From Arthonia radiata (Eukaryota > Ascomycota > Arthoniomycetes > Arthoniales > Arthoniaceae), in contig PSQN01000001.1 of NCBI GenBank assembly GCA_002989075.1, positions 124,001 to 188,000 of the forward strand: a stretch of DNA of 64,000 bases, written 5' to 3'. Of this stretch, positions 1 through 64,000 are shown piece after piece. Each line of letters starts with the position of its first letter. Position 1 is the first letter of the stretch. The notes under the pieces are model-generated. The model searched no databases. It was not told the DNA's origin and saw only the letters and a program-made list of their open reading frames with translations. The position numbers were made by a program, and so were the translations under genes.

Positions 1-3000
1 AGAATAGATACTCTATAAGCTAATTTTAGTAGTAAGAATAAAGAGCGCGATAAAGAACTTACGTAGATTAGTACTACTATACTTCGATACTTAAATATCC
101 TATAAAAGAAGTCTAACGTAGTATCTTGTCTATAGTTAACTATATATAAGTATAAATAAAAAACAACTGTACGTTAATAATTCTATACGACGACAAGTAC
201 TTAGTTAATTATTAAGATACTTAAGAAATACAATCAATTCTAATATCTGTTTAAGAAAGCTAAGCCAGACTTAGCTCTTTTAGAATACAAACTATAGGAT
301 TATACAATACCTTTATAAAAAGGTAAGACACCAATATTTAGTTTAAAAAACTTTCTATTAAAAGTAGAAAATTAAGCGCTTCGTAACTATTTCAACAAAA
401 ATCTTAAGAAAGGATTTATCCGTAAATTAATATTACTAGCCAAATATTTAATACTCTTTATACTAAAGAAGAATAGCGAACTACAGCTTTATATAGATTA
501 TAGACAATTAAATAGAGTAACTATTAAAAACCGATATTCTTTACTACGTATCGATAAAATAACAGATTAATTATATAACGTGTAATAGTTTACTAAGTTT
601 AACTTATAAAAAGTTTATAACTTAATTTATATAAAGAAAGATAAAGAATAGAAAATAGCCTTCTATACTAGATATAGACTTTTTAAGTATTGCGTTATAT
701 CTTTTAAGCTAATAAACGTACTAGTATTATTTTAGAAACTAATTAATAACATACTTAATAATTACTTAAATATATTTATAAATACTTATCTAGACGATAT
801 TCTAGTATACAGCTGTATACTAGAAAAATATAAAAAATATATTAAGAAGATATTAGAAAGATTAACGCGTACCGATTTATAAATTAATATTAAGAAAATC
901 TAGTTTTATTAACAATCTATTAAATTTCTTAGATTTATAATTACTAAGCATAGTCTCTAAATAAAAGATTTAAAGATCTAATTAGTTTTAATTTAGTTTA
1001 TACTAAAGAATATAAAACAATTACAATAGTTTTCTAGTTTTACTAACTACTACAGGCGATAGATATCTAACTTTAGCCGAATTATAGCACTGCTGTCTTA
1101 ACAGACAAAATAATCGATAGAATTCTTCTAGACGTAAAAGAAACAATTAGTATTTAAAGTGCTTAAAAAAGCTTTTAAGATTAAGTTTGTACTAGCAATA
1201 TTTAACTCTAACTTACCAATTATTATAGAAATAAATACATTAGACTATATAATTAGAGTATATATAAGTTAAAATAATAAAGAAAGAAAGCTTAGACCAG
1301 TAGTTTTCTACTTAAAAAAAATATTACCTATAAAATAGAACTATAATATTTATAATAAAGAGCTTTTAGCTATTATAGCAGTATTTAAGATATAGCAAGC
1401 TTATTTAAAAAAAGTAAACTATATAATTATAATATATATAAACTAAAAGAATCTAACTTACTTTACAATAATAAAGGAACTTAACTACAAATAAGTTAGA
1501 TAGTTAGAAACTATAGCTCTATATAACTTTATTATTATCTATAAGAAGGGTTTTAAGAACAATAAAGCTAACGCTCTAAGCTAACGTTCTAATTACCTTA
1601 ATAACAAGAAACACGTTAAGCACGCAATATTTTAAGAATATAACAACGAGATTAGATACAATTAATTGGCTATAATAATTAAGTTTGTTATCGAATTAGA
1701 CAGCTAAATTCTAAATATCTTAAACGACCTTAAGACCTACTAGAAAAACGAGAAACAATATTTAAGACTAATTAAGAACAATAAAGGCTATTGTAAATTC
1801 TAAGGCAAGATCTACGTTTCAAGGAATTTAATCTAATATATTATTAGTAACTTCTATAATAACTCAATAAAGAAATATAAAGGTATTAATAACACTATTA
1901 AGAAGATTATACGAACCTACTATATTTCGAGAATCTAATACTACATCGAGAATTATATTTAAGAATACAATATATATATAAAAACTAAGCATCTAAGGTA
2001 TTTACTATATAATAAACTACAACTACTAAAAATACCCGAGAGACTATAATATATAGTCTTACTAGACTTTATTACTAAATTACTAATCTCTAAGGATTTA
2101 CTTATAGAAGTAGCTTATAACGCTATTTTAGTTATATACAACAAACTAATAAAGTACGCGTACTTCGTATTTTACAAAAAAGCTAGTAATTTAGAACAAT
2201 TAGTATATATATTTCTTTAGATTATTCTAGCGAACTATAGTTAACTGCAGAGAATTGTCTCGAACAGAGATTAAAAATTTATTTTACGATTTTAAATATC
2301 TCTAATATAACAACTAGAAACAAAACAGAAAATATTTATGTTATTCTATCTATAAACAGACAAACAGACAGAATAAACAAATTAAACACTGAAATAGTAT
2401 CTCTAAGTATATATTAACTACTAGCAGAACGATTAAGTATAATTACTATTAGTAGCGCAAGCCGCGTACAATAATATAAAGAACGATATAACTAAAATAA
2501 CTCTGTTCTATATCTTATATAGCTATTACCCTCTTTAAAGAAGATAACTATAGAATACTATAAAAAACAAATTAGCTATATAAATAGCTATAAGCATAAA
2601 AACTCTATATTAGTAGTTAAAGTTTAATAGCGAGTTTATTAACAAACAAACAAAAAAATAGTATAATAAGTTAAAAACTATCTTAAATATAAGCATAAAA
2701 GAGAAAAAAAGAGCTTACTTACTTATAAGAAATATAAAAACTATTAGACTAAGTAAGAAACTTAACTATACTAATATAAGACCGTTTAAAATCTTACAGC
2801 AATTAAGACTTATAATATTTAAACTTAAACTTCTAAAGATAATAAAAATATACTCTATATTCTATGTAGCGCTATTAAAGCTAGTCTACTTTCGAAAAGC
2901 AGAACGATCTAATCTAGAAATCCTTTTTAATAATTAAGAACCCGAGTATAAGGTTAAAACGATTCGAGCTTATAGACAATACTAAGACAAACGATAGTAT

Positions 3001-4342
3001 CTTATAAAATAGAAAGAATACTCTAAATATAAAAATTAATGGAAACCGAAATAAAACCTAACTAACTATAAAGATACTATTTAACAATATTAAAACTAAA
3101 ATATTAATTAGTTGTAGCAGTACTAATACTCTAATTTACTACTTAGTATACCTTATTAGTACTTAAATTACCCTTAAACGAACCAGCTTACTACGTTATA
3201 GGACTACTACCTAACTTCGAATAGAAGTTACTTTAAAAGTTAATAAATAATCTGCTTAAATATTTAAATATATCGCTATTAGCTATTAACGCGGTAAACT
3301 CCTCTTACTTCAATAATTTATTCTAAGCTAACTTCGCTGCTATCCGCGTATAAGTCTTCTTAACCTCTTCTTTTAACTTCTAGACCTTAGATTAGTTACG
3401 CTGTATAGCTATAACTAATGCTGCTATTTAAGCCTTTAACGTATATAATTAGTACTTTATATACTAAAGAACAGCCGACTAAGAGGAATATTAAGAATAA
3501 ACCGAACGCGCTACAACTAAGTTAGTTTTAAGTATTATAGAAAGACAGCAACAAGGTATACTATTTACTATCGATATCCGTAAATTATAACTCTTTCTAT
3601 TCTAAGTATACACTAAATACGTTGTCTTTCCTAACTAAACTATATATCTTTCCTTAGTCGATATATATCTAAAATAAAAAGATATTTTAATACTATAGAC
3701 TTTAATTAGTAGGTATTAGCTATACTTTTTATTAAGACCCGTAGCAACAGACTTTATACGAAGTATAGCGACTTATAGATTAGTTATAGAAGAAGAGACA
3801 ATACGTAACTTATAGGTATTTAACAAGCTAAAGGTTAATTAAGAACAATTTAACTAGAAGAGAGGGGATTGTATTATAAGTATTAGCTCTAGGCGGCCTA
3901 GCGTATGTCTAAGTATTAACTACCGCTAGTTATTTTAGCTCTACTAGCATTATTCTTAATTAAGACTATAAATCCGCTATAGACATTATTAAACAAGATA
4001 GCTATAAAGACCTATATTCTCTATAAACTCGATATAAGTATTATTAAGTTAGTAGATATAGAGAAACTTTTCTATATACCTTAAACTATATAGTTAAACT
4101 AATAGTCGACCTTAAGATAAACTTTAGTCTATTAACTTAATATTTAAATACAAGTTTTTTAACTATATTTAAGTAACATACTTTATCTTTTATCTACTTT
4201 AGTTAAGCCCCTCTTATCTTCTATAATCTGTTTCGCCTCTCCTACCTTTTAGTCTCTAGCACACAAGATACCTACTACTAAGGTCGATAAGTATACAAGG
4301 TAAGTAAGCCTTAGTTTGGTCCTCCTAGCGACCGGCGTTATA
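1..4342 (+). mobile_element. Ty3/Gypsy LTR retrotransposon, 3' part, decayed
   Basis: Reading the + strand, relics of Gypsy reverse transcriptase (around 600-830, including a recognisable YLDDILVY block), RNase H (about 1120-1450) and integrase (about 1600-2500) lie in canonical order, followed by an AT-rich tail and a 3' LTR. The same sequence recurs in reverse orientation at 30445-37785. The element is cut by the left window edge, so the 5' LTR and gag are not seen. It is heavily broken, with many disruptions spread along its length, and it is very TpA-rich as expected after RIP. It is a fossil with no intact reading frame. Confidence 0.9.
3870..4342 (+). repeat. 3' LTR of the left-edge Gypsy element
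   Basis: 473 bp, starting TGTATTATAAG and ending GGCGTTATA. It aligns along its full length with the reverse complement of the LTRs at 30445-30917 and 37315-37785 and with 59000-59471. A purine-rich tract (TAGAAGAGAGGGGA) lies directly before it, as expected for the polypurine tract of a + strand element. Confidence 0.88.
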
Positions 4343-5630
4343 TATAGTTAAAATCTTTTATTATCTTATTAATTAAAAATAACTAGCTAAATAAAGAGAG
4401 AAGTAGTATTATAAAATTAACTTAAATTAACTATTTACTATATTTAAAAGCTATTAATATACTTATTATATTAAAAAGACTATTCTTTACTATAAATTAT
4501 CTTTTAGTTTATTTTCTATTAATACTATCTTTTAGTTATTTAAATAAAAATAAAAGCATAGTAAGTAGTATTAGTTAACTTAAATAGTAGTTTTAGCTTT
4601 TTAAATAGTTAATCTATAGCTTTAGAATTCTATTATTTCTCTATATAGTTAATAAGATTATCTTAATATTACCTATAATATTACTAGCTTTCTAATATAT
4701 ATAGTAGAGTTAATTACTATTTATTTAATCTTTAAGCTAGTCTACTTTTTAATAGTAGATACATATACTAATTAGAAGAGTTATACTAAGAGTATTATCT
4801 ACTATATAGTATTTAATTAGTTTCTATATAGATAGTAGAGCTATAAGATTACTATTATACTCTTTAATATATAGATAAGTAGCTAGATAGGTAAGATAGC
4901 TAGAATATAGCTATAAAATAATTAGTACTACTAAAGAGTAGTTATAATTAATAAAATGAATAAAAATAGCTAGTAGCTATATATTTAGAACTATAAATAC
5001 TCTATCTTTAATTATATAAAGAAATATAGCTACTTTTTATTTAGTATATAACTTAAACTAATTATCTAGTTCTACTATAAGAAGAAGTTTAATTGAATCT
5101 AAGTTACAAAATAGTATACTAGTCTAAATAAGTATATATAAAGTAGTATAATATAGATTATTAAAGTAATATAAACTATATTTCTAGAAGAATTTAATAT
5201 AGAGAGACAACTACTACTAAATAAGACTTTAAAGAAGATAAAGAGGCTAGTATTATTCTAAGATCTTTAAAAATAGTAAAAGTATTAAATTAAGAGGTAT
5301 AAGCCTTTATATTAATACTATATATTAGCTTTAGTAATATTAAAAGGTAATTATATACTATATCTAGATTATAAGCTTATAGTATAGCTAATATATTTTA
5401 ATATATTAGTCTTTTAACTTAGAGACTTTTAGCTAATAACTTTAATATATCTTACTAAGAGAGAAAGTATTTATAGCTACTCTGTCTAAGTAAAGAGTTT
5501 AAGAGTATTCTAACTTTAATTAATATACTTACTTAGACTAGGTAGAACTACTAGTTTAGGGCTTTAAGGGACTTATAGGCTTAGGGAATCGCTAAATATA
5601 GTTATTTAGTTTCCTAATATAGCGTAGTGC
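4343..5630. other. AT-rich RIP-affected stretch, no gene seen
   Basis: Very AT-rich, TpA-dense sequence between the Gypsy LTR and the start of the gene island. No open frame of useful length and no recognisable protein relic on either strand. It may be an older, fully decayed repeat. Composition changes abruptly to balanced GC near 5630. Confidence 0.6.
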
Positions 5631-5678
5631 GATAGTTCTCCCGCATGTCGCACACGCGACGGGCTCGGCGTATGAATT

Positions 5679-5701
5679 CTACTACTACTACTACTACTAC
5701 T
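5679..5701. repeat. CTA trinucleotide microsatellite
   Basis: About 7.7 perfect units of CTA, just inside the left border of the GC-balanced gene island and about 300 bp upstream of the first gene. Confidence 0.9.
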
Positions 5702-5995
5702 GGGCCATCATCCTTCCCCTTTCCTCACATCTACACTTGCTTCGATTGACGCATCAAATGACCCAGACAACATGTCGCTGATGAGCATGAGCTGTACATA
5801 CCGGTTGCGCTCTATTCTGGATATGCGTCAGCGCTGACTCGATTTCGTGCTTGCTGACAAACAGCGCCGCAGCTCCGAAAATTAGGTCCTGTATTGCGTT
5901 CACAAAGTACTTGCTGCATCTACTTCTCTTCCGATTGCCGCGCGTGTGCTGTGCAAGTTTATGCTAAAACACTGGGCATATCCCAGACCGCAAGT

Positions 5996-7807
5996 ATGGC
6001 CGTCCAGATCGGCATGCCCTGGCACGATGGCGAGATTCGCGTGCACAACAGGATGGGTGGGCTTGATCGGGATAATCCAACGCAGTCTGCTCTTTCGCAG
6101 CAGGCGGCGTATATGCTTCAGAATGCACCGTTACTCGCGCTTGGTACATTGGATGATGAGGATCGACCATGGACAACTCTCTGGGGAGGGGAGCCAGGCT
6201 TTGCGCGGCCACTGGGTGGTTCCATGGTGGGTATAAAAACGCCTGTCGATGACCGATTCGACCCAGTCGTTGAGATCCTGTGTCACCCAAAAGCCGCGGC
6301 AACAGACCAGCAAAATCCACAAAGCATGGCTGGAAAACTGATGGGAGGACTGACCATCAATTTAGACACCAGAAGAAGAGTCAAACTTGCCGGGAAGATG
6401 GTGGCTGGCGCTGTTGCTGTTCCTGAAGTTGCGAGCAATGAGACCATGCCAGCACAAATACAATTGGTCGCTCATATCGACCAGAGCTTAGGCAACTGTC
6501 CCAAGTATCTAAATCGTAAAGATATCAAACCGGCTAGAATGCGGGCCATAGTGGCATCTATGTCCTCAGAGCTATCTGCGGAGGCTATAGAGCTGATAAG
6601 CAAAGCTGACCTCTTCTTCGTCTCAAGCACTCAAGCAGGTAGAGACATGGACACGAACCACCGTGGCGGGCCAGTCGGCTTCATCCGCGTAGCCAATTCC
6701 TTCAACGGCAGTTCAGTCATCGTCTGGCCGGAGTACTCGGGCAATCGTTTGTATCAGACGTTGGGCAACCTTGAAGTCACGCCCAAAGCAGGTGTAGTAA
6801 TTCCAAACTTTGACAGCGGCGATGTGCTTTACGTGACAGGCGAAACCAAGACACTGTTCGGCAAAGAAGCCAACGCCGTCATACCTCGCTCGAATCTAGC
6901 AGTCAAGCTGACCGTGACAGCAGCTCGGCTTGTCAGGCAAGGCTTACCATTTCGCGGAAGTGCTATTGAGGCCTCACCATACAATCCACGACAGCGACCA
7001 CTGGCCAAAGAAACACAGCTGGGTCTCGAGCAAGACAAGGGCGCCGCGAACTCAGTCAAGCTCTTGGAACAGACTTCTATCACGCCCACTGTCTCCCGTT
7101 TCAAGTTCTCGATGAACAACCCCACCACGTACAAGGCAGGCCAATGGGTGGCTCTGGACTTCTCTGATGAGCTTGACATGGGCTATTCACACATGCGGGA
7201 TGACGACCCGACGAGCCTTAACGATGACTTTGTGCGCACGTTCACAATCTCATCTCCTCCGCCACCATGCAAGGTACTTGCTGATGACAATTTTGAGATT
7301 ACTGCCAGACGTGTGGGTAATGTTACTAGGTTCATGTTCCAGCAGCAAGCTCGCCACGGTTTAGAGGTGCAGATGCGCGGCTTTGGCGGAGACTTCAAGA
7401 TCGAGCAGAAAGATGGCGTTATCACACCCTTCATTGCTGGTGGCGTTGGCATCACGCCTGTCCAGGCCTTTCTGCCTGCTCTAGACATGAAGCGGTTCAA
7501 ACTCTTTTGGACTTTGCATATCGAAGATGTCAATCTTGCTGTTGACACGATGCGACGACATCCAGCGTTGGCGGATGTAGCGGAAGTTTTCCTGACTGGC
7601 GTAAACGATGAGAAGCCTGCACGCGAAGCTGCACAGCCGTTGATTGACATGGGTGTCAAGATCTCTTTTCGTCGCCTTGGTAAGGCCGACTTCGACAGCA
7701 GTGAGCTTGGCAATATTTGGCACGTTTGCGTAGGTACAGCTCTTCGCAGAATGTTGTTGGAATGGCTGGCCGGAAAAGAGGTTATTTATGAAGACTTCAA
7801 TTTCTGA
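5996..7807 (+). CDS. FMN/FAD oxidoreductase: PNPOx-like N-terminus plus ferredoxin-reductase-like C-terminus
   Basis: Single-exon gene of 603 residues if started at the ATG at 5996 (MAVQIGMPWHDGEIRVHN). The open frame extends upstream to an ATG at 5894, but that extra stretch is Cys-rich and does not look like protein. Residues ~40-340 resemble the pyridoxamine-5'-phosphate-oxidase split-barrel family (LLALGTLDDEDRPWTTLWGG). Residues ~365-600 resemble the ferredoxin-NADP-reductase/flavohaemoglobin reductase fold, with an FAD-binding RTFTISSP near residue 415 and a nucleotide-binding GGVGITPVQAF near residue 480. I infer a soluble two-domain flavoprotein that moves electrons from NAD(P)H through FAD to an FMN domain. 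The physiological substrate is not known to me. It is the first gene inside the island, next to a RIP-affected border. Confidence 0.82.
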   Translation: MAVQIGMPWHDGEIRVHNRMGGLDRDNPTQSALSQQAAYMLQNAPLLALGTLDDEDRPWTTLWGGEPGFARPLGGSMVGIKTPVDDRFDPVVEILCHPKAAATDQQNPQSMAGKLMGGLTINLDTRRRVKLAGKMVAGAVAVPEVASNETMPAQIQLVAHIDQSLGNCPKYLNRKDIKPARMRAIVASMSSELSAEAIELISKADLFFVSSTQAGRDMDTNHRGGPVGFIRVANSFNGSSVIVWPEYSGNRLYQTLGNLEVTPKAGVVIPNFDSGDVLYVTGETKTLFGKEANAVIPRSNLAVKLTVTAARLVRQGLPFRGSAIEASPYNPRQRPLAKETQLGLEQDKGAANSVKLLEQTSITPTVSRFKFSMNNPTTYKAGQWVALDFSDELDMGYSHMRDDDPTSLNDDFVRTFTISSPPPPCKVLADDNFEITARRVGNVTRFMFQQQARHGLEVQMRGFGGDFKIEQKDGVITPFIAGGVGITPVQAFLPALDMKRFKLFWTLHIEDVNLAVDTMRRHPALADVAEVFLTGVNDEKPAREAAQPLIDMGVKISFRRLGKADFDSSELGNIWHVCVGTALRRMLLEWLAGKEVIYEDFNF

Positions 7808-7918
7808 AAAACAACTGCGGATTGTGGGTATCAATTTTCAAGCACAACCTAGAAAATTGACATGAACCTTCTCAGAGCCGCAAGAGGTAGAGTTGTATTA
7901 GCGCTGGTATAATGTTGC

Positions 7919-8716
7919 TCAACTCGCCTTCTTATCTTCCCACTCAGTGCGACCCAATCGGATGATGTCTTTCATCCCTACGACCCAAGTCGTACCAGGC
8001 GGCGCGGAGCCATCAAGACACTTCAGACTTGCAGCAACCGCAGCCCTTCCAATTACATCCGCATCTTGTGCCCAGAAGTCTTTTAGCCTGTTGCCGCTGA
8101 TTCTCCCGAGGAAATTTGCAATCAACCGCAGCAGGTACTCAGGAGGTCTGCTGTCTTGTCTCGTTCCCACAATCAAGCCCGGCTTCACCAGCACCGTTTT
8201 CTCGAACCCAACATCTTGCACGGCCTGATCAAGCAGGCCCTTTGTCTTGCTGTATGGGAAAAAGCTCTTGCTGCTCACACCGCTACTGGATATGAGCACG
8301 TAGTACTTGACACCCTCCCTTTGCGCCGCTTTCGCAAGTTCGAGGTTAAGATCTAAGTCGATCTTGCGCTGCTCTGTGAAGCTTCCAGCTTGGCCTTTCG
8401 TGGTTCCTAGGGCAGAAAAGAACGTCTTCGGCTTGGGTGTGATACCGGAAAACTCAGACGGCCATTGCGTGGAGTCTTGGCTTACGGTCGTTCTTAGGTG
8501 TGTCTCGCCAGGTCTCGACTTGAGCGATTTGCGGGTGAAAGCCATGACATTCTCGAAGTGGTTGTGGTTGAGGAGGGTGTCGAGGATGTTGGAGCCCTGT
8601 GCGTTGTCAGTGTTGTCACACCTGAACTCCGGCAAGTCACTTACAACAAGGCCGGTGCTACCGACGATCGCGGCGGCATGGTCAGGGCTATCCTTGCGGA
8701 CATCTGACGACGACAT
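7919..8716 (-). CDS. FMP52: FMP52-like NAD(P)-binding protein (atypical SDR, mitochondrial outer membrane family)
   Basis: Reads as a Rossmann-fold protein of the FMP52/HTATIP2 family: N-terminal GSTGLVG nucleotide-binding loop, central ISSSGVSSKSFFPYSKTKG carrying the family's S...Y..K region, then LVKPGLIVG. An intron at 8597-8644 must be removed to give GSTGLV-GSNILDTLL. The spliced protein is 249 residues, the usual length for FMP52. In yeast Fmp52 is linked to the mitochondrial outer membrane; its reaction is unknown. It is transcribed divergently from MET10, sharing about 520 bp of upstream DNA, and converges on the oxidoreductase to its left with ~110 bp between stops. The start at 8716 gives MSSSDVRKDSPDHAAAIVGSTG. 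Confidence 0.85.
   Translation of the reverse strand: MSSSDVRKDSPDHAAAIVGSTGLVVSDLPEFRCDNTDNAQGSNILDTLLNHNHFENVMAFTRKSLKSRPGETHLRTTVSQDSTQWPSEFSGITPKPKTFFSALGTTKGQAGSFTEQRKIDLDLNLELAKAAQREGVKYYVLISSSGVSSKSFFPYSKTKGLLDQAVQDVGFEKTVLVKPGLIVGTRQDSRPPEYLLRLIANFLGRISGNRLKDFWAQDADVIGRAAVAASLKCLDGSAPPGTTWVVGMKDIIRLGRTEWEDKKAS
8597..8644 (-). other. 48-nt in-frame intron in the FMP52-like gene
   Basis: Donor GTAAGT, branch-like CTGAC and acceptor CACAG. It is 48 nt, phase 0, and has no stop in frame, so the unspliced frame stays open and adds 16 residues exactly inside the nucleotide-binding loop. The conserved GSTGLVGSNIL spacing of the family is restored only by splicing. Confidence 0.88.
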
Positions 8717-9237
8717 GATTGTATACTTGCCGGTATTAAACTGTGAAGCAGGTGCACCCCTTCTGGCAGCTGGGTCTTGTTTGACAGGCGTGAAAGCAGA
8801 CCTGGGTCTATTGTTCCGATTGAGAACGTCTTGAGAAGCAAACGAGTATGCAACAACCGGTAAATCAGGAAGTTGTATGACAACGAGATCAGCTTGGAAC
8901 CGCTGGGTGCATGATATCCCAGTAGACGAAGAACAGACGACAGAAAGGCTCCTTGTTCCTGAAGCGTCCCCACAGTCTGGGTCGGGATGGCATCATCAAT
9001 CGGCGGGGGGCTAAAAGCCAAGATTCTCGGAGATATCCAGGTATCGGCCGAAATGGCGTGCTCGCTTAAGGCTCAATGGCGCCCGAGAAAAGTTCGCCGT
9101 CATGAGGAACGCTGCACGCTGGTCTGAAATTTCCGTCTCGTTGCCTCCATGGACGAGCTTCTTTTTTGCTGACGTCTTGTACACCGAGACTTCCACCAAC
9201 CTTTGGCTTTCCATCCGTCAGCATAAGCACTGCAGAG
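8717..9237. promoter_or_regulatory. Divergent FMP52/MET10 promoter region
   Basis: 521 bp between the FMP52-like start codon and the preferred MET10 ATG (9238), GC-balanced, holding no convincing gene. It contains a 10-bp sulfur-regulator-type site at 8987-8996, a related half site at 9076-9083 (ATGGCGCC) and a CRE-like TGACGTC near 9170. Confidence 0.6.
8987..8996. promoter_or_regulatory. Candidate CYS3/MetR-type bZIP site
   Basis: ATGGCATCAT matches at every position the palindromic consensus ATGRYRYCAT described for the Neurospora sulfur regulator CYS3. It sits about 240 bp upstream of the MET10 ATG. A 10-mer of this degeneracy can occur by chance, so the support comes from its position upstream of a sulfur-assimilation gene. 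Confidence 0.5.
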
Positions 9238-12200
9238 ATGCATCTCCAGTCCTCAGAATCCGCTGGTCCCCAGGCCTCCAACGACTCCACCAACAAGCAC
9301 GCCCCGTCAGCATATATCTCCTCAGCACTACCGTTTGGTCACCACATCCCTCTGTCCGCCGTCAATGCTGCCACCTACCTTACCGCGCAGACCCTCGTTC
9401 AGCAGACCGCGTACTTGCTATCGGACAAGGTCTTCACTTATTCGCCAGAGACGTTCGACCTTGACTTGGCTGTGAAAGCATGGGAGCAACAAGACGAGAA
9501 GAACTCTCACGGCTTTATGCCTGGCATCCAGCAAATGCAGACCCGGACTGGCGCCGGCGCTATTGCACTGGGGTACATGTTCTCGCCTGATTTCGACGTT
9601 GAGAAGCGCCACATCCCGCAAAGCATCATTGCGTCGTCCGGTGGCTTAGTCCACCTGCGATCATCTCTTGACCAGCTTTCGCTGCTCTACAACTTCGCAA
9701 ACCCTGTGGTGCTACAGCTAGCCGCTGTGGACTATACTACGAAGGGCGCATCTGGCCTCGTGACAGACTATGTCACCCCTCAAACATTGGTTGACGATTT
9801 GGGCTTTTCCATGATCTCGAGCACGTCCGTTTATGAGAGCCAGCACATGGCCTTGTTGGCGAATCTCCTTGCACATGATGCACCTACCGTGCATGTGTAT
9901 GATGGTGTCAATATTGGGCGCGAGACCACGCGTGTGGTAGACGTTCTGGGCAGAGAAGGCCTGTACAAATCGTACAAGAATATCCTCAAGGACACATCAC
10001 GCGGCGCGATGCAGCGTCTTGCGCCGACCGCTAAGACCCTGAAGGTATTCCACGCTTTCAATGATGAGCTAGGCACGGACTATAAGCCTTTCGAGTACTA
10101 CGGACATGCCGAAGCAGAGACCGTACTGGTCGTCTTCGGCAGCGTCGAAGGTGCTTTGGTTGCGCAGGTCGCACACGTTTGTGCTCAAGCCGGCGCAAAG
10201 GTTGGCGCAATCAACGTCCGACTCTACCGACCTTTCATTGAAGAGGCTTTCGTCGAAGCCTTGCCTGAAACGGTCCAATCCATTATGGTTCTTGGTCAAG
10301 TCGCTGATACAGCAGCCGTGTCAGATCCTGGAGAAAGCTCATGCTTATACTCGGACATCCTCGCGGCGGTAGCTTTTGGCAAGAAAGTGCAGGACGCCCC
10401 TCCGATTCATGACATCAAATACCCGCGCTCAGAGGTTTGGACGCCCGCAAAGATTGCATCGACGCTGAACACGAAGCGAGAAGAAGATATACTTGGTCCC
10501 TCAGTCCAACAGTACAGCTTCTGGGATTTGGATGCCTCTCCATCAGCTGGTGCAGCCAATGCCATTGCCGAGCTGCTTTCTCTAAATATGTCTGACAATG
10601 TCGCTGTGCGTTCGGCGCACAACACACTCGCACGAGGAGGCACATTCAGAGCCGACATTCGGACGTCGAACCGATCTATCGAAGCACCGTACTCGGTCTC
10701 AGCCGCAAGCGTCACGTACGTTGGCAACCTTGAAGTCTTCAAAGACTTCAATGTGCTGCGTAATGTACAGGACCAGAGCGTGGTTATTGCGCGACTACCA
10801 GGCTGTAAAGGTCAGGACGAAGAGAAATTTGCAAAACGTATTCCAGACGTTGTGCAAAAGGAGCTCGTCACGAAAGATGTGCGGCTCTTTGCCCTCGATA
10901 ACGAATCGTCGCCGAGTGCAGCAGAAGATCCTGAGCTTGAATCCCTGCTTGTTCAGTTGGCGTTTCTCCGCTTCGCAGACACCTCGAACAAGGTACCTGT
11001 TGATAGATTTGAAGCACGCTACAGCAAGGAAGCCATTGCAGCACTTGCCGCAGACCTCGACACAGCCCTGTATGAAGTCTCGTACCCAGAGTCGTGGAAG
11101 ACGCTCGAGGTCGCTTCTTCTTCAAAACTTCCTCATGATCTGACGCTTGATAGCTTTGTTTCTTACCCCGAGGAAACCCCTGAGGCTGTCTCAGCAACTG
11201 CTTCAAGTATGGGTGCTGCGCAAGCATTCGCGTTCCGTGAAGCTTACGAGACCACTACCTCCCTCCGTCCAGACACCGGCGTCAACATGTTCACAGTCCA
11301 CGTCAAAGAGCACCGCCGTCTCACGCCCGAGACGTACGACCGCAACATCTTTCACATCGAGTTTGTCCTGGGCACATCAGGCCTCAAATACAACCTCGGC
11401 GAAGCGCTCGGCATCCACGGCGAGAACAACAGCGCTGATGTGTACCAATTCATCGAATGGTACAATCTCGACCCCAATACTGTCGTTTCTGTTCCCGCTC
11501 GCGCGGACCCTGAGCACCTTATCGAGAATCGCACGATCTACCAAGCCCTCATGCAGAATCTCGACATATTCGGCCGGCCGCAAAAGCGCTTCTATGCCGA
11601 GCTTGCAGAGTTTGCGTCGAACGAGGACGAGCGGAAAGAGCTTCAAGCGCTGGGTGGGCCCGAGGGTGCCGTTGAGTTCAAGCGACGCGCAGAAGTCGAC
11701 ACGGTCACCTACGCGGACATCTTGCTTGAGTTTCCAAGCGCGCACCCTGGCTTTGAGGATATTGTGCGCCTCGTCGCGCCAGCGAAGCGGAGGGAGTACT
11801 CCATCGCATCTTCACAGCACGTGCAGCCCAACTCGGTCTCTCTCTTGATCGTGACAGTAGCCTGGGTGGACCCGAAAGGCCGCGACCGTTTCGGCAGCGC
11901 CACACGCTACCTCGACTCCCTACGCGTGGGCGACCCCGTCTCAGTATCCGTCAAGCCCTCCGTCATGAAGCTCCCCAAGGATACCACCGCTCCGATCGTC
12001 ATGGCCGGTCTGGGCACAGGTCTGGCACCTTTCCGCGCCTTCGTACAAGAGCGCGCCTACCAACGCGACGTCCTCGGCCAGCCGATTGGGGACGTGATGC
12101 TCTTCCTTGGCTCAAGGCATCAGCGCGAGGAGTATCTTTACGGCGAGGAATGGGAAGCTTACCAAGACGCGGGCATCATTACGCACATGGGCTGTGCATT

Positions 12201-12456
12201 CTCGCGTGACCAAGCCGATAAGATATACATTCAAGGCCGGATGCGGGAGGCGATGGATGGGATCAGAAAAGGCGTCTGGCGGCAAGGTGGCAGCTTCTAT
12301 CTGTGTGGTCCGACGTGGCCGGTGCCGGATGTTACGGAGGTATTGGAGGAGAGCGTGGAGGTAGAGAGGAAGGAGGGTGGTGCAAAAAAGGTGAACCGGC
12401 GGAGGGAGATTGAGGAATTGAAGGATGAGGGGAGATTTGTTCTGGAGGTTTACTGA
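9238..12456 (+). CDS. MET10: Sulfite reductase [NADPH] flavoprotein (alpha) subunit
   Basis: 1072 residues from the ATG at 9238 (MHLQSSESAG); the frame is open to an earlier ATG at 9166, but the extra 24 residues look like 5' UTR. The N-terminal half resembles a pyruvate:ferredoxin-oxidoreductase-type domain (e.g. TGAGAIALGYMFSPDF, DYVTPQTLVDDLGFS). There is no flavodoxin domain, as in yeast Met10. From residue ~690 follows the cytochrome P450 reductase-like FAD/NADPH module: GEALGIHGENN, FAD-contacting RREYSIASSQ, NADPH-binding GLGTGLAPFRAFVQER, then YLCGPTWPVPDVTEVLEE. It passes electrons from NADPH via FAD to the siroheme beta subunit for reduction of sulfite to sulfide in cytosolic sulfate assimilation. 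Single exon, full length for the family, no sign of RIP damage. It converges with the GDSL gene, with 150 bp between stops. Confidence 0.95.
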   Translation: MHLQSSESAGPQASNDSTNKHAPSAYISSALPFGHHIPLSAVNAATYLTAQTLVQQTAYLLSDKVFTYSPETFDLDLAVKAWEQQDEKNSHGFMPGIQQMQTRTGAGAIALGYMFSPDFDVEKRHIPQSIIASSGGLVHLRSSLDQLSLLYNFANPVVLQLAAVDYTTKGASGLVTDYVTPQTLVDDLGFSMISSTSVYESQHMALLANLLAHDAPTVHVYDGVNIGRETTRVVDVLGREGLYKSYKNILKDTSRGAMQRLAPTAKTLKVFHAFNDELGTDYKPFEYYGHAEAETVLVVFGSVEGALVAQVAHVCAQAGAKVGAINVRLYRPFIEEAFVEALPETVQSIMVLGQVADTAAVSDPGESSCLYSDILAAVAFGKKVQDAPPIHDIKYPRSEVWTPAKIASTLNTKREEDILGPSVQQYSFWDLDASPSAGAANAIAELLSLNMSDNVAVRSAHNTLARGGTFRADIRTSNRSIEAPYSVSAASVTYVGNLEVFKDFNVLRNVQDQSVVIARLPGCKGQDEEKFAKRIPDVVQKELVTKDVRLFALDNESSPSAAEDPELESLLVQLAFLRFADTSNKVPVDRFEARYSKEAIAALAADLDTALYEVSYPESWKTLEVASSSKLPHDLTLDSFVSYPEETPEAVSATASSMGAAQAFAFREAYETTTSLRPDTGVNMFTVHVKEHRRLTPETYDRNIFHIEFVLGTSGLKYNLGEALGIHGENNSADVYQFIEWYNLDPNTVVSVPARADPEHLIENRTIYQALMQNLDIFGRPQKRFYAELAEFASNEDERKELQALGGPEGAVEFKRRAEVDTVTYADILLEFPSAHPGFEDIVRLVAPAKRREYSIASSQHVQPNSVSLLIVTVAWVDPKGRDRFGSATRYLDSLRVGDPVSVSVKPSVMKLPKDTTAPIVMAGLGTGLAPFRAFVQERAYQRDVLGQPIGDVMLFLGSRHQREEYLYGEEWEAYQDAGIITHMGCAFSRDQADKIYIQGRMREAMDGIRKGVWRQGGSFYLCGPTWPVPDVTEVLEESVEVERKEGGAKKVNRRREIEELKDEGRFVLEVY

Positions 12457-12606
12457 GCGCATTTGCATATGTATGGGAGGCGCCTTGGCATCATGAGCGA
12501 CAACGAAGAGATTCCGTGATCTATTGATAGCATTACGTGAAATATATAGCTATCTATATGCGCTGACATGCACACCCATTACTACATCTCTTCGCCTTCA
12601 CCATCA

Positions 12607-14339
12607 TCACTTACAGAGTTCACTATCTATATTGCCGAAACACTCCTTCACCAGCCCAGCTGCGATGGCCTCTTGCACGGGATGTGTCACATGCAACGGA
12701 TTCGCCCAAAAGTACTGATCCTTCCTCACGCCGCACTTCTCAGCATCCAGATAGTCCCACGGTTGCATCGGCTCCATGAACCCGTTGTACACATCCGGGT
12801 TGTAGTCCCAGCAGTTGGCAGTGGTGTTCTTGATATCGGCCGTCTGCGGCATAGTTTCTGGTGAGGCGAGGAGCGTGGTGAGGTGTGTGTGGAGGTCGAA
12901 TAGCTTGAGATTGAATAGGGCGTCGGCTTATGGCTATTAGCTTTGAGATGCAGGAAGTCGTCGGAATGCGGCAGAAGGGGGAGAGCACAAGGCCAACATA
13001 CTGGAGTACTTGGTGATCATGGCCTCACAGATCTTACTAAGATGCTTGTTGAACCTATCGATGGCGTCGAAGCGCGCCAGTGGGAACTCCGGATCCGGTG
13101 CGCGGTCGATGGGCGCGATGTTCATGAGGAGGAAGTGACGAGCGCCGGCGTTGTAGAGCTGAGTGTGCGTCAGGATACCATAACGCTGAAAAGGGGTTCA
13201 GGTAGCTTCTATTAGTCGAATGCACATACACGATGCAAGCTGGCCTCGTACGTCACGGCGATCTTGTCGATGACGGAGGCATCCACCGGTCCTTCTCGTG
13301 TGAGAAGGGTTACGTCGACGAGCCCAAAGAGAATGATGAAGAGACGGTTTGATGGGGGTGTCGCGGCGTGTGTTGCGTCAGTATAGCGGCGCTCGAACTG
13401 ATCGTGGACCTGAACACCAGCATTAGCACTTCTTGAACCCAAGAATGCCTGCACATAGCCTTGCTCGAAGCAAGAAGCTTTCGAGGGCGGCAGTGCTGAA
13501 GCCCAAGAAGGGATCGATCGACCAAGGCTTCAGTTGGCTAGCCCCGATCATACTATATGTAACATGCACTTACTGCAGTGCGAGCAAGTCTTCTATGCAA
13601 ATTGTGGAATATGATTTAAACTACAGCAGACTCACCTGCTCATCAAAACACCATGTGGACGGGAAAAGCGGCATCAAGATGTCTCGATCAACCGTAGCGG
13701 CACCACGGGCGAGGTTGAACGTCTTGATGAAGGACTGATTGTGCACTCCGGTCAAGTACTCTCTGTTCTTCGTCAGCAATTGAAGCTTCCCGATGTATCC
13801 CATAAGATACTTACATCCAATCTGGAGTCCTATGGCACGTCAGCAAAATGTGGTGAAGCTTGTGAACATCTCGGCCTACCTCTTTGTTGGATCATCCCTG
13901 CTAATCGTCAGCAGAAGCCCGTCCACATATTATTACCCAAACTCCCGCTTCTGACGTACGGGAAATCAGGATTGCCCATTGGGTTCTCTTCTCGAGGTTG
14001 AGCGCCATCCGGATCAAAGTTTGTCGTTGTCCAGGAGTCACCACTGTTTGGACGTCGCATCAACAACTATCATGCTCAGCAGAGTTTGAATGTTGCCCCT
14101 CACAATGCGTAGATCTCCTTCACAGCCTTCCAATTCCATGCACTCACCGCCTCTACCGAAGGCGCTCCCTCAGTCGAGATCAGAGAACCTTCCCCGACCT
14201 CATGACGCGCAAAGAGGACCCAGAGAAAAGCAACGATTGCGATGCCGTAGAAGATCCATCTTAGGATATGACGCCGCCTTCTTGGGGATACTGAAGGTAA
14301 AGTGTTCGCCGGGGCAGATTCTGGATCTCCTACACCCAT
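12607..14339 (-). CDS. Membrane-anchored GDSL (SGNH/CE16-like) esterase, eight exons
   Basis: I assign exons at 14104-14339, 13960-14043, 13880-13897, 13815-13829, 13636-13762, 13230-13409, 13002-13185 and 12607-12926. Together they give 1164 nt, a 387-residue frame with every junction in phase. Residues ~24-43 (ILRWIFYGIAIVAFLWVLF) form one membrane segment, so the protein is probably a type II anchored or secreted enzyme. Block I is FGDSW, with the nucleophilic Ser, followed by TTTNFDPDGAQP. Later come NLARGAATVD, YNAGARHFLLMNIAPID and a C-terminal PLHVTHP carrying the likely catalytic His. The family deacylates plant cell-wall or other carbohydrate esters. Two features are odd: exons of 18 and 15 nt, and FGLVDV where the family usually has a GxND block, so the oxyanion-hole Asn appears to be Val. 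The last acceptor is AAG rather than CAG/TAG and is the least certain junction. Confidence 0.83.
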
Positions 14340-14667
14340 CGCAAGTGCTCAGGAGGCATGATTGTGGTGAGATGGAAAGGAGTTCTGGACTTTGGTTGAA
14401 GATGCCAAGGACGGGAGATCTTCAGGCACCAAAACAACTTTATTTCAGGATCAGGAGTGACTATGTACTGGACATATTCCTACGGGACAGGCACTAATTA
14501 CAGGAGGATATCAAATAAAGACCAAATATTCCACAGTCCACGACGTGAGCGAAGACAGGCGTTTACAGGCAAGGAGGTCAAGAATCTGGATCACCGTTGA
14601 TAGCAATTCTCATTTGCTACATTCTGATCATCTGTGCTGAGCTCAGCAAAACCCTCACAGCTGAATC
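14340..14667. other. Intergenic, nothing recognised
   Basis: 328 bp between the GDSL esterase start and the 3' end of the next minus-strand gene. GC-balanced. It presumably contains the GDSL promoter, but I see no distinct motif. Confidence 0.5.
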
Positions 14668-15126
14668 TCATTCCTCGGCAAGCATAGCTGCTTCAGCTCG
14701 AGTCTGTTCTCCGATCATCATCTTCGCCTCCTGGAGGCGCTCACAGACCATCTCCCAATGTATGATCTCAGGATCGTTGCGTGTACATCCATCCTGCACC
14801 AGCATTGAGCACAGAGGCTTGCCGTGCTCTTGCCTCCAGCGCACACACTGGTCACAATGCTGCAGCGGCTTCTTCGTTGCCTCCTTGAGCTCCTTCGCTG
14901 CGGTCTCGGAGTATTGCTGAATGAAGCTACGCGTGGCCGCAACAACACGCGGAGTTCCGTTGAGAAAGTTGGAGAGAGCACGACGATAGGTCATGCCAGG
15001 CTTGCCAACAACTTTGATTAGCACGTTTTGTACGATGTCTCGCACCTCATGGTCGGACATCGTGGATGGTGGCGGAGTGATTAAAATGGTCGGCACCACG
15101 TCCGAGCTTGGTTCCTGATTATCCAT
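14668..15126 (-). CDS. Small hypothetical protein with a four-cysteine motif
   Basis: 152 residues from ATG 15126 (MDNQEPSSDVVP); the open frame extends 13 residues further to 15165, but that part resembles untranslated or intronic DNA. A Ser/Pro-rich N-terminus precedes a helical stretch (DHEVRDIVQNVLIKVVG). Then comes CDQCVRW...PLCSMLVQDGC, spaced C-x2-C-x12-C-x6-C, a possible zinc site, and an Ala/Glu-rich C-terminal helix. I do not recognise the family. Codon use and composition match neighbouring island genes, so it is probably expressed. An upstream exon cannot be excluded. Confidence 0.55.
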   Translation of the reverse strand: MDNQEPSSDVVPTILITPPPSTMSDHEVRDIVQNVLIKVVGKPGMTYRRALSNFLNGTPRVVAATRSFIQQYSETAAKELKEATKKPLQHCDQCVRWRQEHGKPLCSMLVQDGCTRNDPEIIHWEMVCERLQEAKMMIGEQTRAEAAMLAEE

Positions 15127-15444
15127 GTTGATGATTGCTGCTTTACCTCTAGCGGAGCTTTGCAACTGTGAGTGTCAAACACCGTAGCTTGAAACTTCCG
15201 AGCAGCAATAAGTAGTCGGTGTGCGAAGAACACACAGTGTGAGATACCCAACATAAGCTTGGACCTGCATTGTTCGCACAGCATGTCGCCCATGTGAGCG
15301 AAGTCTACGCCTCGCCCAGAAATTTTTCACATCTGTTGTCGTCTTTCTCGAATGCGTCTAAATATCAATGGCAGGCATGAGGTGGATAGATTGCTCTTTC
15401 TCTCCCTCGACCTTTACTTGAACGTACTTACGGATGTCATACAC
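15127..15444. other. Intergenic, nothing recognised
   Basis: 318 bp between the Cys-motif protein and the stop of the AIG2-like gene. There are no convincing coding exons, although a 5' exon of the minus-strand gene to the left could lie here. Confidence 0.45.
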
Positions 15445-16011
15445 TCATCGCGGAGGCGTGATATGCCGCAACTTGGGCGCTGGCTGGCCAGTCTGACGCT
15501 CCCAGATCTTCGCATCAAATCTGCCGTCCATAGCTTCGGGGTCTCCCGCATAGGTGAATGTACAGCCATAGACGTCTTTCGGGCCTTCTCCATCCGTGAA
15601 ATAGATGTGGCATGGACTTGATTTGTACGCCTTGGTCTCGTATGTCGCTAGCATCTCTTCCTTTTTCACGGACTCGATCATTGCGGCCAAACCGGTGACG
15701 ACCTCGCCCGTCTTGCCATCTATGAGGGCTTTGTACTGCCCCCAGTGTCCGACAGAGTAGCCAGATACGCGTGCTGGCTGCAGTGGAGGTGCGGTATCAA
15801 CGTTGAGGACATGGGCAAGAATCTTAGGATCGGTCAAGGTCACGTAGAAGCAATAATACTGGGGGATGTAGGCGTCGTCGAATGGTTCGGGATCAGGCAC
15901 CTGGAGAAGATAATCGCGCGGCGCTGCGTTTAGCTTGGCCAGGAACGGCGATGGCGCGATGATCGAAGGCTCTGGCAAAGGCTCTCACGGCGGCCTCTCA
16001 TTTTGATCCAT
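15445..16011 (-). CDS. Gamma-glutamylcyclotransferase / AIG2-like protein, possibly 5'-damaged
   Basis: The open frame 15445-15978 encodes a gamma-glutamylcyclotransferase-fold (AIG2-like) protein. It has QYYCFYVTLTDPKILAHVL early, then ARVSGYSVGHWGQYKALI, then ETKAYKSSPCHIYF near the usual acid/Tyr region. The frame has no ATG at its own start. The first ATG in the same frame is at 16011-16009 (MDQNERPP), but a TGA at 15987-15985, codon 9, separates it from the rest. A CGA to TGA change would explain this. Alternatively the coding exon may begin at a splice acceptor (TTTGCCAG) near 15970 with an upstream exon. The family acts on gamma-glutamyl amines or peptides; the substrate here is unknown. 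It is the last gene before the right island border. Confidence 0.68.
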
Positions 16012-16660
16012 ACGCCGGCTGTAGATATGTGGCGCGTCCATTCGTGGAGGGTGGGTGCTCGACTGAGAATGAGAGGCTACGGAGTAGTTGCCTGGGTAAC
16101 AAATTCTTGGCATCATGAATCATGTGCTTCGCTCGACTTGAAGAGATCTTCCTCTCCACTGCAAGTTGTACATCTCCGCTTTAGAAAGTCGGCTGGCTAA
16201 GTACGAGCGGCTCATATCTCTCATGGATGGGCAAGCAGCTCCATGCAAAATCGGCAATGATCGAGTCACAAGGTTCGGGCGCTCGACTTCACGCTACTCA
16301 AACAGCTAAGGCGATTCCTACTGCTTTACTCTTTCCGCTGAAATCATGTCCCCTGTTACAGCCATAGGAGCTGCTCCGAACGGCTGTTGAGACTGACCAT
16401 CGCATTGAAAAGCGTCGGAGAGACATGAAGAAAAGCCATCAAATTCGCAACTGAGTCCCTTCAGGGTAAAGCCAGCGTATGTGAGACGATTGGCTATGGT
16501 ATGTATCGCAGAATGGCTCGCTTCAATTCATGGTGATTTTGCACTATTCCAATCATTGCGTTTGAGTCGGGAGGTTGAGTTGGATTGACAATTCCGTCTG
16601 CACATCAAGAAGTAGTGCATGTAAAAGTGATCGTGGCGGCCCAGATTGAGATGTTCTTTT
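16012..16660. other. Island edge, no gene recognised
   Basis: GC-balanced sequence upstream of the AIG2-like gene without a long frame or protein similarity I can see. It ends where Copia LTR sequence begins at 16661, a sharp composition border. Confidence 0.55.
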
Positions 16661-19600
16661 GGTATATGGCTTTTATCACATTCCGACTAGTATAGTGGGA
16701 AGGTAGGTACATAAGGATAAGACGGAAAATATAGATGCGTCTATTATGTAATCCCAGTATATACCTAATTAGGCGATTCTTTACTAGATATCTTATATCT
16801 TAGTATAACTATCTAAACTAGATAATTCTATATACAATATACTCTCTTAGAATTACTAATATTAGTAATAATAAGCTAATATTATTATTTTTAATAACAG
16901 AAATAGCCTCCTAAAGGTAGTAAGTAATAAAGGAAATAGTATATATAGTATAGCTAAGTATAGAGCTCTAATTATTAGATAAAGCCTTACTATATTAGAA
17001 GTAGTAAAGGCTTAGTAAGACTATTTATAGCTTAATCTATAGTATTTATCTTTTATATATAAGTAGAGCTATTTTTAACTAATTAGTAATAGATATAATT
17101 AGCTAGATTAATATACTTAGAGCGCTTATAATTAGTATATTTAGTAGCTAAGTTAATAGTATTATTACTATTCTTATAGATTATAATTAGTAAATTAGTT
17201 AATTTAGTAAAATAAAGTTACTTAATTATATTATTTAACTAAAGAATATCTCTAGTTATTTTAAATAAGATATAGTATTTAGCTTTAATAGTAAAAAAAA
17301 CTATCTTTTTTTAGAATTTACTATACTAAATAATAAAGTTACTACTAATCTTAATAATAAAGCTACTTATTAACTTATAGTTATCTAAGTTACTAGTATA
17401 GTTAGTATTACTTAAAATATTAATAATAAGATAGTTATATATAGTAAAAAGTAAGTTTAGCTAGTAAGTACTCTTTAGATATTAAAATAGTTATATAACT
17501 ATCTTTTAGTATATATACTTAGAGTTATAATTAAATTTAATATATATATTAGTTTAATATAAGATATTTAGTTAAGTTTAAATAGTAAAATATTATAATA
17601 ATCTAGTAGCTAATATATATAGAATAATCTTTTCTAAAATATTATACTAATAGTATAAGCTTTAAGTTAAAAATTACTAAAAGACTTTATTTTATTATAG
17701 TCTTTTATATTAAAATTATATAGTATGTTATTAATATATTATAGCTAGATTATAGTAAGTTTTTATAGTGTATTCTTAATAATAAGCTTTAGAAATAAGT
17801 TAGTTGTTTAATCTATTTTCTTAATTTTACATTTTTTTAAAAATTCCTTTTAAGCTAGTAAATAGCTTTAAAATTAGATCTAGTAATTTTAATATTATTA
17901 ATATAGATAAGTACTAAGTAAGTATAGTTTTTATTAGTAGATAGATAGACTTTAAAAAAGAGGCTAATAAAGCTTAATTTCTATATTATTTCTTTAAAGT
18001 TATCTTACTATAGTATAGTAGACTACTTTAGACTATATAGTAAGTTCTAGATATAAAGAACTATATCTTTTTCTTTAAGTTCTTTTAAAAACTATATATA
18101 TAGTAGTTTTCTATAATTCAATATACTATTAAGATAGATATTAATAATATTAACCTATAGAAAGGTTTAGCTAAGCTATATAGTAATAGTAAAAAGTATA
18201 TATAATATAGGTATACTTATAGTTAATACTATAGTATTTTAGTAGTTAATTTTATATTATTATTTAAAGCTATAGGTAACTAAATATATCTTATATTTAT
18301 TAATTATTCTATTTAAATAGTATTTTTGCTTAAATATTAGTATACTTAATATTAGCTTTATATTCTTTAGAAGACTTAATATAGAATAGTATTATATAGT
18401 GCTAGTATTATATAGTTATTTTAGCTTAGCTTTAGATATAAAGTTCTATTTAAAAGTATCTAGCTGTCTTATAGCTTCTTTATATAATATAGAATTAAGT
18501 AAAAGCTTATTAATAGTAGCTATAGAAAAAATATATAAAGTAGATCTAGAAAGTCTGTTTCTATTAATATTATAATAATTTTAATAAATTATTTTTCTCT
18601 CTAAATAATATTAAGATTAAACTATTAGAGATAAAAGTTTAATTTCCTTATAAGAATATTCTCTAGTATTAGTTTTATAATATATAGATATCTTAATAGT
18701 AAATTAAGATAGAATATTATCTATTTAGAAAGACTATAATTCTAGAAGAATATCTTTTATCTAGTAAATATATTTCTTTCTTTTCTTTTTAATAGAGTTC
18801 TCTATAGAACAGTATTTTTCTATTAGAAGATAAGATAAGATAGAAAATAAGATAAAATAGAACGTTATATACTAGCTTCTAATTTACTAGCTTTACTTCT
18901 ATTTTTATTCTATAGAGATAGAATTAGAATAAGAGTAATATTTTACATTCTAATATTTCAAAAATAAGTTAAAAGAGAGATATAGTAAATTCTATTTTAA
19001 TAGAATATTCTAATATATATTTTAATACTATAAAAGTAAAATAGAATTTTTTAAAAAATTAAATAGAAGATAAATTTAAGTTAAAATTCTATTAAGTATA
19101 TAATTACTAAGTATTCTAATATAAAAAAAATTATTTTAATTATTTAAAAAAAGATTTATAGCTAAATAAGCTTCTATTTATATTATATATATTTGTATTA
19201 GTTTATAGCTATTATATTTATAAACTATTTATTTATATAAAATTATTTTTTATTATTTATAGTAGTTTGTTTTTCTATTATTATATAATTAATAGCTTAC
19301 ATATACTATTAGCTTTAGTCTTTTTTTTATATTTACTATAACTACTATCTTTTATTAGTACTACTTTTAAAGCTAGTTTTAATATTACTATTAATACTAT
19401 TATAAATATTAATATTAATATTAATACTAATATTACTATTATTAAATTAAATAATAGACTTTTATTAGTTTTAGTCTTAGTCTCTTTATATTTCTTTTTT
19501 TTATCTTTTCTATTATTATTAATATAAATATACTTCTTATTAGACTTCTTTAGCTTTAATATTTTCTTTTAAATATTAAATTATAGAGCTTCAATATTGT

Positions 19601-20640
19601 TAGTCTTTTTTAATATACTCTCTAATATAATATTAAGTTATATTTACTTATTATTTTTTATATCTTTTTTATATATAAGTATAATATTATTAATAGTTTT
19701 AAAAGTAAATAGTTAATTAAAGCTAATAATAGTATAAGTATATAGAAACTCTTATTTATAATTTATACTACTAAAAAGAATTATTAATATATTATATACT
19801 ATATAAATAAGATATAAAAAATATATCTTATATTATTTTTAAGTTAATAATAGATTTATATTAAAAAAACTAAAAATAATTAAGTTTATATAAACTTATT
19901 AGTAAAAAGATTATTTTAATATAATAATAAACTTATTTATATCTAAATATATTATAACTTAGTCTTTACTTACTATATTACTTCTAAGTATTATATATTA
20001 TAGTACTAATAAATTATTCTTAAATACTTATTAGAAATTCTAATGTATAATATTAATATTTTAATTTATATAGAAGTCTTTAAATATATTATTAAGCTTA
20101 ACTTTATAAAACTAGCTTTAATAATAATACTAAGTAAAAAGAAGCTTTACTATAGTATTTACTATTTATTTCTTTATATTAACTATATTATAGTACTAGT
20201 ATTATAGTTATAGTTCTCAGTATTTAAATTATATATAAAGTAAATTATATAATTTATTAAATTAAAAAGCATTATAACTCTATAGAAGTAATTAAAAGAC
20301 TTTTATATTTAATTATAATACTTTTAAATATTACATAGTATTTATTAAAACCTTAATAGAGATTCTTTTATTATTAAATTAATTTATATTTAAGCTTTTT
20401 ATTAAGTTTATTAAACTTAATAAATAAATAGTTATAAATATTAAAAATATCTTAAATTTATAAAATCTTATATTCATTAAATTACTATAATATAAGTAAA
20501 AATAGATAGAAAATATTATAAAAATACTTTATTTCCTACTATTTATTTAAAGATTAAAGAAAATATTAAATATCTTTTTTAAGCTATTATTAAAATATAG
20601 ACTTAAAATAAATAAAGTATAAAATTATAATAATAGTTAA
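16661..20640 (-). mobile_element. Ty1/Copia retrotransposon remnant
   Basis: On the minus strand, a partial LTR (16661-16841) is followed upstream by Copia RNase H (about 17000-17400, where the NYTSDLDNYK region corresponds to the family's D.A.D..DRKSTSG) and reverse transcriptase (about 17700-18250, with a YINNI block in the YVDDM position). The 57996-58999 fragment is a second copy of the same end. Beyond about 18.5 kb the sequence is almost pure A/T and the 5' end cannot be placed; the stated end is where composition changes near 20640. It is old, with very many disruptions. The 3' LTR is truncated at the border with the gene island. Confidence 0.8.
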
Positions 20641-21299
20641 GTTTTATTATACAGTAATTTATTACTAAATTACCTACAATAGAAAGCTACTTCCTTAATA
20701 GGCCAATTAAATCTACTGTCTAGTCTATAACGGCCCTATAGATATAGCCTATATACGCTTAAAGATTATAAAGTCTCGCCGCTCCCTTGTACTATTATTC
20801 CTTCTTACCCTCGCTTAAGACGTCTCTATCTACGCTAGACTAGGTCCTTTCTGTCTGCTAACGGTCCTTTTCTTGCTTATACTAATAGCTGTAAGCTAGT
20901 ACAAGGCCAATACAACTCTAGTCCTGCAACTATCGAGCCTATATAGCTAACCCCTAGACTACAGATTTTGTTTCGACCCGCCTTCCTTGTATCCGTACAA
21001 GCGTAGCGCTAACAATAAATCTACTGCTTGCTATATAAAGGTTAGAATAGCAATTAATACCTTTTCTACCCTTAGCTTAAGTCTCTAATAATTAACTCTA
21101 GATATATCTATGAGTATATACCTTACGTACTATAGTCTATTAATAGCGTTTCTCTACCTTTGCTAGTAATCCTGCCTATTAGTTTACTGCTATAAGTTAT
21201 ATTTGCTAGGAATATAATTAATTATATACTTAAGCTATTGCTATCTAGATTCACTTAGCCTATAGATATTCTTAGCTAGACCGGTTACTCGAGCGCTAC
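20641..21299. other. Older sequence split by a Gypsy insertion (left half)
   Basis: Moderately AT-rich DNA depleted in CpA/TpG, ending with GCTAC, the target duplication of the Gypsy element at 21300. Its continuation is at 29105. I do not recognise a family in it. Confidence 0.5.
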
Positions 21300-21749
21300 T
21301 ACAACGCTAGTCGCTAGGAGAACCAAACTAAGGCTTACTTATCTTATATACTTATTGACCTTAGTAGTAGGTATCTTGTATACTAGAGACTAAAAGGTAG
21401 AAGAGGCGATATAGATTACTAGAGGTAAGAGGGGTTTAACTAGAGTAGATAAAAGATAAAGTATACTATTTAAATATAGTTAAGAAACTTATATTTAGAT
21501 ATTAAGTTAATAAACTAAAGTTTATTCTAAGGTTAGCTATTAGTTTAGCTATATAGTTTAAAGTATAAAGGTATATTCTTTTATATCTAACGGTCTTAAT
21601 AATCTCTTTATTACGTAGTTAGAATCTTATTACGATATAGTAACGTTGCTAACGTCGCTATATTAGAGTTATCGGGTATACTATATAATGCTCTAATAAG
21701 GCTAGCTGCGCTTAGCTATATACTAGCCTAATGTAGTAAGATTGTAATA
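21300..21749 (-). repeat. LTR of the 21300-29099 Gypsy element (element 3' LTR)
   Basis: 450 bp. Aligns full length with 28649-29099. The half nearest 21300 is shared with the other Gypsy LTRs in the window; the half nearest 21749 is specific to this element. Confidence 0.9.
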
Positions 21750-24700
21750 CAAGGTCTTCTCTTTAAGGCTAGTCGTCCTCGACGGCCCTAGAGACATTAA
21801 AACCTTATCGTTACTTTATAGTAGATCTAGTTCTATAAGTCGTTATATCTAAAGTTAAGAAGGCTTCTAACGCTAATAAAGCGCTTAAGATTAATACTAT
21901 TCTTACTAAAGTCTATAGTTAAGAGATGCTTCTATATTCTCGCTACTCTTATCTAAGTAAGAAGTATATTCTAAAGTCTAGGAAGGCATTATATTTTATA
22001 TATACTCGCGATAAGAAGTTGTATAACGTTCGCCCGTTGTTAGAGGATAGTTAGTTTCTATTCTACGTCTGTTTTTTATATAAGTTTAACCTATTTTAGC
22101 TTAGAGTATCTATTCTTAGTAATTACGGGTATTAGATACCCTCTAGAGGCAACGTAAGCGTTTAGCGGAAGAGAAGGAAGTCGTTTGTATAGCGAAAAGG
22201 TAGCGCGAAGCTATTAAAGCGGCGTTTATAGATTTAAAGAAGAGCTCGAAAGGTTGCGCGTCTAGACGCAGAATAAAATAGATTAGAATAATATACTGTT
22301 CGAGGAAGAATAGCTAGTAGCTATGTTTAGTAGTAATATTGTAGATATACTAAGTAGCCTAAGTATAGATTTTTATAATAATCTATACCTAGAGTTAGGT
22401 AGTAGGCTACTAATATAGTAGGCTAGTTCGTTTATAGATAACCTAGGTACCAGCGAGGCGTACTAGATAGTAGATTAGGGTATTAGTGCTACTACAACCA
22501 ATTAATATTCTAGTTCTAATATTCTTAAATAGTATCTTTATAGTTAGTTAGGTTTTATTCTAGTTCCTATTAATTTTTGTATTTAGAATATCCTTTCTAT
22601 TTTATAAGATACTATCGTTTACCTTGATATTATCTATAAGCTCGAATTATTTTAACCTTATACTTAGATTCTTAGTTGTTAAAAAGGATTTCTAGGTTAG
22701 ATTGTTCTACTTCTTGGAAGTAGGCTGGCTTTAATAGCGCTATATAGAATATAGAATATATTCTTATTGTCTTTAGGAGTTTAAGTTTAAATGTTATAGG
22801 TCCTAATTGCTATAAGATTTTAAACGGTTCTATCTTAGTATAGTTAAGTTTCTTACTTAGTCTAATAGTTCTTATGTTTCTTATAAGTAAGTAAGCTCTT
22901 CCCCCTTCTTTTATACTTATATTTAGGGTAGTTCTTAACTTATTATACTATTTCCTAGTTTGTTCGTTAATAAACTCGCTGTTGGACTTTAACTACTAGT
23001 ATAGGGTTTTTATGCTCGTAGCTATTCGCGTAGCTATTTTATTTTCTATATTATTTTATAGTTGTCTCCCCAAAGAGGGTAATAGCTATATAAGGTATAG
23101 AACGGAGTTATCTTAGTTATATCGTTTTTTATATTATTGTATGCGGCTTACGCTACTAGTAGTAATTGTACCTAGTCGTTTTACTAGTAGTTAATACATA
23201 CCCAAAGATACTATTTTAGTATTTAATTTGTCCGTTCCGTCTGTCTGTCTGTTTGCGGATAGAACGACATAGATATTTTCTATTTTGTTCCTAGTTATTT
23301 AATTAGAGATATTTAAAATTGTAAGATAAATTTTTAGTCTCTGTTTAAGACAATTATTTGTAGTTAACTATAGTTTGCTAGGATAATCCGAAGGAATATA
23401 TATACTAATTATTCTAAATTGCTAGCTTTCTTATAAAGTACAAAGTATACGTACTTTATTAGTTTATCGCATATAACTAGGATAGCGTCGTAAGCTACCT
23501 CTATAAGTAGATCCTTAGATATTAGTAGTTTAGTAATAAAGTCTAGTAAGACTGTATACTATAGTCTCTTAGGTATTTTTAGTAGCTATAGTTTACCGTA
23601 TAGTAAATATCTTAAATACTTAGTTCTTATGTATACGTTATATTCTTAGATATAATTCTCGACGTAGTGTCGGATTTTCGGGATATAGTAGGTTCTCGTA
23701 ATCTTTTCTATAGTATTGTCGATATCTTTATATCCTCTTATTAGGTTATTATAAAAGTTACTAATAATGTGTCGGGTTAGATTCCTTAGGACGTAGATCT
23801 TGCCTTAAAATTTATAATAGCCTTTACTATTCTTAGTTAATCTTAGGTGTCGTTTCTTGTTTTTCTAGTAGGTTTTAGAGTCGTTTAGAATATTTAGAAT
23901 TCGGCTGTCTAGTTTAATAACAAACTCAATTATTATAGCTAATTAATTGTATCTAATCTTATTATTATGTTCTCGGAATATTGTATGCTCGACGGATTCC
24001 TTATTATTAAGGTAATCTAGACGTTAGCTTAGAGCATTGGCTCTATCGTTTTTAGAACCCTTTTTGTAGATAATAATAAAGTTGTATAGAGCTATAGTTT
24101 TTAATTATCTAACTTATCTATAGTTAAGTTTCTTTATTGTCGTAAAGTAAGTTAGGTTCTTATAGTCCGTATATACTATAATTGTATAGTTTGCTCCTTC
24201 TAGATAAGCTCGCTATATCTTAAATACTGCTATAATAGCTAAGAGCTCTTTATTATAAATATTATAGTTCTGTTCTATAGGTAATATCTTTCTTAAGTAA
24301 AAAGCTACTGGTCTAAGCTTTCTTTCCTTATTATTTTAACTTATATATACTCTAATCGTATAGTCTAATGCGTCTATTTTTATAATAATCGGTAGGTTAG
24401 GATTAAATATCGCTAGTACGGGTCTAATCTTAAAAGCTTTCTTAAGCTCTTTAAATACTAATTGTTCTTTTTATATCTAAGAGAATTCTATTAATTGTTT
24501 TATCTATTAAGACAGCGGTACTATAATTCGGCTAAAGTTAAATATCTATTGTCTATAGTAGTTAGTAAAACTAAGAAACTATTGTAATTATTTTATATTC
24601 TTTAGTATAGACTAGGTTAAAACAGATTAGATCTTTAAATCTTCTATTTAGAGATCGTACTTAGTAATTATAAATCTAAGAAAATCGACGGATTATTAAT

Positions 24701-26860
24701 AAAACTAGGTTTTCTTAATATTAATTTTTAAATCGGTATATACTAATCTTTCTAATACCTTCTTAATATATTTTTTATATTCTTCTAGTATACGGCTATA
24801 TACTAGAATATCGTCTAGATAAGTAGTTATAAATATATCTAGATAATTACTAAGTATATTGTTAATTAGTTTTTAAAATAATACTAGTACGTTTATTACT
24901 TTAAAAAGTATAACGTAATACTTAAAAAGTCTGTATCTAGTATAGAAGGCTGTTTTTTATTCTTTACCTTTCTTTATATAAATTAAGTTATAGACTCCTT
25001 GTAGGTTAAACTTAGTAAACTATTATACGTTATACAATTAGTCTGTTATTTTGTCGATACGTAGTAAAGAATATTAGTTTTTAATAGTTACCCCGTTTAA
25101 TTGTCTATAATCTATATAAAGTCGTAGTTTACTGTTCTTCTTTAGTACAAAGAGTATCGGGTATTCGGCTAGTAATGTTAATTTCTGGATAAATCCTTTC
25201 TTAAGATTTTTGTTAAGATAGTCGCAGAGCGCTTAATTTTTTGCTTCTAATAGAAAGTATATTAGACCGAATATTAGCGTCTTACCTTCTTATAAAGGTA
25301 TTGTATAATTCTACAGTCTATATTCTAGGAGAGCTAAGTCTAGCTTAGCTTCCTTAAACAGGTATTAGAATTAATTATATTTTTCGAGTATCTTAGTAAT
25401 TAACTAAGTACTTATTGTCGTATAGAATTATTAGCGTACAATTGTCTCTTATTTATACTTACGTATAGTTAGCTATAGACAAGATACTACGTTAGACTTC
25501 TTTTATAGGATATTTAAGTATCGAAGTATAGTAGTACTAACCTATATAAGTTCTTTATTACGCTCCTTATTCTTACTACTAAAGATAGCTTATAGAGTAT
25601 CTATTCTGTAAAACGACTCTTATTTAGAGTGCTTGTACCTAGTAAAGAGAAGTTTCTTAGTTCTCTAATCTACTTTTAGGTTATATTGTTGTAACTAAGG
25701 TATATCTAGTATAGCGTAGTACTAGTTAATATTTATAATATTATAAGTAATTTCTTTTTAATAGTCTTTAATTATTATATCTATTAGTAAAGTCTTGTAG
25801 TTAACTTTTCTCTCTATCCCTTAAAATTTAAATAGTACGTAGAATAATTTCTTCTTTTATATTTATATTTAGTACTCTTTAATATAGCGTATTAAGATAA
25901 AGTTGCCTATTACGCCGGAATCGATTATAATTTTAATATTTCTATAGTTTATTGTTGCCCGAGTGTATAGATATATTCTATAGAAAGCTAAGCTCGTATA
26001 GAGCTAGGCTTTTAGAGGGTCTAACCGTTAAACGGGCCGGTACTACTACTCTTAGAGCAGTTAGTCTAGTCTTTTTTCTATTAATCGTATATATTCTAGA
26101 ATATTCTAGATACTAAAATCTATTATCGATTAATTTGCTATAAGAATTTCTATATAAGGTGTTCTAGTACTATCTTTATTATAACGTCTAGTTTATTGTT
26201 TACAATCTTTGTCTTAATTATATAACTATCGCTAGTTAAAACCTATTGTGTTTATAGGTTGTATATTGTTAATTAAAGATATTAGTACTAACTATATAAT
26301 TCTAGACCTCTAATAAGGTAGTCTACTAGTTGTCGTAAGCGTAAGTAAATATATCCTAGAATATTATTAATATCTCTATTAGCGCTTAACTTTCTATTGT
26401 AAAAGGCTAACTAACAAAGTCTCTATATTATTTCTTTCCAACAGATTAGAGTTTATTCTTTCTAGTTAGTATCGTTCTCGAGTAAGGATTCTATACTATT
26501 AGAATCTATATTTTTGTCTTTAAGTTGTTATCTTGTCTATAACGTATCGTAGTTACTATCTTACTTAGCTCTTACAGTCTATTCTTCCTTAAATTCCTTT
26601 TAGGTTTCTAGATAAGGTAACCTAGATCGTCCTTAGATAAGGCCTAGTTCTTGTATCGAACCTTATTTTAGAGATATCGGTTTCTTTAGCTACTATTCTA
26701 ACCCTAGTTTATTAGATTTATAGATCGCATAATTATTATCGTAGTACGTGGTCTAGAATAGTATTTTGTATAGTGTAACGGTACTCTGTATCTAATACCT
26801 TAGAATAGTACAGTTAATATTGTTCCAGTCCTATAGGTTTTATTGTTTCTGTTTTATTTG

Positions 26861-27367
26861 TATTAGAAATTAACTAACTAGCTAGTTAGCCGGAACCTCT
26901 AGGGACCCAGAGTATTGGGCAGGTCCTTCTAGCTGTCTTAGCCTAGAATAGAACAAGCCTTTTACCTTAAAGGTTGGGTCTAGTAGCCCGAGCCTAGGAC
27001 AAAAAGAAGTATTGTACGACCCGTTCTAGACAGCTAGCCTGTAGTCTAAGACAATATAGGATAGACTAAGACCAATAGTTTTAAATAGACAGAATTACTA
27101 TCTTGTACGGTAAGTTATAGGTTATCTAGCCTCTATTAAAAAGAATAGATATCTAGTAGGTCCTATATAGGCCGCTAAACTTAAATATATAAGCTAGGAT
27201 CCCTTTAAAGGATTCTAGCTAATAAGATAGACAACATAACAATAGCTTCTCCTTGCTACTAAGTATTGTACCTGTACCAAGCCTAAGTATTGTACTAGTT
27301 TTAAGCTAGTCTTGTCTTTCTACTCTTTGTAGTAGTATTCTTCTTCTTTCCTGTACCTTTTTAAACA
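26861..27367 (+). repeat. Solo LTR nested in the Gypsy element (507-bp family, copy 1)
   Basis: 507 bp inserted in the Gypsy body. ATTTG precedes it (26856-26860) and ATTTA follows (27368-27372), a 5-bp target duplication with one transition. The related Gypsy element at 30445-37785 reads straight through at its equivalent position near 36050 (TTTTATTTGTCGTTCC), giving the empty site. The reverse complement of a second copy is at 42961-43467. No internal sequence is present, so it is a solo LTR. It is younger than its host element. Confidence 0.9.
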
Positions 27368-28648
27368 ATTTATCGTTCCTTTATCTCTTTCTATAAGTCG
27401 TTGTCTGTATCCTAGTTTTGATGTAAATTAAATAAGTTTAATTTGTTATATTTCTTGTTAGAAGGGACCTAGTAAGTGTCTTCCTAGTTATAGAAGGTAC
27501 CCTAGTAGATATCCTTCTGTTTCTTAGTTAATTTAGTAACGTACTTATACTAGTTCTAGTTAATCTTAGGTAGAAGTCCTAACGCTTAAAGGGGACGACC
27601 CTTAGTTAGATTTATATATTAGTGGTCGGAGAAGGCTGCTAGCAATTCTATCGCCTTATTACGACCGTCGTTCTTCTGTATCTAGATAGTTATATTAAAC
27701 TATTGTTGTAGAAAATAAGGTTTCTAAGATCGATTGTTGTGTCTGTTTCTACTAGTACTATTAAACTATTATTTTTTTAGAACAGTATTCTTTAACTTAA
27801 TGCTCTAGTTTTCTGCAATATAAGTATAGCTTATTCTTTATTCTATGTTCTCGTTTCTAGTTATTTAGTTTTCTACAGGGCTTCGTAAAGTCTAATTCTA
27901 TTAAATTACCCTAGTCTTATTGTAAGTTGTACTTACTCTGAGTCTAGATAAACTTATCTAAGTTAGTTTCTTTTTTTTCTAACTGTTGTTTAAAGTTGCT
28001 GTCGTCGATTTCCTTAGCTCGTTCTATAAATTTTTCTAGTTTAGTAAACTTCTCTCTACGAATATAGATAATTTCCTTAATATAGTCCTTTAAGCCTTCG
28101 TAAAAGGCGTCGACTAGGGGTCCTTTATTCTATCTAGTTTAATTAGTATATTACAGAAACTTAGCGGCGTATTGGCTAGCTAGTTCTATCTGATAGAGTA
28201 TCTTAAGTTTATATACAGTAGTACGTTTAGAATCGGTATTCCTATATATTTATTAAAGCTTTTACTAAAACGTAGCAAAGCTAGAGAAGAGTTTGTCGGT
28301 CTTCTCTTATTATTTGTTAGATACCTTATAGAGATAGTCTTTAAAATAGAAGTTAAATTTTTTATATACTTTACTATCTATATAGGATACAGCAAATAAA
28401 ACTATAGTACTATTATTTAGAAACTAATCCTTATAAGCCTTAAAATATATAGCCAAGCGTATTAGAAATAAAGTAAGTTTAAAACGTTTACTAGAGAAGC
28501 TCTTATCTATCTTAGTATTAACGTCTATTATCTTATCTATAGTAGCTATTTTGCTAGCTAGCTTATCTATAGCGTTACAGCTATTAGATACCGAAGTAGT
28601 AGATATAATTAATCTACTTTCTCTACTTTTATAGCGAGTCTATTAAAG

Positions 28649-29099
28649 TATAACGCCAATTACTAGGAGAACCGAACTAAGGCTTACTTACCTTATATAC
28701 TTATTAACCTTAGTAGTAGGTATCTTATATACTAGAGACTAAAAGGTAGGAGAGGCGAGATAGATTACTAGAGATAAGAGGGGCTTAACTAGAGTAGATA
28801 GAAGGTAAAGTGTATTATTTAAATATAGTTAAGAAACTTATATTTAAATATTAAGTTAATAGACTAAAGTTTATTCTAAGGTCGGCTATTAGTCTAGCTA
28901 TATAGTTTAAGGTATAAAAGTATGTTTTTCTGTGTTTAACGGTCTTAACAATCCCTTTGTCGTGTAGTAGGGATCTTATTGTAATATAGCGACGTTGCTA
29001 ACGTTACTATATTAGAGTCGTTAAGTATACTGTATAATGCTCTAATAAGGCTAGCTACGCTTAGCCTTGTACTAGCCTAATAAAGTAAGATTGTAATAG
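28649..29099 (-). repeat. LTR of the 21300-29099 Gypsy element (element 5' LTR)
   Basis: 451 bp, the partner of 21300-21749, with differences mostly C/T and G/A. The adjoining internal sequence (reverse-strand CTTTAATAGACTCGCTATA) also follows the LTRs at 59471 and 62237 and is the likely primer-binding region. Confidence 0.9.
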
Positions 29100-29554
29100 C
29101 TACGATTAGTACGATACCTACTATAAGTAATAAACCTTATAGCTTTAGCTAGCTATTACCTACTTTAAATAGTACTGGGCCGTCCTTCTTATACTACGTC
29201 TCTTTTACTAATAGACGATTAGTAGCTAAGAAGATATAGCTTCTACGGTACCTGCTACTACAACTATATACTTTTACTTATTGCCTTATATAGTCTATTA
29301 AGTCCGTAAGTAGAAGAAGATAAGTAAGATTCTAGTTAGGTCTAGTATTAGTAGCTTAGAAACATAGGTAGTCCTATTACTACTCTATAACAGATAGGGG
29401 TGCAACCGTCGGAGCGGTATATATATATAAATTATTATTGCGTTTATCTATAAGTACTAGCTATATACTAACCCTAAGTATTTAGGCCGGTTATAGAGGC
29501 TAAAGCTAGGTAGACGTCGACTATTATAATCGCTGCTATATAGTAGTACGCTAT
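29100..29554. other. Older sequence split by a Gypsy insertion (right half)
   Basis: Begins with the second GCTAC target copy and continues the sequence interrupted at 21299. No recognised gene; it leads into the Myb/SANT-type repeat. Confidence 0.5.
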
Positions 29555-30444
29555 TGTAGATTAAAGCGACCGCTCGAGGCTACTTAGCTAGCCTATTAGT
29601 ATCTCTAGAGGTTTAGTATCCGCTTCTACTATACTATATTATTTATTAACCGTAGTATTCCCTTCTAGATCTAATTTATGTCTCCTATAGAATTGTCTCT
29701 CTCTATAATAGCAGCCTTCTCTATAATTATTCTCTATACTAGTCTATCTCTAAAGATATCTTAGCTTATATCGTATAAGGACTATTAATTATAGTCTCTC
29801 ATAGTTACTAATTATTTCTACGAATCGATATTACTATAAAGCAAGATTTAAAAAGAAAATATTAATATACGTAATAGTAAAACTATCTATAGCTATATAT
29901 ATACTACGTCCCTAAGTATATAAAATAAGAATAACTTTAGCTACTAGTTTAGTTAGCTATCTCTAATAGCGTTTAAAGAACCTATAGACTATCTTTAATA
30001 GTAACTCTAATAATAAATCTCTACTGTCGCTAAAAGAGCTTCTAAGCCTAATTACGCCCTTAAATACAGCTACAATAGCTAAGTATAAGCCTTCTTATTA
30101 GTCTTTGGATAAAAGCAACTATATAGGCTTTCTCGAGTATATAGGCAATAATATCTAATTTAGATGCTCGATTACAAACTCTCCTAGAGTTAAGTTAGCT
30201 ATAAGTAAAGAGGCCTAATAAACGGTTAATAGCGACCTTCTAGCTATAAAGGATTAGAGTGCTTGCCTATATCTTTAGGCTATAGACTCTATAGAGCTTA
30301 TAGAATTAGCTAAGGCAATAAGTAATAAACGCTTTCTATAAGCTAGCCCTGCGTCTATTTAATATATAGATATTAATGTAATTATACCGCTAGACGAGTC
30401 GATTTAAGATTATAAAGATATACTAGATCGAGACGCAATACGCT
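29555..30444 (+). repeat. Myb/SANT-type repeat, copy 1, left part
   Basis: Aligns along its length with 50170-51060. It ends at ACGCT (30440-30444), the target duplication of the Gypsy element that follows, and the repeat resumes at 37786. It is strongly decayed, with many C-to-T and G-to-A differences from the 50-kb copy. The coding relic runs on the + strand. Confidence 0.8.
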
Positions 30445-30917
30445 TGTAACGCCGGTCGCTGAGAGAACCGAACTAAGGCTTACTTGCCTTGTATGCTTAT
30501 TAACCTTAGTAGTAGTTGTCTTGTATACTAGAGACTAAAAGGTAGGAGAGGCGAAATAGATTATAGAGGGTAAGAGGGGCTTAACTAAAGTAGATAGAAG
30601 GTAAAGTATATTATTTAAATATAGTTAAGAAACTTATATTTAGATATTAAGTTAATAGACTAAAGTCTATTCTAAGGTCGGCTATTAGTCTAGCTATATA
30701 GTTTAAGATACATAGGAAAGTTTCTTTGTGTCCGTTAACCTAACAATACTTATATAGGGTTTATAGAGAATATAGGCTCTTATAGCCATCTTGTTCAATA
30801 ATGTCTACGGCGGGTTTATAGGCTTAGTCGGGAATAATACTAGTAGGGCTAAGATAACTAGCAGTAATTAATACTTAGATGTGCGCTAGGCCGTTTAGAG
30901 CTAGTATCTATAATACA
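30445..30917 (-). repeat. LTR of the 30445-37785 Gypsy element (element 3' LTR)
   Basis: 473 bp, TGTAACGCC...TAATACA in + orientation. Pairs with 37315-37785. Confidence 0.92.
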
Positions 30918-33900
30918 ATTCCCCCTCTTCTAGTTAAATTGTCCTCGATTGATTCTTAGCTCGTTAAATACCTATAAGTTACGTATCGTACCTTCTCTTG
31001 TCTTTAATCTATAAGTCGCTATACCTCGCATAAAGTCTGTTGCTGCGGGTTCTAACAAAAAGTATAGCTAATACCTGCTAATTAAAGCCTATAATATCGA
31101 AATACCTTCTTGTTTTAAATATATGTCGACTAAGAAGAGGTATATAGTTTAGTTTAGGAAGGCAACGTATTCGATATATACTCGAAATAGAAAGAGTTGT
31201 AATTTACGAGTATCGATAGTAGATAGTATACCTAGTAGTTATCTTTATATAATATCTAGAACTAACTTAATTGTAGTACGTTTAATTTATTCTTAATACT
31301 TCTCTTAGTTGGCTACTCTTTAGCGTATAAAGCGCTAACTACGCGCGATAAAGGCTTAGACCGCAGCGTTGGTTATAGCTATATAGCGTAACCGATCTAA
31401 GGTTCGAAAGTTAAAAGAGAAGGTTAAGAAGACTTGTACGCGGACAGTAGCGAAGTTAGCTTAAAATAAATTATTGGAGCAAGAAAAGTTTCCTGCGTCG
31501 ATAGCTAGTAGCGATATATTTAAATATTTAAGCAGATTATTCGTTAATTTTTAGAGTAACCCCTACCTAGAGTTAGATAGCGGTCCAATAACGTAGTAAG
31601 CTAGCTCGTTTAAGGATAATTTAGGTGCTAATAAGGTACAATAGATAATAAATTAGAGTATTGATACTGCTATAGCCAATTAATATTTTAGTTCTAATAT
31701 TGCTAAACGGTGTCTTTGTAGTTAGCTAGGTTTCGTTTCAGTTTCTATTAATTTTTATGTTTAGAGTATCCTTTCTATTTTATAAGATACTATCGTTTGC
31801 CTCGATATTGTCTATAAGCTTAAATTGTTTCGACCTTATATTCGGGTTCTTAGTTGTCTAGAAGGATTTTTAAATTGGGTCGTTCTACTTTTTAAGAGTA
31901 GACTAGTTTTAACAGCGCTACGTAGAATATAGGATATATTCTTATTGTCTTTAGGAGTTTAAGCTTAAATATTATAGATTTTAACTGCTGTAAGATTTTA
32001 AATAGTTCTATCTTAGTATAGTCGAGTTTCTTACTTAGTCTAATAGTTTTTATATTTCTTATAAGCAAGTAAGCTCTTCCTCTCTCTTTTATGCTTGCGT
32101 TTAGGGTTGTTCTTAACTTATTATACTAACTTCTGGTTCGTTCATTAATAAACTTGCTGTTAGACTTTAATTACTGATATAGGGTTTTTATGTTTATAGC
32201 TATTTGCGTAGCTATTTTATTTTCTATAGTATTCTATAGTTGTCTGCTTTAAAGAGGGTGGTAGCTATACAGTATATAGAACGGAATTATTTTTGTTGTG
32301 TCGTTCTTTGTATTATTATACGCGGCTTGCGCGACTAGTAGTAACTGTATCTAGTTGTTTTGCTAGTAGTTAATATATATTTAGAGATACTATTCTAGTG
32401 TTTAATTTGTTTATTCTATTTATCCGTCTATTTGCAGGTAGAACGACATAGATATTTTCTGTTTTGTCTCTAGTTGTTTTATTAGGGATGTTTAAAATCG
32501 TAAAACAAATTTTTAGTCTCTGTCTAAGATAATTCTTTAGGGTTGTCTATAGTTAGCTAAGATAATACGAAGGAAGGTATATACTAATTGTTCTAAGTTG
32601 CTAGCTTCCTTATAAGATACGAAGTACGCGTACTTTATTAGTTTGCCGCATATAATTAGAATAGCATTGTAAGCTACTTCTGTTAGTAAATTCTTGAACG
32701 TTAGTAATTTAGTAATAAAGTTTAGTAAGACTATATATTATAGCCTTTCGGGTATCTTTAGTAGCTGTAATTCACTGTATAGTAAATATCTTAAGTGCTT
32801 AGTTCTTGCGTATACGTCGCATTCTCGAATATAATTCTCGATATAATGTCAGATTTTTGGAATATAGTAGGTTCTCGTAATCTTTTCTATAGTATTATTA
32901 ATACCCTTATATCTCTTTATTGGGTTATTGTAGAAGTTACTAATAATATGTTGGATTAGATTCCTTAGAATATAGATTTTGCCTTAGAATTTATAATAGC
33001 CTTTATTACTCTTAGTTAGTTCTAAGTGTTGTTTCTTGTTTTCCTAGTAGGTCTTAGGGTCGTTTAGAATGTCTGAGACTCGGTTGTCTAGTTCGATAAT
33101 AAACTCGGTTGTTATAGCTAATTGATTGTATCTAATCTTATTATTATACTCTTAGAATATTGCGTGCTCGACGTGTTCCTTATTATTAAGGTAATTGGGA
33201 CGTCGGCTTAGAGCGTCGGCTCTATCGTTCTTAGAACCTTTCTTGTAGATAATAATAAAGTTGTATAGAGCTATAGTTTCTAACTATCTAACTTGTCTGC
33301 AATTAAGTTTTTTTGTCGTTATAAAGTAGATTAGGTTCTTATAGTCTGTATATAATACAATTATATAGTTTGCTCCTTTTAAGTAAGCTCGCTATATCTC
33401 GAATACTGCTATAATAGCTAAAAGCTCTTTATTGTAAATATTATAGTTTTGTTCTACAGGTAATATTTTTCTTAAGTAGAAAGCTACTGGTCTAAGCTTT
33501 CTTTCCTTATTATTTTAACTTATATATACTTCAATTATATAGTCTAACGCGTCTATTTCTATAATAATTGGTAAGTTAGGGTTAAATATTGCTAGTACAG
33601 ACTTAATCTTAAAAGCTTCCTTAAGCTCTTTAAATACTAATTGTTCTTTCTACGTTTAGAAGAATTCTATCGATTATTTTATTTATTAAGACAGCGGTGC
33701 TATAATTCGGCTAAAGTTAGATATCTATCGTCTATAATAATTAGTAAAACTAAGAAACTATTGTAATTGTTTTATATTCTTTAGTATAGGCTAAATTAGA
33801 ACAGATTAAATCTTTAAATCTTTTATTTAAAGACTATGCTCGGTAATTATAAATCTAAGAAATTCGACGGATTGTTAGTAAAACTGAGTTTTCTTGATAT

Positions 33901-36900
33901 TAATTTGTAAATCGGTACACGCTAATCTTTCTAATACCTTCTTAATATATTTCTTATATTCTTTTAGTATATAGCTATATACTAGAATATTGTTTAGATA
34001 AGCAGTTATAAATATATCTAGGTAATTACTAAGTATATTGTTAATTAATTTCTAGAATAATGCTAGTACGTTAGTTAGCTTAAAGAGTATAACACAATAC
34101 TTAAAAAGTCTGTATCTAGTATAGAAAGCCGTTTTCTATTCTTCGCCTTTCTTTATATAGATTAAGTTATAGGCTTCTCGTAGGTTAAACTTAGTAAACT
34201 ATTATACGTCGTACAATTAGTCTATTATTTTGTTAATATATAGTAAAGGGTATTAGTTTTTAATAGTTACTCTGTTTAACTATCTTTAGTTTACATAAAG
34301 TTGTAGTTTACTATTCTTCTTTAGTACAAAGAGTATCGGGTATCCGGCTAGTAATATTAACTTTTAGATAAATCCTTTTTTAAGATTTTTGTTAAGATAG
34401 TCGTAGAGCGCTTAGTTTTCTGCTTCTAATAGAGAGTATATTAAACCAAATATTAGTGTTTTACCTTCTTATAAAGGTATTATATAATCCTATAGTTTAT
34501 ATTCTAGGAGCGCTGGATCCGGTTTAGCTTCCTTAAACAGATATTAGAATTAATTATATTCCTTAGGTATCTTAGTAATTAACTAAGTACTTGTTGTCGT
34601 ATAAAATCGTTGGCGTACAATTGTCTCTTATTTATACTTGCGTATAGTTAACTATAGACAAGATACTACGTTAAACTTCTCTTGTAAGATATCTAAGTAT
34701 CTAAGTATAGTAATACTAATCTACGTAAGTTCTTTATTACGCTCCTTATCCTTACTACTAAAAATAGCTTATAGAGTATTTATTCCGCAGAACGACTCTT
34801 ATTTAGAGTGCTTATACTTAGTAAAGAGGAGTTTTTTAGTTCTTTAATCTACTTTTAGGTTATATTGTTGTAACTAAGGTATACTTAGTACAGCGTAGTA
34901 CTGGTTAATATTTATAATATTATAAGTAATTTCTTTCTAATAGTCTCTAATAGTTATATCTATTGGCAAAGTCTTATAGTCAATTTTTTCCTCTGCCCCT
35001 TAAAATTTAGACAGTGTATAGGGTAATTTCTTTTTTTATATTTATATTTACTACTCCTTAACGTAGCGTATTAAAATAAAGTTGCTTGTTGCGTCTAAAT
35101 CGATTATAATTTTAATATTTCTGTAGTTTATTGTTGCCCGAGTGTGCAGGTATATTCTATAGAAAGTTAAGCTTGTACAGAGCTAGACTTCTAGAGGGCT
35201 TAACCGTTAGACGGGTCGGTACTACTGCCCTTAAAGTAGTCGGTCTAGTCTTTTCCCTGTTAATTGTATACGTTCTAGACTATTCTAGATACCGGAACCT
35301 ATTGTCGGTTTATTTGCTATAAGGGTTCCTGTATAGAGTATTTTAATACTATCTTTATTATAACGTCTAGTTTATTGTTTATAATCTCTACTTTAATTAT
35401 ACAACTATTACTAGTTAAAACTTATTATATCTATAGATTGTATATTGTTAGTTAAAGATATTAGTACTAACTACGCAATTCTAGACTTCTAATAAGGTAG
35501 TCTACTAGTCGTCGTAGACGTAAGTAAATATATTTTAAATTATTATTAATATCTTTATTAGCGCTTAACTTCTTATTGTAAAAGGCTAACTAATAAAGTC
35601 TCTATATTATTTCTTTCCAACGGATTAGAGTTTGTTCTTTCTAATTAGTATCGTTCTCGAGAGAGGATTCTATACTATTAGAATCTATATTTTTGTCTTT
35701 AAGTCGTTGTCTTGCCTATAACGCATTGTAGCTACTATCTTACTTAGCTTCTACGGTCTGTTCTTCCTTAAATTTCTCTTAGATCTCTAAATAAGGTAAT
35801 CTAGGTTGTTTTCGAGTAAGACCTAGTTCTTGTATTAAATCTTGTTTTAAAGATATTAGTTTTCTTAGCTATTATTTTAATTCTAATTTATCGGATTTAT
35901 AGATCGTACAATTGTTATCGTAGCACGTAGTTTAGAATAGTGTTTCGTATAGTGCAACGGTATTTTATACCTACTGCCTTGGAATAGTGCGATTAATGTT
36001 ATTTCAGTTCTATAAATTTTGTTGTTTCTATTTTATTTGTCGTTCCTTTGTTTCTTTCTATAACTTAATGTCTGTGTTTTAGTTTTTATATAAGTTAAAT
36101 AAGTTCTACTCGTTGTATTTCTTGTTAAAAGAAATCTAGTAAGTATCTTTCTAGTTATAGAAGGTACTCTAGTAGATATTCTTCTGCTTCTTAATTAGTT
36201 TAGTAACGTACTTATACTAGTTCTAGATAGTCTTCTGTAAGAGACCTAATTCTTAAAGGAGACAATCTTTAATTGGGTCTATCTGTTAGCAGTCGGAGAA
36301 GGCTGCTAGTAATTTTATTGCCTTATTGCAACCGTTGTTCTCTTTTATCTAAATAGTTATATTAAACTATTGTCGTAGGAGACAGGGTTTCTAAGATCGA
36401 TTATTATGTTTGTTTCTACCGATACTATTAAACTATTGTTTCTTAGAACAGTATTCTTTAACTTAATGCCCTAGTTTTCTGTAATATAAGTATAGCTTGT
36501 TCTTTATTCTATATTCTCGTTTCTAGTTGTTTAGTTTCCCTTAAGACTTAGTAAAATCTAACTTTATTGGATCGCCTCGGTCTTATTAAGAGTTTGCTCG
36601 ATTTTTTGTTCTATAGAACCTATTAGTAGGGTTACTCTTCTTTTCTATTTATCTTTTAAAGTTAGTGTCGTCGATCTTCTTCGCTCGTTATATAAAGTTA
36701 TCGAGATTATCGAACTTCTCTTTATAAATATAGATTATTTTCTTAATATAATCCTTAAGTTCTTTATAAAAGGTCTTAATAAGGGGTTTCTTGTTCTATC
36801 CTGTTTAGTTAGCATACTATATAAATTCGACGGCGTACCTGCTCGCTAATCCTATCTACTTAAGGTTTCTAAGCTTTCTAATAGCGACGCGTCTAGCGTC

Positions 36901-37314
36901 GGTCTATCTAAAGATTTTACAAAGCTTCTTCTAAAAGAAGATAAAGCTAGCAAAGAACTTGTTGGTATCCTTGCGCCTACTCTTTATCGGGGTAAACAAG
37001 AAATCGTCGAAGTAGTACTTAATCTACTTGTAGACATCTCTATCTATATAAGAGGTAGCGAATAGAACTATAGTAGTATCGTTCAGAAACTAGTCTTTAT
37101 AAGTTTTAAAGTATATAGCTAGGCGTATTAAAAATAAAGTAACTTTAAAACGTTTATCTAAGAAGCTTTTTTCTATCTTAGTGTTAATATTTAATATCTT
37201 ACTCGTACTAACTATTCTATCGGCTAACCTATTTATAGCGTTGTAGCTATTGAATATCGAAGTAGTAAATATAATTAATCTGCTTTCTCTACTTTTATAG
37301 CGAGTCTATTAAAG

Positions 37315-37785
37315 TATAACGCCAATCGCTAGGAGAACCAAACTAAGGCTTACTTATCTTATATACTTATCGACCTTAGTGGTAGTTATCTTGTGTACTA
37401 GAGACTAAAAGATAGAAGAGACAAGATAGATTATAGAAAATAAGAGAGGCTTAACTAAAGTAGATAGAAGATAAAGTATATTATTTAAATATAGTTAAGG
37501 AACTTATATTTAAATGTTAAGTTAATAGACTAAAGTTTATTCTAAGGTCGGCTATTAGTCTAGCTATATAGTCTAAGGTATATAAGAAAGTTCCTTTATA
37601 TTCTTTAACCCAATAATACCTATATCGGGTTTATAGAGAATATAGACTCTTATAGCCGTCTTGTTCGATAATGTCTACAGCGGGTTTATAGGCTTGGTTA
37701 GGAATAATGCTGGTAGAGCTAAGATAACTAGCGGTGGTTGATGCTTGAATGTACGCTAGGCCGTCTGGGACTGATGCCTGTAACA
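37315..37785 (-). repeat. LTR of the 30445-37785 Gypsy element (element 5' LTR)
   Basis: 471 bp, TATAACGCC...CTGTAACA in + orientation. The small open frame on the minus strand across its right end (37631-37915) crosses the LTR/target junction and is not a gene. Confidence 0.92.
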
Positions 37786-38503
37786 ACGCTCTTATATAGA
37801 CAATAAGCGTAACTAAGAGCGTAACGTTTCTAATATATAAAATACCTACAATAATACTAATACTAGCAATAGTAAATACAATAGTAGTTATAACGACGAG
37901 TATACTAAGATACATAATAGCGATAAGAAGAGTATATAGAGCAATACGACTAAGAAAAGTAAATTTAAAGATAATTAGAGCGGCGACGTTAATAAAAGTA
38001 CTACTTATAAAGCTAGCAATTTAGAGAAAAAGATAGGTTATTTAAATCTAAATATAGGTTAGTAGCTTAATAGATCGTTTTGCTTGTCAATCTCTATATC
38101 TATAAATAGTAGTAAATTTATTTAGCTATATCGGTCTCTATTGCTATAGACAATATATACTTTATCTAATAGCTCTTAGTATTACGCCTAGATCGCTCTT
38201 AACTAACAGCCAATTTAGAGCTTTATTAAGTATATAATTAGAAGTTTGGCTAAATTTAGGATTATCTTTAATATTAACGGGTTTCTATTAATACTTGTAG
38301 CGTTCTAATATACTATATAGCTTCTATTACTATAATTAGATGTATCTTTAAAAGAAGAACCGTACAGATAAAAGAGGATTAAGTATATTAAGAAGGATAA
38401 CAAAGCGCTTCTCCGCCTATACAACAGATAGAGGCTCTCTTTTAATAAGATTTAGCGCTAATTCTTTTTAAGGCGCACTAGAGCTGTACTTTAAGTTTGT
38501 TAT
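37786..38503 (+). repeat. Myb/SANT-type repeat, copy 1, right part
   Basis: Continues the repeat after the Gypsy insertion and aligns with 51080-51797. Near its end (about 38370-38480) the + strand relic reads KYIKKDNEALLRLYN, the start of a Myb/SANT-like helix-turn-helix. Decayed. Confidence 0.78.
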
Positions 38504-39300
38504 AATTAGATTAAGACTAAAATACCGACTCTAAGGAAAAGATGCAGCAGACGTCGATCGTAACAGGCAACATTATATACAGAAAGAGTAAATTGTAGGC
38601 AATTGTTATACGCTCTACAAAGATTAAAAGCTTTAGACATAGAGATGTTTCTCTAGATCTCTATATCATTAATTAAGCCCTAGCAAGCAGCCTTGTATAG
38701 TGCTCTATTAGTATTAAGTCTTGTCTTCTAACGTCGCGCATTCTTCTAAGTAATTAATTTATAAGAGGCTGTAATAGCTAGCATAGCGCTAACATAGGGT
38801 AGTTTTGCGCCTTGCTTGTTTGTAGTAATATTCTGCTTCTACTACCACATTCACGCTTCTAAAGCTGTCGACGGCATTAGTGCGATCTTATCCTTCGTAC
38901 CTTTGCAGTTCGCTCGTCTGCTCTGCTGGAACTCTCGCCTGTTCTAGCGCTTCACTTTACTCGTAAATATCTTGAAACCGCCTATCAACCGCTATACCAG
39001 CGCTTGCGCTGCTCTTTATTATCTTTAGATAGAGCCTAGCGTTTTTAGCCTCGCAAGCAGCTTCGGAGGAGGGTCTTGAAGAAGGCTAGTAGAGAACTTT
39101 AATGCGGCACTCTGTTAGCGGCATCTACGTCGAGAGGCACCTATAAAAAGCGGCCGATTTGTGCCTTTCTTATTAGCACGCGTAGCGAATCTCAAGATGC
39201 TTTGTTGATTGAGCTATCAGCGCAGTCCTTTCCGGCGGAAACCTTCGAACCGCCATTACCGTCGCTATTAGTAGGAGGCAAGTATTGTATATCCTCTTGC
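38504..39300. other. Partly decayed DNA, no gene assigned
   Basis: Mixed composition between the end of the Myb/SANT-type repeat and the Myb-like fragment. The stretch from about 38850 is noticeably less AT-rich and may hold the 5' part of the gene whose Myb-like domain is at 39310. No confident exon found. Confidence 0.4.
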
Positions 39301-39309
39301 CTTAGTACT

Positions 39310-39475
39310 AAGGCCCTAAATCGCCGCGCTAGGTCTAAGCTAACAGAGAACAGGCTGCTTATTAGGCTGGAGGACTAAATCTGTTTATAAAAAGAGATAA
39401 GCGAGTATTTTCCGCACCGTACTATAAGTACGTTGCAAGTACGCTACAGCTCTCGCCTGAATTGCAAACGTACTA
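39310..39475 (+). pseudogene. Myb/SANT-like DNA-binding domain fragment
   Basis: The + strand reads RRARSKLTENRLLIRLEDQ, then EISEYFPHRTISTLQVRYSS. This matches the fungal Myb-like pattern of an acidic first helix, a long second helix, and EISEHFPHRTxxALQVRYS in the recognition helix. One stop lies between the halves. It is less RIP-affected than its surroundings, which suggests it is single-copy and distinct from the 38.4/51.7 kb repeat, though the same domain type. No complete frame is visible. It could be the remains of a transcription-factor-like or transposon-associated gene. Confidence 0.55.
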
Positions 39476-40080
39476 AGGATTAGTAGACAATAACAATATT
39501 GTCTCGCAAGGACACTAGGGGGGGTAGAGTAGGGTCGTTTGAATAGTAAGCCTGATAACTAGTTCACATACTGGTCTTTAAGGTGTAGATTACAAGAAGG
39601 GCTGACGGAACTCTAAGAAGGAGAGCAAAAGGCGTTAATCTTATAGAGCTGGCTGTTGCTTGGTTTTCTGCTGTCGTATAGATTATCGTTCCTTCGTATA
39701 AATGCTTTCTAATGCATTTTGCCTTTGTAGTGCGTTGCGAACTAGACTGTTAATCTTAATTATAATCGCTTGCAAAACCTATTCTCTATTTTCTAACTAC
39801 CTGTAAAACTCTATTTATCCGGAGTAAAGGCTAGCTAATTAAGGAAATTCTCAACTCTTGTTTTACTTACCTTATTATATCTATAGTCTGATCTTAAGAC
39901 GTTCCTAAATAGAACCTTCTAATGCCCGTCGGTTTACTAATATAAAGTGCTCCATTATATAGATAGCAAGCAAAATGCTGTTAGAAGCTTTTATAGAACT
40001 AGGCTTTATACAAACTATACAGGGATTATAGAAGTATAATTAATTAATTTTCTAAGATTTAAACGGCGGCTAATCTAAAA
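39476..40080. other. No gene recognised
   Basis: Decaying sequence between the Myb-like fragment and the 3' end of the NLR pseudogene. No frame or family seen. Confidence 0.4.
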
Positions 40081-40092
40081 TCTAGGTAATTG

Positions 40093-40686
40093 TCTTTAAG
40101 TATCAATATTACCGCGTTTAGATCTTCTCGAGACAAGTCTATTTAACCTCTAAGAACGCCGATAGCCGTATTTTAAATATCTTATTAAAGGTCTTTAAGT
40201 ATTAATACTACCACGCTTATAACTTCTTAAGATAAGTCTGCCTAATCTCTAAGAACGCTAACAGCCGCGCTTTAAATATCCTAGTAAGGGTCTTTAAGTA
40301 TTAATATTACTGTATTTATATTTTTTTAAGATAAGTCTACCTAATCTTTAAGAACGCCGACAGCCGCCCTTTGAATATTCTAATAAAGATCTTTAAGTAT
40401 TAACGTTACTATATTTATATCTTCTTAAGATAAGTCTATTCGACCTTTAAGAACGCCGACGGCCGCCCTTTAAATATCCTAGTAAGGGTCTTTAAGTATC
40501 AATATTACTATATTTAGATCTTCTTAAAATAAGTCTATCTAAACTCTAAGAACGTTGACGGCCGTCCTTTATATATCTTAATTAGAGTCTTTAAGTATTA
40601 ATATTACTACGTTTAGATTTTTTTAAAGAAAAGTCTATCCGACCTCTAAGGACGTCGACGGCCGCTCTTCAAATACTTATATTAGT
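40093..40686 (-). repeat. Six tandem 99-bp HEAT-type repeats
   Basis: Exact 99-bp period, with unit starts at 40093, 40192, 40291, 40390, 40489 and 40588. On the minus strand each unit reads roughly NIQRAAVGVLKD, then DLS.EDI, then LILKD. This fits the fungal NACHT-HEAT pattern DVRxAAAEALGxQSxLSEExLQAL. Units are still very similar to each other apart from C/T and G/A changes. Confidence 0.88.
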
Positions 40687-42960
40687 ATACTAAAGCAATA
40701 CCGTTACCTGTTCTAGGATCTTTTTGTCTAATCCTACGCTTAAGATCTTTATAAAGTTAAGGATAACAATTATTAAAGATATAGAAACATTTTTTCCTAA
40801 CTAAAAAGCTGCGATATAGGCAATATCTATAGAGATTATTGTCCGCGTACCGAGATACTTAAGAAGTATACGTCTTACGTTCTCTAAACCTTTCTTTAGT
40901 ACTTTATCTAAGACTTGCTCTAGTATCTCGACTTCTTCTACTAAGCTTAGAGGTCCTATGTCTCCTAGATGTATGCATTAAAACAATGATAACTAGAAAA
41001 ATCAATCTTCTAGCTGTATTCAAGTCTTAGTAATTATTAATGTTTCCTCTTGTACCGCGACTTCGGCTAAGTAGTATATAACTAAACGTCTATATATTAG
41101 ACTCAGGAGATTACGTAGTTCTTTCTTAATAGTATCGAAAAAATAGCAAGATTTCTTCTTGTCTCTAGAAGACTGCAGCAAGCTGGCAACAAATCGCTAA
41201 AAAATACCGTACCGCGCGTTGTATCTCGCTTTTAGGAGGAAATCTTTAGCGCTAATAGGTTTATTGATCCTAGTATTTAAGTTTAAACAGTCAAGCTAGG
41301 TTTTAGAGATCTATTTCCGTACAAAATACGCTATAGTAAAGTACTATTAGTAGGTTAAATATATAAAGTAATAAGTCGAATTATAATATGTCTTAGATAT
41401 AGAATATAATGTACGTATAAATAAGAGCCTTGTAAGAGTAGCTTCTAGATTCGATTTAAGCTAGAGGCAAGAATATTTAAGTATTGTGTTTAGATAGTCT
41501 AAACCGAAGTTAAGAATATTATATTTAAGACCTATAAAGGCTATAATCTAAAGAAACTATACTTCTCTTTCTATAAGAGGTATAATCTAGGAAATAGAAA
41601 AATATTCTTCTCTCTTCGATCTACAAAGTATTTGAAGCTTTAAAAGATCTTTACGTTATATTTTACCCGCTACCGTTTCGTAGAGGGCGGTTATTGTCTC
41701 CAGTATATCTTAAAACCTAAAATTAGTACTCTACGTATAATAAAGTGCGTCCAGCTAAACTAGAATACGGACGAGGTCTTAAACAAGCGGATAGGTTTTG
41801 AGAAAGATTTAAGTTTATAAACTTTTTTCTTTTTGCATTCGTTTGTATCTAGGTCGGTAAAAGCTGTCTTAATATATTTCCCTACTTAATTGTTGTAGAA
41901 TCCGACTACCTCTAATTTAAGGTATAGAGGCTTTAAATCTACTAGAAGGTTTCTATATAGTCGAGATATTATAATAACATTAGGTTAATCTAGCAATTCC
42001 CTTAGAAACTAGAATATACTGCTCTCGCGATTCAATTTTTAAGATAACTCGTCTAATCTATCGAGAATAAATAAGGTTGTGTTGTTGGCGCTTGTAGGAC
42101 GGTTATTACGAACTTTACTTAATAAAGCCTTAGCGAAGCTGTCCGGTTCCTAGGCGCTACAGAATAAGATCGAAATAAACAGATTCTTGTAGCTAAGAAT
42201 GTCGTTTAAGAGACATTTTAGATATCTTAAAGATACCTAAAGGACGTAATTAAACATTTTTCTTTACTTTAATTTTTAATTAACGGGCTGGCAGATAAAC
42301 TTATATACAATTTTTTATACAGAGTAGTCTTACCGACGCCGGTACGGCCCTAGATTAAGATCTGTCTCGTTAGATGCTTCTAACCGTCTATCTTGCGTGC
42401 ATTAAAGAGTTCTAGCAGGTTAACTCTCTGTTCTTTGTACGGCTCTTCTACCTTAAGCCGGGTAAGAAGGGTAAATAGAGAAGATATATACGCTAGATAT
42501 CCTTCGACGCTACTACGAACCCTATCCGACTGTTTTACAATAGCTATATTAATGTAGCAGTGTTCTATAGGTAGGTCTATCTAGAGAGTTGTTTAATATT
42601 TAAGGCCTTCGTTAAATACACTTTCTTATATATCTAGATATCGGCATCTCGAATTCTAGACCCTGTTAATATATTAGCTCCTTATTATAGTCTCTAATAC
42701 TTATAGCATTACTAGCACGCTAAGCGGACATTTCCTTAATTACGCTACTAACAAGCTTAAAGTTAGAGTTATATAGACCGCAATACTTGTTTATTATAAT
42801 ATAGGGTACATTTAGAGTATAGTATTTATAAAGCATAATTATAGTTAAGTCCTTCTTAACAAGCTATAAACATTATTGTTAACTACTAGCTTAAAACTTT
42901 AGAATAGTTACTTACGATACGTTTTGTCTAAGAAAAGAATAACGCTAGCTATTTAGATAG

Positions 42961-43467
42961 TGTTAAAAAGGTGCAGGGAAGAAGAAGGATACTACTACAA
43001 AGAGTAGGAAGACGAGACTAGCTTGAGACTAGTGCAATACTCAGGCTCAATACAGATACAATACTTAGTAGCAAGGAGAAGCTATTGTTATATTGTCTAT
43101 CTTGTTAGCTAGAATCCTCTAGAGGGATCCTAGCTTATATATCTAAGTTTAGCGGCCCGTATAGAACTTACTAGATATCTATTCTTTTAATAGAGGCTAA
43201 ATAATCCGTAACTTACCGTATAAGATAGTAATTCTATTTATCTAAAATTATTAGTCTTTAAGTCTATTCTGTGTTGTCTTAGACTATAGGCCAGCTGTCT
43301 AGAACGGGTCGTACAATGCTTCTTTTTGTTCTAAACTCGGGATACTAGGCCCGACCCTTTAGGTAAAAGGCTTGTTCTATTCTAGGCCGAGACAGCTAGT
43401 AGAACTTATTTAATACTCTGGGCCCCTGAGGGTTCCGGCTAACCAGCTAGTTGGTTAATTTTTAACA
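42961..43467 (-). repeat. Solo LTR inside the NLR pseudogene (507-bp family, copy 2)
   Basis: 507 bp, TGTTAAAAAGG...TTTTTAACA, the reverse complement of 26861-27367 and exactly the same length. It is flanked by GATAG (42956-42960) and GGTAG (43468-43472), a 5-bp target duplication with one transition. It is inserted between the hydrolase-like and NACHT parts. No internal element sequence remains. Confidence 0.9.
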
Positions 43468-44628
43468 GGTAGTATAGCGTTTAGTAGCTATATTAGTATT
43501 ATTCTAAAAATGTATATAGTCCTACTTCTTATCTTTCTATCTTAAGTAGCGTAAAGGAAGGATTTAGTAACTTCTTGTAGCTTACTAGTACGGCCCTCTA
43601 GATCTTTAATTAGCGTTTTTAAAATTTGTTCGCTAAGAATACTATTTATTATAATTCTCTACTATACTGCTTGGGCGGTACAAGTGCCTTATAAAGGAGA
43701 TTAAAGGAAGACAATGCTACGCGTAGCTGTTAAAATATTAAGATACGGGCTCTCTCTACGGTCTATACTTATAAGAGCCTAATTACAAAGATAGGGGGTT
43801 AGTAGATTTAAAGATATAATAAGCCTTAAAGGATATACTTAGGTAAGAACGAGGCCTCTAAAACATAAAGCGACAAAGATTAAGGGCCTTAAGTAGCCAT
43901 TGTTCTTATAACTGTAAATTTCTGTTAACGTAGACTATATACGTTACGAACCTTGTTTTATTCTAGTCTTAAGTACTGTAGCAGGACTTAGCCAACGTTA
44001 AGGATACGTATAACTAGTATATTTTTAAGATATTAGGAGTTCTAATCGAAAGTAAATGTCTATACAAACAGTACGACGCTTAGTAGCATATCTGTATTGT
44101 AGAGCTAGTTAATTTCTCTTGGGCGATTATCTTCTGTAGAGGTATTAGCTAACTATATTACAGGCGAGGTAGTTCCAAGGCCGTATATAGCAACAATACT
44201 AAAAAGTTGTTAGATCTAAGAGCTTTTATACAATAAAGTACTAAATTTCTTACTCGACGGTACTTGTGTCCTGAGACCCCTTAGACAGGTAAAATTTTAC
44301 TAGTTGTTGCTTAAAACTTATCGTAGACCTAGAGATAATAGTACAACAACGCTAGAGGCACTAGGAACGATAAGTTATAACTCGCTCTTGAGAAATTCTA
44401 TGGCGGTATCTAGTAAGACGTCCCTATAAAAATTAAAGAATATAGTATCCGTAAAGCCTAGGCAACAATCAAGGCAAACGGTATTTAATTAGGACTTAGA
44501 TAGCGTAGATAAACAAGAAGGGGCTAGTATAGCTCTATATAAGCCTTAGCAAGGTATCTCCTATTAACCGAGACCTTCTTGTTGCATTAGCGTCGATAAA
44601 TGCATAGTAACAAGCTTTTAATTAAATA

Positions 44629-45695
44629 ATGGCTAGAACAATAGTTCTAGTACAACTTAAACTAAACAAAGACCTTAAAGTTTCTAGAATAACACTGGTA
44701 GCTTTAGATAGACGCTACCCTACTATAGAACGGCTTTCGGGCCAACTAAGGATTCCCTTAACATTACGCGCTTTGCTCGATATTTATTTAGACTACAAGC
44801 ATTTAATACTAAGTCTTAATGTACTTATACCGCGACTCTAGCTAGTAGTGTTTCTATAAATATTACGGTAAGATAGACAAAGCTGATTGTAAATCGATTA
44901 GGTCTCTATACCTCGGTATTAGTACATCTCTTCTATATATATATATAAGCTCTACGCGACTATAAAATTATACTTACCAAGAATCCGCAACTCTATCTTG
45001 TATAGTACTATAACCGTATATTTATTAAGTCTATCCTAAGATACCTTCTCTCCTCTGCCTTTTAGCAATACCTCGATTAGAACCTAAGGAAGATAGACCT
45101 TCGACGTACAATCGTAGGCTTTATACGGACGTATATATAACTTATTCGATACAAGAGTAACTTTAGACTAGCTACAACAAAAGAGCTGTTCTTAATACCT
45201 ATTAATAATAGATCGGCTATATTAGACGCTACTACTAGGATTACATTTAAGCGTTTCGTATAGTTTATTGCCTTCTTTAAGAAGCTACCGAATAACGCCG
45301 TTAACCCTCGATATATATATAGCGAGCTTAGGCTTACTTAGTTAAATATTTGTGCTAAAATCTTCTTCAGGAAACTAACATTCTATTATATTAATAGCTA
45401 GTAGAGTAAGTTTCTCAAACGTTTCCTTAGTTTCTTCCTCCCGATTTTCGCTATAGTTTTAACTACGCTAAGCGCTATATAAGTCGAGCTTAGCGTATAA
45501 GAGTCGTTACGCGACACAACGGCTCGATAGACGGCGTTCTCGAGCGCTTTGTAATAGTTCTTATATACGATCCTTATTCTTATTGCTACCACAACTCTAT
45601 TCTTTCTGATGCTTCTAGCCTTCCTACTACTCTATAATATCTAGTTCGCAAGGTCTATCCTTTAATAAAAGTATCAAAGTAACAGTATTACCTCA
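44629..45695 (+). pseudogene. DUF6601-like membrane protein relic
   Basis: Read on the + strand across frames, blocks match a fungal family I know as DUF6601. They are: ILTKNPQLYLV.YYNRIFIK (family REIxxTExMDxHLVWTTGRIFLKP), ALGFIRTYIYLIRYKSNF (family ALGFLYTYxxLISxESDF), NPRYIYSELRLTQLN (family PRFxxGELRLSRLN), then two hydrophobic segments (FLSFFLPIFAIVLTTLSAI and TTLFFLMLLAFLLLY). The family has two C-terminal membrane helices and no known function. Several stops and frame changes, together with AT enrichment, show it is dead. It starts about 160 bp from the NLR relic in head-to-head orientation. Confidence 0.7.
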
Positions 45696-46630
45696 GCGGA
45701 CTTTAAATCGGGCGTTATATAAGCCCTCGCGTTAGAGGAGCAAGGATAGATAGAGAAGTAAAGCTAAATTATTTATACTCAATTCTCTACAATTCTTAAC
45801 AAAAATATTGAGCCGCCGGCAGGCATAGATAGTACCGCTCGGTCGATCTCCCGGCCTAGCAACATCCTCCCTCTATACCGTTAGGCAAGGCATACAGTCC
45901 CACTACAACAAGCTCGGCAATAAGATCTCAACTACGTTTTTATAGCTCGTATATCTTCTAATTTATATATACAACGCACTAATTACTAGCTTTATAAGCG
46001 CTACTTGTATATATATAAATACAATCTATACAATACTACAGTACTTAGGTTATAGCCTGCTTACAATACTTAGCGTTTTTTGCGCCGCTCTTCTTCTACA
46101 ATCTATTATCGTTCTAACTTTAATGTACAACGTAGAACGCTTAAGGGCTTATAGGCGGTAGTAGCAATAAGTTAAGCTTCAACGAATAGCAGAAAGGGAA
46201 GGCTTACTATATACGTAATCAGAACAGTAGCGGCAACGAAGGCATAAAGAAGAGCGACATTAGTAAGAGTAGCAGTAGTAGCAACAAAAGGAAGTAGATG
46301 TCCAAAAAGCTCAGCAAAATTAGAGGCTTGCCCAAAAATTAAGATTATAAATAGAGCAGAAGATATTTAGAGGGCGGCAAAGCGCAACAAAAGTTTGCTA
46401 GATCCTCTTTTAGTTACGGTTATCGGTGTCATATCGAGCCTCCTGAGTGTAGGTGCAATTTCTACGAGTATATAAGCAGTCTCTCAGAGACCGGCCAACA
46501 CCGTAGATCGAATAGCGATAAAGTTATTCTGTTTACTATCTTACAAATGTGTTGTATAGTGTAGCTGCTCCAGAACATATAGCTCTCTGCTCCCTGGACA
46601 TTGATTAATTAATTTAACTATTGTTAAAGC
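45696..46630. other. Decayed DNA, no gene assigned
   Basis: Mixed AT-rich sequence. A + strand stretch near 45930-46110 has hydrophobic runs and 46190-46400 is rich in Lys, Arg and Ser codons, but no family is recognisable. Composition returns to balanced near 46630. Confidence 0.4.
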
Positions 46631-47015
46631 TTCAAACTACAACGCTGGAGAAGTCATGCGAAGAGCATGAATGAACGTGACTCGCCCACTGCCATTGCCA
46701 GGAACGACAGTAGTCTTCACAGCAGCAAACTGCCCAGGGCGCACATCTGGTGGCAGAGCAGTAGGCAAAACGAGAACGCCATAAGGTCTGACTCACGCAC
46801 TTTCTGACACTGACAGGAATTTGCACAACGCTGGTTACGTAAGCCTCAGCGGAATAACTGACTAGCGTGGCTCGCTTTGTTAGGCAAATGGTTCGCAGGA
46901 GCTAACATCTCTTGCCCCTTCTTCCATCTGAAAATTGTTGAAGCTGTATTTCTAACAATCTCACACGTCAATCTAGTGTGCGAGAAGCAGGACAGACGTC
47001 ATAATTATATAGGTA

Positions 47016-48769
47016 ATGTCGGGTTTTGAGACAGCAGGACTCATTGTAGCCTTAGGAGAAGCAGGCGTCATTGCTTTGAAGTCTATCCAGAAGCTTCGTG
47101 AGTTACGCTACAGAGTACAAACCTATTCACCGCGGGCCGAAAGACTCATTCAGCAAGTCGACGTGGTGACACAGATCTTGCGGGATACACAGATCCAAGT
47201 TGAACAATCGGACGGATACGGAAGTAACATCGTGAATTGCAGCATTGCTTGACAACACTACATTTGTCTTTATCTCTCGCGACACACTCCCGGGTAAAAG
47301 AGCGCGCACGACACACAATCCAGCTTCTAGAAACACTTCAAGTTGTTAATTCCATTCCCACATATTTGAGCTTCTAAACAGGATTCAGGTTTCAGACAAT
47401 CCTATCAATGTTCAAGGTACGGACATCGTCCTTGCCATTAATTTAATTAAAAAGTCTAACGTTGCACTGAAGCTGCTCAGAGCCAAGCAGTAGAGACACA
47501 TCCGTCTCCTGAACTACAGGTTCCGATACCGCACCCTAGCCAAAATGTTAAGTCATTCACGATGTGGTGAGGTCGGAAGGCAACACAGCTCAGTTCTGAT
47601 TGAATAGTCACTCACATATCCATTGCAGACCAAGCTCTTCTAGATTTCATCGATAATCATCAAGATGTGAATAGTCAGTTGCGTAACTTAGATGTCTGCT
47701 CGGTTAGATGCATTGAGTCTCATCTCAACGTTCAACATACAGAGCTGTTTGCAATGAAGTACAGAGCTAACCAAAGCGTACTTCGCCGGTTTTTGAGCCT
47801 GTCAATCCTTAGCTTGGATTTCGTTACTAGACCGTATGTGTTGTAAATACTCCCTCAGCTAACAGGTGGCAAATAGGGCCCAGACCGGAGCCTTCTCGGC
47901 AACTACCCATGGATAGGGTAAGACAGCGGCAGAGAGATACCTAGTATAGTAGAAGCCAGCTGGCCACAGTAGGGTATATGAGCAGACTCCTAGGCGCAGC
48001 AAAATAGTAAGGTCAGTAGTAGCAGCAATCGAGCGACAGTATCCGCTATTCCTTACAACAGTATGGGGCTGATGGACGCGAATTGTACGACCAACTTAGA
48101 AGGCGTGCTCATACTACCGAAGACTCCGGCTCCAACGGTCAACCTCGCCAATTCCTCTATAGCATGACCCGCGGTCTGTGCTCCACAGAGCGAGTGGCGT
48201 CCAACCACGACATGGTCCTCGCCTCGACAGGGCTAGTTCTACGAGAGCTATTCGCCTACCCATCTAAGTACAGATACACTATCGAGGAAATTACCAAAGT
48301 TATCGAACTTTTGCTTAGTCTCGCTGAAAGCTGGAAGATCACCAACAGTCAACTTCATAAATCAGGCTTTATGTCGAAAGAAAAGCTTCTCAACCTTTCT
48401 GAAATGTCTGCCGACTCTAACTCCTCCAGATCGATTGAGCGAAAGTACGGAGATAACAAACATGCTAGAGGGTATCCTATTTGGAACAGGTGTCAAGAAA
48501 AACTATGTGTAGAGCACGATGAAAAGCTACGAACGCTTAGTGCAACAATTGAACATCTACTGCGATATCATACGTTACACAACTATATTTTGAAGCGAGC
48601 AGTGGCTCTCGGCGGACGAGATACTCATGGAAACTTATGGTGTTGCTTCTCTTGTGATGCTCGCTGGGGAAAAGGCCACCGAAGCTTTCATTCCGACAGA
48701 GCGATGTGGGATCATCTCAACGCAAAGCATAATCACGAGCTAGACGACATCATAACAACAAATCTCTAA
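47016..48769 (+). pseudogene. Gene with STAND-type fungal N-terminal region, interrupted by a solo LTR
   Basis: Exon 1 starts at the ATG at 47016 with MSGFETAGLIVALGEAGVIA, resembling the N-terminal regions fungal STAND/NACHT proteins often carry (MSGFExAGxxL). Later exons include 47629-47833 (QALLDFIDNHQDVNSQLRNL), preceded by an intron at 47567-47628 (GTGAGG...TTGCAG), and 48066-48769. The C-terminal part ends in a C2H2-like cluster (CCFSCDARW...HSDRAMWDHLNAKHNHE). The frame of 47629-47833 continues in register at 48066 across the target duplication, so the gene was intact before the 222-bp LTR arrived. Exons between 47250 and 47566 are uncertain. Function is unknown; it has no NACHT domain of its own. 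The sequence is GC-balanced with little RIP damage, so the insertion looks recent. Confidence 0.6.
47839..48060 (+). repeat. Solo LTR (Copia-related) inside the 47-kb gene
   Basis: 222 bp, TGTTGTAAATACTCC...CCTTACAACA, with a perfect GTATG target duplication (47834-47838 and 48061-48065). Its terminal ~55 bp (GCAATCGAGCGACAGTATCC through TTACAACA) match the ends of the Copia LTR at 57996-58417 and the LTR at 53388. The upstream part differs, so it belongs to a related but distinct subfamily. Confidence 0.9.
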
Positions 48770-48944
48770 AACGCAGCCTCGGCAAGACAATAACTTGACA
48801 ACTGGCCTTTGGTACAGATAAGCTTCACGTATCATATGCTTTGTGTCTGTTATATATACTCCACCTCAGAGACTCGAGAAGGAAGTGCAGCATACGAGAG
48901 TGTATAGTAGATAGGTGACGAAGAACAAGTGAAAATGAAATAAG

Positions 48945-49405
48945 TGGGGGCGATTTGGTGTAACATCAAGGCAACAAGGCAAGCCAGGGTAGAGATGGGG
49001 AAGGCGATAGGCTCTGCTATGCCTCACATACGGACACATAGCTGCAATCAGCGAGCGAAGATGTAATGCTGCAGGCTCGGCGCGGGATTCGGCCATCCCC
49101 ATTGGCGAAAGGCCGCAGATCAGGCGTCACTGCAGCAGGCAGCAGGCAGCGAGCAATAGGAAGTAAGCAGTCGTCGAGGCTGGATGAATTGTGTTGCAGA
49201 AGCTGCGCGGTGCATCGTTCAACTTACGACTACAGCATGCGACCTAGGCGAGCTGATCCAAGCGAGTTTATCAAGAAGGGGAGGACTAATGCGGTGTCGA
49301 GCAGAGCTTCGAGCCATCGACGGTGCGGAGCCGTGGCGCCAGTCATCCCCCTATTACACACGGCGGTCACTAATTATAGAAACGGGCACGTGCACTTTAT
49401 CAACC
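48945..49405 (+). repeat. Direct duplicate, copy 1 (~430-460 bp)
   Basis: Aligns with 57425-57865 in the same orientation. Shared landmarks are ATGCTGCAGGCTC, CACTGCAGCAGGCAGCAGGC, GGAGCC(A/G)TGGCGCCAG and CACGTGCA. GC-balanced, with no long frame, LTR ends or target duplication noticed. The nature of the sequence is unknown; it could be a fragment of a larger duplicated segment or an unrecognised element. Confidence 0.75.
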
Positions 49406-50169
49406 CTTGCGCCTAAACCCTTCATCTTGTGCACAACTCCCTGCTTAGGCCGCCTCCTCTCTGCCACTGCACGAGAAGAAGAATGGATTTTGGTCGAGTT
49501 TGAGTGTTTGAACGCGTAGCCTTTGTCAAGAAATACACTCCACCCCTCAAGCAGCCCATTGGGCCTGTTTGCAGGCCTTTCCACCCCAATTCGGCGCCAG
49601 TCCGCACCTGCAACGGCGCCGAGAACGCCCCACCAGCTACCAAACCCCTTTGCGATTCTTAACGACGGCATTGAAACACCGGTAGACATAGACATGACCC
49701 AAGACGGGGCAGAGCAAGAGCAGGAGGGCGCAACGGTCCTCCAGGAAGCTGCGAGTAGCAGGATAAAACGATAAACACACCGCTGTAGAGATTGCAGGAG
49801 GGACTATTGCAGCTACGCTAAGCTCTCTAGTCAGGCAGGTCAGCATGCCGTCTGACCGGATGGCGTCGATAGAGGATAGGCATTGCACTGCCCGACGACC
49901 TGGTTGAGGAGCACCGGTGTAATTCTATCTGTGCAAGACTAACGAAGTGACAACGCAAAAGTTCCCAGTTGTGGTTATGCTCTACGTCACCACGGGCTCG
50001 TCGTCAGCGCTGATTTCAAGTCCGATGTGTTGGGACAATGTTCGCAGGCTCCGCAGCCTGGAGCAGGAAATCGCAGGCGTCTCCGCAGCGTCACTTTCAG
50101 AAGCCCCGTCGTCTCAGGTACGCGCTCTAGGCGCAAGTATCGGGTACTGAATAATGAAGGTAATTTTCA
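49406..50169. other. GC-balanced, one weak small frame
   Basis: Not obviously RIP-affected. A + strand frame at 49523-49774 (83 codons, containing TPHQLPNPFAILNDG and a Gln/Glu-rich tail) is the only candidate. It has no recognised family and may be chance or a degraded exon. It ends at the Myb/SANT-type repeat. Confidence 0.35.
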
Positions 50170-51797
50170 AACGCCGAAAGCGACCGTCCGGGGCTGTTCA
50201 GCCAGCCCATCGGCATCTCTCGAGGTCCAGCATCCGCTTCTGCAGTGCTGCATTATTTATTGACCGTAGCAACCTACTCTAGGTCTGCCCCGTTCATTTC
50301 TCCCGCAGAATCGTCTCTCTCTACGATAGCGGCCTCCTTTACGTTTATTCTCGACACTGGTTTACCTCCAAAGATATCTTAGCTTCAGTAACTGCGAGAG
50401 ACCACAATTAATAGCCCTCGCACGATATATCAGTTCTGCGAATTAATATCGCTATAAGGCAAGATTCATAGAGAGAACATTAATGTAGACGACAGCAAAA
50501 ACGCGTGTAGCTGTATATATACTACGCCCCTAGGTATATAAGATAAGAATAATTTTAGACGCTAAATTAGTTAGCTATTTTTAATAGTATCTAGAGAATT
50601 TATAGACTATCTTCGATAGCGGCTCCAATAATAAATCTATGCTGTCGCGAGAAGAGCTTTTAAGTCTAATTACGCCTCTAAATACGGCTGCAATAGCCGA
50701 GCGTAAGCCTGTGCCCTGCTCGCTACAAGATCCCGCTCAGGGCAATTACTTAGACCTGCCCGAATAGGTAGACAATAGCACTAGACCAGGAAGCTTGGCT
50801 ACTCTAATACTAGCGGCTAAGCCCGCTACAAGTAAAAAGGCTCTAAAGGCGGCGGACAACAGCCTTCTAGCTATAGAGAACTAGATTACTTGTCCGTATC
50901 TTTAGGCTGCAAGCTCTCCGAAACTTACAGAAATAGCTATAAAGACAAGCAGTAAATACTCTTGTTAAGGTACTTGCACGCCTAGTTAATACACAGGTAT
51001 TAATATAGTTATAGCGTAGGACGTACTAGCCCAAGGTTTTAAAGAAATTCTAGATCGAGATATATTGCGCTCTTATATCAACGATAGGCGCAACTAAAAG
51101 AAGAATGCCTCTAGAGCACAAGATGCATGCAGGAATACCGAGACTAGCGAAGGCGAAGGCGAAGGCGAAAGTATTTATAACGACGAGTATATCGATTTAC
51201 ACAATAGCGGCGAGGAGATTATATAGGGTAATACGACCGAGGAAAGCGAATTTAAAGATAATTAAACTAGTAATATAAATAAAAGTACTATCTACAAGGC
51301 TAGCGTACAGAAGAGAATAGCGGGCTGTCTAACTCTAAATATAGGTAAGCAGCGCAGCGTACGCTATCGCTTGTCGATAGCTATATTTATAAATAGTACC
51401 GAAGCCGTTCGTCCGCGTTAGTCTCTATTATTATACCCAATATATTCTTTAGCTAATAGTTTGAGACATTATACCCGGATTGTACTTAAACGACAATCGA
51501 TTTAAGGCTTCGTCGAACGCGTTAATAGAAGCTTAACTAAATTTAGAATTATCTTTAATATTAATAGGCTTCTATCGATACTCGCGTCTTTTTAATGTGC
51601 GATACAGCTTCTGTTACCGTAGTTAGATGCGCCTTTAAAAGAGGAACCGCGCAGATAAAAGAGAATTAAGTATATCAAGGAGGATAACGAAGCGCTTCTC
51701 TGCCTATACGATAAGCAGGGGCTCTCTTAGAACGAGATATAATAGCGCTACTTTTCGATACGCTTCGTTGCTGCGCTATAAGTTTGTTATAGTATAT
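50170..51797 (+). repeat. Myb/SANT-type repeat, copy 2 (uninterrupted)
   Basis: Homologous to 29555-30444 joined to 37791-38503. Its left end is less decayed than copy 1. The + strand relic encodes a low-complexity acidic section, including GEGEGE from a GGCGAA microsatellite at 51147-51169, and a C-terminal Myb/SANT-like domain (EALLCLYDKQGLS near 51690, then a YFSIRFVAAL.VCYS region). Frames are broken. It is either a duplicated fungal gene family with a Myb-like domain or the coding part of an unclassified mobile element. No terminal inverted repeats were found by eye. Confidence 0.68.
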
Positions 51798-52655
51798 AGC
51801 TTAGTACTAGATATAGACACTAGGCTAAGTATTAACGCCAACACTATATATAGGTAATGCTAGACGGTTTAGAATAAGGGTTTCTTAGTAACTATTACTC
51901 TGTTAATCGTATTGAATGCTATTGCCTATAATTCTAGCCGCGTAGATAAGTTTAGCTTTATTAATATACTTGCGCTTATATCTTATATATAGCTAAGCAC
52001 TCTATACTATCATTAATAATCCTTATAAGCATTCGACGATTCTTAACACTATTTGTTTAAGATTATTTTGCAGCTCTCGAAGTCTCTGTAGTTCTATCTT
52101 TAAGTATAGTCCTCTGTTAGACCTCTAGGCTCGATACTCCTTCCGCTTAGGTTATAAATATATATTAAAAGCACAAAAGAAGGCTTTCTAAGAACTAAAA
52201 ACTATAGCAAGATACCTAATACAATACTCTATATATAATAACCTATATAATGTTACGCCCGCTCCCGTATTTACGCAGAGAATATAGAAAATCTAGAAGA
52301 AAAAACTATATTCGGAGCTTAATAAGACATTTTACCCTTAACCTTACTTAATAGAAATCTATTCTTGGTTCTAGTCAATGAACCTAAGATTCCTACTTTT
52401 TTTTCTTTCTCGATCTAAGAGCATCGTAAGTACCGAGGGCTACGTCTATAGATCGCATCTCTCTGCGTTGTTAGGGTTAATCTAACTATCTTGCAACTCT
52501 TCCTTATCTTCTACTATTCTAACTCGAACAGCTTGATCCTAGTTCTTACAATTAGAGTCTGAGACTGTGTTACCAAGTAGCACTTTGTTATTGGTCGCTA
52601 CAAATAATTTGTAAGCAAGAAGGTAAAAATTAGCAGAAGTTAAGGATATGTATCT
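51798..52655. other. Decayed DNA, no gene assigned
   Basis: AT-rich, RIP-like composition with no family recognised on either strand. Confidence 0.4.
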
Positions 52656-52659
52656 CTAA

Positions 52660-53387
52660 TGCAATAGCGACTAAATCTCTAAAGGATCTGTAATCCTTGC
52701 TCAAGACTTCTAAGCTTAGACGTCGTACTAGCTCTCTAGCTTTAGACGTCTAGGGATTTGCCTACAATACCTAATAGGTCGTTATCTTTAATATTTATAA
52801 TCGAATCGAACAAAAGTAAGGCTGATAGCATATCGAGAAGGCAGGACTCGCTTGCTAAGGCTGCAACATTGTTAATTAGAGTCTTTATAGCAACCTAGTG
52901 AACGTTATTAGCAAGAGACATATAGCAATCTATTGTCTTACTATATTTAAGAAGGGCCTAAATTAGATTAAGTCTGCTTGCGTACCTTGTAGTAAGCCTC
53001 TATACAGCTAGTTAGCTCCGAACAGGTATATAGATCTATATCTTGCTCTGTTCTTAAGGTAAGGGCACTTAGTAGTACTATACTTAAAATACGTTTAATC
53101 TCGAAGATCTTAAAGTCCGTATTAACGCCGAAGTAATAATATAATAGCTTCTTTAGATCGTACTGTTAGTGCTTATAGCAAGCTTTCTGCACCGTATCTG
53201 TAAAATAATGGTTGTATGTAATTAGATACCCTTATTGGTAGGGACACAAAAGTTTGGTAGCTTTCTCTAACAGCATCTGTTTAAGCTTATCGACTTTTGG
53301 ATCTAGAATAGATCGGCTTAAAGCGTAGTAAGTAGCCTTATCTGCAACGTAGGACAGTATTAGCTCGAGACAGTCCCGCACCGCATC
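52660..53387 (-). pseudogene. Dynamin-like protein, stalk end and GTPase effector domain only
   Basis: The minus strand reads AVRDCLELILSYVADKATYY, ILDPKVDKLKQMLLEKATKL, then PITYNHYFTDTVQKA, SELTSCIEAYYK, VAIKTLINNVAALASESCLL and LRSLEQGLQIL. This is the stalk-to-GED signature of fungal dynamin/Mx-type proteins (PITYNHYFTExxQK...AYYKVALKTFIDNVAVLAIE). A 91-nt intron (52895-52985, GTACGC...CACTAG) separates EAYYK from VAIKTL exactly at a codon boundary. No GTPase domain was recognised upstream (coordinates above 53620), where an LTR interrupts the gene. Stops and AT drift show it is dead. The family remodels membranes; Mx-like fungal members are commonly found in accessory regions. Confidence 0.72.
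52895..52985 (-). other. Intron in the dynamin-like pseudogene
   Basis: 91 nt, donor GTACGC after EAYYK, branch-like GCTAAT, acceptor CACTAG before VAIKTL, phase 0. It shows the relic derives from an ordinary spliced host gene rather than from a processed copy. Confidence 0.7.
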
Positions 53388-53618
53388 TATTGTAAGGGAT
53401 AGCGGATACTGTCGCTCGATTGCTACTACTACCGACCTTAATATTCTATAGTGTCTAGAAGACCCCTTATATATCCTACCTTTACTAATACTACTGCCTA
53501 GCACTGCCTCCTAATCGACGGCAATAAGACCCCTGATCCTAGTATAGTATTGGTAGAACTAGGAATCCTAGTTTGCTACCGTAGCGTAGGAGGAGTACTT
53601 ACAATACTTACAATATAG
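53388..53618 (-). repeat. Copia-related LTR within the dynamin-like relic
   Basis: Aligns over about 225 bp with 57996-58215: both contain GATAGCGGATACTGTCGCTC, CCCCTTATATATCCTACCTT and GAGGAG/GAAGAAGTACTTACAATACT. It starts TATTGTAAGGG at 53388. The far end carries a duplicated TTACAATAC and no matching target duplication was found, so that border is uncertain. The minus-strand frame 53232-53504 is a chance fusion of LTR with dynamin sequence. Confidence 0.75.
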
Positions 53619-54280
53619 CTAAGTTAGATGAATTAGATAATTATCGAAACAATATAGAATATATTCTTACGAATAGAAATAAAGATTGGGGCTAGGACAG
53701 ATCTATAGATGGCCCGTGCAGAGAAACTTCTAAAGAGAATAGAAAATACCAACGCCTGTTTTGCAAAGGACTGTAGATACAAAGGAGTAACTAAATAGAA
53801 AATGTTTGTTCTAGCTCATATACTGCCTAATATAGTAATTAGTTACCTAATTGGTGGTCTTGCATCATAACAGTAGGATAGGGAGCAATCGGACCCCTAT
53901 TGTTGGAATATAATGCTGGGCAATATGCATTGATTCCGCTGCATACCAGAAAGAAGCAAGGGTTCTAGGACTGTCTACTGGAGAGCACAAGTCGATTGGA
54001 AAGAATATGGCATGGGCTTCGTGTGTAACTACTAGTAAGCTACTGTACAATGATTGATAATAAACCAAGAAGCAAAATTGAAGATTATTCTGTCTGACAA
54101 TTATTAGGTAGCGATAACCTACGGCAATTCCTAGAGCCCACAACTTGTTGCATATCCAATTGTCTAGTTTTCGATACTTGTGAACCTGTACCTTTACTTG
54201 TCTAACACTCCGTACTAGGTCGATCGCTGCTGCAAGCAGTACCTTTCTCGAGGCTTTTATGCCCCTTACCATTTAGTAGA
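53619..54280. other. Unassigned; one 135-codon frame
   Basis: A minus-strand frame at 53865-54272 (135 codons) shows no domain I recognise and lies in moderately decayed DNA. It could be part of the gene that ended in the dynamin-like relic or chance. Composition becomes balanced near 54280. Confidence 0.35.
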
Positions 54281-54805
54281 GTCTTCATGCCACGTGCCCG
54301 TGCGCTGACGCCCAACGTGGCCCAGTTTTCACGCAGACCAAGTTGCGCTGCTGTTGTTCTACTCTAAGTAGCGACAACACTAATACGCTTACTCGCGCAC
54401 TAGCACGAAACGTCTCTTCCCTGCGAGTGACAGGCACTGCCGCTTCTTTATCGACATTCGACCCTCAAGCGGCCGACGTTCGCTGTCATTGGACTAACGA
54501 GCTCGAGACAGAAATTTCCCGGCAACGAGGGCCTATTTACTGTCTGTACACGGGTTACAAGGAGACACCTCAATAGCCTGGATCGCTCTTTCCGTCTATC
54601 CACTACCCTTGTCCTTTTTTTCCCATCCCACACGATAACTCCTTCTTCTTCTACATGAAACGCCTGTCCCTCTCGGTCGTCTTTCCTGGCCATGGAGTTT
54701 ACAGTTCTTTTGTATACTGTTGCGGTCCAGGGCTTCGCAAGTCCAGAGAATGGGTCATCGACGCAGACTACAGTCGACAACTGCCGCACCTAGTTCAACC
54801 TCACC
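54281..54805. other. 3' flank of the HET gene
   Basis: GC-balanced. Several short overlapping frames on both strands, none convincing. Confidence 0.45.
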
Positions 54806-57223
54806 TTATGATAGCTGAACAAATGCCCACAATGGGGCTTGAGATTTCCAGGCGTCTTTGTGGGCAGTTCCAATAGCGACTCGGTGCAAGTACTGACCTC
54901 TCGTAACGACAAGCATAATTTTATAGTAGGACCAGAGCTGAATGACCGCAGGCTTTCTTGTTGTGTTGAATCCTTTATCAACAAACCAGACATCATTCGC
55001 GTTGCCTCCGAAGCCACCCCTCCATACAGTTCTCTCCGTGCTTTTCGCTTCACAAATGAGAATGAAGGTATGTGCCTCTTGACGGAACAAATCTAGTGAC
55101 TCGTTAAAGCGTATTTGTCCAGATTCGACTCCGTGACGGTCAATAAGCAAAGCATCTCGAAGCGCAGGCTGAGCATCAGGGTGGTCTGCTGTAGCTTTCT
55201 TGATCGTAACGGGAGGCCTTACGACGTCGCCAGGAACGACTCGAAATTGCGCCACTTCGGCCCAAAAATAAAGCACCCCAAGCTGCATTGTGTGCTGGTC
55301 GAAGAAATTTGAATTTTGGTTGGAATGGTAGTGATTGCCGCTATCGTTGAGCTTAGACACGGTAATTGTACTTCTAGTATAGCTGTTGTATAGGACGAGT
55401 CTGTTTCGCATTTCACCCTGGTCGAGAGCGTGAGCTTCGTATTCGACCTCACCATGCCAGGCCACCCATGTCCAGCTTGGCAAAATCGCATCTTCTGGAC
55501 CGAAACCAACCCAGCGTGCATTTGGTCGATTTCCAGAGGCGGTTCTCACGGAGAGCGGCTCACGTGCTTCCCAAAGCAGCGCATGTCCAAGCTTATTGCT
55601 AGGTACACCTAGAATGAATGGAGTAGAATGGAGTCTCTCTAGAACTTTGGTAATTCCTATAAAGGCTTTAAGCACATCTTTAGAGACGGAAAGTTGCCGT
55701 TTCGAATACGAGTTGACAAGATAGGGAAAGATGTCCGTAAGCTGGCCATCTGACGACTGCTCGTAGATACGCGAGAACATGTTTCGAGCTCGGCTTGGAA
55801 ACTTGTCAACTTCCAGATCCTTAGAGAGTCCTTCGCACGCCTCTCCTTGGGTGCATTGGAAATAAGTCTGATACTTCGTGAACACCAGGCATTTCTTGGA
55901 CAGAACCCTCTCTTGGAATGTCCATGCTCGTGAATTCCACACGGAAGACTCTATGTCAAGTTTGCTGTATGGTAGCAGGTTGCTCATGCGTATGTTTCCC
56001 AGAGACTCAGACCACTGATGTACAGATCTTGAACTTGAAGATGATATTCCAGGGATTGGAGCTTGAGCGGTGTCACCCCCTGCCGCGATAATGGTCAGAA
56101 ATGCTGAGGAATATATCCGATCCATTTGAGATATTTGAAAGTATTTATGATCGTTATCATCTTGAACTATGCAGAGGACATCAACCCAGAGATATCTTTC
56201 GCCAAGTCTTACAGTAAGCTCAAGCGCGTCTTCGATAGTTGCTGGAAGTCTGGGTCTGCAAGGTAGATCTAGATCTTTCATTTCACCATACGGACTGAAA
56301 GAGTTTGATTTTGTTGATCGAAATGTTTGGTTCCAAGGAGGACCCCAGACATAACTCAGTGCAACAAATCTACACCGGGATGGTGCCAAAGTTACCCTTC
56401 GTTCGAGAACGTCAACAAGTCTCAATCTCCTTCTTGGCTCGTAATGGTCCCATTCCGAAATTGCGTCTGCACAAAGATGGCCATGCCGTGATTGACAATT
56501 ATTGAGCCAGCTTTGAAGAAGCTTGAAATTGCAAAACTTATCGACAGGAAGGCCACTGAAAAGAGGTGGGGTCTGAGAACCTTCCTCAAAAATGCTGAAT
56601 TCTGGACCATGCAAATTAAGCTGAGGATCATCAGCTTCAGGATGTCGACGATTGAGATGCAAGTGATATAATTTCTGCAGGCCGTGCCCCAGAGTCGACG
56701 CAACTGAAACGTACCCGCTGCGAAGAGAATAGTCTTCTTCAAACGGAACCAGCGCACAACCAGTGTAAGATTGAGGCTGCAAAAGCACCGATCTCATTGT
56801 CAGCTCGAGTGTAAATGCAACGATGCGACACATTGGGCAACTGGCGTTTGCAAAGATGTCATCGAGATAGCCTAAGTCCACGCTGTTCGCAGGCCCATTT
56901 GCTCTTGAAAGAGCGTTGAAGTTAATGTCCGTATGTTGTGGACACATCTTTTGGGAGTGCTGTCCCTGCTGTAAAGCATCTGTACTGTAACGCTTAAGAA
57001 GATATCTAAGCTTTGCACGTCTTTGGTCGTATCGGTCCGATCTTGGAGTCGAGCGATGTTGTGACGTTAATTCAACGCCAAACGAGATTGATGATCCATC
57101 TGAATTGGTGATGCGCCTCAATGCAGCATTGGTACCATCGCTGGTTGCTTCCCCACAAAAGAAATCTCGCATGCGGCGAGATTGTTGATCCATCTTAGTC
57201 TTCGATGGGTTTAAATGCAGCAT
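54806..57223 (-). CDS. HET-domain (heterokaryon incompatibility) protein
   Basis: Uninterrupted 805-residue frame from ATG 57223 (MLHLNPSKTKMDQQSRRM); a second ATG at residue 11 is also possible. The N-terminal region has a CPMC pair near residue 130. The HET domain begins near residue 284 with RFVALSYVWG, continues with the LWVDVLCIVQDD block near 342 and YSSAFLTIIAAGGD, and ends with WNSRAWTFQERVLSKKCLVF near 432. These are the three conserved HET blocks. A long C-terminal part follows with no recognised domain. HET proteins trigger cell death after fusion of unlike hyphae or act in related recognition. GC-balanced and free of stops, so probably functional, although it is bounded by decayed repeats and flanked on its 5' side by one copy of a duplicated sequence. 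Confidence 0.9.
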   Translation of the reverse strand: MLHLNPSKTKMDQQSRRMRDFFCGEATSDGTNAALRRITNSDGSSISFGVELTSQHRSTPRSDRYDQRRAKLRYLLKRYSTDALQQGQHSQKMCPQHTDINFNALSRANGPANSVDLGYLDDIFANASCPMCRIVAFTLELTMRSVLLQPQSYTGCALVPFEEDYSLRSGYVSVASTLGHGLQKLYHLHLNRRHPEADDPQLNLHGPEFSIFEEGSQTPPLFSGLPVDKFCNFKLLQSWLNNCQSRHGHLCADAISEWDHYEPRRRLRLVDVLERRVTLAPSRCRFVALSYVWGPPWNQTFRSTKSNSFSPYGEMKDLDLPCRPRLPATIEDALELTVRLGERYLWVDVLCIVQDDNDHKYFQISQMDRIYSSAFLTIIAAGGDTAQAPIPGISSSSSRSVHQWSESLGNIRMSNLLPYSKLDIESSVWNSRAWTFQERVLSKKCLVFTKYQTYFQCTQGEACEGLSKDLEVDKFPSRARNMFSRIYEQSSDGQLTDIFPYLVNSYSKRQLSVSKDVLKAFIGITKVLERLHSTPFILGVPSNKLGHALLWEAREPLSVRTASGNRPNARWVGFGPEDAILPSWTWVAWHGEVEYEAHALDQGEMRNRLVLYNSYTRSTITVSKLNDSGNHYHSNQNSNFFDQHTMQLGVLYFWAEVAQFRVVPGDVVRPPVTIKKATADHPDAQPALRDALLIDRHGVESGQIRFNESLDLFRQEAHTFILICEAKSTERTVWRGGFGGNANDVWFVDKGFNTTRKPAVIQLWSYYKIMLVVTRGQYLHRVAIGTAHKDAWKSQAPLWAFVQLS

Positions 57224-57424
57224 TCGAACCGTCGCTGGACTTATTCAAGGATGATCGTGTTTATATTGTCTGATGGGTATTTGTCGAGAGCATGCGGCAA
57301 GGCCTTGAACCAGGTTGAGTGAATGCGTGCGTCAGCTCCAAGGCCCCTGATTTGCCTGAGCACCTAACGTTAAGATGTTATTGGCTCGAAACATAGTATG
57401 AAGTAGCGGAGTAAATCTATAGAT

Positions 57425-57865
57425 GCAATAGGGGATGGGTGGAAAGACGGGAGGACAGGCGAGATATGAGAGGTGATGGGCTGTTCTGTGCCTTATGTAG
57501 CGACAGATGGCTACAATAAGCGAGCAATGATGTTATGCTGCAGGCTCAGCGCGTAATTTGTCATTCCCGTTGGCGAAGGACTGCAGATCAGGTATCACTG
57601 CAGCAGGCAGCAGGCAATAGGAAAGGCGGAGTTGTCAAGGTTAGGATTATTACGTTATAGATGGTGTATGGTGGATCATACAACGTACAATCTTATATGC
57701 AACCAAGGCGAGCTGACCTGAGTAAGTTCGTCAAGTGAGAGAGAGAGGATGATTTGTTGTGTCAAGCAGACCACCAAACCCTCGAAGATGCGGAGCCATG
57801 GCGCCAGCGATGGTGATCGTTACTAATTTTAGCTGTACGCACGTGCATTTTCTCAGCCCTAGTAG
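57425..57865 (+). repeat. Direct duplicate, copy 2
   Basis: Same orientation as 48945-49405, with more transitions and small indels than expected for a recent copy. Starts about 200 bp upstream of the HET start codon. It may include part of the HET promoter. Confidence 0.75.
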
Positions 57866-57995
57866 TCGCGACGTAACTCGTATTTAGACAAATCAGACAA
57901 TTATCGACATCATGTAACTTTACAATCCTGAGGTAAAAAGCTGGGTCTAGGGTTGACACGTGTCTGTGTATGGCACGTGCAAATGAAGTCCTACA

Positions 57996-58417
57996 TGTTG
58001 TAAGGGATAGCGGATACTGTCGCTCGATTGCTACTACCGACCTTGACATGCTACAGTGTCTAGGAGACCCCTTATATATCCTACCTTTGCTAATGCTGCT
58101 GCCTAGCACTGCCTCCTGATCGACGGCGATGAGACCCCTGATTCTAGTATAGTATCGGTAGAACCAGGAATCCTGGTTTGCTACTATAGCGTAGAAGAAG
58201 TACTTACAATACTATATATAGTAGAACCTGTAATAAGGTATATAGCTTTTATTACATTCCAACTAATATAGTAGGAAGGTAGGTACATAAGAATAAGACA
58301 GAAAATATAAGTACGTCTATTACGTAATTCTAATATATATCTATTTAGATAATTCTCTACCAGGTATCCTATATCTTAGTATAGCTATCTAGACTAGGCA
58401 ATTCTATATACAATATA
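57996..58417 (-). repeat. Copia 3' LTR
   Basis: 422 bp. On the minus strand it begins TATATTGTATATAG directly after the polypurine tract and ends CCCTTACAACA. The distal half recurs at 53388-53618, the proximal half at 16661-16841, and the last ~55 bp at 47839-48060. The minus-strand frame at 57762-58109 is a reading of LTR plus flank, not a gene. Confidence 0.85.
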
Positions 58418-58999
58418 CCCCCTTAGAATTACTAATATAGGTAAATAATAAGCTAAATATTATTGTTTTAAACAAAAGAAACGGCCTACCGAAGGTAGTA
58501 AGTAACAAAAGAAATAGCGTACGTACTACGGCTAGGCGTAGAGCTCTAATTATCGAATAAAGCCTATCTATGTTAGAAGTAGTAAAGGCTTAATAAGACT
58601 ATCTGTAGCTTAATCTATAGTATCTATCTTTTAAATGTAGATAGAGCGGTTTTCGACTAATTATTGATAGATATAATTAGCTAGATTAATATACTTAGAG
58701 CGCTTATAATTAGTATAATTAGTAGCTAGGTTAATAGCGCTATTACTATCCTTATAGATCGTAATTAGTAAATTAGCTAATTTAGTAAGGTAAAGTTTCT
58801 TAAGTATATTATTTAACTAGAGAACATCTCTAGTTATTTTAAATAAGATATAGTATTCTACTTCGGTAGTAGAGAAAACCGCCTTCTTCTAGAGTTTACT
58901 GCGCTAGACAATAGGGCTACCGCTAATCTTAATAATAGAGCCGCTTGTCGACTTATAGTTGTCTAGGTCGCTAGTATAGTTGATATCGCTAAAGGCATC
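57996..58999 (-). mobile_element. Ty1/Copia 3' end, cut by a Gypsy insertion
   Basis: On the minus strand, Copia RNase H relics (SDINYTSDLDNYKSTSGSII, then VFSTTEVEYY) lead to a polypurine tract (TCTAAGGGGG) and an LTR. It is the same family as 16661-20640 but clearly less decayed. The upstream part is missing because the Gypsy LTR begins at 59000. It is broken. Confidence 0.85.
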
Positions 59000-59471
59000 T
59001 ATTATAGGTACCAGCTCTAGATAGCTTAGCGTACGTCTAAGTATTAACTACCGCTAGTTATCTTAGCCCTACTAGCGTTATTCCCGACTAAGCCTATAAA
59101 CCTGCTATAGATATTATCGAACAAGACGGCTAGAAAGGCCTATATTCCTTATAAACCTAATATAAGCATTATTAAGATTAATAGATATAGAGAAACTCTT
59201 CTATATACTTTAGACTATATAGCTAAACTAATAGCTAACCTTAAGATAGAATTTAGTCTATTAACTTAATATTTAAATATAAGTTTATTAACTATATTTA
59301 AGTAATATACTTTACCTTCTATCTACTTAGTTAAGCCCCTCTTACCCTTTATAATCTGTCTTACTTCTCCTATCTTTTAGTCTCTAGTATATAAGATACC
59401 CCTCTACTAAGGTTAATAAATATACAAGATAAGTAAACCTTAGTTTAGTTCTTATAGCGACCGGCGTTATA
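59000..59471 (+). repeat. 5' LTR of the 59000 Gypsy element
   Basis: 472 bp, TATTATAGGTACCAGC...GGCGTTATA, a type A LTR matching 3870-4342. It abuts truncated Copia sequence at 58999. Confidence 0.88.
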
Positions 59472-61771
59472 CTTTAATAGACTCGCTATAAAAGTAGAGA
59501 AAGTAGATTAATTATATTTACTACTTTAGTATCTAATAGCTATAATGCAACAAATAGGTTAGCTAATAAGATAGCTAGTATAAGTAAGATATTAGATATT
59601 AACACTAAAATAGAAAAAAGCTTCTTAAATAAACGTTCTAAAGTTACTTTATTCTTAATACGCTTAGCTATATACTTTAAAACTTATAAAGACTAGTTTC
59701 TAAATAACACTACTATAGTTCTATTTGCTATCTCTTCTATAGATAGAGACGTCTATAAGTAGGTTAAGTACTATTTCGATAATTTCTTGTTTACTTCGAT
59801 AAAGAATAGGCGCGACGATACCAATAAATTCTTTGTAAGCTTTACCTTCTTTTAAAAGAAGCTCCGTAAAATCTTTAGACAAACTAACGCTAAACATATT
59901 GCTACTAGAAAGCTTTAGAACCTTAAGCAAATAGAACCAGCAAGCAGGTACGCTACTAAATTTATATAGTATACTAATTAAATAGAATAAAACAAGAAGC
60001 CCCTTATTAAGACCTTTTATAAAGGACTTAAAGATTATATTAAGGAAATAATTTATATTTATAAAGAGAAGTTTAATAATCTAGATAGCTTTATACAACG
60101 AGCAAAGGAGATCGACGACAGTAACTTTAAAAGATAAATAGAGAAGAAGAGTAACCCTACTAATAGATTCTATAGAACAAAGAATCGAGTAAACTTACAA
60201 TAAGATCGAGACGATCTAATAGAGTTAGATTTTATAAAGTCTTAAGGGAAACTAAACAATTAGAAAAGAGAATATAAAATAAAGAATAAGCTATACTTAT
60301 ATTACAGAAAACTAAAGCATTAAGTTAAGAAATACAATTTTAAAAAATAACAGTTTAATAGTACTAGACAAAGTAGATATAATAATCGATCTTAAAAACC
60401 CTACTCTCTATAATAATAGCTTAATATAATTATCTAGATATAAAAGAATAACGGCCGCAATAAGATAATAGAATTACTAGTAGCCTTCTCCGACCGCTAG
60501 TATATAAACCTAACTAGAGGTCGTCCTCTTTAAGGATTAGGACTCTTATCTAAGGTTAACTAGAACTAGTATAAGTACGTAACTAGACTAACTAAGAAGC
60601 AGAAGAATATCTATTAGGGTACCTTCTATAACTAAGAGAATACTTATTAGACTACTTCTAATAGAAAGCACAACAAGCTAAACTTATTTAATTTATATAA
60701 AAACTAGGATATAGATAGTAAGTTATAGAAAGAAACAAAGAAACAATAAATAGGACAGAAACAACAAAACCTATAGAACTAAAACAATATTAACCGTACT
60801 ATTCTAAGGTATTAGATATAGAGTACCGTTATACTATATAAAATACTATTCTAGACCGTATACTATAATAATAATTATACGATCTATAAATCTAATAAGT
60901 TAGAGTTAAGATAGTAGCTAAAGAAACTAATATCTCTAAAATAAGGTTTAATACAAGAACTAGGTCTTATTTAAAGATAACCTAGATTACCTTATTTAGA
61001 GACCTAAGGGAAATTTAAGGAAGAATAGACTATAGAAGCTAAGTAAGATAGTACCTACGATATATTATAGGTAAGATAATAACTTAAAGATAAAAATATA
61101 GATTCTAATAGTATAGAATCCTCTCTTAAGAACAATACTAACTAGAAAGAATAAACTCTATTCCGTTAGAAAGAAATAATATAGAGACTTTATTAGTTAG
61201 CCTTCTACAATAGAAAGTTAAGCGCTAATAAGAATATTAACGATATTCTAGGATATATTTACTTACGCCTATAATAACTAGTTAACTATCTTATTAGAGA
61301 TTTAAAATTATATAGTTAGTACTAATACCTTTAACTAACAATATATAACTTATAAATATAATAAGTTTTAACTAGCAATAGTTATATAATTAAAGTAGAG
61401 ATTGTAAATAACAAACTAAACGTTTTAATAAAAGTAGTACTAAGATATCCTATATAAGAGTTCTTATAGTAGATTAACTAATAATATGTTCTAGTATCTA
61501 AAATACTTTAGAACGTATATAATTAATAGAGAAAAGACTAAGCTAACTACTTTAAGAGCAGTAGTACCGGCCTATCTAACAGTTAAATCCTCTAGAAGCC
61601 TAGCTCTACGTAAGCTTAGCTGCCTACAGAATATATCTATATACTTAAGCAATAATAAACTATAAAAATATTAATATTATAATCGATTTAGACGCAATAG
61701 ACAACTTTATCTCGATACGCTACGTTAAGAAGTACCAAATAAGAATATATAAGAAGAAATTACTCTATATA
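59000..61771 (+). mobile_element. Ty3/Gypsy retrotransposon, 5' part (type A LTR), truncated
   Basis: 5' LTR (59000-59471), primer-binding region (CTTTAATAGACTCGC), gag with a zinc-knuckle relic (about 60290, LYYRKLKH.VKKYN), and the start of protease (about 61600-61770) on the + strand. It matches the reverse complement of the 30445-37785 element until about 61771, where another LTR begins. Heavily broken; a fossil. Confidence 0.88.
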
Positions 61772-62237
61772 TATTATAAGTCTACCTTATCTAAATCTAA
61801 ATAGAAAACATACGAGGTTAGACTAAGCTCTAAATTAGAATACACTAATTAGAGAAAGACGTTAAAGATATAGCTAACTTATATGTCTACTACGACTATA
61901 GAACGTTAAAGACGTTTAGAATAGATATAGAGCTATACGTCTACTACGTCCTCTAGCAGGATATACTAATGTACCTTAGACTATATAGCTAGACTAATAA
62001 CCGACCTTAGAATAGACGTTAGTCTATTAACTTAATATCTAAATATAAGTTTCTTAACTATATTTAGGTAACGTACTTTACCTTCTATTTACTTTAGTTA
62101 AGCCTCTCTTACTATCTATAATCTATCTTACTTCTCCTATCTTTTAGTCTCTAGTATATAAGATATCTACTACTAAGGTCAATAAGTATATAAGGTAAGT
62201 AAGTCTTAGTTTGGTTCTTCTAGCAACCGGTATTATA
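61772..62237 (+). repeat. 5' LTR, type C
   Basis: 466 bp. Its last ~270 bp match the other Gypsy LTRs (CTTAGACTATATAGC through GGTATTATA), while its first ~190 bp are unique in the window. The start is inferred from the point where homology between the interrupted protease region and the 30445 element stops. Confidence 0.75.
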
Positions 62238-64000
62238 CTTTAATAGACTCGCTATATATAATGCATAAACGTTCCGATAGCGAATTAAGACAGAATGTTG
62301 CCTATTTAGGAAGGCTGCGATCCTAGGAGGATATCTTTCCTCTAGTAGACGCATCCCTTTCTAGTCTCCTTAATAATTAGCTTGAACACTAGTAGAACCT
62401 ATTTAGACCCTTTTTGCTATCTAACTGCTTTCTGCCCTATACCTAGATTACATTCTAATTATTCTAAACCTACAAGGAGGGCGGCCGGCAGTTAGATACC
62501 TTATTAACGTCGCTTAGAGGTTAACTCGGTATAATCGAGTATAGCTGAGACTCTATATATACGTTAAAATAAATAATATTAAAATTAATTGATGGCCGGT
62601 GCTAGCAAGTACCGTATTTAAAGAGAACGAGTAAGAAACTAAGTACGCAACGGTAGTCGCTTTATATCCGCTGTACAAGTAGAATATAGAGCGTAGCAAA
62701 ATATAGCTAACGCCAAAGAAGACTAGGACCCTTATATAGAATTTAGCGACGATAATAAGTAAGAGGGCTTATAAGCCGGCGAACAGACGCCGAGTAGATC
62801 GTAAACTGAGAAGAACAATAGTCTAAACCAAAACAATAACGATAACGAAGGGGCTTATTAAGACTCTAACTACAAAGAATCCCTCTTTAGCGTCTCTTTA
62901 AGCGTTAAGGTACGAAAGCTAAGATAAGAACTGCTAGCATAGTAGCAGCAGTACACTATTAAGAAGCTTAAACTTAAAAAGCGAATGCTTAAAGTTAAGC
63001 TCTAGTCTGTTTGCAATTTAAAAGCTAATAGCAAGCAGCTATAGAGCGATTTAAGTCTTTAAAGCTAGATTAACGAGCTTCTTAAGAAAGAGGCGTCTAA
63101 GCTTAAGAGAGCTATAAGCTCTATAAGCACTCGATAGACTTAAACTATTAAGAAAAGATTTTAGATAGCTAACGTATCGGACCCCAACAACGTTCGTATT
63201 ATTATTTAGTATGTTTAGAGACTCTCTAGAGACCTAGTAGATAGGTAGCAAACTTACGCCGAAAAGAATAAAGAGAAGACGTCGCTCTACGTATAGGCGT
63301 ACTTTAAAGGATAGATAATAGAATATATCGTCGACCTAGCTATAGCTACTATAGCTAATACAGAAAAGTTCTTTATATTAATATAGAGTTCGACGCAGAA
63401 GCTTAAGAACTTTCTAAGCTTTCTACAGAATAAAGAAACTAAGTTACTAAGTAGCAAGATACTAGACCCGAATTAGGCCGCATTCTACTATACGTACTTA
63501 TCTTTATAAATTAAGGTAAAGCTAATTGAGTAAAGTTTCTTAGAGAACCTGCTTAAAGACATAAACGAGCTTCTAAAGAAAGTTTATTAATATATAAATA
63601 TTAATCGTAGTATATCGCAGGACGCTTGCAATATTAATATAAACCGAAATCGCTTCGGTAGCGGATCGAGTATAAACTATAGCGGTTATAACGCTAGAGT
63701 ATCTCTATAGGGGTTGGGCCGCGGACGAGGCAGTTTATACCGAGAACGAGGCAACTTACCGGTCCGACAAAGAGATAATAGCTCTGCCGCATAGAGGCAA
63801 CTAGAGTCAATATATAGTAAGACAAATATTATCTACTTTATATACAATTAGAAAGGACATTATATCACTAAATATACTATGCCTTAAACCGGTGTTAATT
63901 CGACGCTAGTTAGGCAGAGAAACAATAGGCCCCGAGGGTAAGCCTCGCGTTCCTAAAGCTTGGGGCTGTTAATTAACGGCGAGGACGAATTAAAGTCTTG
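61772..64000 (+). mobile_element. LTR retrotransposon, 5' part (type C LTR), runs off the right edge
   Basis: A 5' LTR (61772-62237) and the shared primer-binding region (CTTTAATAGACTCGCTATA) are followed by a leader unlike the type A elements. Then comes a gag-like relic starting near 62592 with Lys/Gln-rich helical sequence, a conserved block near 63180-63300, an Arg/Gly-rich stretch near 63700-63780 and a CCHC zinc-knuckle relic near 63830-63890 (QKGHYITKY-like). It inserted into the 59000 element. Broken; the pol region lies outside the window. Confidence 0.75.

Follow-up and report, generated by a model that had tools for sequence, protein, structure and literature searches.

Probable relic of a SesB/NACHT/HEAT receptor gene in a RIP-mutated tract of the Arthonia radiata genome

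The NACHT domains of fungi have been divided into a common T type and an NAIP-like N type, of which the latter is described as pairing with HEAT repeats and SesB in receptors that are rare and patchily distributed in fungi and for which repeated gain or loss has been proposed (PMC12258605). The architecture is known from Pa_6_7270 of Podospora anserina (sesB-like/NACHT/TPR(HEAT)), whose HEAT units are reported to be highly conserved internally and to vary in number between strains, high internal repeat conservation being reported for part of the fungal NLR repeats (PMC4986451). NWDp1 and NWDp2 of P. anserina are described as NLR pseudogenes inactivated by RIP (PMC1805685), and nwdp-1 is apparently functional in some strains and has been renamed nwd6 (PMC12222747). 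RIP-killed NLRs and polymorphism of this kind, which an earlier note on the present DNA had imagined, are therefore not new. A RIP-killed N-NACHT/HEAT gene was not found in the parts of the literature searched.

The analyzed window, a stretch of 64,000 nucleotides (C15:124001-188000) from a 33.5-Mb genome of 16 contigs, has GC-rich gene blocks and AT-rich tracts. Its minus strand reads at about 40.06-44.47 kb as one decayed NLR gene with hydrolase, NACHT and HEAT parts in order (Table 1), and we consider it likely that this locus is the relic of a single fungal NLR of the SesB-hydrolase/NAIP-type NACHT/HEAT class. The features pointed out in the earlier note on this DNA were all recovered from the minus strand, in the place given there or close to it, namely IVAIYGLG (44197), GRTGVGKT (42349), LFILDRLDE (42074) and a tandem array (40092-40675). 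The same note had treated 40081-44470 as one gene tract, which holds as far as the NLR relic is concerned but not for its continuity, since the modules occupy different frames and are interrupted at 42961-43467 by a dispersed repeat.

The three-part architecture would be common to the relic and Pa_6_7270, and the HEAT units of the relic were probably alike as well before RIP. In contrast to the intact Pa_6_7270 the relic is a pseudogene, and the two are likened by architecture, without sequence alignment. With respect to the N-NACHT/HEAT NLRs of Sordariales (PMC12258605) the relic again differs in being a pseudogene, whose membership is assigned by motifs and not by the published profiles. With NWDp1 and NWDp2 it has in common that RIP killed an NLR and reached the flanks as well. 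On the other hand, the WD arrays of these two genes are reported to be without that level of RIP, and paralogues of them exist (PMC1805685), whereas in the relic RIP is heaviest in the repeat array, no paralogue was found, and damage by an LTR insertion is added. What sets the relic apart is its rare class, together with an array mutated by RIP and the fact that no relative was found in the genome.

Table 1. Features at and around the putative receptor relic (positions within the window)
Feature	Position	Strand	Basis
7.3-kb dispersed repeat, RIP-mutated, near gene	30445..37785	+	genome copies
Stretch of weaker RIP between 7.3-kb repeat and gene	38801..40050	.	(CA+TG)/TA
HEAT array, six 99-bp units (33 residues each)	40082..40675	-	tandem repeat, unit alignment, HEAT_2
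Presumed helical stretch between NACHT and HEAT array	40676..41028	-	position
NACHT helical third, third frame, NAIP-type motif FIYLTYXXYF at 41367-41338	41029..41691	-	motif expression
Walker B part of NACHT relic, in another frame (LFILDRLDE at 42074)	41709..42182	-	PF05729 16.1 bits, profile 78-164, below cut-off
P-loop part of NACHT relic (GRTGVGKT at 42349)	42203..42580	-	PF05729 20.1 bits, profile 1-49, cut-off 26.7
Probable target duplication copy CTATC (one mismatch)	42956..42960	-	flank of LTR
Putative solo LTR, 507 bp, TGTT...AACA, between hydrolase and NACHT	42961..43467	-	genome copies and ends
Probable target duplication copy CTACC	43468..43472	-	flank of LTR
Putative hydrolase relic, second part, another frame (IFVALCFRGLV at 43880, IVFLXSPLXGT at 43715)	43479..43907	-	motif scan
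Putative hydrolase relic, first part (IVAIYGLG at 44197); gene may start near 44470	43883..44260	-	motif scan
Upstream flank with unmutated relative on C3 (L024), RIP yardstick	45208..45632	-	alignment to L024

The actual 4.7-kb sequence holds the P-loop, Walker B and helical motif of the NACHT part, correctly ordered and spaced, and none of 2000 dinucleotide shuffles does; singly, the three arose in 115, 68 and 16 of the shuffles, respectively. When the whole window was scanned in six frames with the expressions, the helical motif was matched once (41367), the P-loop four times (one at 42349) and Walker B twice (one at 42074). The P-loop is present; Walker B carries an R where hhhhD[GAS]hDE expects G, A or S. 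The published motif of the N-type helical third is FhHxxhQE[YF]hxA (PMC12258605). Our expression covered the first 10 of its 12 positions and allowed H to be Y, E to be K, and Q and E to be stops; the relic reads FIYLTYXXYF followed by T-I, in which H is replaced by Y, Q and E by stops, and the final A by I. These departures, like the R of Walker B, count against the reading.

Profile searches of the NACHT part gave matches below threshold. In Pfam the P-loop and Walker B pieces are collinear in the NACHT profile but lie in different frames, each scoring below the cut-off of 26.7 bits both with stops read as Gln (Table 1) and with X at stops (17.8 and 13.2 bits). The unrelated Elong_Iki1 outranked NACHT in the Walker B piece at 17.6 bits, also under its own cut-off, and neither the helical third (41029-41691) nor 40708-40995, between NACHT and the HEAT array, had a Pfam match. 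With a NACHT profile built from 20 loci of the same genome, one of which (L047) was later typed as NB-ARC, the four best six-frame chunks of the window fell here as two overlapping pairs, with E ranging from 0.06 to 0.17 and no chunk significant by itself; the best domains scored 8.6 bits in the Walker B piece and 6.9 bits in the P-loop piece, and the best of 300 shuffles reached 6.4 bits. The NCBIfam search of the relic returned only matches far below cut-off, with Avs4 as the best for the P-loop piece (16.5 bits). Sequence searches of the PDB with three read-through pieces yielded nothing usable.

At the other end of the gene, tandem-repeat detection found a 99-bp unit in 5.9 copies (40092-40675). 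With stops read as Gln this array matched HEAT_2 at 30.8 bits (cut-off 27.7), and with X at stops the Pfam search of the array gave nothing. Across the 15 pairs formed by the six units, 255 transitions were counted vs 62 transversions; identity between units was 73-85% and rose to 94-100% when transitions were ignored, so the units were probably near-identical before RIP. An AlphaFold model of the read-through array showed alternating strand and helix instead of helix pairs (mean pLDDT 72; single sequence, decayed letters). Because it was made without an alignment and from decayed letters this model weighs little, but it still counts against the HEAT reading.

The three hydrolase motifs, which we take to be typical of lipase-like hydrolases, were found in order in none of 1000 shuffles, the expressions having been composed post hoc from the viewed sequence. 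Searches of this part against Pfam (X at stops or stops as Gln) and NCBIfam had no relevant match. Motifs resembling the first and third of the three are also present at another locus of the same genome (L040), where both SesB-like ORFs (2/2) are without a Pfam match at E <= 0.1; the missing profile match of the relic therefore says little. Its identity as a putative hydrolase is drawn from the three motifs, without profile support.

NACHT-profile matches elsewhere in the genome amounted to 32, and 29 of these had NPHP3_N, which we suppose to mark the T type. Among the 32, L047 was NB-ARC, L053 had AAA as its best match, and L061 was without an NPHP3_N match and without the helical motif, with a weak TPR match downstream. 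None of the 32 was recognized as N type; the helical-motif scan of these loci covered L029-L049 and L062 and left out the short pieces L050-L061. Each of the 17 HEAT_2 rows elsewhere was separated by over 50 kb from every NACHT row of its contig, and the one that was fetched (L049) is the proteasome subunit RPN2. A second N-NACHT/HEAT gene was thus not found among the first-look NACHT and HEAT_2 profile rows of the genome. In quick protein searches of the genome with the relic, the fossil itself was the sole match, and BLAST of its pieces against the genome's own NLR loci gave nothing convincing (best E 0.083). The relic may be the only trace of the SesB/N-NACHT/HEAT class in this genome.

Two other readings of the locus were weighed against this evidence. 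That the peptides arose by chance within decayed AT-rich transposon DNA could be argued from the tract being mostly RIP-mutated repeat and from the single-motif rates of 16 to 115 in 2000 shuffles. We consider this extremely improbable and rejected it on the shuffle tests, given that the ordered triple never appeared, that HEAT_2 exceeds its cut-off with stops as Gln, and that 40000-42955, unlike the surrounding repeats, had no second copy reported in a DNA search of the genome. The three-module NLR claimed in the earlier note is carried by the order of the modules, the motif shuffles and HEAT_2; the profile check proposed there for 40081-44470 bore it out for HEAT_2 (stops as Gln), but not for NACHT, which stayed below cut-off, or for the hydrolase, which had no match. 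Taken as single-frame pieces, neither NACHT nor hydrolase gives a match above threshold, which is literally the outcome that the earlier note had named as refuting, but a result that we judge outweighed because of the motif order, the shuffles and the HEAT match. With regard to class, the anatomy would fit the rare SesB/N-NACHT/HEAT receptors, a membership based on motifs. It is quite unlikely in our view that the relic was instead an NLR of the common T-NACHT type or carried an N-terminal domain other than SesB, even though the hydrolase lacks a profile match, the N-type helical motif is degraded and the hydrolase expressions were written after the sequence had been viewed. Against it stand the absence of an NPHP3_N match from the relic, vs the 29 of 32 NACHT matches of the genome that have one, the reported company of HEAT with N-NACHT in fungi (PMC12258605), and the SesB-like ORFs of L040, which go without a Pfam match just the same.

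The gap that separates the hydrolase from NACHT is explained by the insertion of an LTR. A DNA search of the genome returned at least 44 rows besides the window, of which 42 align with the 42961-43467 stretch for some 500 bp, with an identity of 88-92%, and two are shorter; this copy count is a lower bound, 40 of 491 candidates having been scored. When the ends of 11 other copies were scanned by expression, three had clean ends and eight did not; of the clean-ended copies, L014 and L020 have identical 5-bp flanks and L018 does not, and in the alignment equal 5-bp flanks were seen by eye for L011 and L019. We read this segment as a putative solo LTR with a probable 5-bp target duplication; its TGTT...AACA ends agree with the TG...CA ends expected of such an element. 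The CTACC/CTATC pair would make the hydrolase side and the NACHT side immediate neighbors prior to the insertion, which speaks against the possibility, also raised in the earlier note, that the modules come from different genes; its C/T mismatch only suggests one transition after insertion. Compared with six other copies the LTR shows transitions in both directions, 18 to 34 vs 12 to 24, and these two-way counts speak against the RIP-relic explanation.

RIP is clear in the tract: the indices show it, and in the flank the change of C to T is biased toward CpA. With thresholds of > 1.15 for the product index, <= 0.75 for the substrate index and > 0 for the composite (PMC7882544), 40081-44470 passes all three (TpA/ApT 1.70, (CpA+TpG)/(ApC+GpT) 0.41, composite 1.29; GC 0.335). 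Relative to L024, the flank 45208-45632 has 62 changes from C/G to T/A, 22 in the reverse direction and 14 transversions, and the share of sites changed was CpA 27/37, CpT 10/62, CpC 9/34 and CpG 16/66. This directional bias was measured in the flank, the gene itself being without a relative for comparison. The view that RIP erased the gene is borne out by the indices and the flank comparison, but the LTR insertion broke the gene too.

As to what drew RIP to the gene, the repeats present at the locus are the LTR, the 7.3-kb repeat, which is matched over its full length at 83-85% in at least ten other places (10 of 462 candidates having been scored), and the HEAT units. Mere leakage from neighboring repeats, the NLR never having been targeted itself, is a possible but doubtful account. 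It would agree with the RIP-mutated 7.3-kb repeat at a distance of 2.3 kb, with the LTR inside the gene and with the lack of a reported second copy of 40000-42955. Between the 7.3-kb repeat and the gene, however, RIP is weaker than in the gene ((CA+TG)/TA 0.730 at 38801-40050 vs 0.296 at 40676-42955, p 1.9e-7), and leakage from this repeat alone is therefore a poor account and was disfavored. In addition, RIP is strongest in the HEAT array, the end farthest from the LTR, where the ratio falls to 0.122 (p 0.006 relative to the 0.296 of 40676-42955, with units that are not independent and composition uncontrolled). Leakage may also have come from a full element formerly at the LTR site. Somewhat improbable to us is that the NLR was once duplicated, that RIP hit both copies and that the other copy has since disappeared, through loss or segregation. 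A duplicate is the usual trigger of RIP and has been proposed as the cause for NWDp1/NWDp2 (PMC1805685), and RIP is spread evenly over the gene; on the other hand, no partner was reported at the DNA level in the genome, though a like search found 77% matches for the flank. What attracted RIP was probably the element inside the gene, its HEAT array or a duplicate that no longer exists.

By analogy with described receptors, the HEAT array of the intact protein would have sensed a ligand, the NACHT domain would have oligomerized with nucleotide, and the SesB hydrolase would have served as the effector with a lipase-like action. The sequence shows damage of two kinds. An LTR element landed between the hydrolase and NACHT parts and left what we read as a solo LTR, and RIP, before or after that insertion, changed C to T, chiefly at CpA, over gene and flank. 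We offer only tentatively, and as improbable on balance, that the genome lost its only NAIP-type NACHT/HEAT receptor through transposon and RIP and that the near-identical HEAT units helped to draw RIP. If true, genome defense hitting transposon-like repeat arrays would account for part of the uneven occurrence of these rare receptors among fungi. Given the repeated gain or loss proposed for the class, the relic would represent one loss whose causes can still be read, the LTR insertion and RIP reaching the repeat array, and would illustrate a conflict between repeat-based immune receptors and a defense that punishes repeats. Related receptor genes wrecked by the same route are already known.

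Further upstream, a second flank (45825-46491) compared with L023 gave a count of 78 vs 22, with CpA changed in 35/72. The bias was reversed in two short pieces that lie near 49.5 kb, where the RIP tract no longer reaches (2 vs 13 against L023 and 9 vs 20 against L025).

Two stretches upstream of the relic, a decayed NLR gene probably of the SesB-hydrolase/NAIP-type NACHT/HEAT class, have counterparts at two loci elsewhere in the same genome (L023 and L025), where they abut, with the equivalent of position 49662 adjoining that of 45825, and follow each other in the opposite of their window order. Such a join looks like a sequence that has been circularly permuted, or like a tandem junction.

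The interval separating the relic from the dispersed 7.3-kb repeat exhibited weaker RIP and a higher GC content and contains short open frames. On the other side, an ORF encoding a HET (heterokaryon incompatibility) domain protein (109.2 bits) lies approximately 10 kb from the relic and appears intact. Another NLR locus of this genome (L040) combines SesB-like motifs with an NPHP3_N-type NACHT and numerous ankyrin repeats.

The GC-rich block includes an ORF encoding FAD_binding_1 and NAD_binding_1 domains, presumably reminiscent of a sulfite reductase flavoprotein. GC fell to 0.12 to 0.18 in an extremely AT-rich stretch, part of which was nearly devoid of CpA and CpG.

Coordinates of the features described (window positions unless a contig is named)
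Feature	Position	Strand	Length (residues)
FAD_binding_1/NAD_binding_1 ORF	9106-12456	plus	1116
AT-rich stretch	17001-20000		
CpA and CpG nearly absent	18001-20000		
Interval between repeat and relic	38801-40050		
Upstream stretch, relic-proximal	45825-46491		
Upstream stretch, relic-distal	49503-49662		
HET-domain ORF	54806-57244	minus	812
NLR locus L040	C13:1779500-1788000
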